From contig JACRNP010000003.1 of NCBI GenBank assembly GCA_016234845.1, positions 1 to 37,219 of the forward strand: a DNA stretch of 37,219 nt, read 5' to 3'. The DNA is from Deltaproteobacteria bacterium (GTDB taxonomy: Bacteria; Desulfobacterota; Deferrimicrobia; Deferrimicrobiales; Deferrimicrobiaceae). A program made the position numbers and the translations under genes. Positions 1 to 37,219 of this stretch are shown here, piece after piece. Numbering within the stretch: position 1 is the stretch's first letter; every line of letters begins with the position of its first letter. The notes below the pieces were generated by a model. The model was not told the DNA's origin. It made no database searches and saw nothing but the letters and a program-made list of their open reading frames with translations.

Positions 1-373
1 ACTGCTGGGAAAGGTCGAGAACCTTCGTCCGTACTACCACGCGTGCGAGTTCCTGGTCCTGCCGTCGAATTCGGCGCTGGAAGCGTTCGGCATCGTCCAG
101 ATCGAGGCGATGGCGCTGGGCAAGCCCGTCGTCAGCAGCGACCTTCCCACCGGCGTAACCTGGGTGAACCGCCACGGCGAGACGGGGCTGACGTTCCCGG
201 TGGGGGACTCCCGGGCGTTTGCGGATGCATGCAACCGGTTGCTGTCGGATACGGGTTACAAGGCCCGGCTCGGGGAACACGCTCGCGCGAGGACCTTGAG
301 GGAGTTTTCCTACACGGCGATGGGGGAAAAGGGGTCCCGATTCTTCGAGCGTCTCTGCGGCGGAGCCGGATGA
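1..373 (+). CDS. Glycosyltransferase family 4, C-terminal part (5' end outside window)
   Basis: The reading frame is open from base 2 to the TGA at 371-373, so about 123 C-terminal residues are present. They contain the hallmark of the GT4 (GT-B fold) donor-binding domain: a Glu-rich stretch ALEAFGIVQIEAM (E-x7-E type motif) followed by GKPVVSSDLPTGVTWV and a GETGLTFPVGD loop, which bind the phosphates and sugar of a nucleotide-sugar donor. The enzyme is expected to work on the cytoplasmic face of the membrane on a lipid-linked glycan. Its stop overlaps the start of the next glycosyltransferase by 3-4 bases, so the two are probably translated together. Donor and acceptor cannot be read from the sequence. 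Confidence 0.9.
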   Translation, partial: LLGKVENLRPYYHACEFLVLPSNSALEAFGIVQIEAMALGKPVVSSDLPTGVTWVNRHGETGLTFPVGDSRAFADACNRLLSDTGYKARLGEHARARTLREFSYTAMGEKGSRFFERLCGGAG

Positions 374-1455
374 TGGGCATTTATCTCGATGGAATGTTCT
401 ACCGTTGCTCGGGGGTGGGGCGGGTCTATGAAAACCTCCTTTCGGGGCTTGCGGAGCAGGGCGGCCTCGGGGAAATCCGCACGGTAGTCCCGATGGCGCA
501 TCGGATGAATTTCATCGAACGGTTCGACCACCCGGCGATCCGCCCGGTCTTCGTCGGATACGGCCCGATGGGGATCGGGGACTTCACCCTCAAGTCGTTC
601 GTTCTACGGTCCATGCGGAGGAATGTTCGGCTTTACCTCTTCCCCGGGCACAACGTTCCCCTGTTCGTCCCGGGGGAGTACATCGTCAGCGTGAACGACG
701 TCACGGTGTTCTCCCCGCGTTTCGCGCTTTCGCCATACCGGAAGGCGGGATTCCGGCGGCTGCTCGCCAGGACGGTTCTGCGGGCGCGGGCGATCGTCAC
801 GATTTCGGAATCGGTGAAAGGGGAGCTGATGCGGGAGTTCGGGCTGCCCCCGGGGAAGATCCGGGTGATCCACCCGTGGGTCAAGGATGAATTCTTCCAG
901 GCCGCACCGGAGGTCGGCTCCCCCGTTCCCGGGGATTACATCCTCTACCTGGGGCTTCGCATCGCGCACAAGAACGTCGAAGGCGTGATCCGGGCGTTCC
1001 TGGAGCTGTCCGGCGACTTTCCGGATCTCAAGCTCGTGATCGCGGGGGGCCGGTACTCGACCCCCGACATGGTGGACCGGTGGAAGGGAGATCCGCGGTT
1101 GAAAGGAAGACTGATCGAGATTCTCGACCCGTCGGACGAGGAGATCGCGCGGCTCTTCTCGAGGGCTAAGGCGTTCGTGTTCCCTTCCTACGCGGAAGGG
1201 TTCGGGCTCCCCCCGCTGGAGGCCATGGCATCCGGCGTGCCGGTGGTATGCTCCGATATCCCGGTGTTCCGCGAAGTGTACGGGGACGCCGTGGGCTTTG
1301 TGGATCCGGACCGGCCCGGGTCGATCGCCGACGGAGTCCGGAAGGTGCTCCTCGAACCGGAGTACGCCGCCCGGCAGGCGGAAAAGGGAAGGAACCGCGC
1401 CGGAATCTACCGGCGGGACCGTTTCCTGCGGGAGTACCTGGAACTTCTCGCGTGA
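370..1455 (+). CDS. Glycosyltransferase family 4 (mannosyltransferase-like)
   Basis: 361 residues. The ATG at 370 overlaps the previous TGA (ATGA); an immediately following ATG at 373 is equally possible. The longer open frame upstream to 43 lies inside the preceding gene and is ignored. The N-terminus MGIYLDGMFYRCSGVGRVYENLL has the glycine-rich loop after strand 1 typical of GT4 enzymes. The C-terminal domain shows YILYLGLRIAHKNV (donor-domain start) and AEGFGLPPLEAMASGVPVV, the E-x7-E donor phosphate motif. Length and motifs fit Wbp/Mtf-like mannosyl or rhamnosyl transferases of O-antigen or exopolysaccharide clusters. It converges with the leftward C-methyltransferase gene, only 16 bases away. 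Confidence 0.92.
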   Translation: MMGIYLDGMFYRCSGVGRVYENLLSGLAEQGGLGEIRTVVPMAHRMNFIERFDHPAIRPVFVGYGPMGIGDFTLKSFVLRSMRRNVRLYLFPGHNVPLFVPGEYIVSVNDVTVFSPRFALSPYRKAGFRRLLARTVLRARAIVTISESVKGELMREFGLPPGKIRVIHPWVKDEFFQAAPEVGSPVPGDYILYLGLRIAHKNVEGVIRAFLELSGDFPDLKLVIAGGRYSTPDMVDRWKGDPRLKGRLIEILDPSDEEIARLFSRAKAFVFPSYAEGFGLPPLEAMASGVPVVCSDIPVFREVYGDAVGFVDPDRPGSIADGVRKVLLEPEYAARQAEKGRNRAGIYRRDRFLREYLELLA

Positions 1456-1471
1456 ACGTTTCCCCGCGGCG

Positions 1472-2725
1472 TCAGATCAACGTGAAGTGCGGCATCGGGA
1501 CGATGAACTTCCCGCCCGCCAGAAGGTACGCCTTCTCCCGCAACTGGAACTCCTCCAGGAAGTGCCAGGGCAGGACGAGGAAGTAATCCGGCCGTGCGGC
1601 CCGGGCGTCCTCCTCGGAAACGATCGGGATGCGCGTGCCGACCGTCACCTTGCCCCACTTGTCCGCGTTCCGCTCCGCCGCGGCGGTGATCAGGGTGTGG
1701 TCCAGCCCGAAGTACTGCAGGAGGGTGTTCCCCTTGGTCGAGGCGCCGTAGACGTACACTTTCTTTCCCTTGCCCACCTGTTCCTTGATGAACCCCACCA
1801 CGTCCTCCCGGATCCGGTTCACCCAGACGGCGAACTCCCTGTAGACGTCGATGTCCTCGAGCCCCAGCCTCGCTTCCTGGTCCCGGAGCGCCTGGACCCG
1901 CTCCCGTGCGAGTTCCCTGTAGGTCGCGTCCGCGAACCGGTTCGGGTCCGCGTTCCGGCTCCGGATGTACGTCCGGATGCTCCCCCCGTTGATGTCGTTC
2001 AGTTCCACGTCCACCACCTCGAATCCGTGGAGGTTCAGCAGGTATTCGAACGAGGTGAGGGAGTAGTACTCGAGGTGCTCGTGGCAGATGTTCCCGAATT
2101 CGTTGGTCTTCAGCATGAGCGGAAGGTAGCTCATCTGGACGATCCATAGCCCCTGCGGGTCCATCACGGTTTTTACGTCCGAGACGAACCGGTTGGGATC
2201 CTCCAGGTCGTAGAACATGGCGATGCTGGTGACGATCTTCGGGCGGCGCCCGGCCGGTTCCGGGTCCTTCGCGAACGTCTCCGAGTCGAAGAATCCGACC
2301 ACCAGCCGGTCGGCGATCTTCCGGGAGATTACCGCGAGGTTCTCCGCCGGGTCGAAACCGATCTTCCGGATGCCGCCGGTCCGGTAGGAGGCGAGGAGCG
2401 TGCCGTCGTTGCATCCGATGTCGACGACCGAATCCCCCTCCTTCAGGCGGATGAGGGTCTCCGCCTTGTTTGCGATGTCGGCGAGGGCGTTCCTCATGGT
2501 CTGGTTCGTCCCGGACCGGTACCAGTAGTTCCGGTACATCGTCTCCGCCGGCACGGTGTGCTTCAGTTGAAGGAGCCGGCACCGACGGCAGATGACCAGC
2601 TCCAGGGGGGCTTTCGTGCCGTCGGATTCCCCCGGGGAGATGAAGTCCGAAACGTAGTGCGCGCCGAGATCCAGGACGGGCTCCAGCGAGCTGTCGCAGA
2701 CGCGGCAGGTGGTCCTCGTGATCAT
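1472..2725 (-). CDS. NDP-hexose C-methyltransferase, EvaC/TylCIII type
   Basis: 417 residues, start ATG at 2725 preceded by AAGGAG; it overlaps the gmd stop (ATGA). Residues 7-49 carry a Cys4 zinc site (C7, C10, C46, C49). SAM motif I is VDIGCNDGTL near 101-110. The central motif ICHEHLEYYSL matches the family's (Y/C)HEHxxYxSL catalytic signature, and the C-terminal third fits the Methyltransf_14 domain (VYGASTKGNTLLQ). Known members add a methyl group to C3 of a 4-keto-6-deoxy nucleotide sugar. Being directly coupled to gmd, it probably methylates GDP-4-keto-6-deoxymannose. The exact carbon and final sugar are inference. The alternative start at 2932 would extend into gmd and is rejected. 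Confidence 0.9.
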   Translation of the reverse strand: MITRTTCRVCDSSLEPVLDLGAHYVSDFISPGESDGTKAPLELVICRRCRLLQLKHTVPAETMYRNYWYRSGTNQTMRNALADIANKAETLIRLKEGDSVVDIGCNDGTLLASYRTGGIRKIGFDPAENLAVISRKIADRLVVGFFDSETFAKDPEPAGRRPKIVTSIAMFYDLEDPNRFVSDVKTVMDPQGLWIVQMSYLPLMLKTNEFGNICHEHLEYYSLTSFEYLLNLHGFEVVDVELNDINGGSIRTYIRSRNADPNRFADATYRELARERVQALRDQEARLGLEDIDVYREFAVWVNRIREDVVGFIKEQVGKGKKVYVYGASTKGNTLLQYFGLDHTLITAAAERNADKWGKVTVGTRIPIVSEEDARAARPDYFLVLPWHFLEEFQLREKAYLLAGGKFIVPMPHFTLI

Positions 2726-3720
2726 GTTTTGCTCCTTATATCGTCCAGATCCGCGTCCACCATCATCCGAACCAGCTCCCGGAAGGTGACCGTCGGTTTC
2801 CAGCCGAGGACGCGGACCGCCTTTTCGGGGTTCCCCACGAGCTGCGCGGTTTCCGGCGGGCGGAAAACTTTCCCGTCCTGGACGACGTGTTCGCGGTAGT
2901 CGAGCCCGACGTGCGAAAACGCCTCCTCGCACAGGTCACGGACGGAGTGCGTAACGCCGGTCGCGAGCACATAGTCGTCGGGCCGATCCTGCCGCAGCAT
3001 GAGCCACATGGCCCGCACGTAATCCCCCGCGAAACCCCAGTCCCGCCTCGCATCGAGGTTCCCGAGCCGCAACTCCTTCTCCATGCCCAGCCGGATCATC
3101 GCGGCGGCGCGGGTGATCTTCCTCGTCACGAATTCCGCACTGCGCCGGGGGCTCTCGTGGTTGAAAAGAATCCCGGAGCACGCGTACAGCCCGTGATTCT
3201 CCCGGTACGTCATCGTCATCAGGTGGCCGTACACCTTCGAAACCCCGTACGGATTCCGCGGGTGGAAAGGGGTCGTCTCCGATTGCGGGATTTCCGCGGG
3301 TTTCCCGAACATCTCGCTGCTCGAAGCCTGGAAATACCTGGCGGAAGGCGCGATCTTGCGGATCGCCTCCAGGATCCGGGTGACGCCCATCGCCAGCACC
3401 ATCGTGGCCAGGATCGGTTGGTGGAACGACGCGGCCAGGACCGAGTTGGCCGCGAAGTTGTACACTTCGTCGGGGCGGTGATCGCGGAAGATCGTTTCGA
3501 GGCGGTCCTGGTCCAGCAGGTCGTCCTGCACGATCACGATCCTGTCGAGAAGGTGTCGGACCCTGTCGATATTGACCGGATCGTTGTCCGGCACCGTCCC
3601 CACCACGCGGTACCCCTTGGAAAGGAGCAACTCGGACAGATACGACCCGTCCTGGCCGCCGATACCGGTGATCAGCGCGGTGCGTGAATCATCCTGCGCA
3701 GGTTTTCCCATTCCGTCCAT
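2722..3720 (-). CDS. gmd: GDP-mannose 4,6-dehydratase
   Basis: 332 residues, an extended short-chain dehydrogenase. The NAD(P) loop TGIGGQDGSYLSELLL near residues 18-33 is the Gmd form of GxxGxxG, followed by the active-site stretch ASSSEMFG and the catalytic YGVSK (Tyr-x3-Lys). RKITRAAAMI and GNLDARRDWGFAGDYV are diagnostic of GDP-mannose 4,6-dehydratases. The product, GDP-4-keto-6-deoxy-D-mannose, is the branch point to fucose, rhamnose, perosamine and C-methylated sugars. No GDP-fucose synthase, Rmd or perosamine synthase lies in the window, but a C-methyltransferase is coupled directly downstream. The start is ATG 3720; ATG 3711 is a possible alternative, and neither has a strong ribosome binding site. 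Confidence 0.95.
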   Translation of the reverse strand: MDGMGKPAQDDSRTALITGIGGQDGSYLSELLLSKGYRVVGTVPDNDPVNIDRVRHLLDRIVIVQDDLLDQDRLETIFRDHRPDEVYNFAANSVLAASFHQPILATMVLAMGVTRILEAIRKIAPSARYFQASSSEMFGKPAEIPQSETTPFHPRNPYGVSKVYGHLMTMTYRENHGLYACSGILFNHESPRRSAEFVTRKITRAAAMIRLGMEKELRLGNLDARRDWGFAGDYVRAMWLMLRQDRPDDYVLATGVTHSVRDLCEEAFSHVGLDYREHVVQDGKVFRPPETAQLVGNPEKAVRVLGWKPTVTFRELVRMMVDADLDDIRSKT

Positions 3721-3762
3721 TTCCGCCCCGCGTCCCGCTCCGTCCTGCGCCCAGGGGGCCGT

Positions 3763-4785
3763 CTATCCCGCGATCCTCTTCCGGGGGCCGATGAGGCTGA
3801 ACCGGCTGTTCGAGAGGTTGAAGCGGGGTATCCTGTTGTTTCCGTAAAGGAAAACACAATACAACAAGGCGAGGGCGTTTACCAGATGTCCCGGGGCTGC
3901 GGCGACCAGCCACGCAACGGTTTTCACCCCCGCGCTCGCCGTCTTCGGCGCGATCCAGCGCCGGTACTCCTCCATGGAATAGGACCCCATGGCCCTGTGG
4001 GTCAGAAGTGCCTTCATGTACTTCCACGGCTCCCGGGCGCAGACCTTCTCCTTGGCCTCGTCGGAGAAACCCGGGAAAGACCAGACGAGCCCGGGCCATT
4101 TGAACATCCAGATTTCGAAACTGCGGGCGGCCCAGGAGACGTTGGCGTTCCGCACGGAGACGAGAGGGCGGGAAACCACGAGCACGTCCCCGGGGATGCG
4201 CTCCTGGAAGATCACGCCGACGTGGACGAATAGAGAACCGTAGTACGGCGACCGGTCCCTGGAGAGCCAGAGGTCCCTCCGGATGACGACGGAGGGGATG
4301 AAGGACAGGTGGTTCGCCACGTCCGTGAAGAAACGGCTCGCATCCGACGGGCGGTACACACGATTCCCGCGGAAGGGGAGCCTGCTCTCCCCCAGGACCT
4401 TCCGAAGATCGGAATCCCGGTCCTCCGCGTTCGCGACGATCAGGTCGTATCCTTTCCGGCAATATTCCAGGACCTCGGCGACCGCCCCCGGGGCGAGGAT
4501 GTCGTCATCCGACATCATCCAGCAATACGCTCCGCTCGCCAGTTCGACGGTCCGATCGTAGTCACGGTCCACTCCCCGGTTGTCGTCCTGGCGGAAATAG
4601 CGGAGGCGGGGGAAACGCCGGGCGAATCCGTCGACGACCTCGCCGGTGCCATCGGTCGAGGCCGCGTCCAGCACGACGATTTCCACTTCGCCGGTGGCCT
4701 GCGAGATCAGGTTTTCGAGCGTGACGCCGATGAATGCCGCCCGGTCCCGGGTCGTGATGCAGAAGGAGAGCGTGATGTCGCTCAT
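3763..4785 (-). CDS. Glycosyltransferase family 2, abequosyltransferase-like
   Basis: 340 residues. The GT-A start LSFCITTRDRAAFIGVTLENL is followed by VVLDAASTDGT (UDP/GDP-binding Asp) and the metal-binding SDDDIL at residues 92-96, in the phrase YCWMMSDDD. The block GVDRDYDRTVELASGAYCW resembles RfbV/WbaV-type transferases of 3,6-dideoxyhexoses. That would suit a cluster making an unusual deoxysugar, but donor specificity is inferred. A mildly hydrophobic C-terminal stretch (about 280-315) may anchor it at the inner membrane. It starts 10 bp after the upstream GT2 gene and is followed 42 bp later by gmd, all in one leftward operon. Confidence 0.9.
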   Translation of the reverse strand: MSDITLSFCITTRDRAAFIGVTLENLISQATGEVEIVVLDAASTDGTGEVVDGFARRFPRLRYFRQDDNRGVDRDYDRTVELASGAYCWMMSDDDILAPGAVAEVLEYCRKGYDLIVANAEDRDSDLRKVLGESRLPFRGNRVYRPSDASRFFTDVANHLSFIPSVVIRRDLWLSRDRSPYYGSLFVHVGVIFQERIPGDVLVVSRPLVSVRNANVSWAARSFEIWMFKWPGLVWSFPGFSDEAKEKVCAREPWKYMKALLTHRAMGSYSMEEYRRWIAPKTASAGVKTVAWLVAAAPGHLVNALALLYCVFLYGNNRIPRFNLSNSRFSLIGPRKRIAG

Positions 4786-4795
4786 GCGCGCACGA

Positions 4796-5821
4796 TCACC
4801 GGGAGCACAGGGCCCTGATGGATTTGTACACCTTTTCCGCAGGCGCCAGCAGGAGCGGCGGGGCCGCCTTGAAGAGAAGGATCCGGGCCTTGTCGAGGAG
4901 GATGTCGTCCCGGTAGAGCTTTTCCACGAGCCGCGCGAGGAGCGGCATCCCCTCCGGTTTCCCTTCCTCGTGCGTCTTCAGCTTGATGAAGAGGAGGTTC
5001 CGCAACGGGTATTCGTTTCGCAAGACCCTCCGGATGTGGAACGCCTCGGCGCTCCGCTCGCCGAAGAAGTTTTCCGCAAGCCGATGGTAGCCGTCGATCG
5101 CGATGCCGACGCGGCGGGCGATTCCGCCTCCGGAAAACGAATCGTTGTCGTCGCGCTTGAGGAGGTAGCTGCCCGACAGGTATCTGACCTTCAGGCCGGC
5201 GGGGATCAGGCGGAACAGCCTCGCCACGTGGTCCCAGCAGCTGCCCACGAACGCATCGTCCACCTCGGCGGAGTCCCACTTCTCCTTCCGGATGACGAGG
5301 GAGCTCATGAAACTGAAGAACGCGGTGGTGGTCAGGCCGCGCTCGAAGAACGCTTTGCGATCCCCGGGGTTTCCCAGGTCGTACACGCTTCCGTCCGGCG
5401 CGTCGAGGATCGGATGCGCCATGCGGGGGCGCATCCCGAAGTCGCAGAGCGTGAATCCGCACAGGTAGAGGTCCATTCCCAGCCGGATCTCTTCCAGGAC
5501 CCGATTCAGCGCCCCTTTCGCCATCCAGTCGTCGGCGCTGAACAGCCAAACGTAGTCCCCCCTTGCCAGCTCCACGGCCTTCGCCATGTCCCGGTCGATG
5601 CCGCCCTTCCGCGGCAACCGGTGGTATTCGAGGAGGGGATACCGCTCCTGGCGCTTCCGGACGACTTCTTCCGTGTCGTCCGTCGAGGCCCCGTCCACGA
5701 CGAGAACCTCCACCTCTTCGTCGACCTGGGGAAGGATGCTGTCCAGGGTCTCCCCGATGAACTTGCCGAAGTTGTACGTCGGGATGCTGATGGAGAGGCG
5801 TGGAGTCGTCATATCCGTCAT
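4796..5821 (-). CDS. Glycosyltransferase family 2
   Basis: 341 residues if translation starts at ATG 5821; ATG 5812 (three codons later) is also possible, and neither has a clear Shine-Dalgarno. Motifs: ISIPTYNFGKFIGETLDSIL at the N-terminus, VVDGASTDDTEEVV, and the metal-binding FSADDW near residues 94-99. The stretch KGGIDRDMAKAVELARGDYVW parallels that of the next gene (GVDRDYDRTVELASGAYCW), so the two are probably paralogs that add consecutive or related sugars. It is the first gene of the leftward operon, facing the winged-helix regulator across about 100 bp. Confidence 0.9.
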   Translation of the reverse strand: MTDMTTPRLSISIPTYNFGKFIGETLDSILPQVDEEVEVLVVDGASTDDTEEVVRKRQERYPLLEYHRLPRKGGIDRDMAKAVELARGDYVWLFSADDWMAKGALNRVLEEIRLGMDLYLCGFTLCDFGMRPRMAHPILDAPDGSVYDLGNPGDRKAFFERGLTTTAFFSFMSSLVIRKEKWDSAEVDDAFVGSCWDHVARLFRLIPAGLKVRYLSGSYLLKRDDNDSFSGGGIARRVGIAIDGYHRLAENFFGERSAEAFHIRRVLRNEYPLRNLLFIKLKTHEEGKPEGMPLLARLVEKLYRDDILLDKARILLFKAAPPLLLAPAEKVYKSIRALCSR

Positions 5822-5883
5822 GAAAGATACAGCAATTCCGTGCTGTTCATCAACCGGGGGGGCGCGGCGCAACGGTTTCCCGC

Positions 5884-5913
5884 TTGACAGGAATTATCCG
5901 GGCATGCCATGTT
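5884..5913 (+). promoter_or_regulatory. Candidate promoter of the rightward polysaccharide operon
   Basis: A perfect -35 hexamer TTGACA lies at 5884-5889. The best-placed -10 is only CATGTT at 5908-5913 (18-bp spacer, 3 of 6 matches). If it is used, transcription would start near 5920, exactly at the GTG proposed as start of the regulator, implying a leaderless or nearly leaderless message. The good -35 and poor -10, with an inverted repeat over the start site, suggest a regulated promoter. Assignment is from inspection only. Confidence 0.35.
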
Positions 5914-5925
5914 CATATTGTGAAC
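5911..5925. promoter_or_regulatory. Inverted repeat, candidate operator of the winged-helix regulator
   Basis: GTTCA-TATTG-TGAAC is a perfect 5-bp inverted repeat with a 5-bp centre, in the divergent gap between two polysaccharide operons. A second short palindrome, GGCATGCC, lies just upstream at 5901-5908. The position at the predicted transcription start fits a repressor site, and the adjacent gene encodes a DNA-binding protein. Five-base arms arise by chance fairly often, so this is a candidate only. Confidence 0.4.
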
Positions 5926-6528
5926 ACGAACCGGAGCCCATCATCCCAGGATCATTTCCGCTCCCTTCAGATCCTGGATGAACTGGCGAAAAACGACAAC
6001 GTCACCCAGCGGGATTTGAGCAACCGGCTGGGGATCGCCCTCGGTCTAGTGAACTCCTACGTCAAGAATCTCGTCGCCAAGGGCTATATCACCGTGAAGG
6101 CGATACCTCCGAAACGGTACGGGTACTACCTGACGCCGAAAGGCTTCGTGGAGAAGACGCGACTCGCCTGCGACCTGCTTCAGGATTATACGCGCATCTA
6201 CCGGGAGGCGAAGAGCAATTACCGGACGATATTCCACACTCTCGAAAACGCCGGGGCGACGCGAATCATCTTCGCCGGTGTCGACGAGGTGGCGGAGTTC
6301 GCGTTCATCACGATGCGGGAGACCGGGCTTCACCTTGTCGGAATGGCCGACACGGAACGCGTCGGTGAAAAATTCTTCGAATTCGTCATCCGGCCGCTTC
6401 CTGCGATCAGGACGCTGCCGTACGACCGCATCCTGGTGACCTCCTATTCGAGGAGAAAACAGCTCTTCGAACTTCTCCTGGCGTCCGGAGTCCGGGAGGA
6501 GAAAATCGTCATGTCGTTCCCTCTTTGA
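5920..6528 (+). CDS. Winged-helix regulator with C-terminal Rossmann-like domain
   Basis: About 202 residues from GTG 5920; a TTG at 5884 would add 12 residues but coincides with the -35 box. Residues 14-75 form a MarR/DUF-type winged helix (RSLQILDELAKN, TQRDLSNRLGIALGLVNSYVKNL, wing KRYGYYLTPKGF). Residues about 112-200 resemble a small Rossmann domain (RIIFAGVDEVAEFAFITMRETG, then LVGMAD and YDRILVTS), like the first nucleotide-binding domain of CapD-type sugar epimerases. Heading a polysaccharide operon, it probably senses a nucleotide sugar or cofactor and controls one or both divergent operons. The ligand role is inference. No convincing Shine-Dalgarno precedes either start. Confidence 0.8.
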   Translation: MNTNRSPSSQDHFRSLQILDELAKNDNVTQRDLSNRLGIALGLVNSYVKNLVAKGYITVKAIPPKRYGYYLTPKGFVEKTRLACDLLQDYTRIYREAKSNYRTIFHTLENAGATRIIFAGVDEVAEFAFITMRETGLHLVGMADTERVGEKFFEFVIRPLPAIRTLPYDRILVTSYSRRKQLFELLLASGVREEKIVMSFPL

Positions 6529-6551
6529 GGTTATCGCCGCAAAGGCCAAAG

Positions 6552-8060
6552 ATGACGGACCCACGGATGGACAGCCCGGATCCCCGCATGCCCGACGAGG
6601 GCTTTTCCGTGCTGAAGAGGAAATCGCTCGCCGGAATCGGCACGCTGCTGAAACGGCAGATCTTCGTTACGGGCATCGCGTTCGTCGGGAATATCGCGCT
6701 GGCCCGGATTCTCGTGCCCCGGATGTTCGGGATATACGCGATCGTCGCCTTCGTCGTGCAGTTCTTCTCCGTCTTCAGCGACGTCGGCGTCGGCGCCGCG
6801 CTCATCCAGAAGAAGGATGAGCTGACCGATGAGGAAACATCCACGCTCTTCTGGTTCCAGCAGATTCTCGCGCTCGCCGTGGTCATCGCGACGTTTGTTT
6901 CCTCTCCGCTGGTGATCCGCATCTACCCATCGCTCCCGGAATCCGGGGCATGGCTTGTTCGAGGCATGGCGGTGACCTTCCTTCTTGCCTCGTTCAGGAC
7001 CGTCCCCACCATTCTCATGGAGCGGAGCATGGATTTTCGAAGAATCGCCACCGTCGACATCGCCGAAGTCGCCGTGTTCCAGGTGACCGCCATATCGCTT
7101 GCGATTGCGGGATTCGGAGTATGGAGTTTCATCATCGCCGCCCTGTTCCGCGGTCTCTCCGGAATGCTCCTCGTCTACGCGCTGTACCCCTGGCGGCCGT
7201 CCATGTCTTTTCGTCCGGGCGCGGTCAAGGATCTGATCCGGTTCGGCATTCCGTATCAGGGGAGCGCGATCCTGTCCTTCCTGAAGGATGCGGTCACTCC
7301 GCTTTTCGTAGGCGCGTACGTCGGTGCGGCGGGTGTCGGGTATGTCAACTGGGCACGGGAATTCGCCTTTGCCCCCCTGGTCCTTTCACAAAGCTTCGGC
7401 AAAGTGGCTTTCCCGGCTTTTTCCCGCCTGCAGCACGAACGCGACCTGCTCAAGGAGGCCATCGAGCGCTCCCTCCGCATGATGACCCTGATCATGATCC
7501 CGATCACGGCGATTCTCATGGCGCTCGCGCCGGGCATCATCAAGACGGTATTCACGGACAAGTGGATGCCGGCCATCAACGCCTTTTACTTCTACTGCAC
7601 CTCTCCCTTTGTCATCGGCATCATGCTGCCGCTGTACAGCGGGATCCTGGCTCTCGGGAAGTCCGGGATCCTGATGAAGATGGCCATCCTGCTGCTTTGC
7701 CTGGAATGGGGTCTCGGGGTTCCCTTCGTGCTTGCATTCGGATTCAACGGCATGGCGTTCAACCAACCGATCATCGCGATGGTCTTCCTTTTCGTATACA
7801 AGCGGGTGCTCGCCGGGGAAGGCATCCGGGTCGAAATTCTGAAAAACGTGTGGAATCCGATCGTTGCCTCCTGCATCGTCGGGGTCGCCGTGAAATTCGG
7901 CTCCGGCCTGCTGACCGTCAGCCTGCCGAACATCGGGATACTGTTCGGGCTGGGAGGGTCGCTCTTCCTGGCGCTCCAATACACGTTCAGGAAAGAGGTC
8001 ATTCTGGAGTTCCACGCATACACCACCGAAATATTCGGTTATTCCCGGGGAAAAGCATGA
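6552..8060 (+). CDS. Wzx-type polysaccharide flippase (MOP superfamily)
   Basis: 502 residues, start ATG 6552; the TTG at 6525 lies inside the regulator gene. A hydrophilic N-terminus of about 25 residues is followed by some 12-14 hydrophobic segments. The RGMAVTFLLASFRTVPTILMERSMDFRRIATVDIAE region is typical of the RfbX/Wzx and colanic-acid WzxC-like lipopolysaccharide exporters. It is expected to flip undecaprenyl-linked repeat units across the inner membrane. The start lies 23 bp after the regulator stop and the end overlaps the radical SAM start. No Wzy polymerase or Wzz was found in the window, so the rest of the export pathway must lie elsewhere. Confidence 0.9.
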   Translation: MTDPRMDSPDPRMPDEGFSVLKRKSLAGIGTLLKRQIFVTGIAFVGNIALARILVPRMFGIYAIVAFVVQFFSVFSDVGVGAALIQKKDELTDEETSTLFWFQQILALAVVIATFVSSPLVIRIYPSLPESGAWLVRGMAVTFLLASFRTVPTILMERSMDFRRIATVDIAEVAVFQVTAISLAIAGFGVWSFIIAALFRGLSGMLLVYALYPWRPSMSFRPGAVKDLIRFGIPYQGSAILSFLKDAVTPLFVGAYVGAAGVGYVNWAREFAFAPLVLSQSFGKVAFPAFSRLQHERDLLKEAIERSLRMMTLIMIPITAILMALAPGIIKTVFTDKWMPAINAFYFYCTSPFVIGIMLPLYSGILALGKSGILMKMAILLLCLEWGLGVPFVLAFGFNGMAFNQPIIAMVFLFVYKRVLAGEGIRVEILKNVWNPIVASCIVGVAVKFGSGLLTVSLPNIGILFGLGGSLFLALQYTFRKEVILEFHAYTTEIFGYSRGKA

Positions 8061-9415
8061 AGCGGGTGCTTCTGGTAAATCCTCATGAAACCAGGCAATC
8101 GGGCTTCACGAATCCGCCGATCGGACTTCTGTACCTTGCCGGGACGCTCCTTGAAAACGGTATCGACGTCCGGGTCGTGGACGGTTGCCTGGAAGGGAAG
8201 CAGGCCATACGGCGGGCGTTGGAGGAGTACGCGCCTACCCATGTGGGGATCACGGCGCTGACGCCGGGGCGTTTGCGTGCCGTGGAGATCGCCGATATGG
8301 CGAAGAACGTCGATCCCGCGATTACGGTCGTATTGGGAGGGGTACACCCCACGATCATGCATCGGCAGATGATGGAGCACTATCCGGCCATCGACTTCAT
8401 CGTTCTGGGCGAAGGGGAAAGGACATGTCTTGAGATCGTGCAGGGGGTCGATCCCTCGAACATACCGGGGATCGTCCATCGGAACGGGGACATCGTCGTG
8501 AAGACCCCCCCGCGGGAGATCCGCGCCGATCTCGACGACATCGCCTTTCCCGCGTGGCATCTCGTCGACCTCCGGAGATACCCTGCCATCGGCAGAGGGA
8601 CCGCGAACGGAGTGAAACTCCATGCGGAGCCGAGGATATCCATCGTGTTTTCGCGCGGTTGCAGCGGTCATTGCGATTTCTGCAGCACCTGGTGGATATG
8701 GAGGAAATGGCGTCATCGTTCGGCGGGCAACATGGTGAGGGAGATCGAGCTGCTGTATCACCGGTTCGGCGTACGGCACTTCTGTTTCGCCGATGACGCC
8801 ATGACCGTCGACCGGGAAGCGACTATCGAATTGTGCGATCTGATACTCGAGAAGGGACTGAAGATCGCGTTCCATGTGACCACGAGGACGGACTGCGTCG
8901 ATTCGGAAATGCTGCGCAAGCTGAAGATCGCCGGATGCTACAAGATCGCTTTCGGAATCGAAACGGCATCCCCCCGGCTGTTGGACAAAATGGGAAAAGC
9001 GAATGACGTGGAGACCTCGGAGAAGGCCATCCGCCTGGCAAAGGAGGCCGGAATCGCAGTGACGGCCCTCATGATCGTGGGGAATGTGGGGGAAACATGG
9101 GACACCATCCGGCAAAGCGAGGAGTTCCTGAAGAGGACCAAACCGGACGAGGTGGGATGCGCCGGAGGGCTGTGGATTTTTCCCGGCACGAAGTTGTATC
9201 GAAATTCAAGAACACAAGGTTTCATAGACGATGACTTCTGGCTTACGGATAACCCGTACAAGATATACACGATGGAGCACAGCCTCGAAGAGCTTTCAAG
9301 GATGGAACAGCGGCTATACGATTTCAACAGGAAGCACGGGTTGGCGGGAGTCGGCCAGTCGATCCGGAGCACGGTCGGCCGCTTCCTCCATGAAAGATTG
9401 GGGTTCATGGGATGA
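8057..9415 (+). CDS. B12-binding radical SAM protein (first of two)
   Basis: 452 residues; ATG 8057 overlaps the flippase stop (ATGA). Residues 1-140 are a cobalamin-binding-like Rossmann domain (VLLVNPHETRQSGFTNPPIGLLYLAGTL, VVLGGVHPTI, VLGEGE). The radical SAM domain has the [4Fe-4S] motif C202-x3-C206-x2-C209 in the phrase SRGCSGHCDFCST. This is the BchE/HpnP-like class B architecture, whose members methylate unactivated carbons or cyclise rings. The cobalamin-ligating DxHxxG is not evident, so B12 may bind base-off or the domain may be vestigial. In a glycan operon it may methylate a sugar or lipid carrier. Substrate unknown. It shares an RKWR...SA segment with the second copy at 14879. 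Confidence 0.85.
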   Translation: MKRVLLVNPHETRQSGFTNPPIGLLYLAGTLLENGIDVRVVDGCLEGKQAIRRALEEYAPTHVGITALTPGRLRAVEIADMAKNVDPAITVVLGGVHPTIMHRQMMEHYPAIDFIVLGEGERTCLEIVQGVDPSNIPGIVHRNGDIVVKTPPREIRADLDDIAFPAWHLVDLRRYPAIGRGTANGVKLHAEPRISIVFSRGCSGHCDFCSTWWIWRKWRHRSAGNMVREIELLYHRFGVRHFCFADDAMTVDREATIELCDLILEKGLKIAFHVTTRTDCVDSEMLRKLKIAGCYKIAFGIETASPRLLDKMGKANDVETSEKAIRLAKEAGIAVTALMIVGNVGETWDTIRQSEEFLKRTKPDEVGCAGGLWIFPGTKLYRNSRTQGFIDDDFWLTDNPYKIYTMEHSLEELSRMEQRLYDFNRKHGLAGVGQSIRSTVGRFLHERLGFMG

Positions 9416-10284
9416 CCTGTCCCGTGTGCAAGGGGGAATCCTTCTCCCTCTGGGCGAAAGCCGGGCCGTATACCATCGAGACGTGCGTTGCGTGCGGTCT
9501 CGGGATCACCTCGCCCTTTCCATCGGCCGGCGCCATTGCCGGGACGAACGAGGAGATCTACACGGTTGAAAACAGGATCAAGGCCTATCTGTCCAGGGTC
9601 GACGATTTCAAAAAGAGATACAGGAGATACCTCTCGAACATAAAACGTTTTCAAGAGGGGGGGAAGCTTCTCGATATCGGATGCAATATCGGCCTGTTTC
9701 TTACGGTCGCGCGCGAAGAAGGGTTTTCCGTCGCGGGTGTGGAATTGAACCGGGCGTGTGCCGATTATGCAAGGAACACCTTCGGGCTCGAGGTGTTTTC
9801 CGACGTTGTCGAAAAAGTCGGGTTCGCGAGCCACGGTTTCGATGTCGTGACCCTCTTCGACGTTCTCGAGCACGTGCCCGACATCGAAACGTTCCTTTCC
9901 GAAGTGAGGAGGATCCTCAAGCCCGGGGGCCTTCTCGTCGTCCAGTCGCCGAATCTCCACAGCCTCATGGCGTCGCTCACGAAGGGGGAATGGGTCTGGC
10001 TCAGCCCCCCGGACCACATCTACCACTTCACGCCGTCGACGCTCTCACGGCTCCTCGAGGCGAACGGCTTTGCGGTCAGGAAGCTGAGGACGTGGGAACC
10101 GGCGAAGGAGTTCGCCGACAACGTGATCGTGGCGCGCGTCGCCCATCCTTTCCTCCGGCGCCTCCTGCTGGCCGCCAACGACCTGACGCGGGCCCCGGCG
10201 CTGCCGCTGGCGGTCCTGCGAAGGATCCGGCGGGGCTCCCGCAGCGGCGCCCTGGTCGAGGTCTATGCCGCGAGGACTCCATAG
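9412..10284 (+). CDS. Class I SAM methyltransferase with N-terminal zinc ribbon
   Basis: 290 residues, ATG 9412 overlapping the radical SAM stop. C3, C6, C25 and C28 form a Cys4 knuckle at the extreme N-terminus (TCPVC...TCVACG). SAM motif I is LLDIGCNIG near 86-94, with VVTLFDVLEHVPD at motif II and RILKPGGLLVVQSPN at motif III. This is the Methyltransf_23 family, frequent in O-antigen and exopolysaccharide clusters, where members methylate sugar hydroxyls. The final substrate is unknown. A near relative lies at 11134, suggesting duplication and successive methylations. Confidence 0.88.
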   Translation: MTCPVCKGESFSLWAKAGPYTIETCVACGLGITSPFPSAGAIAGTNEEIYTVENRIKAYLSRVDDFKKRYRRYLSNIKRFQEGGKLLDIGCNIGLFLTVAREEGFSVAGVELNRACADYARNTFGLEVFSDVVEKVGFASHGFDVVTLFDVLEHVPDIETFLSEVRRILKPGGLLVVQSPNLHSLMASLTKGEWVWLSPPDHIYHFTPSTLSRLLEANGFAVRKLRTWEPAKEFADNVIVARVAHPFLRRLLLAANDLTRAPALPLAVLRRIRRGSRSGALVEVYAARTP

Positions 10285-10294
10285 GGGGCGAACC

Positions 10295-11137
10295 ATGCCG
10301 ACGATTTCCGCCATGATCCTTGCCCGGAACGAGGAGCGCAACCTCCGCAACTGCCTGGAGACGGTCCGGTGGTGCGACGAGATCGTCGTCGTAGACATGG
10401 ACAGCAGCGATGCCACGGCGAAGATCGCCAGGGAGTTCACGGACAAGGTCTTTTTCCACGAACAGGTGCCGGCCTTCGATACGGCGAAGAAATTCGGCGT
10501 CGAAAAAACGACCGGCGAGTGGATACTCCTCGTCGACGCGGATGAAATGATCCAGCGCCACCTTGCCGGGCGCCTTCGGGCCGAGTCGGAGAAAAATACG
10601 GCGGACATCGTCGAGATTCCGTTCAAGCACTACATTCTGGGAGACTGGGTCCGGCACGCCGGCTGGGGTTATACCCCCCTTCCCCGGTTCTTCCGAAGAG
10701 GGAAGGTTCACTTCACGGGAACGATCCACGGTTACATGCACAAGACGGAAGGAGCGAGGGTCCTTCGACTCGAATCCCGCGAAGAGAATTGCGTTTACCA
10801 TTTCAACTACGTCGACAGCGCCCATTTCGTGGAGAAACTGAACCGGTACACCACGGTGGAGGCGGAGCATCTGCACGAGCGCAAGGCCCGCTTTTCGTAC
10901 CGGAAACTCCTGCAGGCGGCATTGGGCGAGTTCTATGGCAGGTATGTCGCGGGAAGAGGATACAAGGAGGGAGTTCGCGGATTCTCCCTTTCCGTGATGA
11001 TGGCGTTCTATCGCGCTCTTACCCATATAAAGCTATGGGAAAAGGCGGAGTACGGGAATGAGCCGGTAGCCGCGAGGTATGAGAAGATCCGGGACGGACT
11101 GTTATCGGAATGGCGGAAGGGCGGACCGGGCGCATGA
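10295..11137 (+). CDS. Glycosyltransferase family 2, WaaE/KdtX-like
   Basis: 280 residues, start ATG 10295 after AGGGGGCG; the upstream ATG at 10265 is in the preceding gene. Motifs: ISAMILARNEERNLRNCLETVRWCDEIVVVDMDSSD, then LVDADE at residues 79-84 (DXD-type metal site), and GDWVRHAGWGYTPLPRFFRRGK. This pattern belongs to the WaaE/KdtX family of lipopolysaccharide-core beta-1,4-glucosyltransferases and relatives in exopolysaccharide clusters. It lies between two paralogous methyltransferases and is transcribed with them. Confidence 0.9.
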   Translation: MPTISAMILARNEERNLRNCLETVRWCDEIVVVDMDSSDATAKIAREFTDKVFFHEQVPAFDTAKKFGVEKTTGEWILLVDADEMIQRHLAGRLRAESEKNTADIVEIPFKHYILGDWVRHAGWGYTPLPRFFRRGKVHFTGTIHGYMHKTEGARVLRLESREENCVYHFNYVDSAHFVEKLNRYTTVEAEHLHERKARFSYRKLLQAALGEFYGRYVAGRGYKEGVRGFSLSVMMAFYRALTHIKLWEKAEYGNEPVAARYEKIRDGLLSEWRKGGPGA

Positions 11138-11994
11138 AATGCTTCCTGTGCGCCGAATCGAACGCCTTGCCGTATATGACCGCCGGCGTCCACGTGCTGG
11201 AGCGGTGCTCCGGCTGCGGCCTGGTGTACGTGGCGAACTTTTCCCCGGACGGCGTATCGTACAGGGGCGACGACTACTTTGTCCGGAAAAACGAGTACGT
11301 CCGGCATTGGGAGGAGTTCTGCGTCCATTTCGAGCGACTCCTCGACAAGATAGAACGCTTCAAACCGCAAGGTGTTCTGCTGGACGTGGGCGCAGGCGTG
11401 GGAATTCTCCTTCATGTCGCGGGACGACGCGGGTTCATCACCCGGGGAGTGGAAGTGTCGGAATGGGCCTCCGCCTACGCGAGGGACGAGAGGAAGCTCG
11501 ACGTTGTCGCGGGGACACTCGAGGAGGCCGCATTTCCCGATTCGCATTTCGACGTGATCGTCATCAACCACGTTCTCGAGCACGTCCCCGACCCGCTTTC
11601 CCTTCTTCGGGAAGCGCGGCGGATCCTGAAGGACGACGGAGTGATCGTTGCGGGCGTTCCCAACATCGGGAGCATCATGGCCGGCATCCTGCGGGAGAGG
11701 TGGCCATCGTTGCGGCCGGAAGAGCACATCTGGCATTTCAGCCCGATCACGCTTCGGCGGCTGATACGGAAAGCCGGTTTCCGGGAAGTCCACTTCGAAG
11801 CGCGCGACAATCACGTCGCGAGCGGGTGGGGACCGAAGGCGGTCGCAAGGCGCGTCATAAACGGCGCCTCGGTCCTCGCGGACCGCTCCGAGGCCATGCT
11901 CATCATCGCGATGAAACAGCTTTCTCCGGGCGTTCCGGGGAACGGGATGCGCCGCCAACAATGCGGTTGCCCGCGGGACAGCGTCGATGGATAA
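11134..11994 (+). CDS. Class I SAM methyltransferase with N-terminal zinc ribbon (paralog)
   Basis: 286 residues from ATG 11134, which overlaps the upstream stop (ATGA) and follows GAAGGGCGGA; ATG 11110 would give an eight-residue extension. C3, C6, C25 and C28 reproduce the Cys4 spacing of the methyltransferase at 9412. SAM motif LLDVGAGVG lies near 82-90, followed by VINHVLEHVPDPLSLLREARRILK and the C-terminal EEHIWHFSPITLRRLIRKAGF. It is a Methyltransf_23 family member, probably acting on a glycan or nucleotide sugar. The C-terminus (GCPRDSVDG) overlaps the next gene by 8 bp. Confidence 0.88.
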   Translation: MKCFLCAESNALPYMTAGVHVLERCSGCGLVYVANFSPDGVSYRGDDYFVRKNEYVRHWEEFCVHFERLLDKIERFKPQGVLLDVGAGVGILLHVAGRRGFITRGVEVSEWASAYARDERKLDVVAGTLEEAAFPDSHFDVIVINHVLEHVPDPLSLLREARRILKDDGVIVAGVPNIGSIMAGILRERWPSLRPEEHIWHFSPITLRRLIRKAGFREVHFEARDNHVASGWGPKAVARRVINGASVLADRSEAMLIIAMKQLSPGVPGNGMRRQQCGCPRDSVDG

Positions 11995-12997
11995 GGTGTA
12001 CATCGTCATCGTCAACTGGAACGGATGGAAGGACACGATAGAGTGCCTGGAAAGCGTATTCCGGAACGACTATGCGCCTTATCAAGTTGTCGTGTGCGAC
12101 AACGGATCCGACGATGATTCCCTGGAAAAGATAAGGAGCTGGGCGACGGGGAAACTGCTGAACGAGGTCCCGCCCGGGAATCCCCTGTATTCACTGTCGT
12201 TCCCTCCGGTTCCGAAGCCGATTCCCTTCGTCGAGCGCGGCCGCAACGATCCCGATGCGGTTTGCCCCGCAAACCGAAGCGACGCGAAACTCGTACTCAT
12301 CGACAACGGGTCGAACCTCGGTTTCGCCGGGGGGAACAACGTCGGCATCCGGTACGCGATGGAGCGGGATGATTTCAGCCACGTGTGGCTGCTGAACAAC
12401 GATGTGGTCGTAAAGCCGGACGCGCTTTTCCACCTGGTCCGGAGAATGAAGGAGAAAAAGGACGCGGGCATGTGCGGGTCGACCATCCCTTACTACGCCG
12501 CTCCGGATACCGTCTGGACGCTCGGAGGCGGCATCTATAACAAATGGCTTTCGAGATCCCGCAGCATAGCGAATATGGAACCGGTGCGCGGTGCGGCGTC
12601 CAGATTCGACGTGGAAGGATCTATGGATTATCTTGCGGGCGCGTCCATGCTGGTTTCACGCGCCTTTTTGCGGGAGGTGGGCCTGCTGAACGAAGAATAT
12701 TTCCTGTACTTCGAGGAACCGGATTGGGCATTGCGGGGGAAAGGGAAATTTTCTCTCGCTTACGCGCCGGATAGCGTCGTGTATCATAAAGTCGGCGCGA
12801 GCACAAATCTGATGAATGAGCCGGGCAGATCCGACAAATCCTTGAAGTTCCACGCGATGAAAAGCCAGTTGCTGTTTACGCGCAACTTCTTCCCTTTCTG
12901 TATTCCATTGGTCCTTGCCCGGTTCGTCGCCGATTTCTTCATTGAATCCCTGTATGACATCGCGTCGAGAAGGAAAACAAAGGCCGGATCGGCATGA
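11987..12997 (+). CDS. Glycosyltransferase family 2, rhamnosyltransferase-like (WbbL type)
   Basis: 336 residues. The start is VYIVIVNWNGWKDTIECLESV, then CDNGSDDDS, DNGSNLGFAGGNNVGIRYAM (a strong WbbL/RfbF signature) and the metal-binding LLNNDVVVKPDAL at 135-147. The acceptor-side motif FLYFEEPDWALRGK also fits. Between the first Asp motif and the DNGSNLGF block sits an unusually long insertion (about residues 55-100), rich in Pro and Asn, seen only in some family members. Base composition drops toward the 3' end. It probably adds a deoxyhexose to the growing repeat unit. Confidence 0.9.
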   Translation: MDKVYIVIVNWNGWKDTIECLESVFRNDYAPYQVVVCDNGSDDDSLEKIRSWATGKLLNEVPPGNPLYSLSFPPVPKPIPFVERGRNDPDAVCPANRSDAKLVLIDNGSNLGFAGGNNVGIRYAMERDDFSHVWLLNNDVVVKPDALFHLVRRMKEKKDAGMCGSTIPYYAAPDTVWTLGGGIYNKWLSRSRSIANMEPVRGAASRFDVEGSMDYLAGASMLVSRAFLREVGLLNEEYFLYFEEPDWALRGKGKFSLAYAPDSVVYHKVGASTNLMNEPGRSDKSLKFHAMKSQLLFTRNFFPFCIPLVLARFVADFFIESLYDIASRRKTKAGSA

Positions 12998-13038
12998 CGT
13001 ACGGAGTAAACCTTATTCCATAAAGCAGAGGAAATGTG

Positions 13039-13752
13039 ATGTCGGTGGAAATTCTGAAATCGAGACTGGACAATGCGGTTTCAAGGCGAGAGATGCATTC
13101 CCTCGGGATAGATTTCACCGCTCCGACCTGGAAACGCATCGCGCGGAAATACGGTTTGTTGGATGGCGTCAACGTCGGCGAATCCTCCAAGAGCTGGGAC
13201 GTTCTGAGGACGGTCAAATTCGTCAGGGACCGGCTGTCGCCGGATGCGCCCATTCTCGATATCGGAGCATACGCCTCGGAAGTCGTCTGCTCGCTCCATC
13301 GTCTCGGTTATGCGAATCTGACGGGAATCGATTTGAATCCGAACATCGTGAAAATGCCCTATGCCGACAAGGTACGGTACGTCACCGGAGATTTCCTGCA
13401 CATGCCGTTCGAGGAATCCTCATTCGAAGCCGTCACCGCGATTTCCGTCATAGAGCACGGTTTCCGGGACGAACCGCTGCTTGAAGAGCTGAAACGGGTC
13501 ATCAAGCCGGGAGGCTATTTCATGGCGTCCGTCGATTATTGGCCGGAAAAGATAGACACGGAAGGAATCCGCGCATTCGGGATGGAGTGGAAAATATTCT
13601 CGAAAAGCGAATTGACCCGATTCATCGACCTTTCGGGGAAATACGGATTTTCGCCGGTCGGGGAACTGGATTTCACCGCATCCGAGCCGACCGTTCGCTG
13701 GAACGGGGAGAGATACACTTTTGCATGGCTGGCCATCCGGAAAATTCGATGA
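13039..13752 (+). CDS. Class I SAM methyltransferase
   Basis: 237 residues from ATG 13039, preceded by GAGGA six bases upstream. The SAM-binding motif is ILDIGAYASEVV near residues 72-83, followed by GIDLNPN and AVTAISVIEHGF. LKRVIKPGGYFMASVDYW is the post-motif strand. Unlike the two zinc-ribbon methyltransferases it has no cysteine knuckle, so it is not a recent copy of them. The substrate is likely a sugar or amino sugar of the glycan. It lies in a noticeably AT-richer stretch than its surroundings. A 41-bp gap precedes it. Confidence 0.82.
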   Translation: MSVEILKSRLDNAVSRREMHSLGIDFTAPTWKRIARKYGLLDGVNVGESSKSWDVLRTVKFVRDRLSPDAPILDIGAYASEVVCSLHRLGYANLTGIDLNPNIVKMPYADKVRYVTGDFLHMPFEESSFEAVTAISVIEHGFRDEPLLEELKRVIKPGGYFMASVDYWPEKIDTEGIRAFGMEWKIFSKSELTRFIDLSGKYGFSPVGELDFTASEPTVRWNGERYTFAWLAIRKIR

Positions 13753-13784
13753 CGACCGTCCTGAACATTGCGGGATGATCGAGA

Positions 13785-14882
13785 ATGAAAGTCCTGCTGG
13801 TCTGCGGATCGTTCCCGCCGATGCGCTGCGGCGTGGGGGATTACACCTCCATGCTGGCCGATGCGCTTGGCCGGAAGGCGGGAGTCGACGTGGCGGTCCT
13901 CACCAGCAAGGGGGCGGCGCCTCCGCGTCCCGATGTGCCGTACCGGTTGCTGGCCTTGGAGGAAGGTTGGCGGTTCCCGGATCTCCCCGATACCGTGCGG
14001 GCCGTTCGCGAATGGTCCCCGGACGTCGTTCATTTCCAGTACCCGGCCAAGGGGTATGGCCCCCTCCAGTGGGTTCTCCCCTCCCTGTTTCGCGCCATGG
14101 GCTACCCCGTCTATCTCACCCTTCATGAATATTTCGGCGAACGGGACAAGGGGACCCGCCTGTCCGCGGCCCTCAATCTTCCCAACATCGTCGCGGCCCG
14201 CGGAATCGTGGTCACGCGCGAGGATTACGCGTCCCTGATCCCCCCTTCGTATGCCCGGGTCATGCGGAGAAGGCAAGTGAAGCACATCCCGATCGGCGCA
14301 AACGTCCATACCCGCGTCGTGGACGAGGCGGAACGGAAAGCCGTCCGGAACCGCTTCGCTCCTTCCCCATCCTCCCTGGTTTCCTATTTCGGCTTCGTCT
14401 CCCCAAACAAGGGTGTGGACGACATCTTCCGTATCGCCGATCCGGAGCGTCACCATATCGTCCTCATCGCCGAACTGGATCCGGCAGACCCTTTGCACGC
14501 GAGGATACTGTCCCTGGCCGACACGCCTCCCTGGAAGGGACGGGTATCGGTGACGGGGTTCCTGCCCGCGGACGAAGTCGCACGGATCCTCGCCTGCTCC
14601 GACTCGGTGCTCCTCCCGTTCCGAAACGGCTCCAGCCTCGGCAACGGGACGCTCCATGCGGCACTCTCCCAGGGAACGTTCACGCTTTCGACATCCCTCA
14701 CGCGGAGGGGCTACGACACCGCATGGAACGCCTATTTCGCCGCTCCCGGCGATATCCGCGACCTTTCCGACGCGCTCCTCCGCTACTCGGGGAGGCGCGT
14801 CCCGCGCCCTTCCGACTTCGTGGACAGGGAGTGGGACCGGATCGCGGAGGACCACGAACGCTTCTACCGGCGAACCGGATGA
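13785..14882 (+). CDS. Glycosyltransferase family 4
   Basis: 365 residues, ATG 13785 after a weak GA-rich site. The N-terminal GT-B domain starts KVLLVCGSFPPMRCGVGDYTSMLADAL, with the glycine-rich acceptor loop. The C-terminal half shows VSYFGFVSPNKGVDDIF and VTGFLPADEVARILACSDSVLLPFRNGSSLGNGTLHAALSQGTFTLST. In this last block the usual E-x7-E Glu pair is replaced, the second Glu position being occupied in the NGTLHAAL stretch, so donor handling may differ from classical GT4 enzymes. The stop overlaps the next start. Confidence 0.87.
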   Translation: MKVLLVCGSFPPMRCGVGDYTSMLADALGRKAGVDVAVLTSKGAAPPRPDVPYRLLALEEGWRFPDLPDTVRAVREWSPDVVHFQYPAKGYGPLQWVLPSLFRAMGYPVYLTLHEYFGERDKGTRLSAALNLPNIVAARGIVVTREDYASLIPPSYARVMRRRQVKHIPIGANVHTRVVDEAERKAVRNRFAPSPSSLVSYFGFVSPNKGVDDIFRIADPERHHIVLIAELDPADPLHARILSLADTPPWKGRVSVTGFLPADEVARILACSDSVLLPFRNGSSLGNGTLHAALSQGTFTLSTSLTRRGYDTAWNAYFAAPGDIRDLSDALLRYSGRRVPRPSDFVDREWDRIAEDHERFYRRTG

Positions 14883-16435
14883 AGACCGTCCTGATCCGGC
14901 CCCCCGCGACGTATCCGAGAGGGGCCGTCTCTCCTTCCGCCAACACGCCGGTCGGACTTCTCTGGATCGCGGCCGTGCTGGAAGAGCACGGTTTCCCGGT
15001 GGCGGTGATCGACGGGATGATCGATCCCGACCGCCCCGCTCGTCCGGTGGAAGGCGGAGGGCTCCATTTCGGGATGGGGTGGGAGGAGATGGCCCGCCGG
15101 GTGACGGCGGAAAAACCCCGGGTGGTCGGGATCAGCGCCCCGTTCTCCGCCCAGTTCGCCAACTCGCTCCGATGCGCGGCGCTCGTGAAGGACTTGTTTC
15201 CCGAGGCGCTCGTGGTCATGGGGGGGAACCACCCCACGATCCGCCCCGGGGACTGCTTCTCCGGCACAGGCGCAATCGACCTCGTCTGCCTCGGGGAAGG
15301 CGAGGAGGTCATGCTGGAGATCGTCCGAAGGAGGGCGCGCGGGGAATCCACGGACGATATCCCCGGAACGGCCATCCGCGACGGGAATTCCTTCCGGCGG
15401 AACGGATCGGGGCAGCCCATCGCGGATCTGGACTCCCTCCCGCTACCCGCCTACCACCTGATCGAACTGGAATGCTACTTCCGGCTCCACCGGCAGGGGT
15501 ATACCGACAGGACCGCATACCGCTACCCGGGATCGGAGCGGACGGTGTCGGTCGTCACCAGCCGGGGCTGTCCGTTCGACTGCGTCTTCTGCTCGATCCA
15601 CCTCCACATGGGAAGGAAGTGGCGCTCCCACTCGGCGGATTACGTCCGAAGGCATATCGACTTGCTGGCATCCAGGTACGGGGTCCGCCACATCCATTTC
15701 GAGGACGACAACATTTCCGCCAGTCCGGTCCGGTTCCGGCGAATCCTCGAGGATCTGAAGGGAGGGCATCCCGGGATCACATGGGATACGCCCAACGGGA
15801 TCCGGGTCGACACCCTTGACGAGGGAATCGTCGGGCTGTGCAAGGAAAGCGGGTGCACGTATCTCATATTCGGCGTGGAATCCGGGTGCCAACGGGTCCT
15901 GGACGAGGTCGTCGGGAAGCGGTTGAACCTCGCTGCCGTCACCGAGGCGGCCCGGTGGTGCGGCAAGGCGGAACTGAACGCGATGGCGTTCTACGTGATC
16001 GGTTTTCCGGGAGAGTCGATCGACGAAATGAGAGCCACCGCGGACTTCGCGATGGGGCTGATGCGCTCGTACGACGTCCAGCCGTTCCTGTTCGTCGCCA
16101 CTCCTCTGCCGGGTACCCGGCTGGAGAAGATCTGCCTGGACCGCGGTTTCCTCCGAAGACCTCTAGAACCCGAAGAGCTGGCCCGGATGACGCAGGGAAA
16201 CCTGTGCGTGGAAACGGACGAGTTCACCTTCGGCGACGTGTCCCGAATCGCAAGGGAACTGACCCGGGAAGTCGGGCGCACCTTCAAATGGAACGCCGCG
16301 AGGTTCTTCCTCCGGCATCCCGGAGCCTTTCCGCGCTTCCTCCGGGAAGCGGCCTGGCTTTCCCGGCAGTTGCCGCGGATGGAATCCGCCCACCGCATTC
16401 TGGAGTTCAAGATGTGCCTGATCCGGACGACTTGA
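14879..16435 (+). CDS. B12-binding radical SAM protein (second of two)
   Basis: 518 residues, ATG 14879 overlapping the GT4 stop (ATGA); a longer frame back to 14723 lies in that gene. The N-terminal B12-binding-type domain has VLIRPPATYPRG, NTPVGLLWIAAVLEEHGF, VVMGGNHPTI and LVCLGEGEE. The [4Fe-4S] motif is C231-x3-C235-x2-C238 in SRGCPFDCVFCSI. FEDDNISASPVRF and GVESGCQRVLDE are radical SAM strand motifs. The C-terminal ~120 residues are Arg/Phe-rich and unassigned. Family members rearrange or methylate carbon skeletons. It ends the rightward glycan operon and converges with the DUF2304 gene 38 bp away. Confidence 0.85.
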   Translation: MKTVLIRPPATYPRGAVSPSANTPVGLLWIAAVLEEHGFPVAVIDGMIDPDRPARPVEGGGLHFGMGWEEMARRVTAEKPRVVGISAPFSAQFANSLRCAALVKDLFPEALVVMGGNHPTIRPGDCFSGTGAIDLVCLGEGEEVMLEIVRRRARGESTDDIPGTAIRDGNSFRRNGSGQPIADLDSLPLPAYHLIELECYFRLHRQGYTDRTAYRYPGSERTVSVVTSRGCPFDCVFCSIHLHMGRKWRSHSADYVRRHIDLLASRYGVRHIHFEDDNISASPVRFRRILEDLKGGHPGITWDTPNGIRVDTLDEGIVGLCKESGCTYLIFGVESGCQRVLDEVVGKRLNLAAVTEAARWCGKAELNAMAFYVIGFPGESIDEMRATADFAMGLMRSYDVQPFLFVATPLPGTRLEKICLDRGFLRRPLEPEELARMTQGNLCVETDEFTFGDVSRIARELTREVGRTFKWNAARFFLRHPGAFPRFLREAAWLSRQLPRMESAHRILEFKMCLIRTT

Positions 16436-16437
16436 CG

Positions 16438-16469
16438 CGCCCGGGAGCGGTATTCCGGTTCGCCGGGCG
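16438..16469. terminator. Hairpin between convergent genes, possible bidirectional terminator
   Basis: CGCCCGG at 16438-16444 pairs with CCGGGCG at 16463-16469, leaving an 18-base loop that contains a smaller CGG/CCG stem. It lies between two converging coding regions. No T-run follows on either strand, so it is not a classical intrinsic terminator. Confidence 0.3.
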
Positions 16470-16473
16470 GGAG

Positions 16474-16815
16474 CTACGGGTCTCCTCCCAGACGGCTCTT
16501 CAGCATCGCCAGCTCCTGCGCCATCTTCTTGTTCATCTGGTGGAGTTTCGAGATGGCGATCGAGAAGTGGATGAGGATCAGCAGGATGAACAGGATGCCC
16601 ACGAGGAACAGGAAGGAGGGCGGGTAGGCGATGCCCGCCATGCGGGCGAGACGGTCCAGCCAGTCCTGTTTCACCGACAGGACCAGGATCAGTGCGCTGC
16701 CGAAAAGCCAGAGGATCGAATACTCCTCGCGCAGGCGGCGGCGGCGCACCATCTCCAGGATGTAGATGAGGAGGGTGGCGGAGGCGGCGATGGAGATCAC
16801 CGTTACCCGGCTCAT
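16474..16815 (-). CDS. DUF2304 small membrane protein
   Basis: 113 residues, ATG 16815 overlapping the glycosyltransferase stop. Three hydrophobic segments (about 3-22, 33-49 and 66-88) are followed by a charged helix (LHQMNKKMAQELAMLKSRL) likely to form a coiled coil in the cytoplasm. The motif EEYSILWLFGSALILVLS is the DUF2304 signature. The family is regularly found beside DPM1-like GT2 enzymes, as here, and may help them at the membrane much as GtrA proteins do; this role is not proven. Confidence 0.85.
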   Translation of the reverse strand: MSRVTVISIAASATLLIYILEMVRRRRLREEYSILWLFGSALILVLSVKQDWLDRLARMAGIAYPPSFLFLVGILFILLILIHFSIAISKLHQMNKKMAQELAMLKSRLGGDP

Positions 16816-17510
16816 CCGAATCTCCGGAGGCGGTTGATGAGGAAAGAGAGCGTCACCTTCACCATATAGTACACCGCCCGGAACGGTGTGATCGACGATT
16901 TTCCCTCCGCCCGGGCGTGCATCCGGACGGGGACCTCCACGGCGGTCGCTCCCAGCCGGTGCATCAGGATGTAGGAGTCGACCTCGGGGTAGTCGGAAGG
17001 GTAGTGGTCGGAGTAGAACTCGATCAGCCGGCGGTTGATGGCGAAGAAGCCCGATGTCGGGTCCGTGACGCGGTACCCGGTGAAGAGGTTGACGAGCCAC
17101 CGGAAGTGGCGGATCCCGAAGATCCGCGGAATGGATGCCCGGTACCGGGTCTCCCCCAGGAATCGCGAGCCGATGGAGGCGTCGGCTTCCCCCCGGAGAA
17201 TCGGCTCGAGGACTTTTCCGATATCCTCGACCTCGTGCTGTCCGTCTCCGTCGATCCGGGCGACGGCTTCGTACCCGTGTTCTCTCGCGTATCGGAAAGC
17301 GGTCTGGACCGCGCCTCCGATTCCCAGGTTGCACGGGAGGTCGAGGACGGTAGCCCCCGCGTCGAGGGCCGCCTTGCCCGTGTCGTCGGTCGATCCGTCG
17401 TTCACGACAACGATGTGGTGGGGGTACCGGTCCCGGATGGCCCGGACCAACCCCCCGATGACCTTCTCTTCCTGGTAGGCGGGGACGACGATGAGGACGC
17501 GCGGGGCTAC
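16812..17510 (-). CDS. DPM1-like polyprenyl-phosphate glycosyltransferase (GT2), start codon unclear
   Basis: About 232 residues. Motifs are complete: VLIVVPAYQEEKVIGGLV, VVVNDGSTDDT, RIDGDGQHEVEDI (DXD region), GSRFLGETRYRASIPRIFG and TDPTSGFFAINRRLIE, as in dolichol- or undecaprenyl-phosphate mannosyl/glucosyl transferases without a membrane tail. The conserved frame begins right at the upstream redoxin stop: the first codon after it is GTA, and there is no in-frame ATG, GTG or TTG before a TTG at 17450, which would delete strand 1. The end given (17510) is therefore the first plausible codon, not a proven start. A GGAAGGTGG sequence at 17515-17523 could serve as ribosome binding site. Confidence 0.82.
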   Translation of the reverse strand, partial: VAPRVLIVVPAYQEEKVIGGLVRAIRDRYPHHIVVVNDGSTDDTGKAALDAGATVLDLPCNLGIGGAVQTAFRYAREHGYEAVARIDGDGQHEVEDIGKVLEPILRGEADASIGSRFLGETRYRASIPRIFGIRHFRWLVNLFTGYRVTDPTSGFFAINRRLIEFYSDHYPSDYPEVDSYILMHRLGATAVEVPVRMHARAEGKSSITPFRAVYYMVKVTLSFLINRLRRFG

Positions 17511-18079
17511 TTGACCACCTTCCCGATCTCGGCCTTCAGTTGCTCGCCCGTCACCGCCCCCACCGCGCTGAAGGTGATCATCCCCTTCTTGTCGATGAGG
17601 AAGATGGCCGGCGTGCCGGCGACGCCGTAAGGATCGGCCACCTGGAAGGCGTCTCCGGACAGCTCGTCGAAGACGATTCGGAAGCCGACCTTCTCGTTGA
17701 CGACGAACTTGTCGATCGCCTTCTTCATCTCGCGGCCGTCGAGGTTCACGCCGATGACCTGGAGCCCCTTCCCCTTGAAGTCCTTGGTCATCTGGTTGAT
17801 CATCGGCATCTCTTCCCGGCACGGGCCGCAGAAGAACGACCAGAAGAAGAGGAGCACCGCGTCCTTGTCGCAGCACGACGCCAGGTGGAACTCCTTCCCC
17901 GCCAGGTCCTGGACCTTGAAGTCGGGCGCCTTCGCGCCCGCCTTCAGCGTCTCGATCCCCTTTACGGTCGGGATCTTCGAATAGGAGCCGCCCTTGCTCT
18001 CCTGGGAGAAGGCCGGGACCGCGGCGAAGGCGACCCCCGCGCAAACGGCGACGACGGAGAAGAGGATCCGTTTCCTCAT
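17507..18079 (-). CDS. TlpA-like periplasmic thiol-disulfide redoxin
   Basis: 190 residues, ATG 18079 with AAGGAG upstream. A signal peptide (MRKRILFSVVAVCAGVAFAAVPAFS) precedes a thioredoxin-fold domain of the AhpC-TSA/TlpA class: APDFKVQDLAGKEF, VLLFFWSFFCGPCREEMP with C84-x2-C87, cis-Pro loop GVAGTPAIFLIDKKG. Two extra cysteines (C69, C70) precede the active site, which is unusual and could bind metal or form a second disulfide. Such proteins reduce cytochrome-maturation or metallochaperone thiols in the periplasm. It is coupled to the GT2 gene downstream and follows a second redoxin by 29 bp. Confidence 0.93.
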   Translation of the reverse strand: MRKRILFSVVAVCAGVAFAAVPAFSQESKGGSYSKIPTVKGIETLKAGAKAPDFKVQDLAGKEFHLASCCDKDAVLLFFWSFFCGPCREEMPMINQMTKDFKGKGLQVIGVNLDGREMKKAIDKFVVNEKVGFRIVFDELSGDAFQVADPYGVAGTPAIFLIDKKGMITFSAVGAVTGEQLKAEIGKVVK

Positions 18080-18108
18080 GGTCTGCTCCTTGGCCCGCAC
18101 CCCGCAGG

Positions 18109-18654
18109 CTACTTCTTCAGTTCCCGGACCGCCTGGATCACGATGTTCCGGATCTGCTTCTCGTCCCCCGGCTTGTACCCGACGTGGTAGTAGCGGATCC
18201 TTCCGGAGGCGTCGATCAGCAGGGTGGTCGGCAGCACCATCGCGTTGAACGACGTCGCGATCTGCCGGTTCTTGTCGATGATGACCGGGAAGGTGATCTT
18301 GGTCTCCATCCCCTGCATGAACTTCACCACGCGGTGCGTCCCGAACGAGTCGAGGTTGACGCCGATCACGAGCAATCCCTTGTCCTTGAACTCGTTGTGG
18401 ATCTCGGTGAGGCGCGGCATCTCCTCGATGCACGACGCGCAGTAGATCGACCAGAAGTCCAGCATCACGACCTTCTTCCCCTTCAGTTGCCGGAAGTCGA
18501 TCGGCTGGTTCTCGATGGTCTGCCCGGAAAACAACGGCGCCGGGTCGCCTTCCTTGATCCCCCCGCCCCCTGAAAAGAACGCCCCCGCCGGGGCGGCGAA
18601 GGCAAGCGACGCCGCCACGGCAACAACCACCAGGATCGGGGATCTGCGGTTCAT
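18109..18654 (-). CDS. TlpA-like periplasmic thiol-disulfide redoxin (paralog)
   Basis: 181 residues from ATG 18654, preceded by GGAGGAA; ATG 18705 is rejected because it lies upstream of the likely transcription start. A signal peptide (RRSPILVVVAVAASLAFAAPAGA) leads into GDPAPLFSGQTIENQPIDF and VVMLDFWSIYCASCIEEMP, with active-site C72-x2-C75 (CASC). The cis-Pro loop is MVLPTTLLIDASG. The CASC active site differs from CGPC in the next gene, so redox potential or partner should differ. First gene of the leftward operon. Confidence 0.93.
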   Translation of the reverse strand: MNRRSPILVVVAVAASLAFAAPAGAFFSGGGGIKEGDPAPLFSGQTIENQPIDFRQLKGKKVVMLDFWSIYCASCIEEMPRLTEIHNEFKDKGLLVIGVNLDSFGTHRVVKFMQGMETKITFPVIIDKNRQIATSFNAMVLPTTLLIDASGRIRYYHVGYKPGDEKQIRNIVIQAVRELKK

Positions 18655-18683
18655 GAACGGAATTCCTCCCGAAATGATTTCTG

Positions 18684-18694
18684 AATATATACCA
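18684..18694 (-). promoter_or_regulatory. Extended -10 promoter for the redoxin operon
   Basis: Read leftward, the sequence is TGGTATATATT: an extended -10 (TGn followed by TATATA) about 30 bases before the redoxin start codon. No good -35 is seen at 17 bp, which is common for extended -10 promoters. A transcription start near 18677 would leave a short leader containing the GGAGGAA ribosome binding site. Confidence 0.5.
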
Positions 18695-18752
18695 CACCCC
18701 TGCACCGGATTGAAACAGCAATCGCCCCCGTCGCCTCTTGGGGACGATCTCC

Positions 18753-18782
18753 TTGACGGTTTATTCAGCCTTGCTGTAACAT
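18753..18782 (+). promoter_or_regulatory. Sigma70-like promoter for the VCBS gene
   Basis: TTGACG (18753-18758) and TAACAT (18777-18782) are separated by 18 bp. They match five and four of six consensus bases. The predicted start near 18789 gives a leader of about 185 bases that carries the small ORF at 18852. Confidence 0.5.
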
Positions 18783-18851
18783 ATCGGCGGATCGAAGGTA
18801 TTCCTTAGTGCAACGCGGGGGGTTTCCCCAATCATTCCGTGGAGGTTTGCG

Positions 18852-18914
18852 ATGAAGAAGATCCGTTTCGCCCTTCCGAAGATCGTCGGTTCCTCGAGCG
18901 TTCACCCCTGCTGA
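18852..18914 (+). CDS. Short leader ORF, 20 residues
   Basis: ATG 18852 is preceded by GGAGG at 18841-18845 with six bases between, one of the strongest ribosome binding sites in the window. The frame encodes a 20-residue peptide starting MKKIRFALPK and ending VHPC before TGA. It has a basic start like a signal peptide but no hydrophobic core. It could be a regulatory leader peptide for the gene at 18976, a remnant of a decayed secreted protein, or a small functional peptide. Nothing in it is recognisable, and short ORFs of this size occur by chance. Confidence 0.4.
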   Translation: MKKIRFALPKIVGSSSVHPC

Positions 18915-18975
18915 GCGGGCGGTTCGCGCAGTTACGCCGGCACCACAGTTCCCAGATACGCCCAAGGAGATGAAT

Positions 18976-20490
18976 ATGCGTCTCCCGCATCGCGGTTGGT
19001 GCATCCCGGTCGTCTGTTCCACGCTCGCCCTGTTCCTTTCCGTCCCCGCCCTCTCCGATCCGTTCCTGGACATCACGGTCCCCTCCGGGATCGCCCTGAA
19101 CGGGAGAAACAAGGGAGTCGCAATAGCGGACGTGGACGGGGACGGCTACCTCGACATGTTCATATCCAACAAGGGGGGGCCGAGCCACCTCTACCTCAAC
19201 AACGGCAACGGGACGTACCGCGACGTCACGGAAGAGGCGGGGCTCGACGAGACCGGATACGCCATGGGCTCGACGTTCGGCGACGTGAACAACGACGGCA
19301 AGCCGGACCTCTACGTCGCGAAGGGCGGGCGGTACGAGATCGAGTCGAACCGGCTCTATCTGAACGCGGGCACTCCCGGGCGTCCGAAGTTCATCGACGT
19401 GACGGAGTCCGCCGGGGTGGGGATCAAGACCTTCACCTACGGCGCCACCATGTTCGACTACGACAAGGACGGCCGGCTCGACATCTACTGCTCCAACTAC
19501 GGCGTCGGGCAGCGCAACGTCCTGTTCCGGAACGCGACCGCCGGCCCGAGGCCGGAGGATGTGAAGTTCGTCGAGGCGACGGACGAGGCGGGCGTCGGAT
19601 CGAACACCTGGGCGTGGAGCTCGGTGGCGTTCGACTACGACGGCGACGGATGGGACGACGTCTACGTCTCCAACGGCCAGTACCCCGGCATCGGGAAGAA
19701 CGTTCTCTACAGGAACCTGGGGAACGGGAAGTTCAAGGATGTCACCGACGAGGCGGGCGTCCCCAACGACGCGTGGACCCTCGGCACCGGAGTGGGCGAC
19801 ATCAATAACTCCGGTTTCCTGAGCCTGTACGTGTCGAACTACGTGGGCGGGAACAAGCTCTACCTGAACCTCGGAAACGGCAGGTTCAAGGACATCACGA
19901 AGTCGTCCGGCACCGACCACAACGGGTGGGGGAAGGGGACCGGCTTCGCCGACACCGACCACGACGGGTTCCAGGACATCTACGAGGGTGACTGCAAATT
20001 CTCGAACCAGTTCTACCACAACAACGGAAACCTCACGTTCACCGACATCGTGGAGAAGTACCCCTCCATGAAGCTCGAGACGATCCGGACCAAGGGGGTC
20101 GCCTTCTTCGACCAGGACAACGACGGCGACATGGACCTGCTCGTCGCCAACTGGGAGGTGGGTCCGCGAGTCTACCGGAACGACCAGAACGACGGAAGCT
20201 GGATCAAGGTGAAGGCGGTGGGAACGACCTGGAACGACTCCTCCCGGAAATTCCGGACCAGCCGGGATGCCGTGGGCGCCAAGATCCGGTTGTACCGGGA
20301 CGGCAAGATGATCGCGTTCCGCCAGGTGCTGACCTCCAACGGGTTCTGCTCCTGTCCGCCGCTCGAGGTCCACTTCGGAGCCGATGCCCGGTACCGGTAC
20401 GACATCGAGGTCGACTTCCCGAGCGGGATCAAGGTGGTCCGCAAGAACGTGTCCGCGGGGGCGGCGTACACCATCCCGGAAGCGGAGTAG
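18976..20490 (+). CDS. Secreted CRTAC1-like protein: VCBS/FG-GAP repeats plus ASPIC/UnbV domain
   Basis: 504 residues. AAGGAG at 18964-18969 abuts ATG 18970 but sits six bases before ATG 18976, which is therefore preferred. After a signal peptide (CIPVVCSTLALFLSVPALS) come seven Ca2+-type loops: DVDGDGYLD, DVNNDGKPD, DYDKDGRLD, DYDGDGWDD, DINNSGFLS (degenerate), DTDHDGFQD and DQDNDGDMD, each with nearby FxDVT and LYLN motifs of beta-propeller blades. The C-terminus (VGAKIRLY, LTSNGFCSCPPLEVHFGA, VDFPSGIKVVRKNV) is the ASPIC/UnbV domain. These proteins are extracellular or outer-surface, calcium-bound, and presumably adhesive or scaffolding; the precise role is unknown. It ends at an intrinsic terminator. 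Confidence 0.93.
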   Translation: MRLPHRGWCIPVVCSTLALFLSVPALSDPFLDITVPSGIALNGRNKGVAIADVDGDGYLDMFISNKGGPSHLYLNNGNGTYRDVTEEAGLDETGYAMGSTFGDVNNDGKPDLYVAKGGRYEIESNRLYLNAGTPGRPKFIDVTESAGVGIKTFTYGATMFDYDKDGRLDIYCSNYGVGQRNVLFRNATAGPRPEDVKFVEATDEAGVGSNTWAWSSVAFDYDGDGWDDVYVSNGQYPGIGKNVLYRNLGNGKFKDVTDEAGVPNDAWTLGTGVGDINNSGFLSLYVSNYVGGNKLYLNLGNGRFKDITKSSGTDHNGWGKGTGFADTDHDGFQDIYEGDCKFSNQFYHNNGNLTFTDIVEKYPSMKLETIRTKGVAFFDQDNDGDMDLLVANWEVGPRVYRNDQNDGSWIKVKAVGTTWNDSSRKFRTSRDAVGAKIRLYRDGKMIAFRQVLTSNGFCSCPPLEVHFGADARYRYDIEVDFPSGIKVVRKNVSAGAAYTIPEAE

Positions 20491-20514
20491 TCCGCTTCCG
20501 ATCGCTCTTCGACG

Positions 20515-20550
20515 CCCCGCCGCGCGGTCCGGAGTGCGGCGGGGTTTTTT
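20515..20550 (+). terminator. Intrinsic terminator after the VCBS gene
   Basis: CCCCGCCGC (20515-20523) pairs perfectly with GCGGCGGGG (20536-20544), followed directly by six Ts (20545-20550). The 9-bp all-GC stem with T-run is a textbook Rho-independent terminator. It lies only 40 bp before the start of the next gene. Confidence 0.9.
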
Positions 20551-20589
20551 CTTTCCGCGCCCGGGGGGCGCATCCCAGCAGGAGTGACG

Positions 20590-22005
20590 ATGAAGGGCCG
20601 ATTCCTGTTTTTTCTCCTGTCAGGTTTCATCTGCTGTTCGGAGGCGGTCGCCGCCCCCGTCGAATGGACCCGCGCGTCGATCGACGACGTCGTCTCGTGG
20701 TCCGGCGACATTCTGCTCACGCAGAGCGTCGTCGTTTCCCCGAACGGGAGACTCCGGATCCTTCCGGGAACGAGGATCCGCGTCGCCGCCGGGAAAGGGA
20801 TCTCGCTCTCCGCGTCGGGTGGACTTTCGATCGAAGGAAGCGGAGGCGATGGAACGGTTCTCTTCCTCCCGGAGAAACCCGGGGGGGCGCGGGACCAGTG
20901 GGAGGGGATTCGCCTGGTCGGCGGCGAAAGGGAGCCGGCATCGCTTACCGGTTTCCGGATCGAAGGCGCCCGGGAAGGAGTGTCCGTCTCCGAGGGCGAG
21001 GCCAGGATCCGGGACGCGGTGTTCATCGGGTGCGAAACCGGAGTCCGCGGGAACCAGAAATCCCGGGTCGTCGTCGACAACTGCCTGTTCGACGGGAACG
21101 GGGACGGGGCGGTCGTCTCCCTCGGAGGGGACGGGGTATTCCGGCGCTCCCGCTTCGCGAACATCCAGGGGAACGGGATCGTGGCCGACAAGGGGGCCTC
21201 GTTCCGCGTCACCGCCTGCGTCTTCGATCGGGGGAAGACCGGTATCTTCTCGCTGACCAACGCCCCCTGCCGGGTGGAGAGAAGCGTCTTCGCATCGCTG
21301 GAGGTCGGGGTTGTCGCCCGCCAGATGGGGAAGGACTCGACCGTCTCCCGCGCCGAATTCCGGAACAACGCCACCGGGGTTCTCGCCGTCCAGTTTTCGT
21401 CCGTGGAAGTTTCCGATTCGACGTTCCGGGAGAACAGGACGGGGGTGGACGCGAAGGAGTTCTCCTCGCCGACCGTCCGCAACAATCGGTTCGAGGCGAA
21501 CCAGGCCGCCGTCAACCTGTTCCGGAAATCGCACGCCGTTGTCGAGAAGAACGTCTTCTTCCACAACCGGGACGCCGTGGTCGTCAACTACTCCTCCTAC
21601 CCGCGGATTTCCGGAAACAACTTCGACCGGAACGACATGAGCGTGCGGCTGGAAAAGTTCCAGTCCGGGGATTGGGAGGAGCGCTCGGGTTCGAGGGAGA
21701 TCAGCGGCGGGGAGGCGAGGCAACGGGGCTCTCAGTTCGCGGCGATCGCCGGGATGCAGGGGAAGTTCCCCAAACGGGTTTTCGCGCGCGGGAACCACTG
21801 GGGGCCCGACCCGGAAAGAAATCCGGAGAAGGGAACCCTCGGGAAGATCCGCGACGGGAAGAAGTACGGGCCGGTGCGGTACGAGGGTTTCGGGGACGGC
21901 GAGTACTCGATCGACGTTGTGGATTTCTCGGAGGAGCTCCCTTCCCCGGCGCCGGACGCCGGGCCGCGGGTGGACGGTTCCGCCGTGCCTTCGGAGGCGA
22001 AATGA
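20590..22005 (+). CDS. Secreted right-handed parallel beta-helix protein
   Basis: 471 residues from ATG 20590, with AGGAG five bases upstream (a GTG at 20584 overlaps that site). A signal peptide (RFLFFLLSGFICCSEAVAA) is followed by the usual helix cap VVVSPNGRLRILPGTRIRVAAGKGISL. Then about 12 coils of 22-24 residues follow, with repeats like FRNNATGVLAVQFSSVEVSDSTFRENRTGV and NRFEANQAAVNLFRKSHAVVEKNVFF, as in NosD/DUF1565-type proteins. The end contains RGNHWGPDPERNPE and a charged, low-complexity segment. No catalytic triad of pectate lyases is evident, so a structural or binding role is likelier. First gene of the coupled envelope operon. Confidence 0.9.
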   Translation: MKGRFLFFLLSGFICCSEAVAAPVEWTRASIDDVVSWSGDILLTQSVVVSPNGRLRILPGTRIRVAAGKGISLSASGGLSIEGSGGDGTVLFLPEKPGGARDQWEGIRLVGGEREPASLTGFRIEGAREGVSVSEGEARIRDAVFIGCETGVRGNQKSRVVVDNCLFDGNGDGAVVSLGGDGVFRRSRFANIQGNGIVADKGASFRVTACVFDRGKTGIFSLTNAPCRVERSVFASLEVGVVARQMGKDSTVSRAEFRNNATGVLAVQFSSVEVSDSTFRENRTGVDAKEFSSPTVRNNRFEANQAAVNLFRKSHAVVEKNVFFHNRDAVVVNYSSYPRISGNNFDRNDMSVRLEKFQSGDWEERSGSREISGGEARQRGSQFAAIAGMQGKFPKRVFARGNHWGPDPERNPEKGTLGKIRDGKKYGPVRYEGFGDGEYSIDVVDFSEELPSPAPDAGPRVDGSAVPSEAK

Positions 22006-22967
22006 TGCATCGCAGAGCGTTCTTCCTGGCCTTCGCCTTTCTGATGTTCGGATGCGCTTCCGCCCCCCCGGCGGAACGGGGTGCGGAATCCCCGGGTTCG
22101 ATCCACACGGTCTTCCCGGGGACCCCGCCCGGACCCGCGTTGCTGCGCGCGATGGAGGAGGCGAAGACGGGGGGACCGGATAAGGTCCGTGCCCTGCTGC
22201 CGTTCTTCGACACGGAAGACAACGAGCGCCTCGTTCGATTTGTCGTGACGCTCAAGGAGAAGGCCGTGCCGCCGCTGATCGCGTCGCTCGACGACCCGTC
22301 CCCGAGGATCGTCGAGGTCGCGGCCGGGTTGCTGGGGGAACTCCGCGCGAAAGAGGCGGTGCCCCGTCTGACGGAGTTTCTCCAAAGCGATCGCCCGCTC
22401 CGGTACGTGGCGGCATGGTCGCTCGGCGAAATCAAGTCTCCGGAGTCGATCCCCGTCCTGGTGCGCGCGTTGAGCGATACCAACGAGAACGTCGCAAAAG
22501 CGGCGACCCGCGCTCTCATCAACCTGGGCAGGAAGTCCACGCCGGCGATCGTCGCGGCGCTTCCGGTCTCGTCGGGCAGGCCGAGAAAGGCGATGCTTCG
22601 GGCGCTGGAGGACATCGAGGACACCCGGGCGGAGGGAGTCGTTCTGGATGTCCTAGAGAACGAGAAGGACCCGGTCGTGCAGGCCGCCGCCGCCCGGGCG
22701 CTTTCGAAGTGCGGCACGGCGAAGGCGTTCGCACCCCTCGAGCGGTGGCTTCTGTCGGGGGATGTCGGCGTCCGCGTCGAGTGCGCCTGGTCGCTCGGGA
22801 TCCTGATCGCGAAACCGGCGGAAGGGGCGCTCCGGAAGACGCTGGAACACCCCGATCCGAACGTGCGCGAATGGTCGGCCCGCGCGCTCGAGAACATCAC
22901 CGGGGAGCGCGTCATGTACCGCAGCGCGGGCGGGAAGATGGCGCTTCCGTATAATCTTTACCGTTGA
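22002..22967 (+). CDS. HEAT-repeat lipoprotein
   Basis: 321 residues, ATG 22002 overlapping the preceding TGA (ATG 22005 also possible). The N-terminus RRAFFLAFAFLMFGC ends in a variant lipobox with Cys 18 or so, suggesting attachment to a membrane. Residues about 75-310 are alpha-helical HEAT/PBS-lyase-type repeats: KAVPPLIASLDDPSPRIVEVAAGLLGEL, EAVPRLTEFLQSDRPLRYVAAWSLGEI, ESIPVLVRALSDTNENVAKAATRALINL, and two or three more. Such solenoids mediate protein-protein contacts, so it may be the scaffold on which other products of the operon assemble. The sequence ends with YNLYR and overlaps the TTG of the permease gene. Confidence 0.9.
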   Translation: MMHRRAFFLAFAFLMFGCASAPPAERGAESPGSIHTVFPGTPPGPALLRAMEEAKTGGPDKVRALLPFFDTEDNERLVRFVVTLKEKAVPPLIASLDDPSPRIVEVAAGLLGELRAKEAVPRLTEFLQSDRPLRYVAAWSLGEIKSPESIPVLVRALSDTNENVAKAATRALINLGRKSTPAIVAALPVSSGRPRKAMLRALEDIEDTRAEGVVLDVLENEKDPVVQAAAARALSKCGTAKAFAPLERWLLSGDVGVRVECAWSLGILIAKPAEGALRKTLEHPDPNVREWSARALENITGERVMYRSAGGKMALPYNLYR

Positions 22968-23938
22968 CCTCCCTGGCGGCGGACGCGAAGGTAGTCTTCT
23001 CCCTGTTCCTCGAGCAGTCGAGGGACCTGTGGCCGTTCTATCTCGGCGGGGTGTTCTTCGCGTCCTTCATCAAGACGTTCAAGTGGGACCGGCGCGTGCG
23101 GGCCTCGCTCGTCCGGTGCGACCGCGCCGCCATTTTCGTGGCGGTCGGGGCGGGACTCATCTCCCCGCTCTGCTCCTGCGGAATCCTGCCGGTGGTGATC
23201 GCCCTCTCGGCCGCGGGTGTTCCTCTCCCCCCCGTGCTCGCGCTGCTCATCACTTCTCCGCTCATGAGTCCGGACGCGTTCCTGATCACCGTCGGACAGC
23301 TCGGGTGGACGTGGGCGCTCTGGAAGCTCGCGGCGGCGGCGCTGATCGGGCTGGCGGGAGGTTTCGGCGCGTTGTGGCTCGTCCGGAAGGGCGCTCTGGA
23401 CGGGAGCGGTTTCCAGGCGGAAAAAATGTACGATTCGCCGGGCAACGTCCGTCCCGGGTTCGAGGACATCGTCAACGCGGGCTGCTTCGCCCACGCGGGG
23501 GCGGAGGGGGGCATCGTCGATCGCGCCGGCCGTCTCCGTTTCTTCGGCGACCGATTCCGGGACATGGCGATCCTCGTCGGGAAGTTTCTTGTTCCCGCGC
23601 TCCTGCTGCAGGCCGTCATGACGTACTACCTGCCCGTGAACGTCGTCGAGCCGCTGCTCGGAAGGGAGTCGGCGCTCTCCGTGCTCTTCGCGGCGCTCAT
23701 CGCGGTCCCCATGCCTCTTCCCCAGGTGGCGGCACCGGCGCTGATCAAGTCGCTGCTCGCGGCGGGGATGAGTCCCGGGGCGGGAATGGCGATCCTGATC
23801 GGGGGGCCGGTGACGAGCATCCCGGCCCTGTCGGCACTTGCGGGCGTCTACGACCGGAGGGCGTTCGCGCTGTACGTGGGGTTGGGGGTCGCCGCTGCGG
23901 TCGCGGCGGGTGTCCTGTTCCAGGCGTGGTACGGGTGA
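22964..23938 (+). CDS. Permease of the DUF318/ArsP-SO_0444 superfamily
   Basis: 324 residues, TTG start at 22964 in a TTGA overlap with the HEAT gene. About eight membrane segments. The diagnostic C70-S-C-G73 followed by ILPVVIALSAAGVPLPPVLALLITSPLMSPDAFLI is repeated in weaker form in the C-terminal half (AVPMPLPQVAAPALIKSLLAAGMSPGAGMAILIGGPVTSIPAL). Relatives include the organoarsenical exporter ArsP and SO_0444-type putative Cu/Zn efflux proteins. The cysteine pair could bind a soft metal. A cytoplasmic loop (about 145-195) with Cys174 and His177 lies between halves. Location inside an operon of secreted proteins suggests it exports something that they use or bind; this is inference. Confidence 0.85.
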   Translation: MTSLAADAKVVFSLFLEQSRDLWPFYLGGVFFASFIKTFKWDRRVRASLVRCDRAAIFVAVGAGLISPLCSCGILPVVIALSAAGVPLPPVLALLITSPLMSPDAFLITVGQLGWTWALWKLAAAALIGLAGGFGALWLVRKGALDGSGFQAEKMYDSPGNVRPGFEDIVNAGCFAHAGAEGGIVDRAGRLRFFGDRFRDMAILVGKFLVPALLLQAVMTYYLPVNVVEPLLGRESALSVLFAALIAVPMPLPQVAAPALIKSLLAAGMSPGAGMAILIGGPVTSIPALSALAGVYDRRAFALYVGLGVAAAVAAGVLFQAWYG

Positions 23939-23982
23939 TGCGGGTCCGTGGAATCTCCATCGACGACAGGAGGGTGTTCACC

Positions 23983-24780
23983 ATGAACGAGGACCGGACC
24001 GATTCTTCCATGGGTTCCGTCGGCCGCCTTGCGAAAGCGGCGCGTTGGTTCCTTCCGATCGCGATCGCGCTGGCGTTGGCGGGCTGCGCGGGGGCAGGGG
24101 GAGGGAAGGCGGGAAGTTCCTCCCGCACCGGGGTGGCGGGCGTGATCTGCTCCCCGGCCGAAGGGGTTTACGTCTACGTCTACAAGAAGGGGGCCGACCC
24201 GTACGGCCCCGCCGACGTGATCCTTCCCGCTCCCACGTTCGCCGACGGAGCCTATTCCGTTGAGCTTCCTCCCGGGGAGTACACCCTCGTCGCCAGGCGT
24301 CGGTCGAACCAGGACAGCGCGGGACCCCTCTCGGCCGGAGACCAGCGGAGCGATCCCGTTGACGTCACGGTCGCCGCCGAAAGGGTCGCGCGCAGCAACC
24401 TGGTGCTGAACGTCAAGGAGGACTCGGAACTCCGGTCGTTCGTTCCCCCGAAGGAGTGGTCGACGATCATCGCGGGGACGGTGAAGGACGCGGACGGCAA
24501 GCCGCTCGCGGGCGCCAGGGTCCACGTCTACACGTATGTCCAGATGTCCGAGCGGCCGAAATACGTCAGCGAGCGCACGGGACCCGACGGCAGGTACGCG
24601 GTCTTCCTCCCGAAGGGGGGGACGTATTACCTTGCGGCACGGGACCGTTTCGGCGGACCGCCGAGGATCGGGGACCTCTACGGAAGGTTCGACGAGGGGT
24701 CGATCAACCCGATGGGAGTCGTGGTACGGGACGGCGAGAAGCGGGAGGGGATCGACATATCCGTGTTCCGGGTCTGGTGA
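23983..24780 (+). CDS. Lipoprotein with two GD-Y-F type beta-sandwich modules (family member 1)
   Basis: 265 residues from ATG 23983, preceded by AGGAGGG eight bases upstream; an ATG at 23938 overlaps the permease stop but would give a less typical signal peptide. Lipobox LAGC with Cys35. Two carboxypeptidase-regulatory/CNA-B-like modules follow. Module 1 (about 50-145) contains GVYVYVYKKGADPYGPA and VELPPGEYTLVARRR. Module 2 (about 162-265) contains GTVKDADGKPLAGARVHVYTY, TGPDGRYAVFLPKGGTYYLAAR, GDLYGRFDEGSINP and the C-terminal VRDGEKREGIDISVFRVW shared with its paralogs. Function unknown; modules of this fold usually stiffen or link surface proteins. Confidence 0.85.
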   Translation: MNEDRTDSSMGSVGRLAKAARWFLPIAIALALAGCAGAGGGKAGSSSRTGVAGVICSPAEGVYVYVYKKGADPYGPADVILPAPTFADGAYSVELPPGEYTLVARRRSNQDSAGPLSAGDQRSDPVDVTVAAERVARSNLVLNVKEDSELRSFVPPKEWSTIIAGTVKDADGKPLAGARVHVYTYVQMSERPKYVSERTGPDGRYAVFLPKGGTYYLAARDRFGGPPRIGDLYGRFDEGSINPMGVVVRDGEKREGIDISVFRVW

Positions 24781-25913
24781 GATCGTCGGCCGATTCCGCC
24801 CGGCGGCGAATCCTCCTTCCGGTCGCGGGATTCCTGATCCTTGCGCTCGGGTCGTGTTCGCACGCGCAGCGGAAGGGTGGTCCGGATGCCGGGGGAGCCG
24901 GTGCGCCATCGGTCCGGACGGTCGTGCACGTCCGTGTGACCTGGCGCGAGGATCCGCTTCCGGATGCCCGGGTCGGGCTTCTCCGTTCGATCGGTGGAAC
25001 CGCCGTCGCGATCGCACGTACGGACGCGGAGGGGCGCGCGGCGTTCGACCTGTCCCCGGGCCGGTATTTCCTCGTCGCCGAGTGGCGAAGGGACTCCGAT
25101 TACGGAAGACCGATCTCCGCCGGGGACCGGTACGCGTATTTCGGCGGGAACCCCGTGTTCGTCGGCGGGGCGGGGGAGTCCCGGGAGATCTTCGTCGGGA
25201 CCGAGGAGTTCGCCGCACCTCCCGGCCAGGACGGGGAACCGGCCGGAGGGACGGGAGTCGCCGGAAGGGTGACCTCCGGGGGAGCCCCGGTGGAGGGCGC
25301 GCACGTGTTCGCCTATCTCCGGACCGACTCCGCCTTCCGGGACCTCGGGTTCGCGGCCTCCGCGCCCACCGCGTCGGACGGCTCCTTCGTCATGGAACTG
25401 CCCCCCGGGGAGTATCATGTCCTCGTCCGGAAACGTTCCGGCGGCGGTGTCGCCGGCCCGATGCGGAAGGGCGACCTGTTCGGCTACTATCCCGCCAACC
25501 CCGTATCCGTCCGTTCCGGCGGGTTCGCCAGGGTCTCGATTCCCGCCACCCTGCTGAAACTCCGCAACGTTCCGACGTACTCGCGGGATGCGCGGGCGAC
25601 GGCGTCCGTCGAGGGGAGGATCCTCGGGGCCGACGGAAAGCCGCGGGCGGGCGTGTACGCCGCGCTCTACGACAACCCCGACCTTCTCAATCGCCCGGTG
25701 CTCCTGTCCGACGTGACCGGGGCGGACGGACGGTACCGTCTTCCCGTGCCCGTTCCGGGGAAATATTTCCTCGGGGCGAGGAGCGGATACGGCGGATCGC
25801 CGTCCCCCGGGGACTATTACGGAAGGTTCGAGGGGAACGCGGACCACTCCGTTACGCTTCGGGAGGGCGACCGTCTCACCGGGGTGGACATCACCGTGAA
25901 CGAGGTCTGGTGA
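24777..25913 (+). CDS. Lipoprotein with three beta-sandwich modules (family member 2)
   Basis: 378 residues from GTG 24777 (GTGA overlap). Lipobox LGSC, Cys27. Three modules: about 40-130 (WREDPLPDARVGLLR...GDRYAYFGGNPVFV), 155-250 (GGAPVEGAHVFAYLR...MELPPGEYHVLVRKR...GDLFGYYPANPVSV) and 270-378 (LGADGKPRAGVYAALYDN...VPGKYFLGARSGYGGSP...GDYYGRFEGNADHSV...GVDITVNEVW). The first two end with a G-x-NPV motif, the last with DHSV. That order recurs in members 3 to 5. It is followed one base later by the spermidine-synthase-like gene. Confidence 0.85.
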   Translation: MRSSADSARRRILLPVAGFLILALGSCSHAQRKGGPDAGGAGAPSVRTVVHVRVTWREDPLPDARVGLLRSIGGTAVAIARTDAEGRAAFDLSPGRYFLVAEWRRDSDYGRPISAGDRYAYFGGNPVFVGGAGESREIFVGTEEFAAPPGQDGEPAGGTGVAGRVTSGGAPVEGAHVFAYLRTDSAFRDLGFAASAPTASDGSFVMELPPGEYHVLVRKRSGGGVAGPMRKGDLFGYYPANPVSVRSGGFARVSIPATLLKLRNVPTYSRDARATASVEGRILGADGKPRAGVYAALYDNPDLLNRPVLLSDVTGADGRYRLPVPVPGKYFLGARSGYGGSPSPGDYYGRFEGNADHSVTLREGDRLTGVDITVNEVW

Positions 25914-25914
25914 C

Positions 25915-28308
25915 GTGGCGGTCTTTCTCGCGGCGGCGGGGGTTCTCGCGTTCGAAGTCCTCCTGACCCGGGTTTTCTCCGTGGTGGCCTGGTACCACTT
26001 CGCGTCGATGGCGATCGCCGTAGCCATGTTCGGCCTCTCGGCGGGCGGGCTTCTCCCCTATCTGCTGCGGAAGTCCGGCAGGCTCCCCGCCGGATTTTCC
26101 GGGATCCCGCCGTCGCTGGGCGCAGCTCTTGCCGGGATGTCCGCGCTCGTGACCGCGGCGCCGTACATCGTCCTTCTCCTGTTCCGGCGATACCCCCTCT
26201 GGGCCGGCCGCCTCCTGTCCGTGTTCCACCAGCCGTACTACGAGCCGTTCCGGGCGGCGGCGCAGGCCGCTCCCGCATCGGACGCCGCCCAGATCGGGAT
26301 CCTGCTGCTCCTGTTCTCCCTGCCGTTCGTGGGCGCAGGGGCCATCTTCGCCCTTGCGTTCGCGGGGAAGGGAAACGAGGGGGAAACGTATCTCCACGTG
26401 ATGGGCGGCTCCGCCGCGGGCGTTGTCGCGTACCTGCTGGCCATGCGCGCGGGCTCCGGCCCGGCCGCGTTTCCCTTCGTCGCGGCGCTGTTCGCCCTGT
26501 CCGCGGCCGCGTTCTCCCTTCGCCGCGGGAGCGGACGCCGCGCCGCACCGGTGATCGCTTTCGCGGGGGCCGCGGCGCTCCTCGCGCTCGGGTTCCTGGA
26601 GGCGCGATACGGGTTCGCGGAGATCCGGTTCGCCCGGGGGCGGTTCGAACCCGGCATGCTGTGGACCCGTTGGGACGCCGTCTCGCGGGTCGCCGCGTAT
26701 CCGGTGTCCGGGGAGGAGTCGTCGAAGGCGTGGGGGGTAAGCCCCGCGTACACGGGGCCGGTGCCGGAGCAGGTCGGGATGGTCGTGGACGACACCGGAT
26801 ACACGGCCCTCTTCGGGGTGGGGAAGGAGCCGGATACGCTGGACGCCTTCCGGTGGAACGTGGCGTCCGCCGCGTACCACGTCCGGCCCGGGGCGTCCGC
26901 GCTGATCATCGGCCCTGGAGGAGGGAAGGATATCCTGTGCGCGTTGTCGTCGTCGGCCCGCTCGGTGACCGCCGTGGAGATGAATCCGCTCGTCGTGCAG
27001 GCGGCCGGCGAGGCGTTCGGGGAATTCACCGGGAATCCGTACGCGATGAAAAGCGTCCGGACGGTGATCGCCGAGGGGAGGAATTTCCTCGCGTCCGACC
27101 GGGAGAGGTATGACGTCCTTCAGATGACGCAGGTCTTCGGCCGCGTCCCCCCTTCCGCCGGCGCGTTCACGATGACCGAGGACCACCTCCACACGGAGGA
27201 GGCGTTCCGGTCGTACCTCGCCCATCTCCCCGACGACGGGATCCTGACGATCACCCGGTTCATCCACGAACGCCGCGTCTGGCGGCTCCTTTCCCTGTCC
27301 CGCGGCGCCCTCGCCCGTCTCGGTTCCGCCGATCCGTCGCGCCACGTGGCGGCGGTACGCGACAGGGGATTGATCAACATCATGGTCCGGCGGACGCCGT
27401 GGACGGACAAGGACCTGGCCGCGCTCCGCGGGTTCTCGGAATCGATGGGATTCCCGATCCTGTTCGCGCCCGATCGGCCGGCGGCCGGGCTTCCCGGCAG
27501 GATTCTTTCGGGGGAGGAGGGGCGCGAGGCGGGCGCGTTCGACTACTCCGCCCCTTCCGACGACCGTCCCTTCTACTACTACACGTTGCGGCCGGGATCC
27601 TTCCTGTCGCCCGCCGGCATGAAGTCGGGGGAGTTCGACGACAGGGCGGTGTCGATGCTGCGCGGATTCCTTCTCTCCGCCGGGATCCTCTGCGCGATAT
27701 TCCTCGTCGCGCCCGGGGCGCTGCTTTCACGGGGGGGTGCCGCCCGGCCCGGGATCGCGGCCCCGGCATACATGTTCCTCGTGGGGCTCGCGTTCATCGT
27801 CTGGGAGATCGTGATGATCAAGCGTCTCGCGCTCCTGTTCGGGGCGCCGGTGCTCTCCCTCGCGGTGGGGCTGCTGTTGATCCTGCTGTTTTCCGGAGCG
27901 GGAGGATTCCTGTCCGAGCGCGCCGTCCCGGGAGACCGGACGCGGTGGCTCCCCGGGGCGGCGATCGCGGCGACCGCGTACCTTTTCTTCTGCGGGCCGG
28001 AACTCGTCCGTTTCGCCGGGGCCGGGCTCCCCGCTCGCGTCGCGGTGGCTGCGGCGTACGTCCTTCCCCCGTCGATCCTGATGGGGATATTCTTCCCGGC
28101 CGGCCTGCGCAGGTACTCCTCCCCGGATTCGGGAACGACCCCGTTCCTCTTCGCCGCCAACGGCGCCGCTTCGGTCCTCGGCGCCGCGCTGACGCAGGCG
28201 CTCACGCTGAACATCGGGTACGGAGCGACCACCCTGGCGGGCGGGGTCGCGTATGCGCTGGGCGCGGCGGCGCTCGCCACCCCCGGAAAGGGGGAGGGGC
28301 TGGAATGA
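25915..28308 (+). CDS. Integral membrane protein with spermidine-synthase-like domain
   Basis: 797 residues, GTG 25915. About six to eight membrane segments occupy residues 1-230 (LAAAGVLAFEVLLTRVFSVVAWYH first). A class I methyltransferase/aminopropyltransferase fold follows at about 285-470: SALIIGPGGGKDILCAL (nucleotide loop), AVEMNPLVV (ribose-binding acidic residue Glu355), and AEGRNFLASDRERYDVLQM. A further five or six segments follow from about 580 to 790. This three-part plan occurs in bacterial 'spermine/spermidine synthase domain' membrane proteins of unknown chemistry. The typical catalytic Asp motif of soluble SpeE (D-x-x-D-P) is not seen; the position reads QMTQVFG. It may use SAM or decarboxylated SAM to modify something at the membrane. 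Confidence 0.85.
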   Translation: MAVFLAAAGVLAFEVLLTRVFSVVAWYHFASMAIAVAMFGLSAGGLLPYLLRKSGRLPAGFSGIPPSLGAALAGMSALVTAAPYIVLLLFRRYPLWAGRLLSVFHQPYYEPFRAAAQAAPASDAAQIGILLLLFSLPFVGAGAIFALAFAGKGNEGETYLHVMGGSAAGVVAYLLAMRAGSGPAAFPFVAALFALSAAAFSLRRGSGRRAAPVIAFAGAAALLALGFLEARYGFAEIRFARGRFEPGMLWTRWDAVSRVAAYPVSGEESSKAWGVSPAYTGPVPEQVGMVVDDTGYTALFGVGKEPDTLDAFRWNVASAAYHVRPGASALIIGPGGGKDILCALSSSARSVTAVEMNPLVVQAAGEAFGEFTGNPYAMKSVRTVIAEGRNFLASDRERYDVLQMTQVFGRVPPSAGAFTMTEDHLHTEEAFRSYLAHLPDDGILTITRFIHERRVWRLLSLSRGALARLGSADPSRHVAAVRDRGLINIMVRRTPWTDKDLAALRGFSESMGFPILFAPDRPAAGLPGRILSGEEGREAGAFDYSAPSDDRPFYYYTLRPGSFLSPAGMKSGEFDDRAVSMLRGFLLSAGILCAIFLVAPGALLSRGGAARPGIAAPAYMFLVGLAFIVWEIVMIKRLALLFGAPVLSLAVGLLLILLFSGAGGFLSERAVPGDRTRWLPGAAIAATAYLFFCGPELVRFAGAGLPARVAVAAAYVLPPSILMGIFFPAGLRRYSSPDSGTTPFLFAANGAASVLGAALTQALTLNIGYGATTLAGGVAYALGAAALATPGKGEGLE

Positions 28309-29396
28309 CGCCGCGTTCCGGCCTCTTCCGAACGATCGCATCGCGGATTGCGGCGGTCTCGGTCCTCCTGCTGGCCGTCGCCTGCTCCCCCCGGCAAGGA
28401 ACGGTGGAGGGTGTGGCGTCGATCGACGACGCGCCGGCGGCGGGTGCGGAGATCCAGGCGTTCGTGAAGGCTGGCGCGGAGCGGTCGGGGACGCCGTTTG
28501 CAACGGGCGCCGCCCGGGAGGACGGATTCTTCTCGCTCCCGCTCCCGCCGGGAAGCTACCACCTCGTGGCGCGCAGGACCGTCCGCGCGGAGGGGCGGGA
28601 CCGGACGTACAAGGCGGAATACTCCGGGAACCCGGTTCGCGTGTCGGGCGGCGAAACCGTGAAGGGAATTTCCTTCGCTCTCGTCGAAATGTCGTCCGGC
28701 GGATTCGTCCCGCGCCGGGGGACCGGCGTGACCGGCGCCGTAGTGATCGACGGGAAGCCGGCGAAGGGGGTGTACGTGTACGCCTACCCCGACAACGTCG
28801 GCACGGTCCGGGGCCCCTCGTACGCGGCCTTCGCGCGCGCGGGCGAGGATGGACGGTTCCGCATCGTCCTCCGGGAGGGAGCATTCCGCATCGTCGCAAG
28901 GGAGAAGGGCGGAGAGAACGAGACCGGCGCCATGTCTTCGTCCGGGAAGACGGGAGGGGACGAGGGGATCCCGGTCCGTCTCGAACCCGGATCCACCCGC
29001 GACCTGGGGAGGATCGCACTGCGCTCCCCGGACGAGGGGAAGCGGAGGCGGCGCGCCGCCGGAGGCGGGCAGGCGGCGCCGGCGGCGGAGATCCGCGGCG
29101 CCGCGGTCCGGGAGGACGGTTCCCCCGCTCCCGGGGTATACGTGATGGCGTACGCGGACCACCGGATGATCGGACGGCCATTCGCCATCTCGGGAAGGAC
29201 GGGGACCGACGGAGCGTTTATCCTGAAATTTCCGAAACCGGGGAAGTACTTCCTCGGCGCCAGGGGAGAGTACGGCGGTCCCGTCTCTCCCGGGGAACCG
29301 GTCGGGATGTTCGATGGATCGCCGGACCACGGGGTCCTGGTGCGCGACGGGGAACGGCTCGAGGGGATCCGGATCCGGGTGGCGGAGAAGTGGTGA
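28305..29396 (+). CDS. Lipoprotein with three beta-sandwich modules (family member 3)
   Basis: 363 residues from ATG 28305 (ATGA overlap). Lipobox LAVAC with Cys27. Modules: about 32-130 (GVASIDDAPAAGAEIQAFV...[12 protein letters not shown]...YSGNPVRV), 142-235 (GVTGAVVIDGKPAKGVYVYAYPDN...) and 262-363 ([67 protein letters not shown]). Module 2 has lost the NPV ending and continues into a basic stretch (KRRRRAAGGGQA) before module 3. The C-terminal signature is intact. Its stop overlaps the GTG start of the next beta-helix gene. Confidence 0.85.
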   Translation: MTPRSGLFRTIASRIAAVSVLLLAVACSPRQGTVEGVASIDDAPAAGAEIQAFVKAGAERSGTPFATGAAREDGFFSLPLPPGSYHLVARRTVRAEGRDRTYKAEYSGNPVRVSGGETVKGISFALVEMSSGGFVPRRGTGVTGAVVIDGKPAKGVYVYAYPDNVGTVRGPSYAAFARAGEDGRFRIVLREGAFRIVAREKGGENETGAMSSSGKTGGDEGIPVRLEPGSTRDLGRIALRSPDEGKRRRRAAGGGQAAPAAEIRGAAVREDGSPAPGVYVMAYADHRMIGRPFAISGRTGTDGAFILKFPKPGKYFLGARGEYGGPVSPGEPVGMFDGSPDHGVLVRDGERLEGIRIRVAEKW

Positions 29397-30607
29397 GGGA
29401 GGCGAACATCGCCCCGCTCCCCCTGGCGCTCGCCGTGGCGGTGCTGCTCTCGATGGCCGCCGCGTTCCCGGGCCACGGGAAGGAGATCGCGGGGAATCGG
29501 ACGTATTCGGGAGATCTGGTCGTCCCCAGGGGGGAGACGTGGAAGGTGCTCCCGGGCGCGGAGATCCGGTTCCGTGGAGGGAGGTGGATCGTTCGCGGGA
29601 CCCTGATCGTCGAGGGGACGGAGGCGAACCCAGTCCGCATCGTCGGAGACGACGCGTTCGACGGGCTCGACGTGCGCGGAGAGGCCGACGCCAGGTTCCG
29701 GCACGCCGTTCTCTCGGGCGGCAGGCGAGGGGCGCAGCTGACCGGCGCGGCGGCCGGATTCCGGGAGGTCCGCTTCGAGGGGAACGGGGTCGGGCTCGAC
29801 GTCGGGCAGTACGCCAGGGTCCGGGTCGACCGGTGCGTATTCGAGGGGAACGCACGGGTCGGGGTGCTGGTCAAGCGCGGCGGCGCCGCGGAGATCGCAG
29901 GGAGCCGCTTCTCGGGGGCGGGGAAAGCGGGCGTATACGCGTACGGCGCCGACAACGTGTCGCTTCGCGACTGCCGGTTCGAGCGAAACGGAACGGGTCT
30001 CCTCGCGGGGATGGCGGGCGCGCGCGTCCGGGTCGCGAAGTCGGTCTTCCACGCGAACGGCGTCGGGATCCTCGCGGAGAAGACGGCGGCGCCCGAGGTG
30101 TCGGGATCCGAGGTCACGGGGAACGGCACGGGATTCCTGTTCACCCGAAGGGCGGAAGGGACCGTCTCCGGATGCCGCATCGAGGGGAACGGAACCGGCG
30201 CGCGGGTGGAGTTCTCCTCCTACCCCGTGTTCCGGGGGAACGTCTTCCGGGGGAACCGGGATGCGGCGGTGCATCTGCGGCACCAGTCGTCGGAGTGGGA
30301 AGGCGAGGCGACGGAAGGGGACCGGGACGGCGCGTCGGGTCCGGGGGCGCCGTTCGGGCCCGGCGGCGGGTCGCGCGGAGATTTCCGGCCGCGGGATGGC
30401 GCCGGGGGGACGGCATCGAAGGGAGGTCCTCCCGGGAAGAGGGGGGGGCTGACCGGTACGGTGGATTTCCGCGGGAACGACTGGGGTGAGTCGCAGCCCC
30501 AGGTGGACGCGGGTGGAAGCGTGACCGGGATCCGCGACGGGCGCGTGGAGCCGTACTTCGAATACAGGGGGAGGAGGTACCGGATGGACACGGTGCTGCT
30601 GAAATGA
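29393..30607 (+). CDS. Secreted parallel beta-helix protein (second)
   Basis: 404 residues from GTG 29393 (GTGA overlap). A signal peptide ([21 protein letters not shown]) precedes the helix cap [38 protein letters not shown]. About ten coils follow, e.g. [26 protein letters not shown] and [33 protein letters not shown] Gly/Arg/Asp-rich linker (about 300-355) then leads to a C-terminal strand with [11 protein letters not shown]. The architecture matches the protein at 20590: cap, coils, charged linker, GN-x-WG tail. The two are probably paralogs. Role unknown, likely surface or periplasmic scaffold. Confidence 0.88.
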
Positions 30608-31665
30608 GGCGCTTCGCGCCGCTCCTCCTCTGCCTGTTGTGCCTCGCGGAAGGTTCCAGCGCCGCCGATTTCACCGGCGTGCGGGGGCGGGTCGCCCTCA
30701 AGGGCGAGGTGATCCCGGGGGTCGTCGTGTTCGCCTTCGGCGATTTCGGAAAGGGGATTGCCGGCCACGCGGCGGCGCGGTCGGCGGGGACGAACGCGGA
30801 AGGGATCTACGAGCTGTCCCTTCCGCCCGGGAGCTACCACCTGGTCGCCGCGAAAACCGCGTCCGCGTCGCTTGCCGGGGTGAAGGAAGGGGACCTCTTC
30901 TGCTTCTACGGGGGGAACCCGGTCCGGGTCGAACAGGATCGGGCAACCAACGTGGGGTTCAACCTGGTCCGGGTCGGGAGCGACCCGCCATCCGACATGC
31001 CGTACGGTGTGGAGGGTACGGTGTTCGACGAGAACGGGGTTCCGCTCGCCGGCGCGACCGTCTACTTCTACGAATCCCCTGCGGGCGGATTCAAGGGAAT
31101 CCCGGGGTTCTTCGCGCGGACCGGGCAGGACGGCACCTTCCGGGCGCGACTGAAGAAAGGGACATTCTTCGCCGTGGCGCGCAAGCGCGAATCGGGGGAC
31201 CTGTTCGGCCCGACGCAGGTGGGAGACCGCTTCGCCTACTACGTCCGGAACCCGATCACGCTTCCGGAGGGCGGGGGCGCGAAAGGGATCCGGCTGGACG
31301 CGGTCCGCCGCCTGTCGATGCTGGAGACGTTCGAGGGAATTCCGGCGTCGTCCCGGGGGATCCCGCTCCGTGTCCGTGTCGTAGATCCGGCCGGGAAACC
31401 GGTTGCCGGCGTCCGCGTTCTCGCGTACCCCAACCGGGAGATGTTCGGCCACCCGGCGTACGTGTCCGGCAAGAGCGGAGCGGACGGGTTGGCGGAATTC
31501 ACCGTCGCCGAAGAAGGGACGTTCCACCTCCTCGCGCGGGAAAACCTGGGCGGTCCGGCCGAAGGGGAGTTGTACGGCAAATACGCGGGCACGAAGGACC
31601 ACTCCGTCGAGGTGACGCGCGAAGGAGCGCCGGGGGCGTTCGAAATCGTGGTGGAGCGGAAATGA
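30604..31665 (+). CDS. Secreted protein with three beta-sandwich modules (family member 4)
   Basis: 353 residues, ATG 30604 (ATGA overlap). The N-terminal signal [19 protein letters not shown] fits cleavage by signal peptidase I and has no lipobox, so unlike its paralogs this one is probably soluble in the periplasm or secreted. Modules: about 24-120 ([44 protein letters not shown]), 133-235 ([44 protein letters not shown]) and 253-353 ([50 protein letters not shown]). All three modules preserve the family endings, making it the cleanest example. Confidence 0.86.
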
Positions 31666-32750
31666 GATCGAGCCTGTCCGCCCGCGCCCGGATTCTGGCG
31701 GTATCCGCGTCGTGCCTGCTGGTCGTTTCCTGCGCCGGCGCGCCGCCGGCGAGGGAGGCCCCGGTGCTTTCCGGGAGGGTCACTTTCCGCGGCGCGCCGG
31801 TACCCGGGGCCGTGGTGACGCTTCTCCGGACGTACGACCCGGCCGGCAAATCCGCGAGTCCATCGGTACGATCGTCGGGTGACGGAGGATTCCGGGCGGA
31901 AGTGCGGCCGGGGAGCTATTACGTGGTGGCGGAAGGCGCGTACGAGGGCGCCCCGGTGTTCGCCTTCTCCGGGCAGAACCCGGTGCGCCTCGAGTCCGGG
32001 TCGCGGTGGCTCGGGATGAAGGCGGTCCCGGCGGAAATTCCGGCGATGCTGCCCGGGAAGCCGGGGCGAGGCGCCGTGGCCGCCGGAGAGCTTGTCTTTC
32101 GCGGGGCGCCCGTGGAAAACGCATACGTGTACGTCTATTCCTCCCCGGACTCGCTCTTCAAGGGGATGGGAATGGCGATGAGCGCCCCCACGGGCCCGGG
32201 TGGGACGTTCGAGATCGAGAACCTTCCCGAGTCCACGTACTATCTCGTGGCGAGGAGACGCGGGGAAGGGGGGATGACCGGTCCGCTGGAGAAGGGGGAC
32301 CTGTACGGGTTCTACCCGGGGAACCCTGTATATTTGAAGGATGCGACGGTGACCCGCCTGCGGCTGGAGCTGGTGGAAAAGGAGAAGGAGCTGGCCTACT
32401 CCGAGGTGACGTCGGGGACGGAGACCGTGCTGCGGGGGAAGGTGGTCGACCGGACCGGCAGGCCGCAGGCGGGAGTGTACGCGTTCGTGTACGACGACCG
32501 CGTCTTCGGGCACCAGCGCCCGTACGGCCATTCCGGGCGGACCGGCCCGGACGGGTCGTTCGCCATCTACCTGGACCGGCCCGGAACGTTCTACCTGGGC
32601 GCGCGGGAGCGGTTCGGCGACTCGCCCCGGCCCGGCGAGCGGTTCGGGTTCTACGACGGCACGCCGGACCACGCGGTGTCGGCCGTCGCGGGGATCGCCC
32701 GGGAAGGGTTGACGGTCGTGGTCGAGCCGATCCTTCCGGAGGGGAAGTGA
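31662..32750 (+). CDS. Lipoprotein with three beta-sandwich modules (family member 5)
   Basis: 362 residues, ATG 31662 (ATGA overlap). Lipobox VVSC with Cys24. Modules: about 35-125 ([41 protein letters not shown]), 140-240 ([52 protein letters not shown]) and 262-355 ([50 protein letters not shown]). Module 2 is strikingly similar to module 2 of member 2. Stop overlaps the GTG of a beta-helix lipoprotein. Confidence 0.86.
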
Positions 32751-33640
32751 CACCGCGCCGCGCCGCCCGCATCCTTCCCATCCTCCTCGCCTGCGGAATC
32801 GCCGCGTGCGCCGGGGCGGGGAAGATGCCGGGGGGGAGGCTCCCGGCCGACGGGATCGCCCTGCCGATCCGCGGGCTCGCGGGCGACGAGACGTGGAGCG
32901 GCGAAGTCCGCATCCGGGGGTCGGTCGTCGTCCCCCGCGGGGTCACGCTGACGATCGCGCCGGGCACCGTCGTCCGCTTCGAGAGGATCGACGTGGATGG
33001 AGACGGAATCGGCGATTCGGAGCTGTACGTCGAGGGGAACCTCCTGGCCGAGGGGACGCCGGGGAGTCCGATCCGGTTCACGTCGGCGGAGAGGAATCCG
33101 TCCCCGCGCGACTGGAAGTACCTGTTCGTCAACCTGAGCCGCAGGACGGTCCTCTCCCGGTGCGTGTCCGAGTACGCGTTCTCGGGAATCCAGATCCACT
33201 TCTCCCGCGCCACCGTCACCCGCTCCGTTTTCCGCCGGTGCGTGGACGGGTTCCGCTTCTCGACCGCGGAAGGGGTCTTCTCCAGGAACCGGATGACGGA
33301 GAACGTGTACGGGGTCCGTTACGAGGAGCGCAACTCCACCGCGACCCTGTCGCGCAACGTCATCACGGGGAACAAGGTCGGGATCTTCTGCGTGATGGAG
33401 TCGACGGGGAAGGTGGCGATCCGGGAGAACCGGATCCACGGGAACGCCGACTACGACTTCAAGCTGGGAAACCGCCAGCGGGCGGACATCCCGGCGGCGG
33501 GGAACTGGTGGGGTACGACCGACCCCGCCGCGATCCGCGCGCGGATCTTCGACCGGGGGGTGGAACCCGACCTCGGAGTAGTCCTCTTCGAGCCGTTCCT
33601 CGCGGCGCCGCCGCCGGACGACGGCGGGTACGGGACGTGA
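32747..33640 (+). CDS. Beta-helix lipoprotein (third)
   Basis: 297 residues from GTG 32747 (GTGA overlap). Lipobox IAAC at about residue 21. The cap is ETWSGEVRIRGSVVVPRGVTLTIAPGTVVRFERIDVDGDGIGDSELYVEGNLLAEG, including a DVDGDGIGD loop that looks Ca2+-binding. Coils such as FRRCVDGFRFSTAEGVFSRNRMTEN and LSRNVITGNKVGIFCVMESTG follow. The tail GNWWGTTDPAAIRARIFDRG...LGVVLFEPFL is typical of NosD-like beta-helix proteins. It differs from the two larger proteins in being membrane-anchored and shorter. Confidence 0.88.
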   Translation: MTPRRAARILPILLACGIAACAGAGKMPGGRLPADGIALPIRGLAGDETWSGEVRIRGSVVVPRGVTLTIAPGTVVRFERIDVDGDGIGDSELYVEGNLLAEGTPGSPIRFTSAERNPSPRDWKYLFVNLSRRTVLSRCVSEYAFSGIQIHFSRATVTRSVFRRCVDGFRFSTAEGVFSRNRMTENVYGVRYEERNSTATLSRNVITGNKVGIFCVMESTGKVAIRENRIHGNADYDFKLGNRQRADIPAAGNWWGTTDPAAIRARIFDRGVEPDLGVVLFEPFLAAPPPDDGGYGT

Positions 33641-34092
33641 CGGTCCGGCGGCTCGTCGTGTTCTCCGTGTTCTGGCTCGGACTGGTCCTGGCCGTGCCCC
33701 GGACGCCGGAGGCGCACCCCAACGCGCGGTTCCTGCGCGGGGACATCACCGTGTCGACGTCGTGGGAGGGAGTGATCCGCCTCACGGGTACCGTGGTGAT
33801 CCGGGAGGGCGTCACGGTGACGGTGGATCCGGGCACGGAGATTCTCGTCCAGCCGGGGGAGGGAACGGACATCGAGGTCCGCGGGAGGCTGCTGGTGCGC
33901 GGCATTCCGGAAAAACCGGTCCTGTTCGACACGGCGGGAGGGTGCGCGGCCGGTTCCTGGGGCGGGATCCGTTTCCGTCCGGGGAGCACGGGAACGTTCG
34001 AGAACGTGCGGATCCGCTGCTCCGCGGCGGGAGTGGCCGGGGAAACATCCGGCGTGACGAAGAAGGGCGTTACGCTCGAGGCGGGGCGGTGA
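33637..34092 (+). CDS. Short beta-helix cap protein (fourth)
   Basis: 151 residues from GTG 33637 (GTGA overlap). A signal peptide (RRLVVFSVFWLGLVLAVPRTPEAH) is followed by TSWEGVIRLTGTVVIREGVTVTVDPGTEILV, IEVRGRLLVRGIPEKPVLFD and GSWGGIRFRPGSTGTFENVRIRC. This is the N-terminal cap and first two coils of a beta-helix protein, then it stops. It has no GN-x-WG tail. It may be a truncated gene or an independent small protein that caps or nucleates the larger helices. No disrupted coding remnant is visible downstream, which favours a genuine short protein. Confidence 0.78.
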   Translation: MTVRRLVVFSVFWLGLVLAVPRTPEAHPNARFLRGDITVSTSWEGVIRLTGTVVIREGVTVTVDPGTEILVQPGEGTDIEVRGRLLVRGIPEKPVLFDTAGGCAAGSWGGIRFRPGSTGTFENVRIRCSAAGVAGETSGVTKKGVTLEAGR

Positions 34093-34106
34093 GGTGAAGT
34101 GAGAAC

Positions 34107-35075
34107 ATGCTGATCCTGTCCCCCGCCGACAAGGCGTCGGAGGTCCCCGCGCTCGTATCCGCCGGCGCGGAGGAGTTGTACGCCGGTTACGTCCCGCCGT
34201 ACTGGTCCGATGCGTTCGGACCGGTCGTCTCCTGCAACCGGCGCAGCTACGAGGAGGCGAACGCCGGCTCCCTAGATGAGCTGTTCGCCCTCGTCCACCA
34301 GGCGGCGGTGCTCGACGTCCCCGTCCACGTAGCCCTGAACGCTTCGCCGATCCCGGACGACATGATCCCGCCGCTGGTCGGGACGGCGGGGGAGCTTGCC
34401 GCGGGAGGGGTTCGTGGAGTGATCGTCTCGGACCTCGCGTTGCTGCTCTCCTTGCGGGATGCGAAGTTCCGGCGGCTGTCGCTGCACGCCAGCACGCTGT
34501 TTTCGGCCTTCAACGGGATGACGGTCGCGTTTCTCCGCAGGGCGGGGGCGGACCGGGTGATCCTGGCCCGGGAGCTTTCCACGGCCGATATCGCCGCCAT
34601 GGCGCCGCTCGCGGGGGAGGCGCGCCTCGAAGTCATCGGATTCCGCGGGCGGTGCCCCAACATCGAGGGGTTCTGCACCCACCTGCACGACGATCCGGGC
34701 CGGAGCTGGCCGTGCGAGCTGTCGTACGAAAAGGAGTGGCGCGGGGAGGGGGAAGCGGCGCCCGCGGGCGTCCTGGACGCCATCGCACGGAACGAGGGGG
34801 TCGACCGGTTCCACTCGTGCGGGCTGTGCGCCGTCCCGCTCCTCGAGCGCGCCGGGGTCCACTCCCTGAAGATCGTCGGCAGAGGCGCGGAGACGTCGCG
34901 CAAGGTCGACGCGGTCCGCGCCGTCGCCGCGATGCGGGAGTGGGGGAGGGCGAACATCCCCGACGCGTCGGCGTGCGCCCGCCGGGGGAAGGATCTTTAC
35001 CGGGAAATCTTCGGCCGCCCGTGCCGCCCGGAAAACTGCTACTTCCCCGAGTTCCGCCCGGGAGAGGTGCGATGA
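34107..35075 (+). CDS. U32 family protein, UbiU-like
   Basis: 322 residues, ATG 34107 after GAGGTGA, 14 bp behind the last envelope gene. The TIM-barrel start MLILSPADKASEVPALVSAGAEELYAGY and LHASTLFSAFN are typical of peptidase U32 family proteins. Cysteines C183-x6-C190-x12-C203 plus C238/C241 resemble the four [4Fe-4S] ligands of E. coli UbiU (first two six residues apart). More cysteines (C290, C306, C311) follow. UbiU-type proteins are not peptidases but take part in oxygen-independent hydroxylation, with prephenate as oxygen source in ubiquinone synthesis. Whether this one hydroxylates, and what, is unknown. Coupled to the next gene (ATGA). Confidence 0.82.
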   Translation: MLILSPADKASEVPALVSAGAEELYAGYVPPYWSDAFGPVVSCNRRSYEEANAGSLDELFALVHQAAVLDVPVHVALNASPIPDDMIPPLVGTAGELAAGGVRGVIVSDLALLLSLRDAKFRRLSLHASTLFSAFNGMTVAFLRRAGADRVILARELSTADIAAMAPLAGEARLEVIGFRGRCPNIEGFCTHLHDDPGRSWPCELSYEKEWRGEGEAAPAGVLDAIARNEGVDRFHSCGLCAVPLLERAGVHSLKIVGRGAETSRKVDAVRAVAAMREWGRANIPDASACARRGKDLYREIFGRPCRPENCYFPEFRPGEVR

Positions 35076-35836
35076 GAGAATATCGGTATCTCGGCCCGGA
35101 CGGGGAGGGGATCGCGGAATTGCCGGTCGGGGCCGGGGGGGCGATGGGGAGCGAATATTGCGTCCACCTGCTGCCGACGGCGGCGCGGATGGCGGAGGCG
35201 GCCTCCGAGGCGTCGGCGAGGAGCGCCCCTCTGCTGCTCCTCACCCCGTACTTCCGGGACGCGGAACTGAAGCGGACTCTTCCGCTCTTCCGCGCGATCC
35301 CGCCCGGGGCGGACGTCGACGTCGCTGTGAACGACTGGGGGCTCCTCCAGACGCTCCACGGACTGTTCCCGCGGATGCGGCTGTCGGTCGGCCGGCTGCT
35401 CTCCGGGCAGAAGCGGTGCCCGCGGATCGGCTCATCCCCACGGCTCACGGAGGAGGGGAGGAAGTGGCACGGCGAGGGGATCTTCTCCTCGCCCCGCGCG
35501 CGGGATTTTCTCGAGGGGGAGATGGGCGTCACGGGGTACCACCTCGACGCGCTCCCCTGGACCCGGGGAGTCCGTCCGGCGCCGGAGGATGCCGAGTTCT
35601 TCGTCCACCAACCGTACTCGATCGTGACGGTGACGGACGCCTGCCCGTGGATCGGCGGGATGTCGTCATCGCTGCTCCCGTCCTGCCCACGGCCGTGCAG
35701 GGAAGGTTGCGTGGTCCTGAAGGAGCCTTCGATGGGCGAGGGGCTGCTCCAGCGGGGAAAGGCGCGGTTCGCGGCGGCCTCGGAACCGGTTTCCGCAGGC
35801 CGGATGACCCGTGTCCGCTACGGGAACCTGCCGTAG
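35072..35836 (+). CDS. U32-related iron-sulfur protein, UbiV-like partner
   Basis: 254 residues, ATG 35072 overlapping the UbiU-like stop. It has a shorter barrel-like fold with VDVAVNDWGLLQTLHGLFP, matching the VVND-x-G strand motif of U32 proteins. Cysteines C30, C191, C205, C209 and C213 are placed much like the UbiV cluster ligands (one early Cys, then a later group ending C-x3-C). Extra C116 and the CPRPCREGC segment exceed the usual four. Together with the previous gene it forms a UbiU/UbiV-like heterodimer candidate. No UbiT (SCP2) or ubiquinone gene is nearby, so the substrate may lie in the envelope operon. Confidence 0.72.
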   Translation: MREYRYLGPDGEGIAELPVGAGGAMGSEYCVHLLPTAARMAEAASEASARSAPLLLLTPYFRDAELKRTLPLFRAIPPGADVDVAVNDWGLLQTLHGLFPRMRLSVGRLLSGQKRCPRIGSSPRLTEEGRKWHGEGIFSSPRARDFLEGEMGVTGYHLDALPWTRGVRPAPEDAEFFVHQPYSIVTVTDACPWIGGMSSSLLPSCPRPCREGCVVLKEPSMGEGLLQRGKARFAAASEPVSAGRMTRVRYGNLP

Positions 35837-35846
35837 CATACCGCGC

Positions 35847-35865
35847 GGGCCGGAATTTACGGCCC
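35847..35865 (+). terminator. Hairpin after the UbiV-like gene, weak terminator candidate
   Basis: GGGCCG (35847-35852) pairs with CGGCCC (35860-35865) around a seven-base loop. It lies 11 bp past the stop of the last operon gene. A C-run, not a T-run, follows, so any termination would need Rho or be partial. Confidence 0.35.
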
Positions 35866-35871
35866 CCCCGT

Positions 35872-35901
35872 GTGGCAATCACGGAATATCCTGCGTAATA
35901 T
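35872..35901 (+). promoter_or_regulatory. Candidate promoter of the AAA-protein gene
   Basis: GTGGCA (35872-35877) and TAATAT (35896-35901) are 18 bp apart, each matching sigma70 consensus at four of six positions. The surrounding sequence (35876-35910) is much more AT-rich than the flanking genes. The implied start near 35908 lies just upstream of the ribosome binding site GGAG at 35921. Confidence 0.4.
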
Positions 35902-35930
35902 TAGTGGATACACTTTCGCCGGAGCGTCCA

Positions 35931-36809
35931 TTGCACCGAAGGCTGGAAAACGTGTTCTACGAAGTCCGCGCGCCGCGCCTGGCGTGGAACGACATCGGAG
36001 GCCTTGCGGGCCCCAAGGCGAAGATGAAGGAGATGGTCTGCCTTCCCATCACCCGCGCGAAGGAGCTGCGGTCGATGGGCGTCGATTTCCCCGCCGGGGT
36101 GATGCTGTGGGGGCCCCTGGGATTGGGGATCACGATGCTCGCGGAGGCGGCGGCGAAGGAGGCGGGGGCGACCTTCGTCTACGTTTCGGGCCAGGAAATG
36201 CTGGGAAAGGTCGACCGGATGGAGGAGGCGTTCGGGATGGCGGTCCGCGAGGCGCCGTCCGTCTTCTTCATCTCCGACATCGACTGGCTGTGTCCCCGCG
36301 CCGGCGCATCCTACGACTGGGACGCCGGTAACCTCCGGGGGAAGCCGCCGACCTTCGCCGACATCGCCTTCACGGAGAAGTTCCTGGCCCTGCTCGACGG
36401 CCTGCTTTCCGCGCCGGAGGTGCGCCTCGTCGGCTCGTGCTACCGGATCGACGTGGTGGACCAGGCGGCGATCAAGGAGAAGAAGCGGTTCAACCGGAAG
36501 ATCTTCGTCGCCCCGCCGACGGCGGAAGAGCGGCGGGAGATCCTCGCCATCTACGCCGGGAGGATGCCGCTTTCGCAGGGCGTGGATCTTGCCCGGGTCG
36601 CGGCGAAGGCGGAGGGGTGCACCGGATGGGACATCGAGAACCTGTGCCGGAAGGCGGCGATCGTGGCGGTGGAGTCGGGGAGCGACCGGGTGGACGAGCG
36701 GCACTTCGATGCGGCGCTCGCCTCGATCACGCCGTGGCTCACGCCCGACATGGCCGAGGGGTATCTGCGGATCCACCGCGAGGATTGCCCGCACCATTAC
36801 GCTTTCTGA
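35931..36809 (+). CDS. CDC48-derived AAA protein with degenerate ATPase motifs
   Basis: 292 residues if TTG 35931 (GGAG six bases upstream) is the start; GTG 35904 and GTG 35952 are alternatives. The order of motifs is that of a single CDC48/p97-type AAA domain: LAWNDIGGLAGPKAKMKE, Walker A, SGQEML pore region, Walker B, sensor 1, RFNR, and the lid EGCTGWDIENLCRKAAIVAVE. Walker A reads GPLGLGIT, with Ile67 where Lys must be. Walker B reads FFISDID, with Ser115 for Asp and Asp116 for Glu. Sensor 1 Asn is Tyr171, and the pore-loop aromatic region is shortened. Arg-finger residues R186/R189 remain. It probably cannot hydrolyse ATP and may be a regulatory or scaffolding subunit. Confidence 0.85.
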   Translation: MHRRLENVFYEVRAPRLAWNDIGGLAGPKAKMKEMVCLPITRAKELRSMGVDFPAGVMLWGPLGLGITMLAEAAAKEAGATFVYVSGQEMLGKVDRMEEAFGMAVREAPSVFFISDIDWLCPRAGASYDWDAGNLRGKPPTFADIAFTEKFLALLDGLLSAPEVRLVGSCYRIDVVDQAAIKEKKRFNRKIFVAPPTAEERREILAIYAGRMPLSQGVDLARVAAKAEGCTGWDIENLCRKAAIVAVESGSDRVDERHFDAALASITPWLTPDMAEGYLRIHREDCPHHYAF

Positions 36810-36829
36810 CATACGAACAGGAGATGCCG

Positions 36830-37219
36830 TTGAAACGATCCATCGCCCCCATCGCCTTCGCCGCCGCCCTGGCGGCCGTCGCGTTCCTCCTCCATCCCTT
36901 GTCGGCCGCCGCCTGCGTCGGACGCACGATCCTGGTGGGATACTTCGACGCTCCCGACCAGGCGATGGTGGCCAACATCCTGGCGGTCTTCATCGACGAG
37001 CGGACCGGGACCACCGTGAAACTGTCCCGCTTCGCCAGCCGGGAGGATGCGTTCGAGGCGGTCCGGCAGGACAAGGTCAGCCTCTACACGGACTACTCTT
37101 CCGTGCTCCTCTCGAAGTTCGCCGGGGAGAAACCCGGACCGGAGGACGGGAAGAACATCGCCCGCCTGAAGGAAGTGCTGAACCGGAAATACAACGTGGT
37201 CTGGCTGGAGCCGTTCGGC
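36830..37219 (+). CDS. Glycine betaine/choline ABC transporter substrate-binding protein (OpuAC/ProX type), partial
   Basis: 130 codons are present, open to the window end. AGGAG (36819-36823) directly abuts ATG 36824 but lies six bases before TTG 36830, so TTG (giving MKRSIAPIAF) is preferred. A signal peptide with AlaAlaAlaCys (residues about 27-29; possibly a lipobox SAAAC) leads into the type 2 periplasmic binding domain: ILVGYFDAPDQAMVANILAVFIDERTG, VSLYTDYSS and LNRKYNVVWLEPFG, the last being a strong OpuAC/OpuBC signature. It binds quaternary amines for osmoprotection in known members, though divergence here leaves the ligand open. Unrelated in function to the upstream operon. Confidence 0.85.
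   Translation, partial: MKRSIAPIAFAAALAAVAFLLHPLSAAACVGRTILVGYFDAPDQAMVANILAVFIDERTGTTVKLSRFASREDAFEAVRQDKVSLYTDYSSVLLSKFAGEKPGPEDGKNIARLKEVLNRKYNVVWLEPFG

Follow-up and report, generated by a model that had tools for sequence, protein, structure and literature searches.

The window, the whole 37,219-nucleotide stretch of DNA that we analysed, is one entire contig from a deltaproteobacterium. At positions 20590-35836 it carries 14 genes in the same direction: bh1, heat, perm, mod1, mod2, spe, mod3, bh2, mod4, mod5, bh3, bh4, u32a and u32b (Table 1). An earlier note on this DNA had described a single operon of 13 consecutive genes here; the operon is real, but the gene count is 14. The genes are as tightly joined as that note had stated. 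4-bp overlaps (ATGA, GTGA or TTGA) are found at 10 of the 13 junctions, and the remaining three are perm/mod1 (a 1-bp overlap or a 44-bp gap, depending on the choice of start), mod2/spe (a 1-bp gap) and bh4/u32a (a 14-bp gap). Such overlaps may point to the stoichiometric co-production that the note had proposed. Ten of the 14 products bear a signal peptide or lipobox, where nine or ten had been proposed, and those with neither are, as listed before, perm, spe, u32a and u32b. A strong hairpin sets the upstream FG-GAP gene apart from the operon, and the locus runs past the operon in both directions.

Table 1. Features of the operon and its flanks, in window coordinates.
Feature	Position	Strand	Basis
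TlpA-like thioredoxin 2	17507..18058	-	Pfam AhpC-TSA/Redoxin; adjoins FG-GAP gene also in G010, G016, G024, G001
TlpA-like thioredoxin 1	18109..18654	-	Pfam; position conserved
CRTAC, FG-GAP / UnbV_ASPIC beta-propeller secreted protein	18970..20490	+	Pfam
Terminator-like hairpin with T tract	20514..20545	+	Between CRTAC (FG-GAP) gene and operon
bh1, secreted parallel beta-helix protein	20590..22005	+	Pfam PF13229 99 bits (Beta_helix/NosD-like); orthologs in 13 other genomes
heat, HEAT-repeat lipoprotein	22002..22967	+	Pfam HEAT_2; orthologs in 12 other genomes
perm, ArsP_1-type permease	22964..23938	+	PF03773 122.9 bits, passing cut-off of 32.3
mod1, CarboxypepD_reg lipoprotein	23938..24780 (alternative start 23983)	+	Pfam; 13 orthologs
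mod2, CarboxypepD_reg lipoprotein of three modules	24777..25913	+	Pfam
spe, membrane protein with central spermidine-synthase-like SAM fold, without catalytic DxxD	25915..28308	+	Profile against PDB
mod3, CarboxypepD_reg lipoprotein	28305..29396	+	Pfam; 16 orthologs
bh2, secreted beta-helix protein	29393..30607	+	Pfam Beta_helix/NosD-like
mod4, secreted CarboxypepD_reg protein	30604..31665	+	Pfam; 16 orthologs
mod5, CarboxypepD_reg lipoprotein	31662..32750	+	Pfam; 13 orthologs; low-confidence all-beta model
bh3, beta-helix lipoprotein	32747..33640	+	Pfam; conserved DxDxDGxGD Ca-type loop
bh4, short secreted protein, half beta-helix-like	33637..34092	+	Orthologs in G010, G001, G024
u32a, U32 (UbiU-like) protein, conserved cysteines	34107..35075	+	PF01136 (Peptidase_U32) 79.9 bits
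u32b, u32a partner, conserved Cys set	35072..35836	+	Conservation; no family match
AAA+ ATPase	35910..36809	+	Pfam AAA; equivalent position in G024, G010, G001
Periplasmic OpuAC-like protein, start only	36824..37219	+	Remainder on contig C12

The Pfam CarboxypepD_reg domain is present in all five mod proteins, and Pfam searches gave no match for bh4 or u32b. The lipobox cysteine of mod1 is conserved in its 13 orthologs; in perm, C70-x-C72 and M101 are conserved among orthologs. For spe, the Pfam search returned a weak methyltransferase-fold match and nothing else. Its ortholog clade, found in 19 of 395 genomes, stands apart, with scores over 870 bits against 472 or less for every other sequence. 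The SAM-type fold is common to spe and spermidine synthase (PDB 1uir and 1inl), but the catalytic DxxD is missing from spe: seven of seven orthologs lack both aspartates of the YDVxxxDxxDP motif (e.g. YDVLQMTQVFGR). Its score against a curated polyamine aminopropyltransferase model, 20.6 bits, is below the cut-off of 260. Polyamine synthesis by spe is ruled out because the catalytic aspartates are absent from all orthologs. The AlphaFold models of spe and mod5 (mean pLDDT 41 and 57, respectively) are poor because each was built from just two or three sequences.

The u32a/u32b pair shares the U32 family and a cysteine pattern with UbiU/UbiV, but u32a scores only 46.8 bits against the UbiU model NF047963, far under the cut-off of 440, and u32b does not match the UbiU model. 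Of the cysteines that could bind a 4Fe-4S cluster in each partner, C183, C190, C203 and C238 of u32a, for which a search of PDB sequences found no match, and C30, C116, C191, C205 and C209 of u32b are conserved in four sequences from four genomes. A role in the UbiU/V ubiquinone pathway is unsupported. Among the loci read, u32a and u32b were confined to G000, G010, G001 and G024.

A second contig of the same genome, C12, begins with an exact 122-bp overlap to the window end and therefore continues the locus; in G001 both halves lie on a single contig. C12 encodes ResB-like, DUF362, PhnD-like and YedE-like proteins and a second ArsP-type permease, then the GeoRSP radical-SAM cassette and cytochromes with 18, 3, 43, 17 and 22 haems. 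The radical SAM/SPASM protein (10021-11025 on C12) scores 412.6 bits against TIGR04303, above the cut-off of 400. The adjacent PqqD-family and SPASM proteins are best matches to TIGR04302 (49.7 bits, below the cut-off of 100) and TIGR04304 (102.4 bits, below the cut-off of 300). The YedE-like protein (7577-8653) reaches 304.5 bits with TIGR04112, a putative selenium transporter model with a cut-off of 200, and for the PhnD-like protein a selenate-binding match was found, though a weak one. A metal or selenium role would suit YedE and the permeases just as well. The ResB-like protein has one invariant transmembrane His, and its copy in G024 scores 25.2 bits against a cut-off of 24.6. Bacterial Ig-like domains occur in a further C12 product, of 768 aa. 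The giant cytochromes at the G000 locus bear CX4CH motifs, and one locus lipoprotein is a mod-type domain fused to three CXXCH motifs. The loci repeatedly contain polyferredoxin X514 together with DUF362, as well as haem-binding proteins of the EB_dh type, and CRTAC adjoins spe in G046, G241, G338, G355 and G196. No porin was identified. Canonical cytochrome c assembly genes are located elsewhere in the genome, with PF01578 genes on other contigs.

Twenty genomes from eight families carry the gene set, either whole or divided among several loci. The operon order is conserved beyond chance: it is the same in G010, G016 follows it as far as its contig reaches, apart from some insertions and relocated genes, and it is kept at ~40% identity in G024, which belongs to another family. 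Other families have a conserved core of spe-mod3-(bh2)-mod4-(bh1)-mod5-bh3. The genes thus form a conserved set, as the earlier note had held, and a check for scattered, unassociated homologs did not find that pattern. Its membership needs trimming: the core is spe, mod3, mod4, mod5 and bh3, and the UbiU/V-like pair and mod2 are limited to part of the distribution and therefore do not belong to it.

Across the 395 genomes of the phylum that we surveyed at genome and family level, the spe clade, bh3, the GeoRSP radical-SAM enzyme and PF09698 (the CX4CH...CXXCH cytochrome motif) co-occur strongly. GeoRSP is present in 18 of the 19 spe genomes, and a bh3 homolog in all 27 GeoRSP genomes. PF09698 is found in 24 of these 27 (P 4e-29 by hypergeometric counts, which disregard phylogeny) and falls short in three at the threshold used; 7 of 31 PF09698 genomes are without GeoRSP. 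The association holds at the family level (P 3.5e-13). PF14522, a general multihaem family, is spread far wider (216/297). Genes with at least 8 haems make up 9.1% of bases in the system loci vs 0.3% in 20 arbitrary regions of carrier genomes, with such a cytochrome inside just 10 of 39 sampled system regions. In lineages such as f46, f23 and f24, no such cytochrome was seen near the spe or GeoRSP loci read. Iron reduction as a common way of life, or joint horizontal transfer, could also account for the co-occurrence.

The observed conservation of this set, repeatedly alongside GeoRSP and giant many-haem proteins that are enriched at the loci, leads us to lean towards a cell-surface cytochrome machine. 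The operon would encode most of an envelope machine that, with the GeoRSP cassette, matures, holds and electrically connects giant multihaem c-type cytochromes (CX4CH...CXXCH type) at the cell's outer surface. The link to haem is suggested by neighbourhood and co-occurrence; the biochemical steps, where the proteins sit and a purpose in extracellular electron transfer are likewise our inferences. Redox and cofactor steps may take place at or inside the inner membrane and be the task of spe, the ResB-like protein, the UbiU/V-like pair, the polyferredoxin and the TlpA-like thioredoxins. A scaffold from the periplasm to the outer surface, on which the cytochromes dock, could consist of the beta-helix, HEAT, FG-GAP and CarboxypepD_reg (lipo)proteins. 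The ArsP/YedE-type transporters might move metal, sulfur or selenium species that the cofactor needs or releases. The earlier proposal of an envelope complex with its own maturation or export step is compatible with the mostly exported scaffolds, and maturation is plausible, but it missed the larger locus with GeoRSP and the giant cytochromes on C12. A more specific and rather doubtful version is a new class of maturation and display machine, dedicated to giant multihaem cytochrome biogenesis in many families of the phylum. Here the radical-SAM/PqqD cassette would add a peptide or haem modification, and the beta-helix/transthyretin-module scaffold around the membrane SAM-fold protein would assemble the product at the cell surface.

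The transporters also allow a reading in which the locus handles metal, sulfur or selenium. The GeoRSP product would be a modified small peptide or a cofactor. Transport of the element would fall to YedE, the ArsP permeases and the substrate-binding-like proteins, and its binding or storage in the envelope to the beta-helix and CarboxypepD_reg proteins; the giant cytochromes would be mere neighbours in iron reducers. The YedE score (304 vs 200), the selenate-binding match of the PhnD-like protein and the CxC and Met motif of perm, of the kind expected of a metal(loid) permease, are in line with this, as is a NicO-like gene that, judged by eye, seems to stand in for perm in Geobacter-like loci. 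PqqD also normally binds a peptide. Such a role is nonetheless unlikely in view of the giant haem genes enriched at the loci, the PF09698 association and the polyferredoxin, DUF362, ResB-like and EB_dh partners.

It is improbable that the products, with their beta-helix and transthyretin-like modules, build a surface layer or adhesion scaffold without a redox role, the redox genes lying nearby by chance or common regulation. Across families, the conserved partners include cytoplasmic or inner-membrane ones (spe, AAA+, permease and GeoRSP), and a mod domain is fused to haem motifs, although the exported products are mostly repeat or beta-sandwich folds, C12 encodes the Ig-like protein and polysaccharide genes lie in the neighbourhood. 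Inheritance or transfer of the block as a whole in iron reducers, with functionally separate parts, would accord with the phylogeny-blind counts and with the splitting of the set over several loci in some families. Yet all parts are retained despite this splitting and the association holds at family level, which argues for a functional tie and makes mere hitchhiking quite improbable.

To our knowledge, the maturation and surface retention of cytochromes with 20 to 57 haems are unsettled matters. The association gives GeoRSP, so far a family-library name, a concrete set of partners and a hypothetical target, open to testing by a few gene deletions. A recurrent envelope module of this kind is overlooked when its genes are annotated singly as beta-helix, HEAT or carboxypeptidase-like.

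Several known systems resemble parts of the locus. The NosD/nitrous oxide reductase maturation cluster likewise has a periplasmic beta-helix protein next to membrane proteins of redox and Fe-S type; a role in N2O-reductase maturation is ruled out because bh1 (40.8 bits) and bh3 (18 bits) score far below the TIGR04247 cut-off of 300. The short ResB-like protein with its transmembrane His and the two TlpA-like thioredoxins recall System II cytochrome c synthase (ResB/ResC) and ResA/TlpA, but the ResB-like protein is shortened and joined in G000 to a beta-helix, and the locus showed no ResC/CcsA. Porin-cytochrome conduits (OmcB-type, Ext, OetABI) share an association with extracellular electron transfer and the same broad bacterial group; the operon products, however, include no porin or cytochrome family by Pfam, and cytochromes appear only downstream on C12. 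The osc-type cluster GSU2500-GSU2493 of Geobacter, for OmcS nanowires, is reported to have a link to the maturation and secretion of a surface cytochrome (PMC12977616, citing the primary work); by that description it resembles the locus as a multi-gene block tied to a surface cytochrome. Our search of the open-licence literature found no description of this assembly, GeoRSP or a GeoRSP target, and nothing on CarboxypepD_reg with multiheme or on radical SAM/SPASM/PqqD with Geobacter. Among named systems, GeoRSP (NCBIfam TIGR04302/04303/04304: PqqD-like, radical SAM/SPASM and SPASM) is the one to which the C12 cassette belongs by its radical SAM protein, with its other two proteins under their cut-offs. 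That name covers three maturase genes. The note's view that the gene set matches no described system fits the 14 genes of the operon, which lie outside the named models; the GeoRSP and YedE genes of the larger locus do match NCBIfam models.

The window is one whole contig of a draft genome of 2.53 Mb. Its operon encodes four beta-helix or beta-helix-like proteins (bh1 to bh4), a HEAT lipoprotein (heat), five CarboxypepD_reg proteins (mod1 to mod5), an ArsP_1 permease (perm), a SpeE-like membrane protein (spe) and a UbiU/V-like pair (u32a and u32b). It probably starts at bh1, since the FG-GAP gene upstream is followed by a terminator-like hairpin. The window's final 122 bases are identical to the start of a second contig of that genome, C12, and fall within a small OpuAC-like gene. 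In another genome, G001, a single contig holds both halves of the locus in this order, which supports the join as real. C12 goes on with a ResB-like/beta-helix fusion, DUF362, a 1069-aa mod/beta-helix fusion and a PhnD-like binding protein, then a TPR protein, YedE, a second ArsP-type permease, PqqD, a radical SAM/SPASM protein and a SPASM protein, followed by an ECF sigma factor, an anti-sigma factor, a 200-aa protein and a block of cytochromes with 18, 3, 43, 17 and 22 CXXCH motifs. The radical SAM protein passes the NCBIfam cut-off for the GeoRSP cassette (412.6 versus 400) and YedE is above the selenium-transporter cut-off; PqqD and the SPASM protein match GeoRSP models best, both under the cut-off. 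The sigma/anti-sigma/200-aa trio that separates GeoRSP from the first giant cytochrome is common to this genome, G001, G010 and G011. On C12 the cytochrome block is followed by another SpeE-like protein, and G010 has a similar one at that position (L171). G010 also carries a polyferredoxin gene (X514) between bh3 and bh4 that is absent from that place in the window.

Coordinates of features in the window, in other contigs of its genome (C12, C37) and in genome G243
Sequence	Position	Feature
Window	1-17500	Polysaccharide-type glycosyltransferase and other cell-surface genes, upstream of a TlpA pair
Window	20514-20545	Terminator-like hairpin, at the end of the FG-GAP gene
Window	20590-35836	Operon: 14 genes, one shared direction, 4-bp overlaps at 10 of 13 junctions
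Window	33637-34092	bh4: two conserved Cys, and a conserved His close to the probable N-terminus of the mature protein; a possible metal or haem ligand
Window	36824-37219	Exported OpuAC-like protein; here and in relatives, Cys-Val-Gly is conserved where the signal peptide is predicted to end, and there are no adjoining ABC transporter genes
C12	12032-14061	ECF sigma factor, anti-sigma factor (zinc-finger type, CBM48-like domain), 200-aa exported protein
C12	17374-17991	205-aa lipoprotein (L105): CarboxypepD_reg-like (mod-like) domain, then three CXXCH, the last at the extreme C-terminus
C12	38773-41280	Another SpeE-like membrane protein (835 aa), divergent, after the cytochrome block
C37	14108-15553	Polyferredoxin outside the locus, diverged (46% to X514)
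G243 (L094-L095-L196 joined)	36150-44252	2700-aa cytochrome, 57 CXXCH and 8 CX4CH, beside the spe operon

A spe-ortholog profile run over 395 genomes of the phylum gave two separate groups of scores, 19 genomes above 870 bits and the remainder at or below 472; G016 is a twentieth genome with an ortholog. The arrangement spe-mod3-mod4-mod5-bh3 is common to most neighbourhoods read, and as a rule bh1 or bh2 is present too. They also share mod1-heat, together with an Fe-S membrane protein and a protein of the EB_dh haem-binding type, close by or divergent. Some lineages have a separate locus (AAA-perm-mod2-mod/bh fusion-OpuAC-like-DUF362-polyferredoxin) and a further one of GeoRSP genes with PhnD-like and YedE; the same parts are thus grouped in certain genomes and scattered in others. 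In the GeoRSP loci of G302, G087 and G174 (L118, L119 and L115), the ArsP permease seems to have given way to a NicO-like transporter and its 180-aa partner. Gene calls outside the window's genome came from a simple codon-bias caller and will include errors in some starts and small genes; none were obtained from regions G172 L087, G145 L160 and G050 L113.

The spe match (28.9 bits) covers only the Rossmann portion of spermidine synthases. The glycine-rich GPGGGKD motif and the acidic AVE residue are retained, but a YDVLQMTQVFGR-like sequence stands in place of the catalytic YDVxxxDxxDP. Judged by these motifs, spe has a SAM-type fold but lacks the active site of an aminopropyltransferase. In perm, a C-x-C and a Met are conserved. 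The short ResB-like proteins have in common a single invariant His within a transmembrane segment and an N-x-P motif, while the polyferredoxin has 28 conserved Cys and bh3 a conserved calcium-type loop. Beyond the Cys of the lipobox and some isolated residues, the scaffold proteins have no conserved Cys/His sets of active-site type. The structure models were too low in quality for use.

Of the 395 genomes, 35 have bh3 homologs and 27 the GeoRSP radical SAM protein (21 exceed the curated cut-off); the CX4CH...CXXCH cytochrome motif of Geobacter, PF09698, is present in 31. GeoRSP is present in 18 of the 19 spe genomes (P 1.5e-23) and PF09698 in 16; the sole exception for GeoRSP is G024, whose contig ends beside YedE. 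All 27 GeoRSP genomes have bh3, and 24 have PF09698 (P 4.4e-29). Counted by family (n=104), GeoRSP and PF09698 overlap in 11/11 (P 3.5e-13) and spe and GeoRSP in 7/8 (P 1.2e-7); the co-occurrence P values ignore the tree within families. The general multihaem family PF14522 is found in 216 of 297 genomes, so having multihaem cytochromes does not alone explain the pattern.

Genes with at least 8 CXXCH motifs account for 9.1% of all bases across 39 system regions versus 0.3% in 20 control regions of carrier genomes, set by hand at round coordinates with no random generator; 15 other bh3-homolog loci have no such gene. The largest cytochromes near the loci have 34, 43 and 57 CXXCH motifs. A cytochrome with at least 8 is found in only 10 of these 39 regions; adjacency is thus frequent in some lineages and does not occur in others. 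Each of the four large C12 cytochromes has 1-8 CX4CH motifs; none occurs in 20,267 residues of non-cytochrome proteins from the loci. At the sequence level, the 205-aa lipoprotein is a direct link between the two halves.

The best-supported reading, to which we give roughly an even chance, is that the encoded system would mature, dock and connect giant surface cytochromes. The main rival is a system for handling metal, sulfur or selenium, a role that suits YedE, the ArsP permeases and the binding-protein-like components; PqqD normally serves a peptide, which also counts toward handling of this kind.

GeoRSP is already named, and no description of its target was found in the open-licence literature; the whole set may be described elsewhere, in subscription papers. 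A cytochrome-assembly block is of a known kind, since in Geobacter the eight-gene block GSU2500-GSU2493 is reported to be linked to OmcS nanowire maturation and secretion (PMC12977616); the present set is likened to it by reported role. The iron-reducing group MBNT15, of which the window's genome is at most a candidate member, is reported to have cytochromes of up to 43 haems (PMC9386147), and the 43-haem gene on C12 fits that maximum.

Follow-up and report, generated by a model that had tools for sequence, protein, structure and literature searches.

A gene of the window (the whole stretch of 37,219 nucleotides analysed here) encodes a single-domain pseudo-AAA protein from a family that is both old and conserved, and in which a CDC48/VAT D2 fold has lost the residues of the ATP site together with pore loop 1, and has gained an insert and a C-terminal tail. 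The protein is a classical AAA by sequence, fold and lid, yet it lacks the Walker A lysine, the Walker B Asp-Glu pair and the sensor-1 asparagine. On sequence grounds it is a pseudo-ATPase, which agrees with the preliminary description of this DNA. Pseudo-AAA domains as such are already known, as exemplified by LULL1 and its partner TorsinA. An old bacterial pseudo-AAA family that stands alone, with no CDC48 to partner it, would demonstrate retention of the AAA fold for work other than ATP hydrolysis. The gene also marks a so far uncharacterised envelope redox cluster, which occurs in several families of the phylum.

The pseudo-AAA protein and its relation to CDC48

The coding part of the gene comprises positions 35931–36806 plus the stop, exactly as previously delineated, and its frame is intact (Table 1). 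The frame remains open upstream to a GTG at 35811, and orthologues begin at the position of the window's TTG at 35931, where they carry M, V or L. The product consists of a single AAA domain with its lid and no other domain, as seen from the matches to PF00004 (60.3 bits against a cut-off of 21.2, 3.6e-16) and AAA_lid_3 (46.4 bits, 2.8e-12). At four loci of relatives (L011, L081, L082 and L078), the open frame of the gene extends to 494–497 aa, which may reflect an extended N-terminus.

Table 1 Features of the pseudo-AAA gene, its motifs and its neighbours in the window.
Feature	Position	Strand	Basis and remarks
FG-GAP / UnbV-like protein	18970..20490	+	Common to Desulfuromonadales clusters; Pfam on L064 homologue
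Permease, SaoE / SO_0444-like	22964..23938	+	NF040736 1.3e-25, NF033936 1.1e-23, both below cut-offs; SPLCSCG motif
Membrane protein with spermidine-synthase-like domain	25915..28308	+	PRK00811 2e-4, weak; conserved in cluster
Peptidase U32 / UbiU-like protein	34107..35075	+	PF01136 2.2e-22; UbiU model 2e-12, below cut-off
U32-paired protein	35072..35836	+	Conserved Cys residues; unmatched in Pfam and NCBIfam
Pseudo-AAA gene	35931..36809	+	292 aa, TTG start; open frame, PF00004 and AAA_lid_3 matches, orthologues
Degenerate Walker A, GPLGLGIT (Lys67 to Ile; Pro to Leu)	36111..36134	+	Ile in 56 and Met in 2 of 58 covering sequences; Lys in 33/33 controls
Region of pore loop 1, residues 91–94	36201..36212	+	5 residues deleted relative to VAT/FtsH; alignments
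Degenerate Walker B, VFFISDID (Asp115-Glu116 to Ser-Asp)	36261..36284	+	S115 and D116 in 59/59; Asp-Glu in 33/33 controls
Family-specific insertion, about 11 residues, after Walker B (YxWxxGNxRGxPPTFAD region)	36309..36365	+	Without counterpart in VAT, p97 and FtsH
Sensor-1 region, GSCYRID (Thr-Asn to Cys-Tyr; Asn171 to Tyr)	36432..36452	+	C170 and Y171 in 59/59; Thr-Asn in 33/33 controls
Remodelled Arg-finger loop, IKEKKRFNRK	36471..36500	+	Second Arg (R186) retained, first replaced by Lys, insertion of one residue; alignments
GWD in place of GAD (Trp233)	36624..36632	+	Trp invariant in family; Ala or Ser in 33 controls
C-terminal tail, DCPHHYAF, then stop at once	36783..36806	+	39/39 end exactly there; every residue but the Ala invariant
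OpuAC-like periplasmic protein, cut by contig end	36824..37219	+	PF04069 8.3e-7; linked to pseudo-AAA in both lineages

Profile searches among solved structures identified archaeal VAT and p97 as the best matches, mainly through their D2 domain, and the nearest solved sequence is the D2 domain of archaeal VAT (5vc7; 34% identity over 266 residues, Z 26.9). An AlphaFold2 model built with 48 orthologues (pLDDT 93.3, pTM 0.90) confidently predicts a p97-D2-like fold. Searches with the model using Foldseek and VIA-align 2 placed p97/CDC48 at the top (p97 Z 28.9, rmsd 2.4 Å over 268 residues), and the matches also include the PAN-type structure 3whk (Z 27.6) and 8xku, the Ycf2-FtsHi complex. The CDC48-like origin proposed earlier is thereby upheld, with VAT and p97 D2 as the best solved relatives. 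The likeness extends to the fold, the lid with its C-terminal helix and the sequence itself, whereas the N domain, D1, the ATP-site residues and pore loop 1 are missing and the insert and tail are new.

The protein is nonetheless not a CDC48, p97 or VAT proper, as these have two tandem AAA domains plus an N domain instead of a single domain of 292 aa, and the curated CDC48 model TIGR01243 gives 150.9 bits against a cut-off of 802.65. A maximum-likelihood tree groups the pseudo-AAA sequences into a single long-stemmed clade (100/100) that is separate from FtsH and lies within neither the CDC48 D1 nor the CDC48 D2 clade; its point of attachment is tentative because long branches meet there. PAN and other proteasomal ATPases share the AAA fold and, as an idea, a functional C-terminal tail, but the pseudo-AAA has no nucleotide site and ends in Y-x-F-stop instead of the proteasomal HbYX. 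The anti-phage ATPase IetA/IteA was likewise rejected (NF042959 37.8 bits against 510; PADLOC IetA 39 bits, partial). Pfam, NCBIfam, PADLOC and PHROGs include no model for the family, their matches being to general AAA models or to families of unknown function. Literature searches, mostly of open-access papers, turned up no description of it under bacterial pseudo-AAA proteins, the gene cluster or the Sao system.

Loss of the ATP site and conservation of the family

Scanning one genome per species revealed 40 relatives at 50–83% identity, whose titles name mostly Deltaproteobacteria, Desulfuromonadales and relatives. Within the phylum, the gene is present in 23 of 395 genomes (about 6%), as a single copy in each, and in a smaller set searched at a looser threshold the match scores were either at least 427 bits or at most 164 bits, with nothing between. 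An alignment of 59 distinct orthologues from the same phylum, at 52–83% identity, was compared with 33 active CDC48, VAT and FtsH domains as controls. The Walker A lysine, Walker B Asp-Glu and sensor-1 asparagine are missing in every orthologue covering the site and intact in all the controls. The substitutions reported earlier for Walker A, Walker B and sensor 1 and the shortening of pore loop 1 are all borne out by these alignments; they are conserved in close homologues, none of which has an intact Walker lysine or Asp-Glu. As 59 distinct orthologues share the motif residues, these can be put down neither to chance nor to sequencing error.

Beyond these known substitutions, the alignments revealed a tryptophan in place of the GAD alanine, the 11-residue insert after Walker B, in which Y128, W130, R136 and PPTF are invariant, and a remodelled Arg-finger loop. 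It may be that Trp233 fills the nucleotide pocket. The Arg-finger region RFNR had been described as kept, which is correct for the second arginine of the RxGR pair (R186), invariant throughout the family, but not for the rest of the motif, where the first arginine is a lysine (K182), the glycine is replaced by Lys or Arg in nearly all members and one residue is inserted. Also kept are Thr68, the GxxGxG frame and an acid at the position of the Walker B glutamate. The C-terminus takes the family form DCPHHYxF-stop, and this fixed free end suggests a docking peptide. Invariant as well are Cys170 and, in the tail, Cys286-Pro-His-His.

The former nucleotide pocket, as a column set hand-picked from known motifs, is far more conserved than the rest of the protein (mean entropy 0.28 versus 1.03 bits, permutation p 5e-5), with 20 of its 34 columns invariant compared with 58 of 244 elsewhere. 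Such an altered and conserved pocket fits a filled, a structural or a repurposed pocket alike.

A decaying copy or a sequencing artefact would explain the lost motifs and nothing beyond them. Recent inactivation, a pseudogene or a sequencing error is ruled out by the occurrence of the gene in dozens of genomes, its intact frames and a dN/dS of 0.10–0.18 at a dS near 1 (window gene versus four close orthologues), and together with the invariant new residues this leaves the explanation a negligible probability. The earlier reading of the gene as under selection and not in decay is accordingly confirmed by the 59 orthologues, the dN/dS values and the fixed new residues.

Gene neighbourhood

The gene lies in a conserved neighbourhood, found in two arrangements. 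Its components are an ArsP_1 permease, an OpuAC-like protein, a DUF362 protein, a 4Fe-4S polyferredoxin, a NosD-like beta-helix protein and an FG-GAP protein, often accompanied by an FmdE-like protein. The Desulfuromonadales-type order begins with [107-aa protein] - pseudo-AAA - FmdE-like - ArsP_1 permease - [FG-GAP], continues with carboxypeptidase-regulatory-like - beta-helix, and is followed by either a spermidine-synthase-like membrane protein or OpuAC-like - DUF362 - 4Fe-4S polyferredoxin. At many loci, the pseudo-AAA gene either overlaps the FmdE gene or is separated from it by no more than about 15 bases, and the FmdE neighbours carry HGHxCPM, the permeases SPLCxCG. Yet FmdE cannot be a universal partner, since FmdE (PF02663) is lacking in four of the carriers examined (G000, G001, G010 and G024), the genome of the window among them.

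In the window lineage, the cluster gene kinds are reordered, with the U32/UbiU-like pair before the pseudo-AAA gene and the OpuAC-like gene directly after it, at a distance of 14 bases. The U32/UbiU-like gene overlaps its partner by 4 bases, and together (34107–35836) they possibly form a UbiU-UbiV-like pair. The permease of the window belongs to the ArsP_1 family through homology to the copy at L064. Positions 37098–37219 match the first 122 bases of another contig exactly (C12; L100:1-122); therefore, the OpuAC-like gene continues in that contig and the two could be joined. Further on, C12 encodes a ResB/beta-helix protein, a DUF362 match and another ArsP_1 permease.

Positions 18970–36809 of the window form a long co-directional run with FG-GAP, beta-helix/NosD-like, HEAT, permease, carboxypeptidase-regulatory-like, spermidine-synthase-like, U32 and OpuAC-like components, which recur across other families of the phylum; no published description of the run was found. 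Farther downstream, the same genome (L100:10021-13462) encodes a radical SAM/SPASM protein, together with what look from the sequence like an ECF-type sigma factor and an anti-sigma-like protein. Elsewhere, the polyferredoxin gene is found just upstream of the pseudo-AAA gene (L032), and the 107-aa protein upstream of it (L064:5569-5892), without Pfam or NCBIfam match, is conserved in many Desulfuromonadales-type loci. In G013, the OpuAC-like gene and its neighbours are present (L101:4303-5025) and no pseudo-AAA gene turned up; as the contig breaks off 50 bases before the OpuAC-like gene, this may be due to an assembly gap. Carriers of the cluster include the cultured Geothermobacter hydrogeniphilus HR-1 (L058).

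Candidate partners and possible function

The best-known dead AAA domains either form part of larger rings or activate an active partner. For example, the FtsHi proteins of the Ycf2-FtsHi motor are inactive subunits, that is, defective AAA relatives retained by selection. They belong to a known heteromeric ring, in contrast to the pseudo-AAA. The preliminary description had suggested that the protein might cap, inhibit or complete the ring of an active AAA encoded elsewhere, with a CDC48-like protein as the partner to look for. For CDC48 this is not borne out, as no CDC48-type protein is present in its own genome (95.8% complete) and, among the 24 genomes of the window's taxonomic family, seven carry the pseudo-AAA, eight a CDC48-like protein and one both; with a Fisher p of 0.35 there is therefore no association, and a CDC48 ring partner is unsupported.

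The fixed tail and the conserved neighbourhood point to a job other than a role in a CDC48 ring. Tentatively, and with somewhat less than even confidence, the protein is best explained from its context as an ATP-independent scaffold or adaptor, tied by its tail to a cluster for the assembly of envelope redox or metal proteins. It would bind no ATP and thread no substrate, and would act in the cytoplasm, possibly as a ring. Through the invariant tail DCPHHYxF-COOH it would dock to the product of another gene of the cluster, and the cluster would in turn assemble or provision a redox or metal-containing apparatus outside the cytoplasm. Against this scaffold reading stand the carriers in which FmdE is missing and the genome G002, where the only genes near the pseudo-AAA gene are a DUF362 gene, which directly follows it, and a TlpA-like gene. 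In addition, the protein might serve the ATP site of another AAA, as its invariant second Arg finger could indicate.

Such an Arg-finger donor or ring regulator would join an active AAA ring, most likely that of FtsH, and stimulate or block it. R186 is invariant though the protein has no working site of its own, and at a threshold of E 1e-3 its own genome yields no further classical AAA besides FtsH, although other AAA+ proteins are present. A precedent exists in the luminal domains of the TorsinA activators LAP1 and LULL1, which are AAA-like and without Walker motifs but have kept an Arg finger, donated by LULL1 to TorsinA (PMC4999309). These are, however, eukaryotic and ER-luminal with a known partner, and they resemble the pseudo-AAA in domain type and Arg finger, not by a sequence relation. 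The lysine at the first position of RxGR and the insertion in the loop speak against a donor, as does the distribution of FtsH, which occurs in most genomes searched (in G024 as a C-terminal piece, whereas none was seen in G025) while the pseudo-AAA is so much rarer. No ftsH gene was seen adjoining the pseudo-AAA gene, and with no association to CDC48 either, we consider a donor role rather unlikely, and somewhat more so than the binding of a ligand.

In the latter case, a metal, heme or a metabolite would be bound either at the Cys-Pro-His-His tail or in what was once the ATP pocket, and the protein would switch partners accordingly. The stronger conservation of the mutated pocket would fit such a sensor, as would the invariant cysteines, the Cys-Pro of the tail being possibly a heme motif, and the motifs of the FmdE neighbours and permeases. 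Yet the pocket may be conserved for structural reasons and W233 may simply fill it, making a sensor doubtful. It could also be speculated, with no greater confidence, that the ATP pocket of a CDC48-type domain was converted once, long ago, into a conserved pocket for another ligand, and that the protein, with its docking tail, now serves as a ring or adaptor, free of ATP, in an undescribed system of envelope metal or redox assembly. By far the least plausible of the functional readings is a non-canonical working ATPase, in which the nucleotide is bound without the lysine and Asp116 performs the chemistry. The retained Thr68, GxxGxG frame and Walker B acid would allow for it, but the lysine, the Mg-binding aspartate, the catalytic glutamate and the sensor-1 asparagine are all lost, and a tryptophan has taken the place of the GAD alanine.
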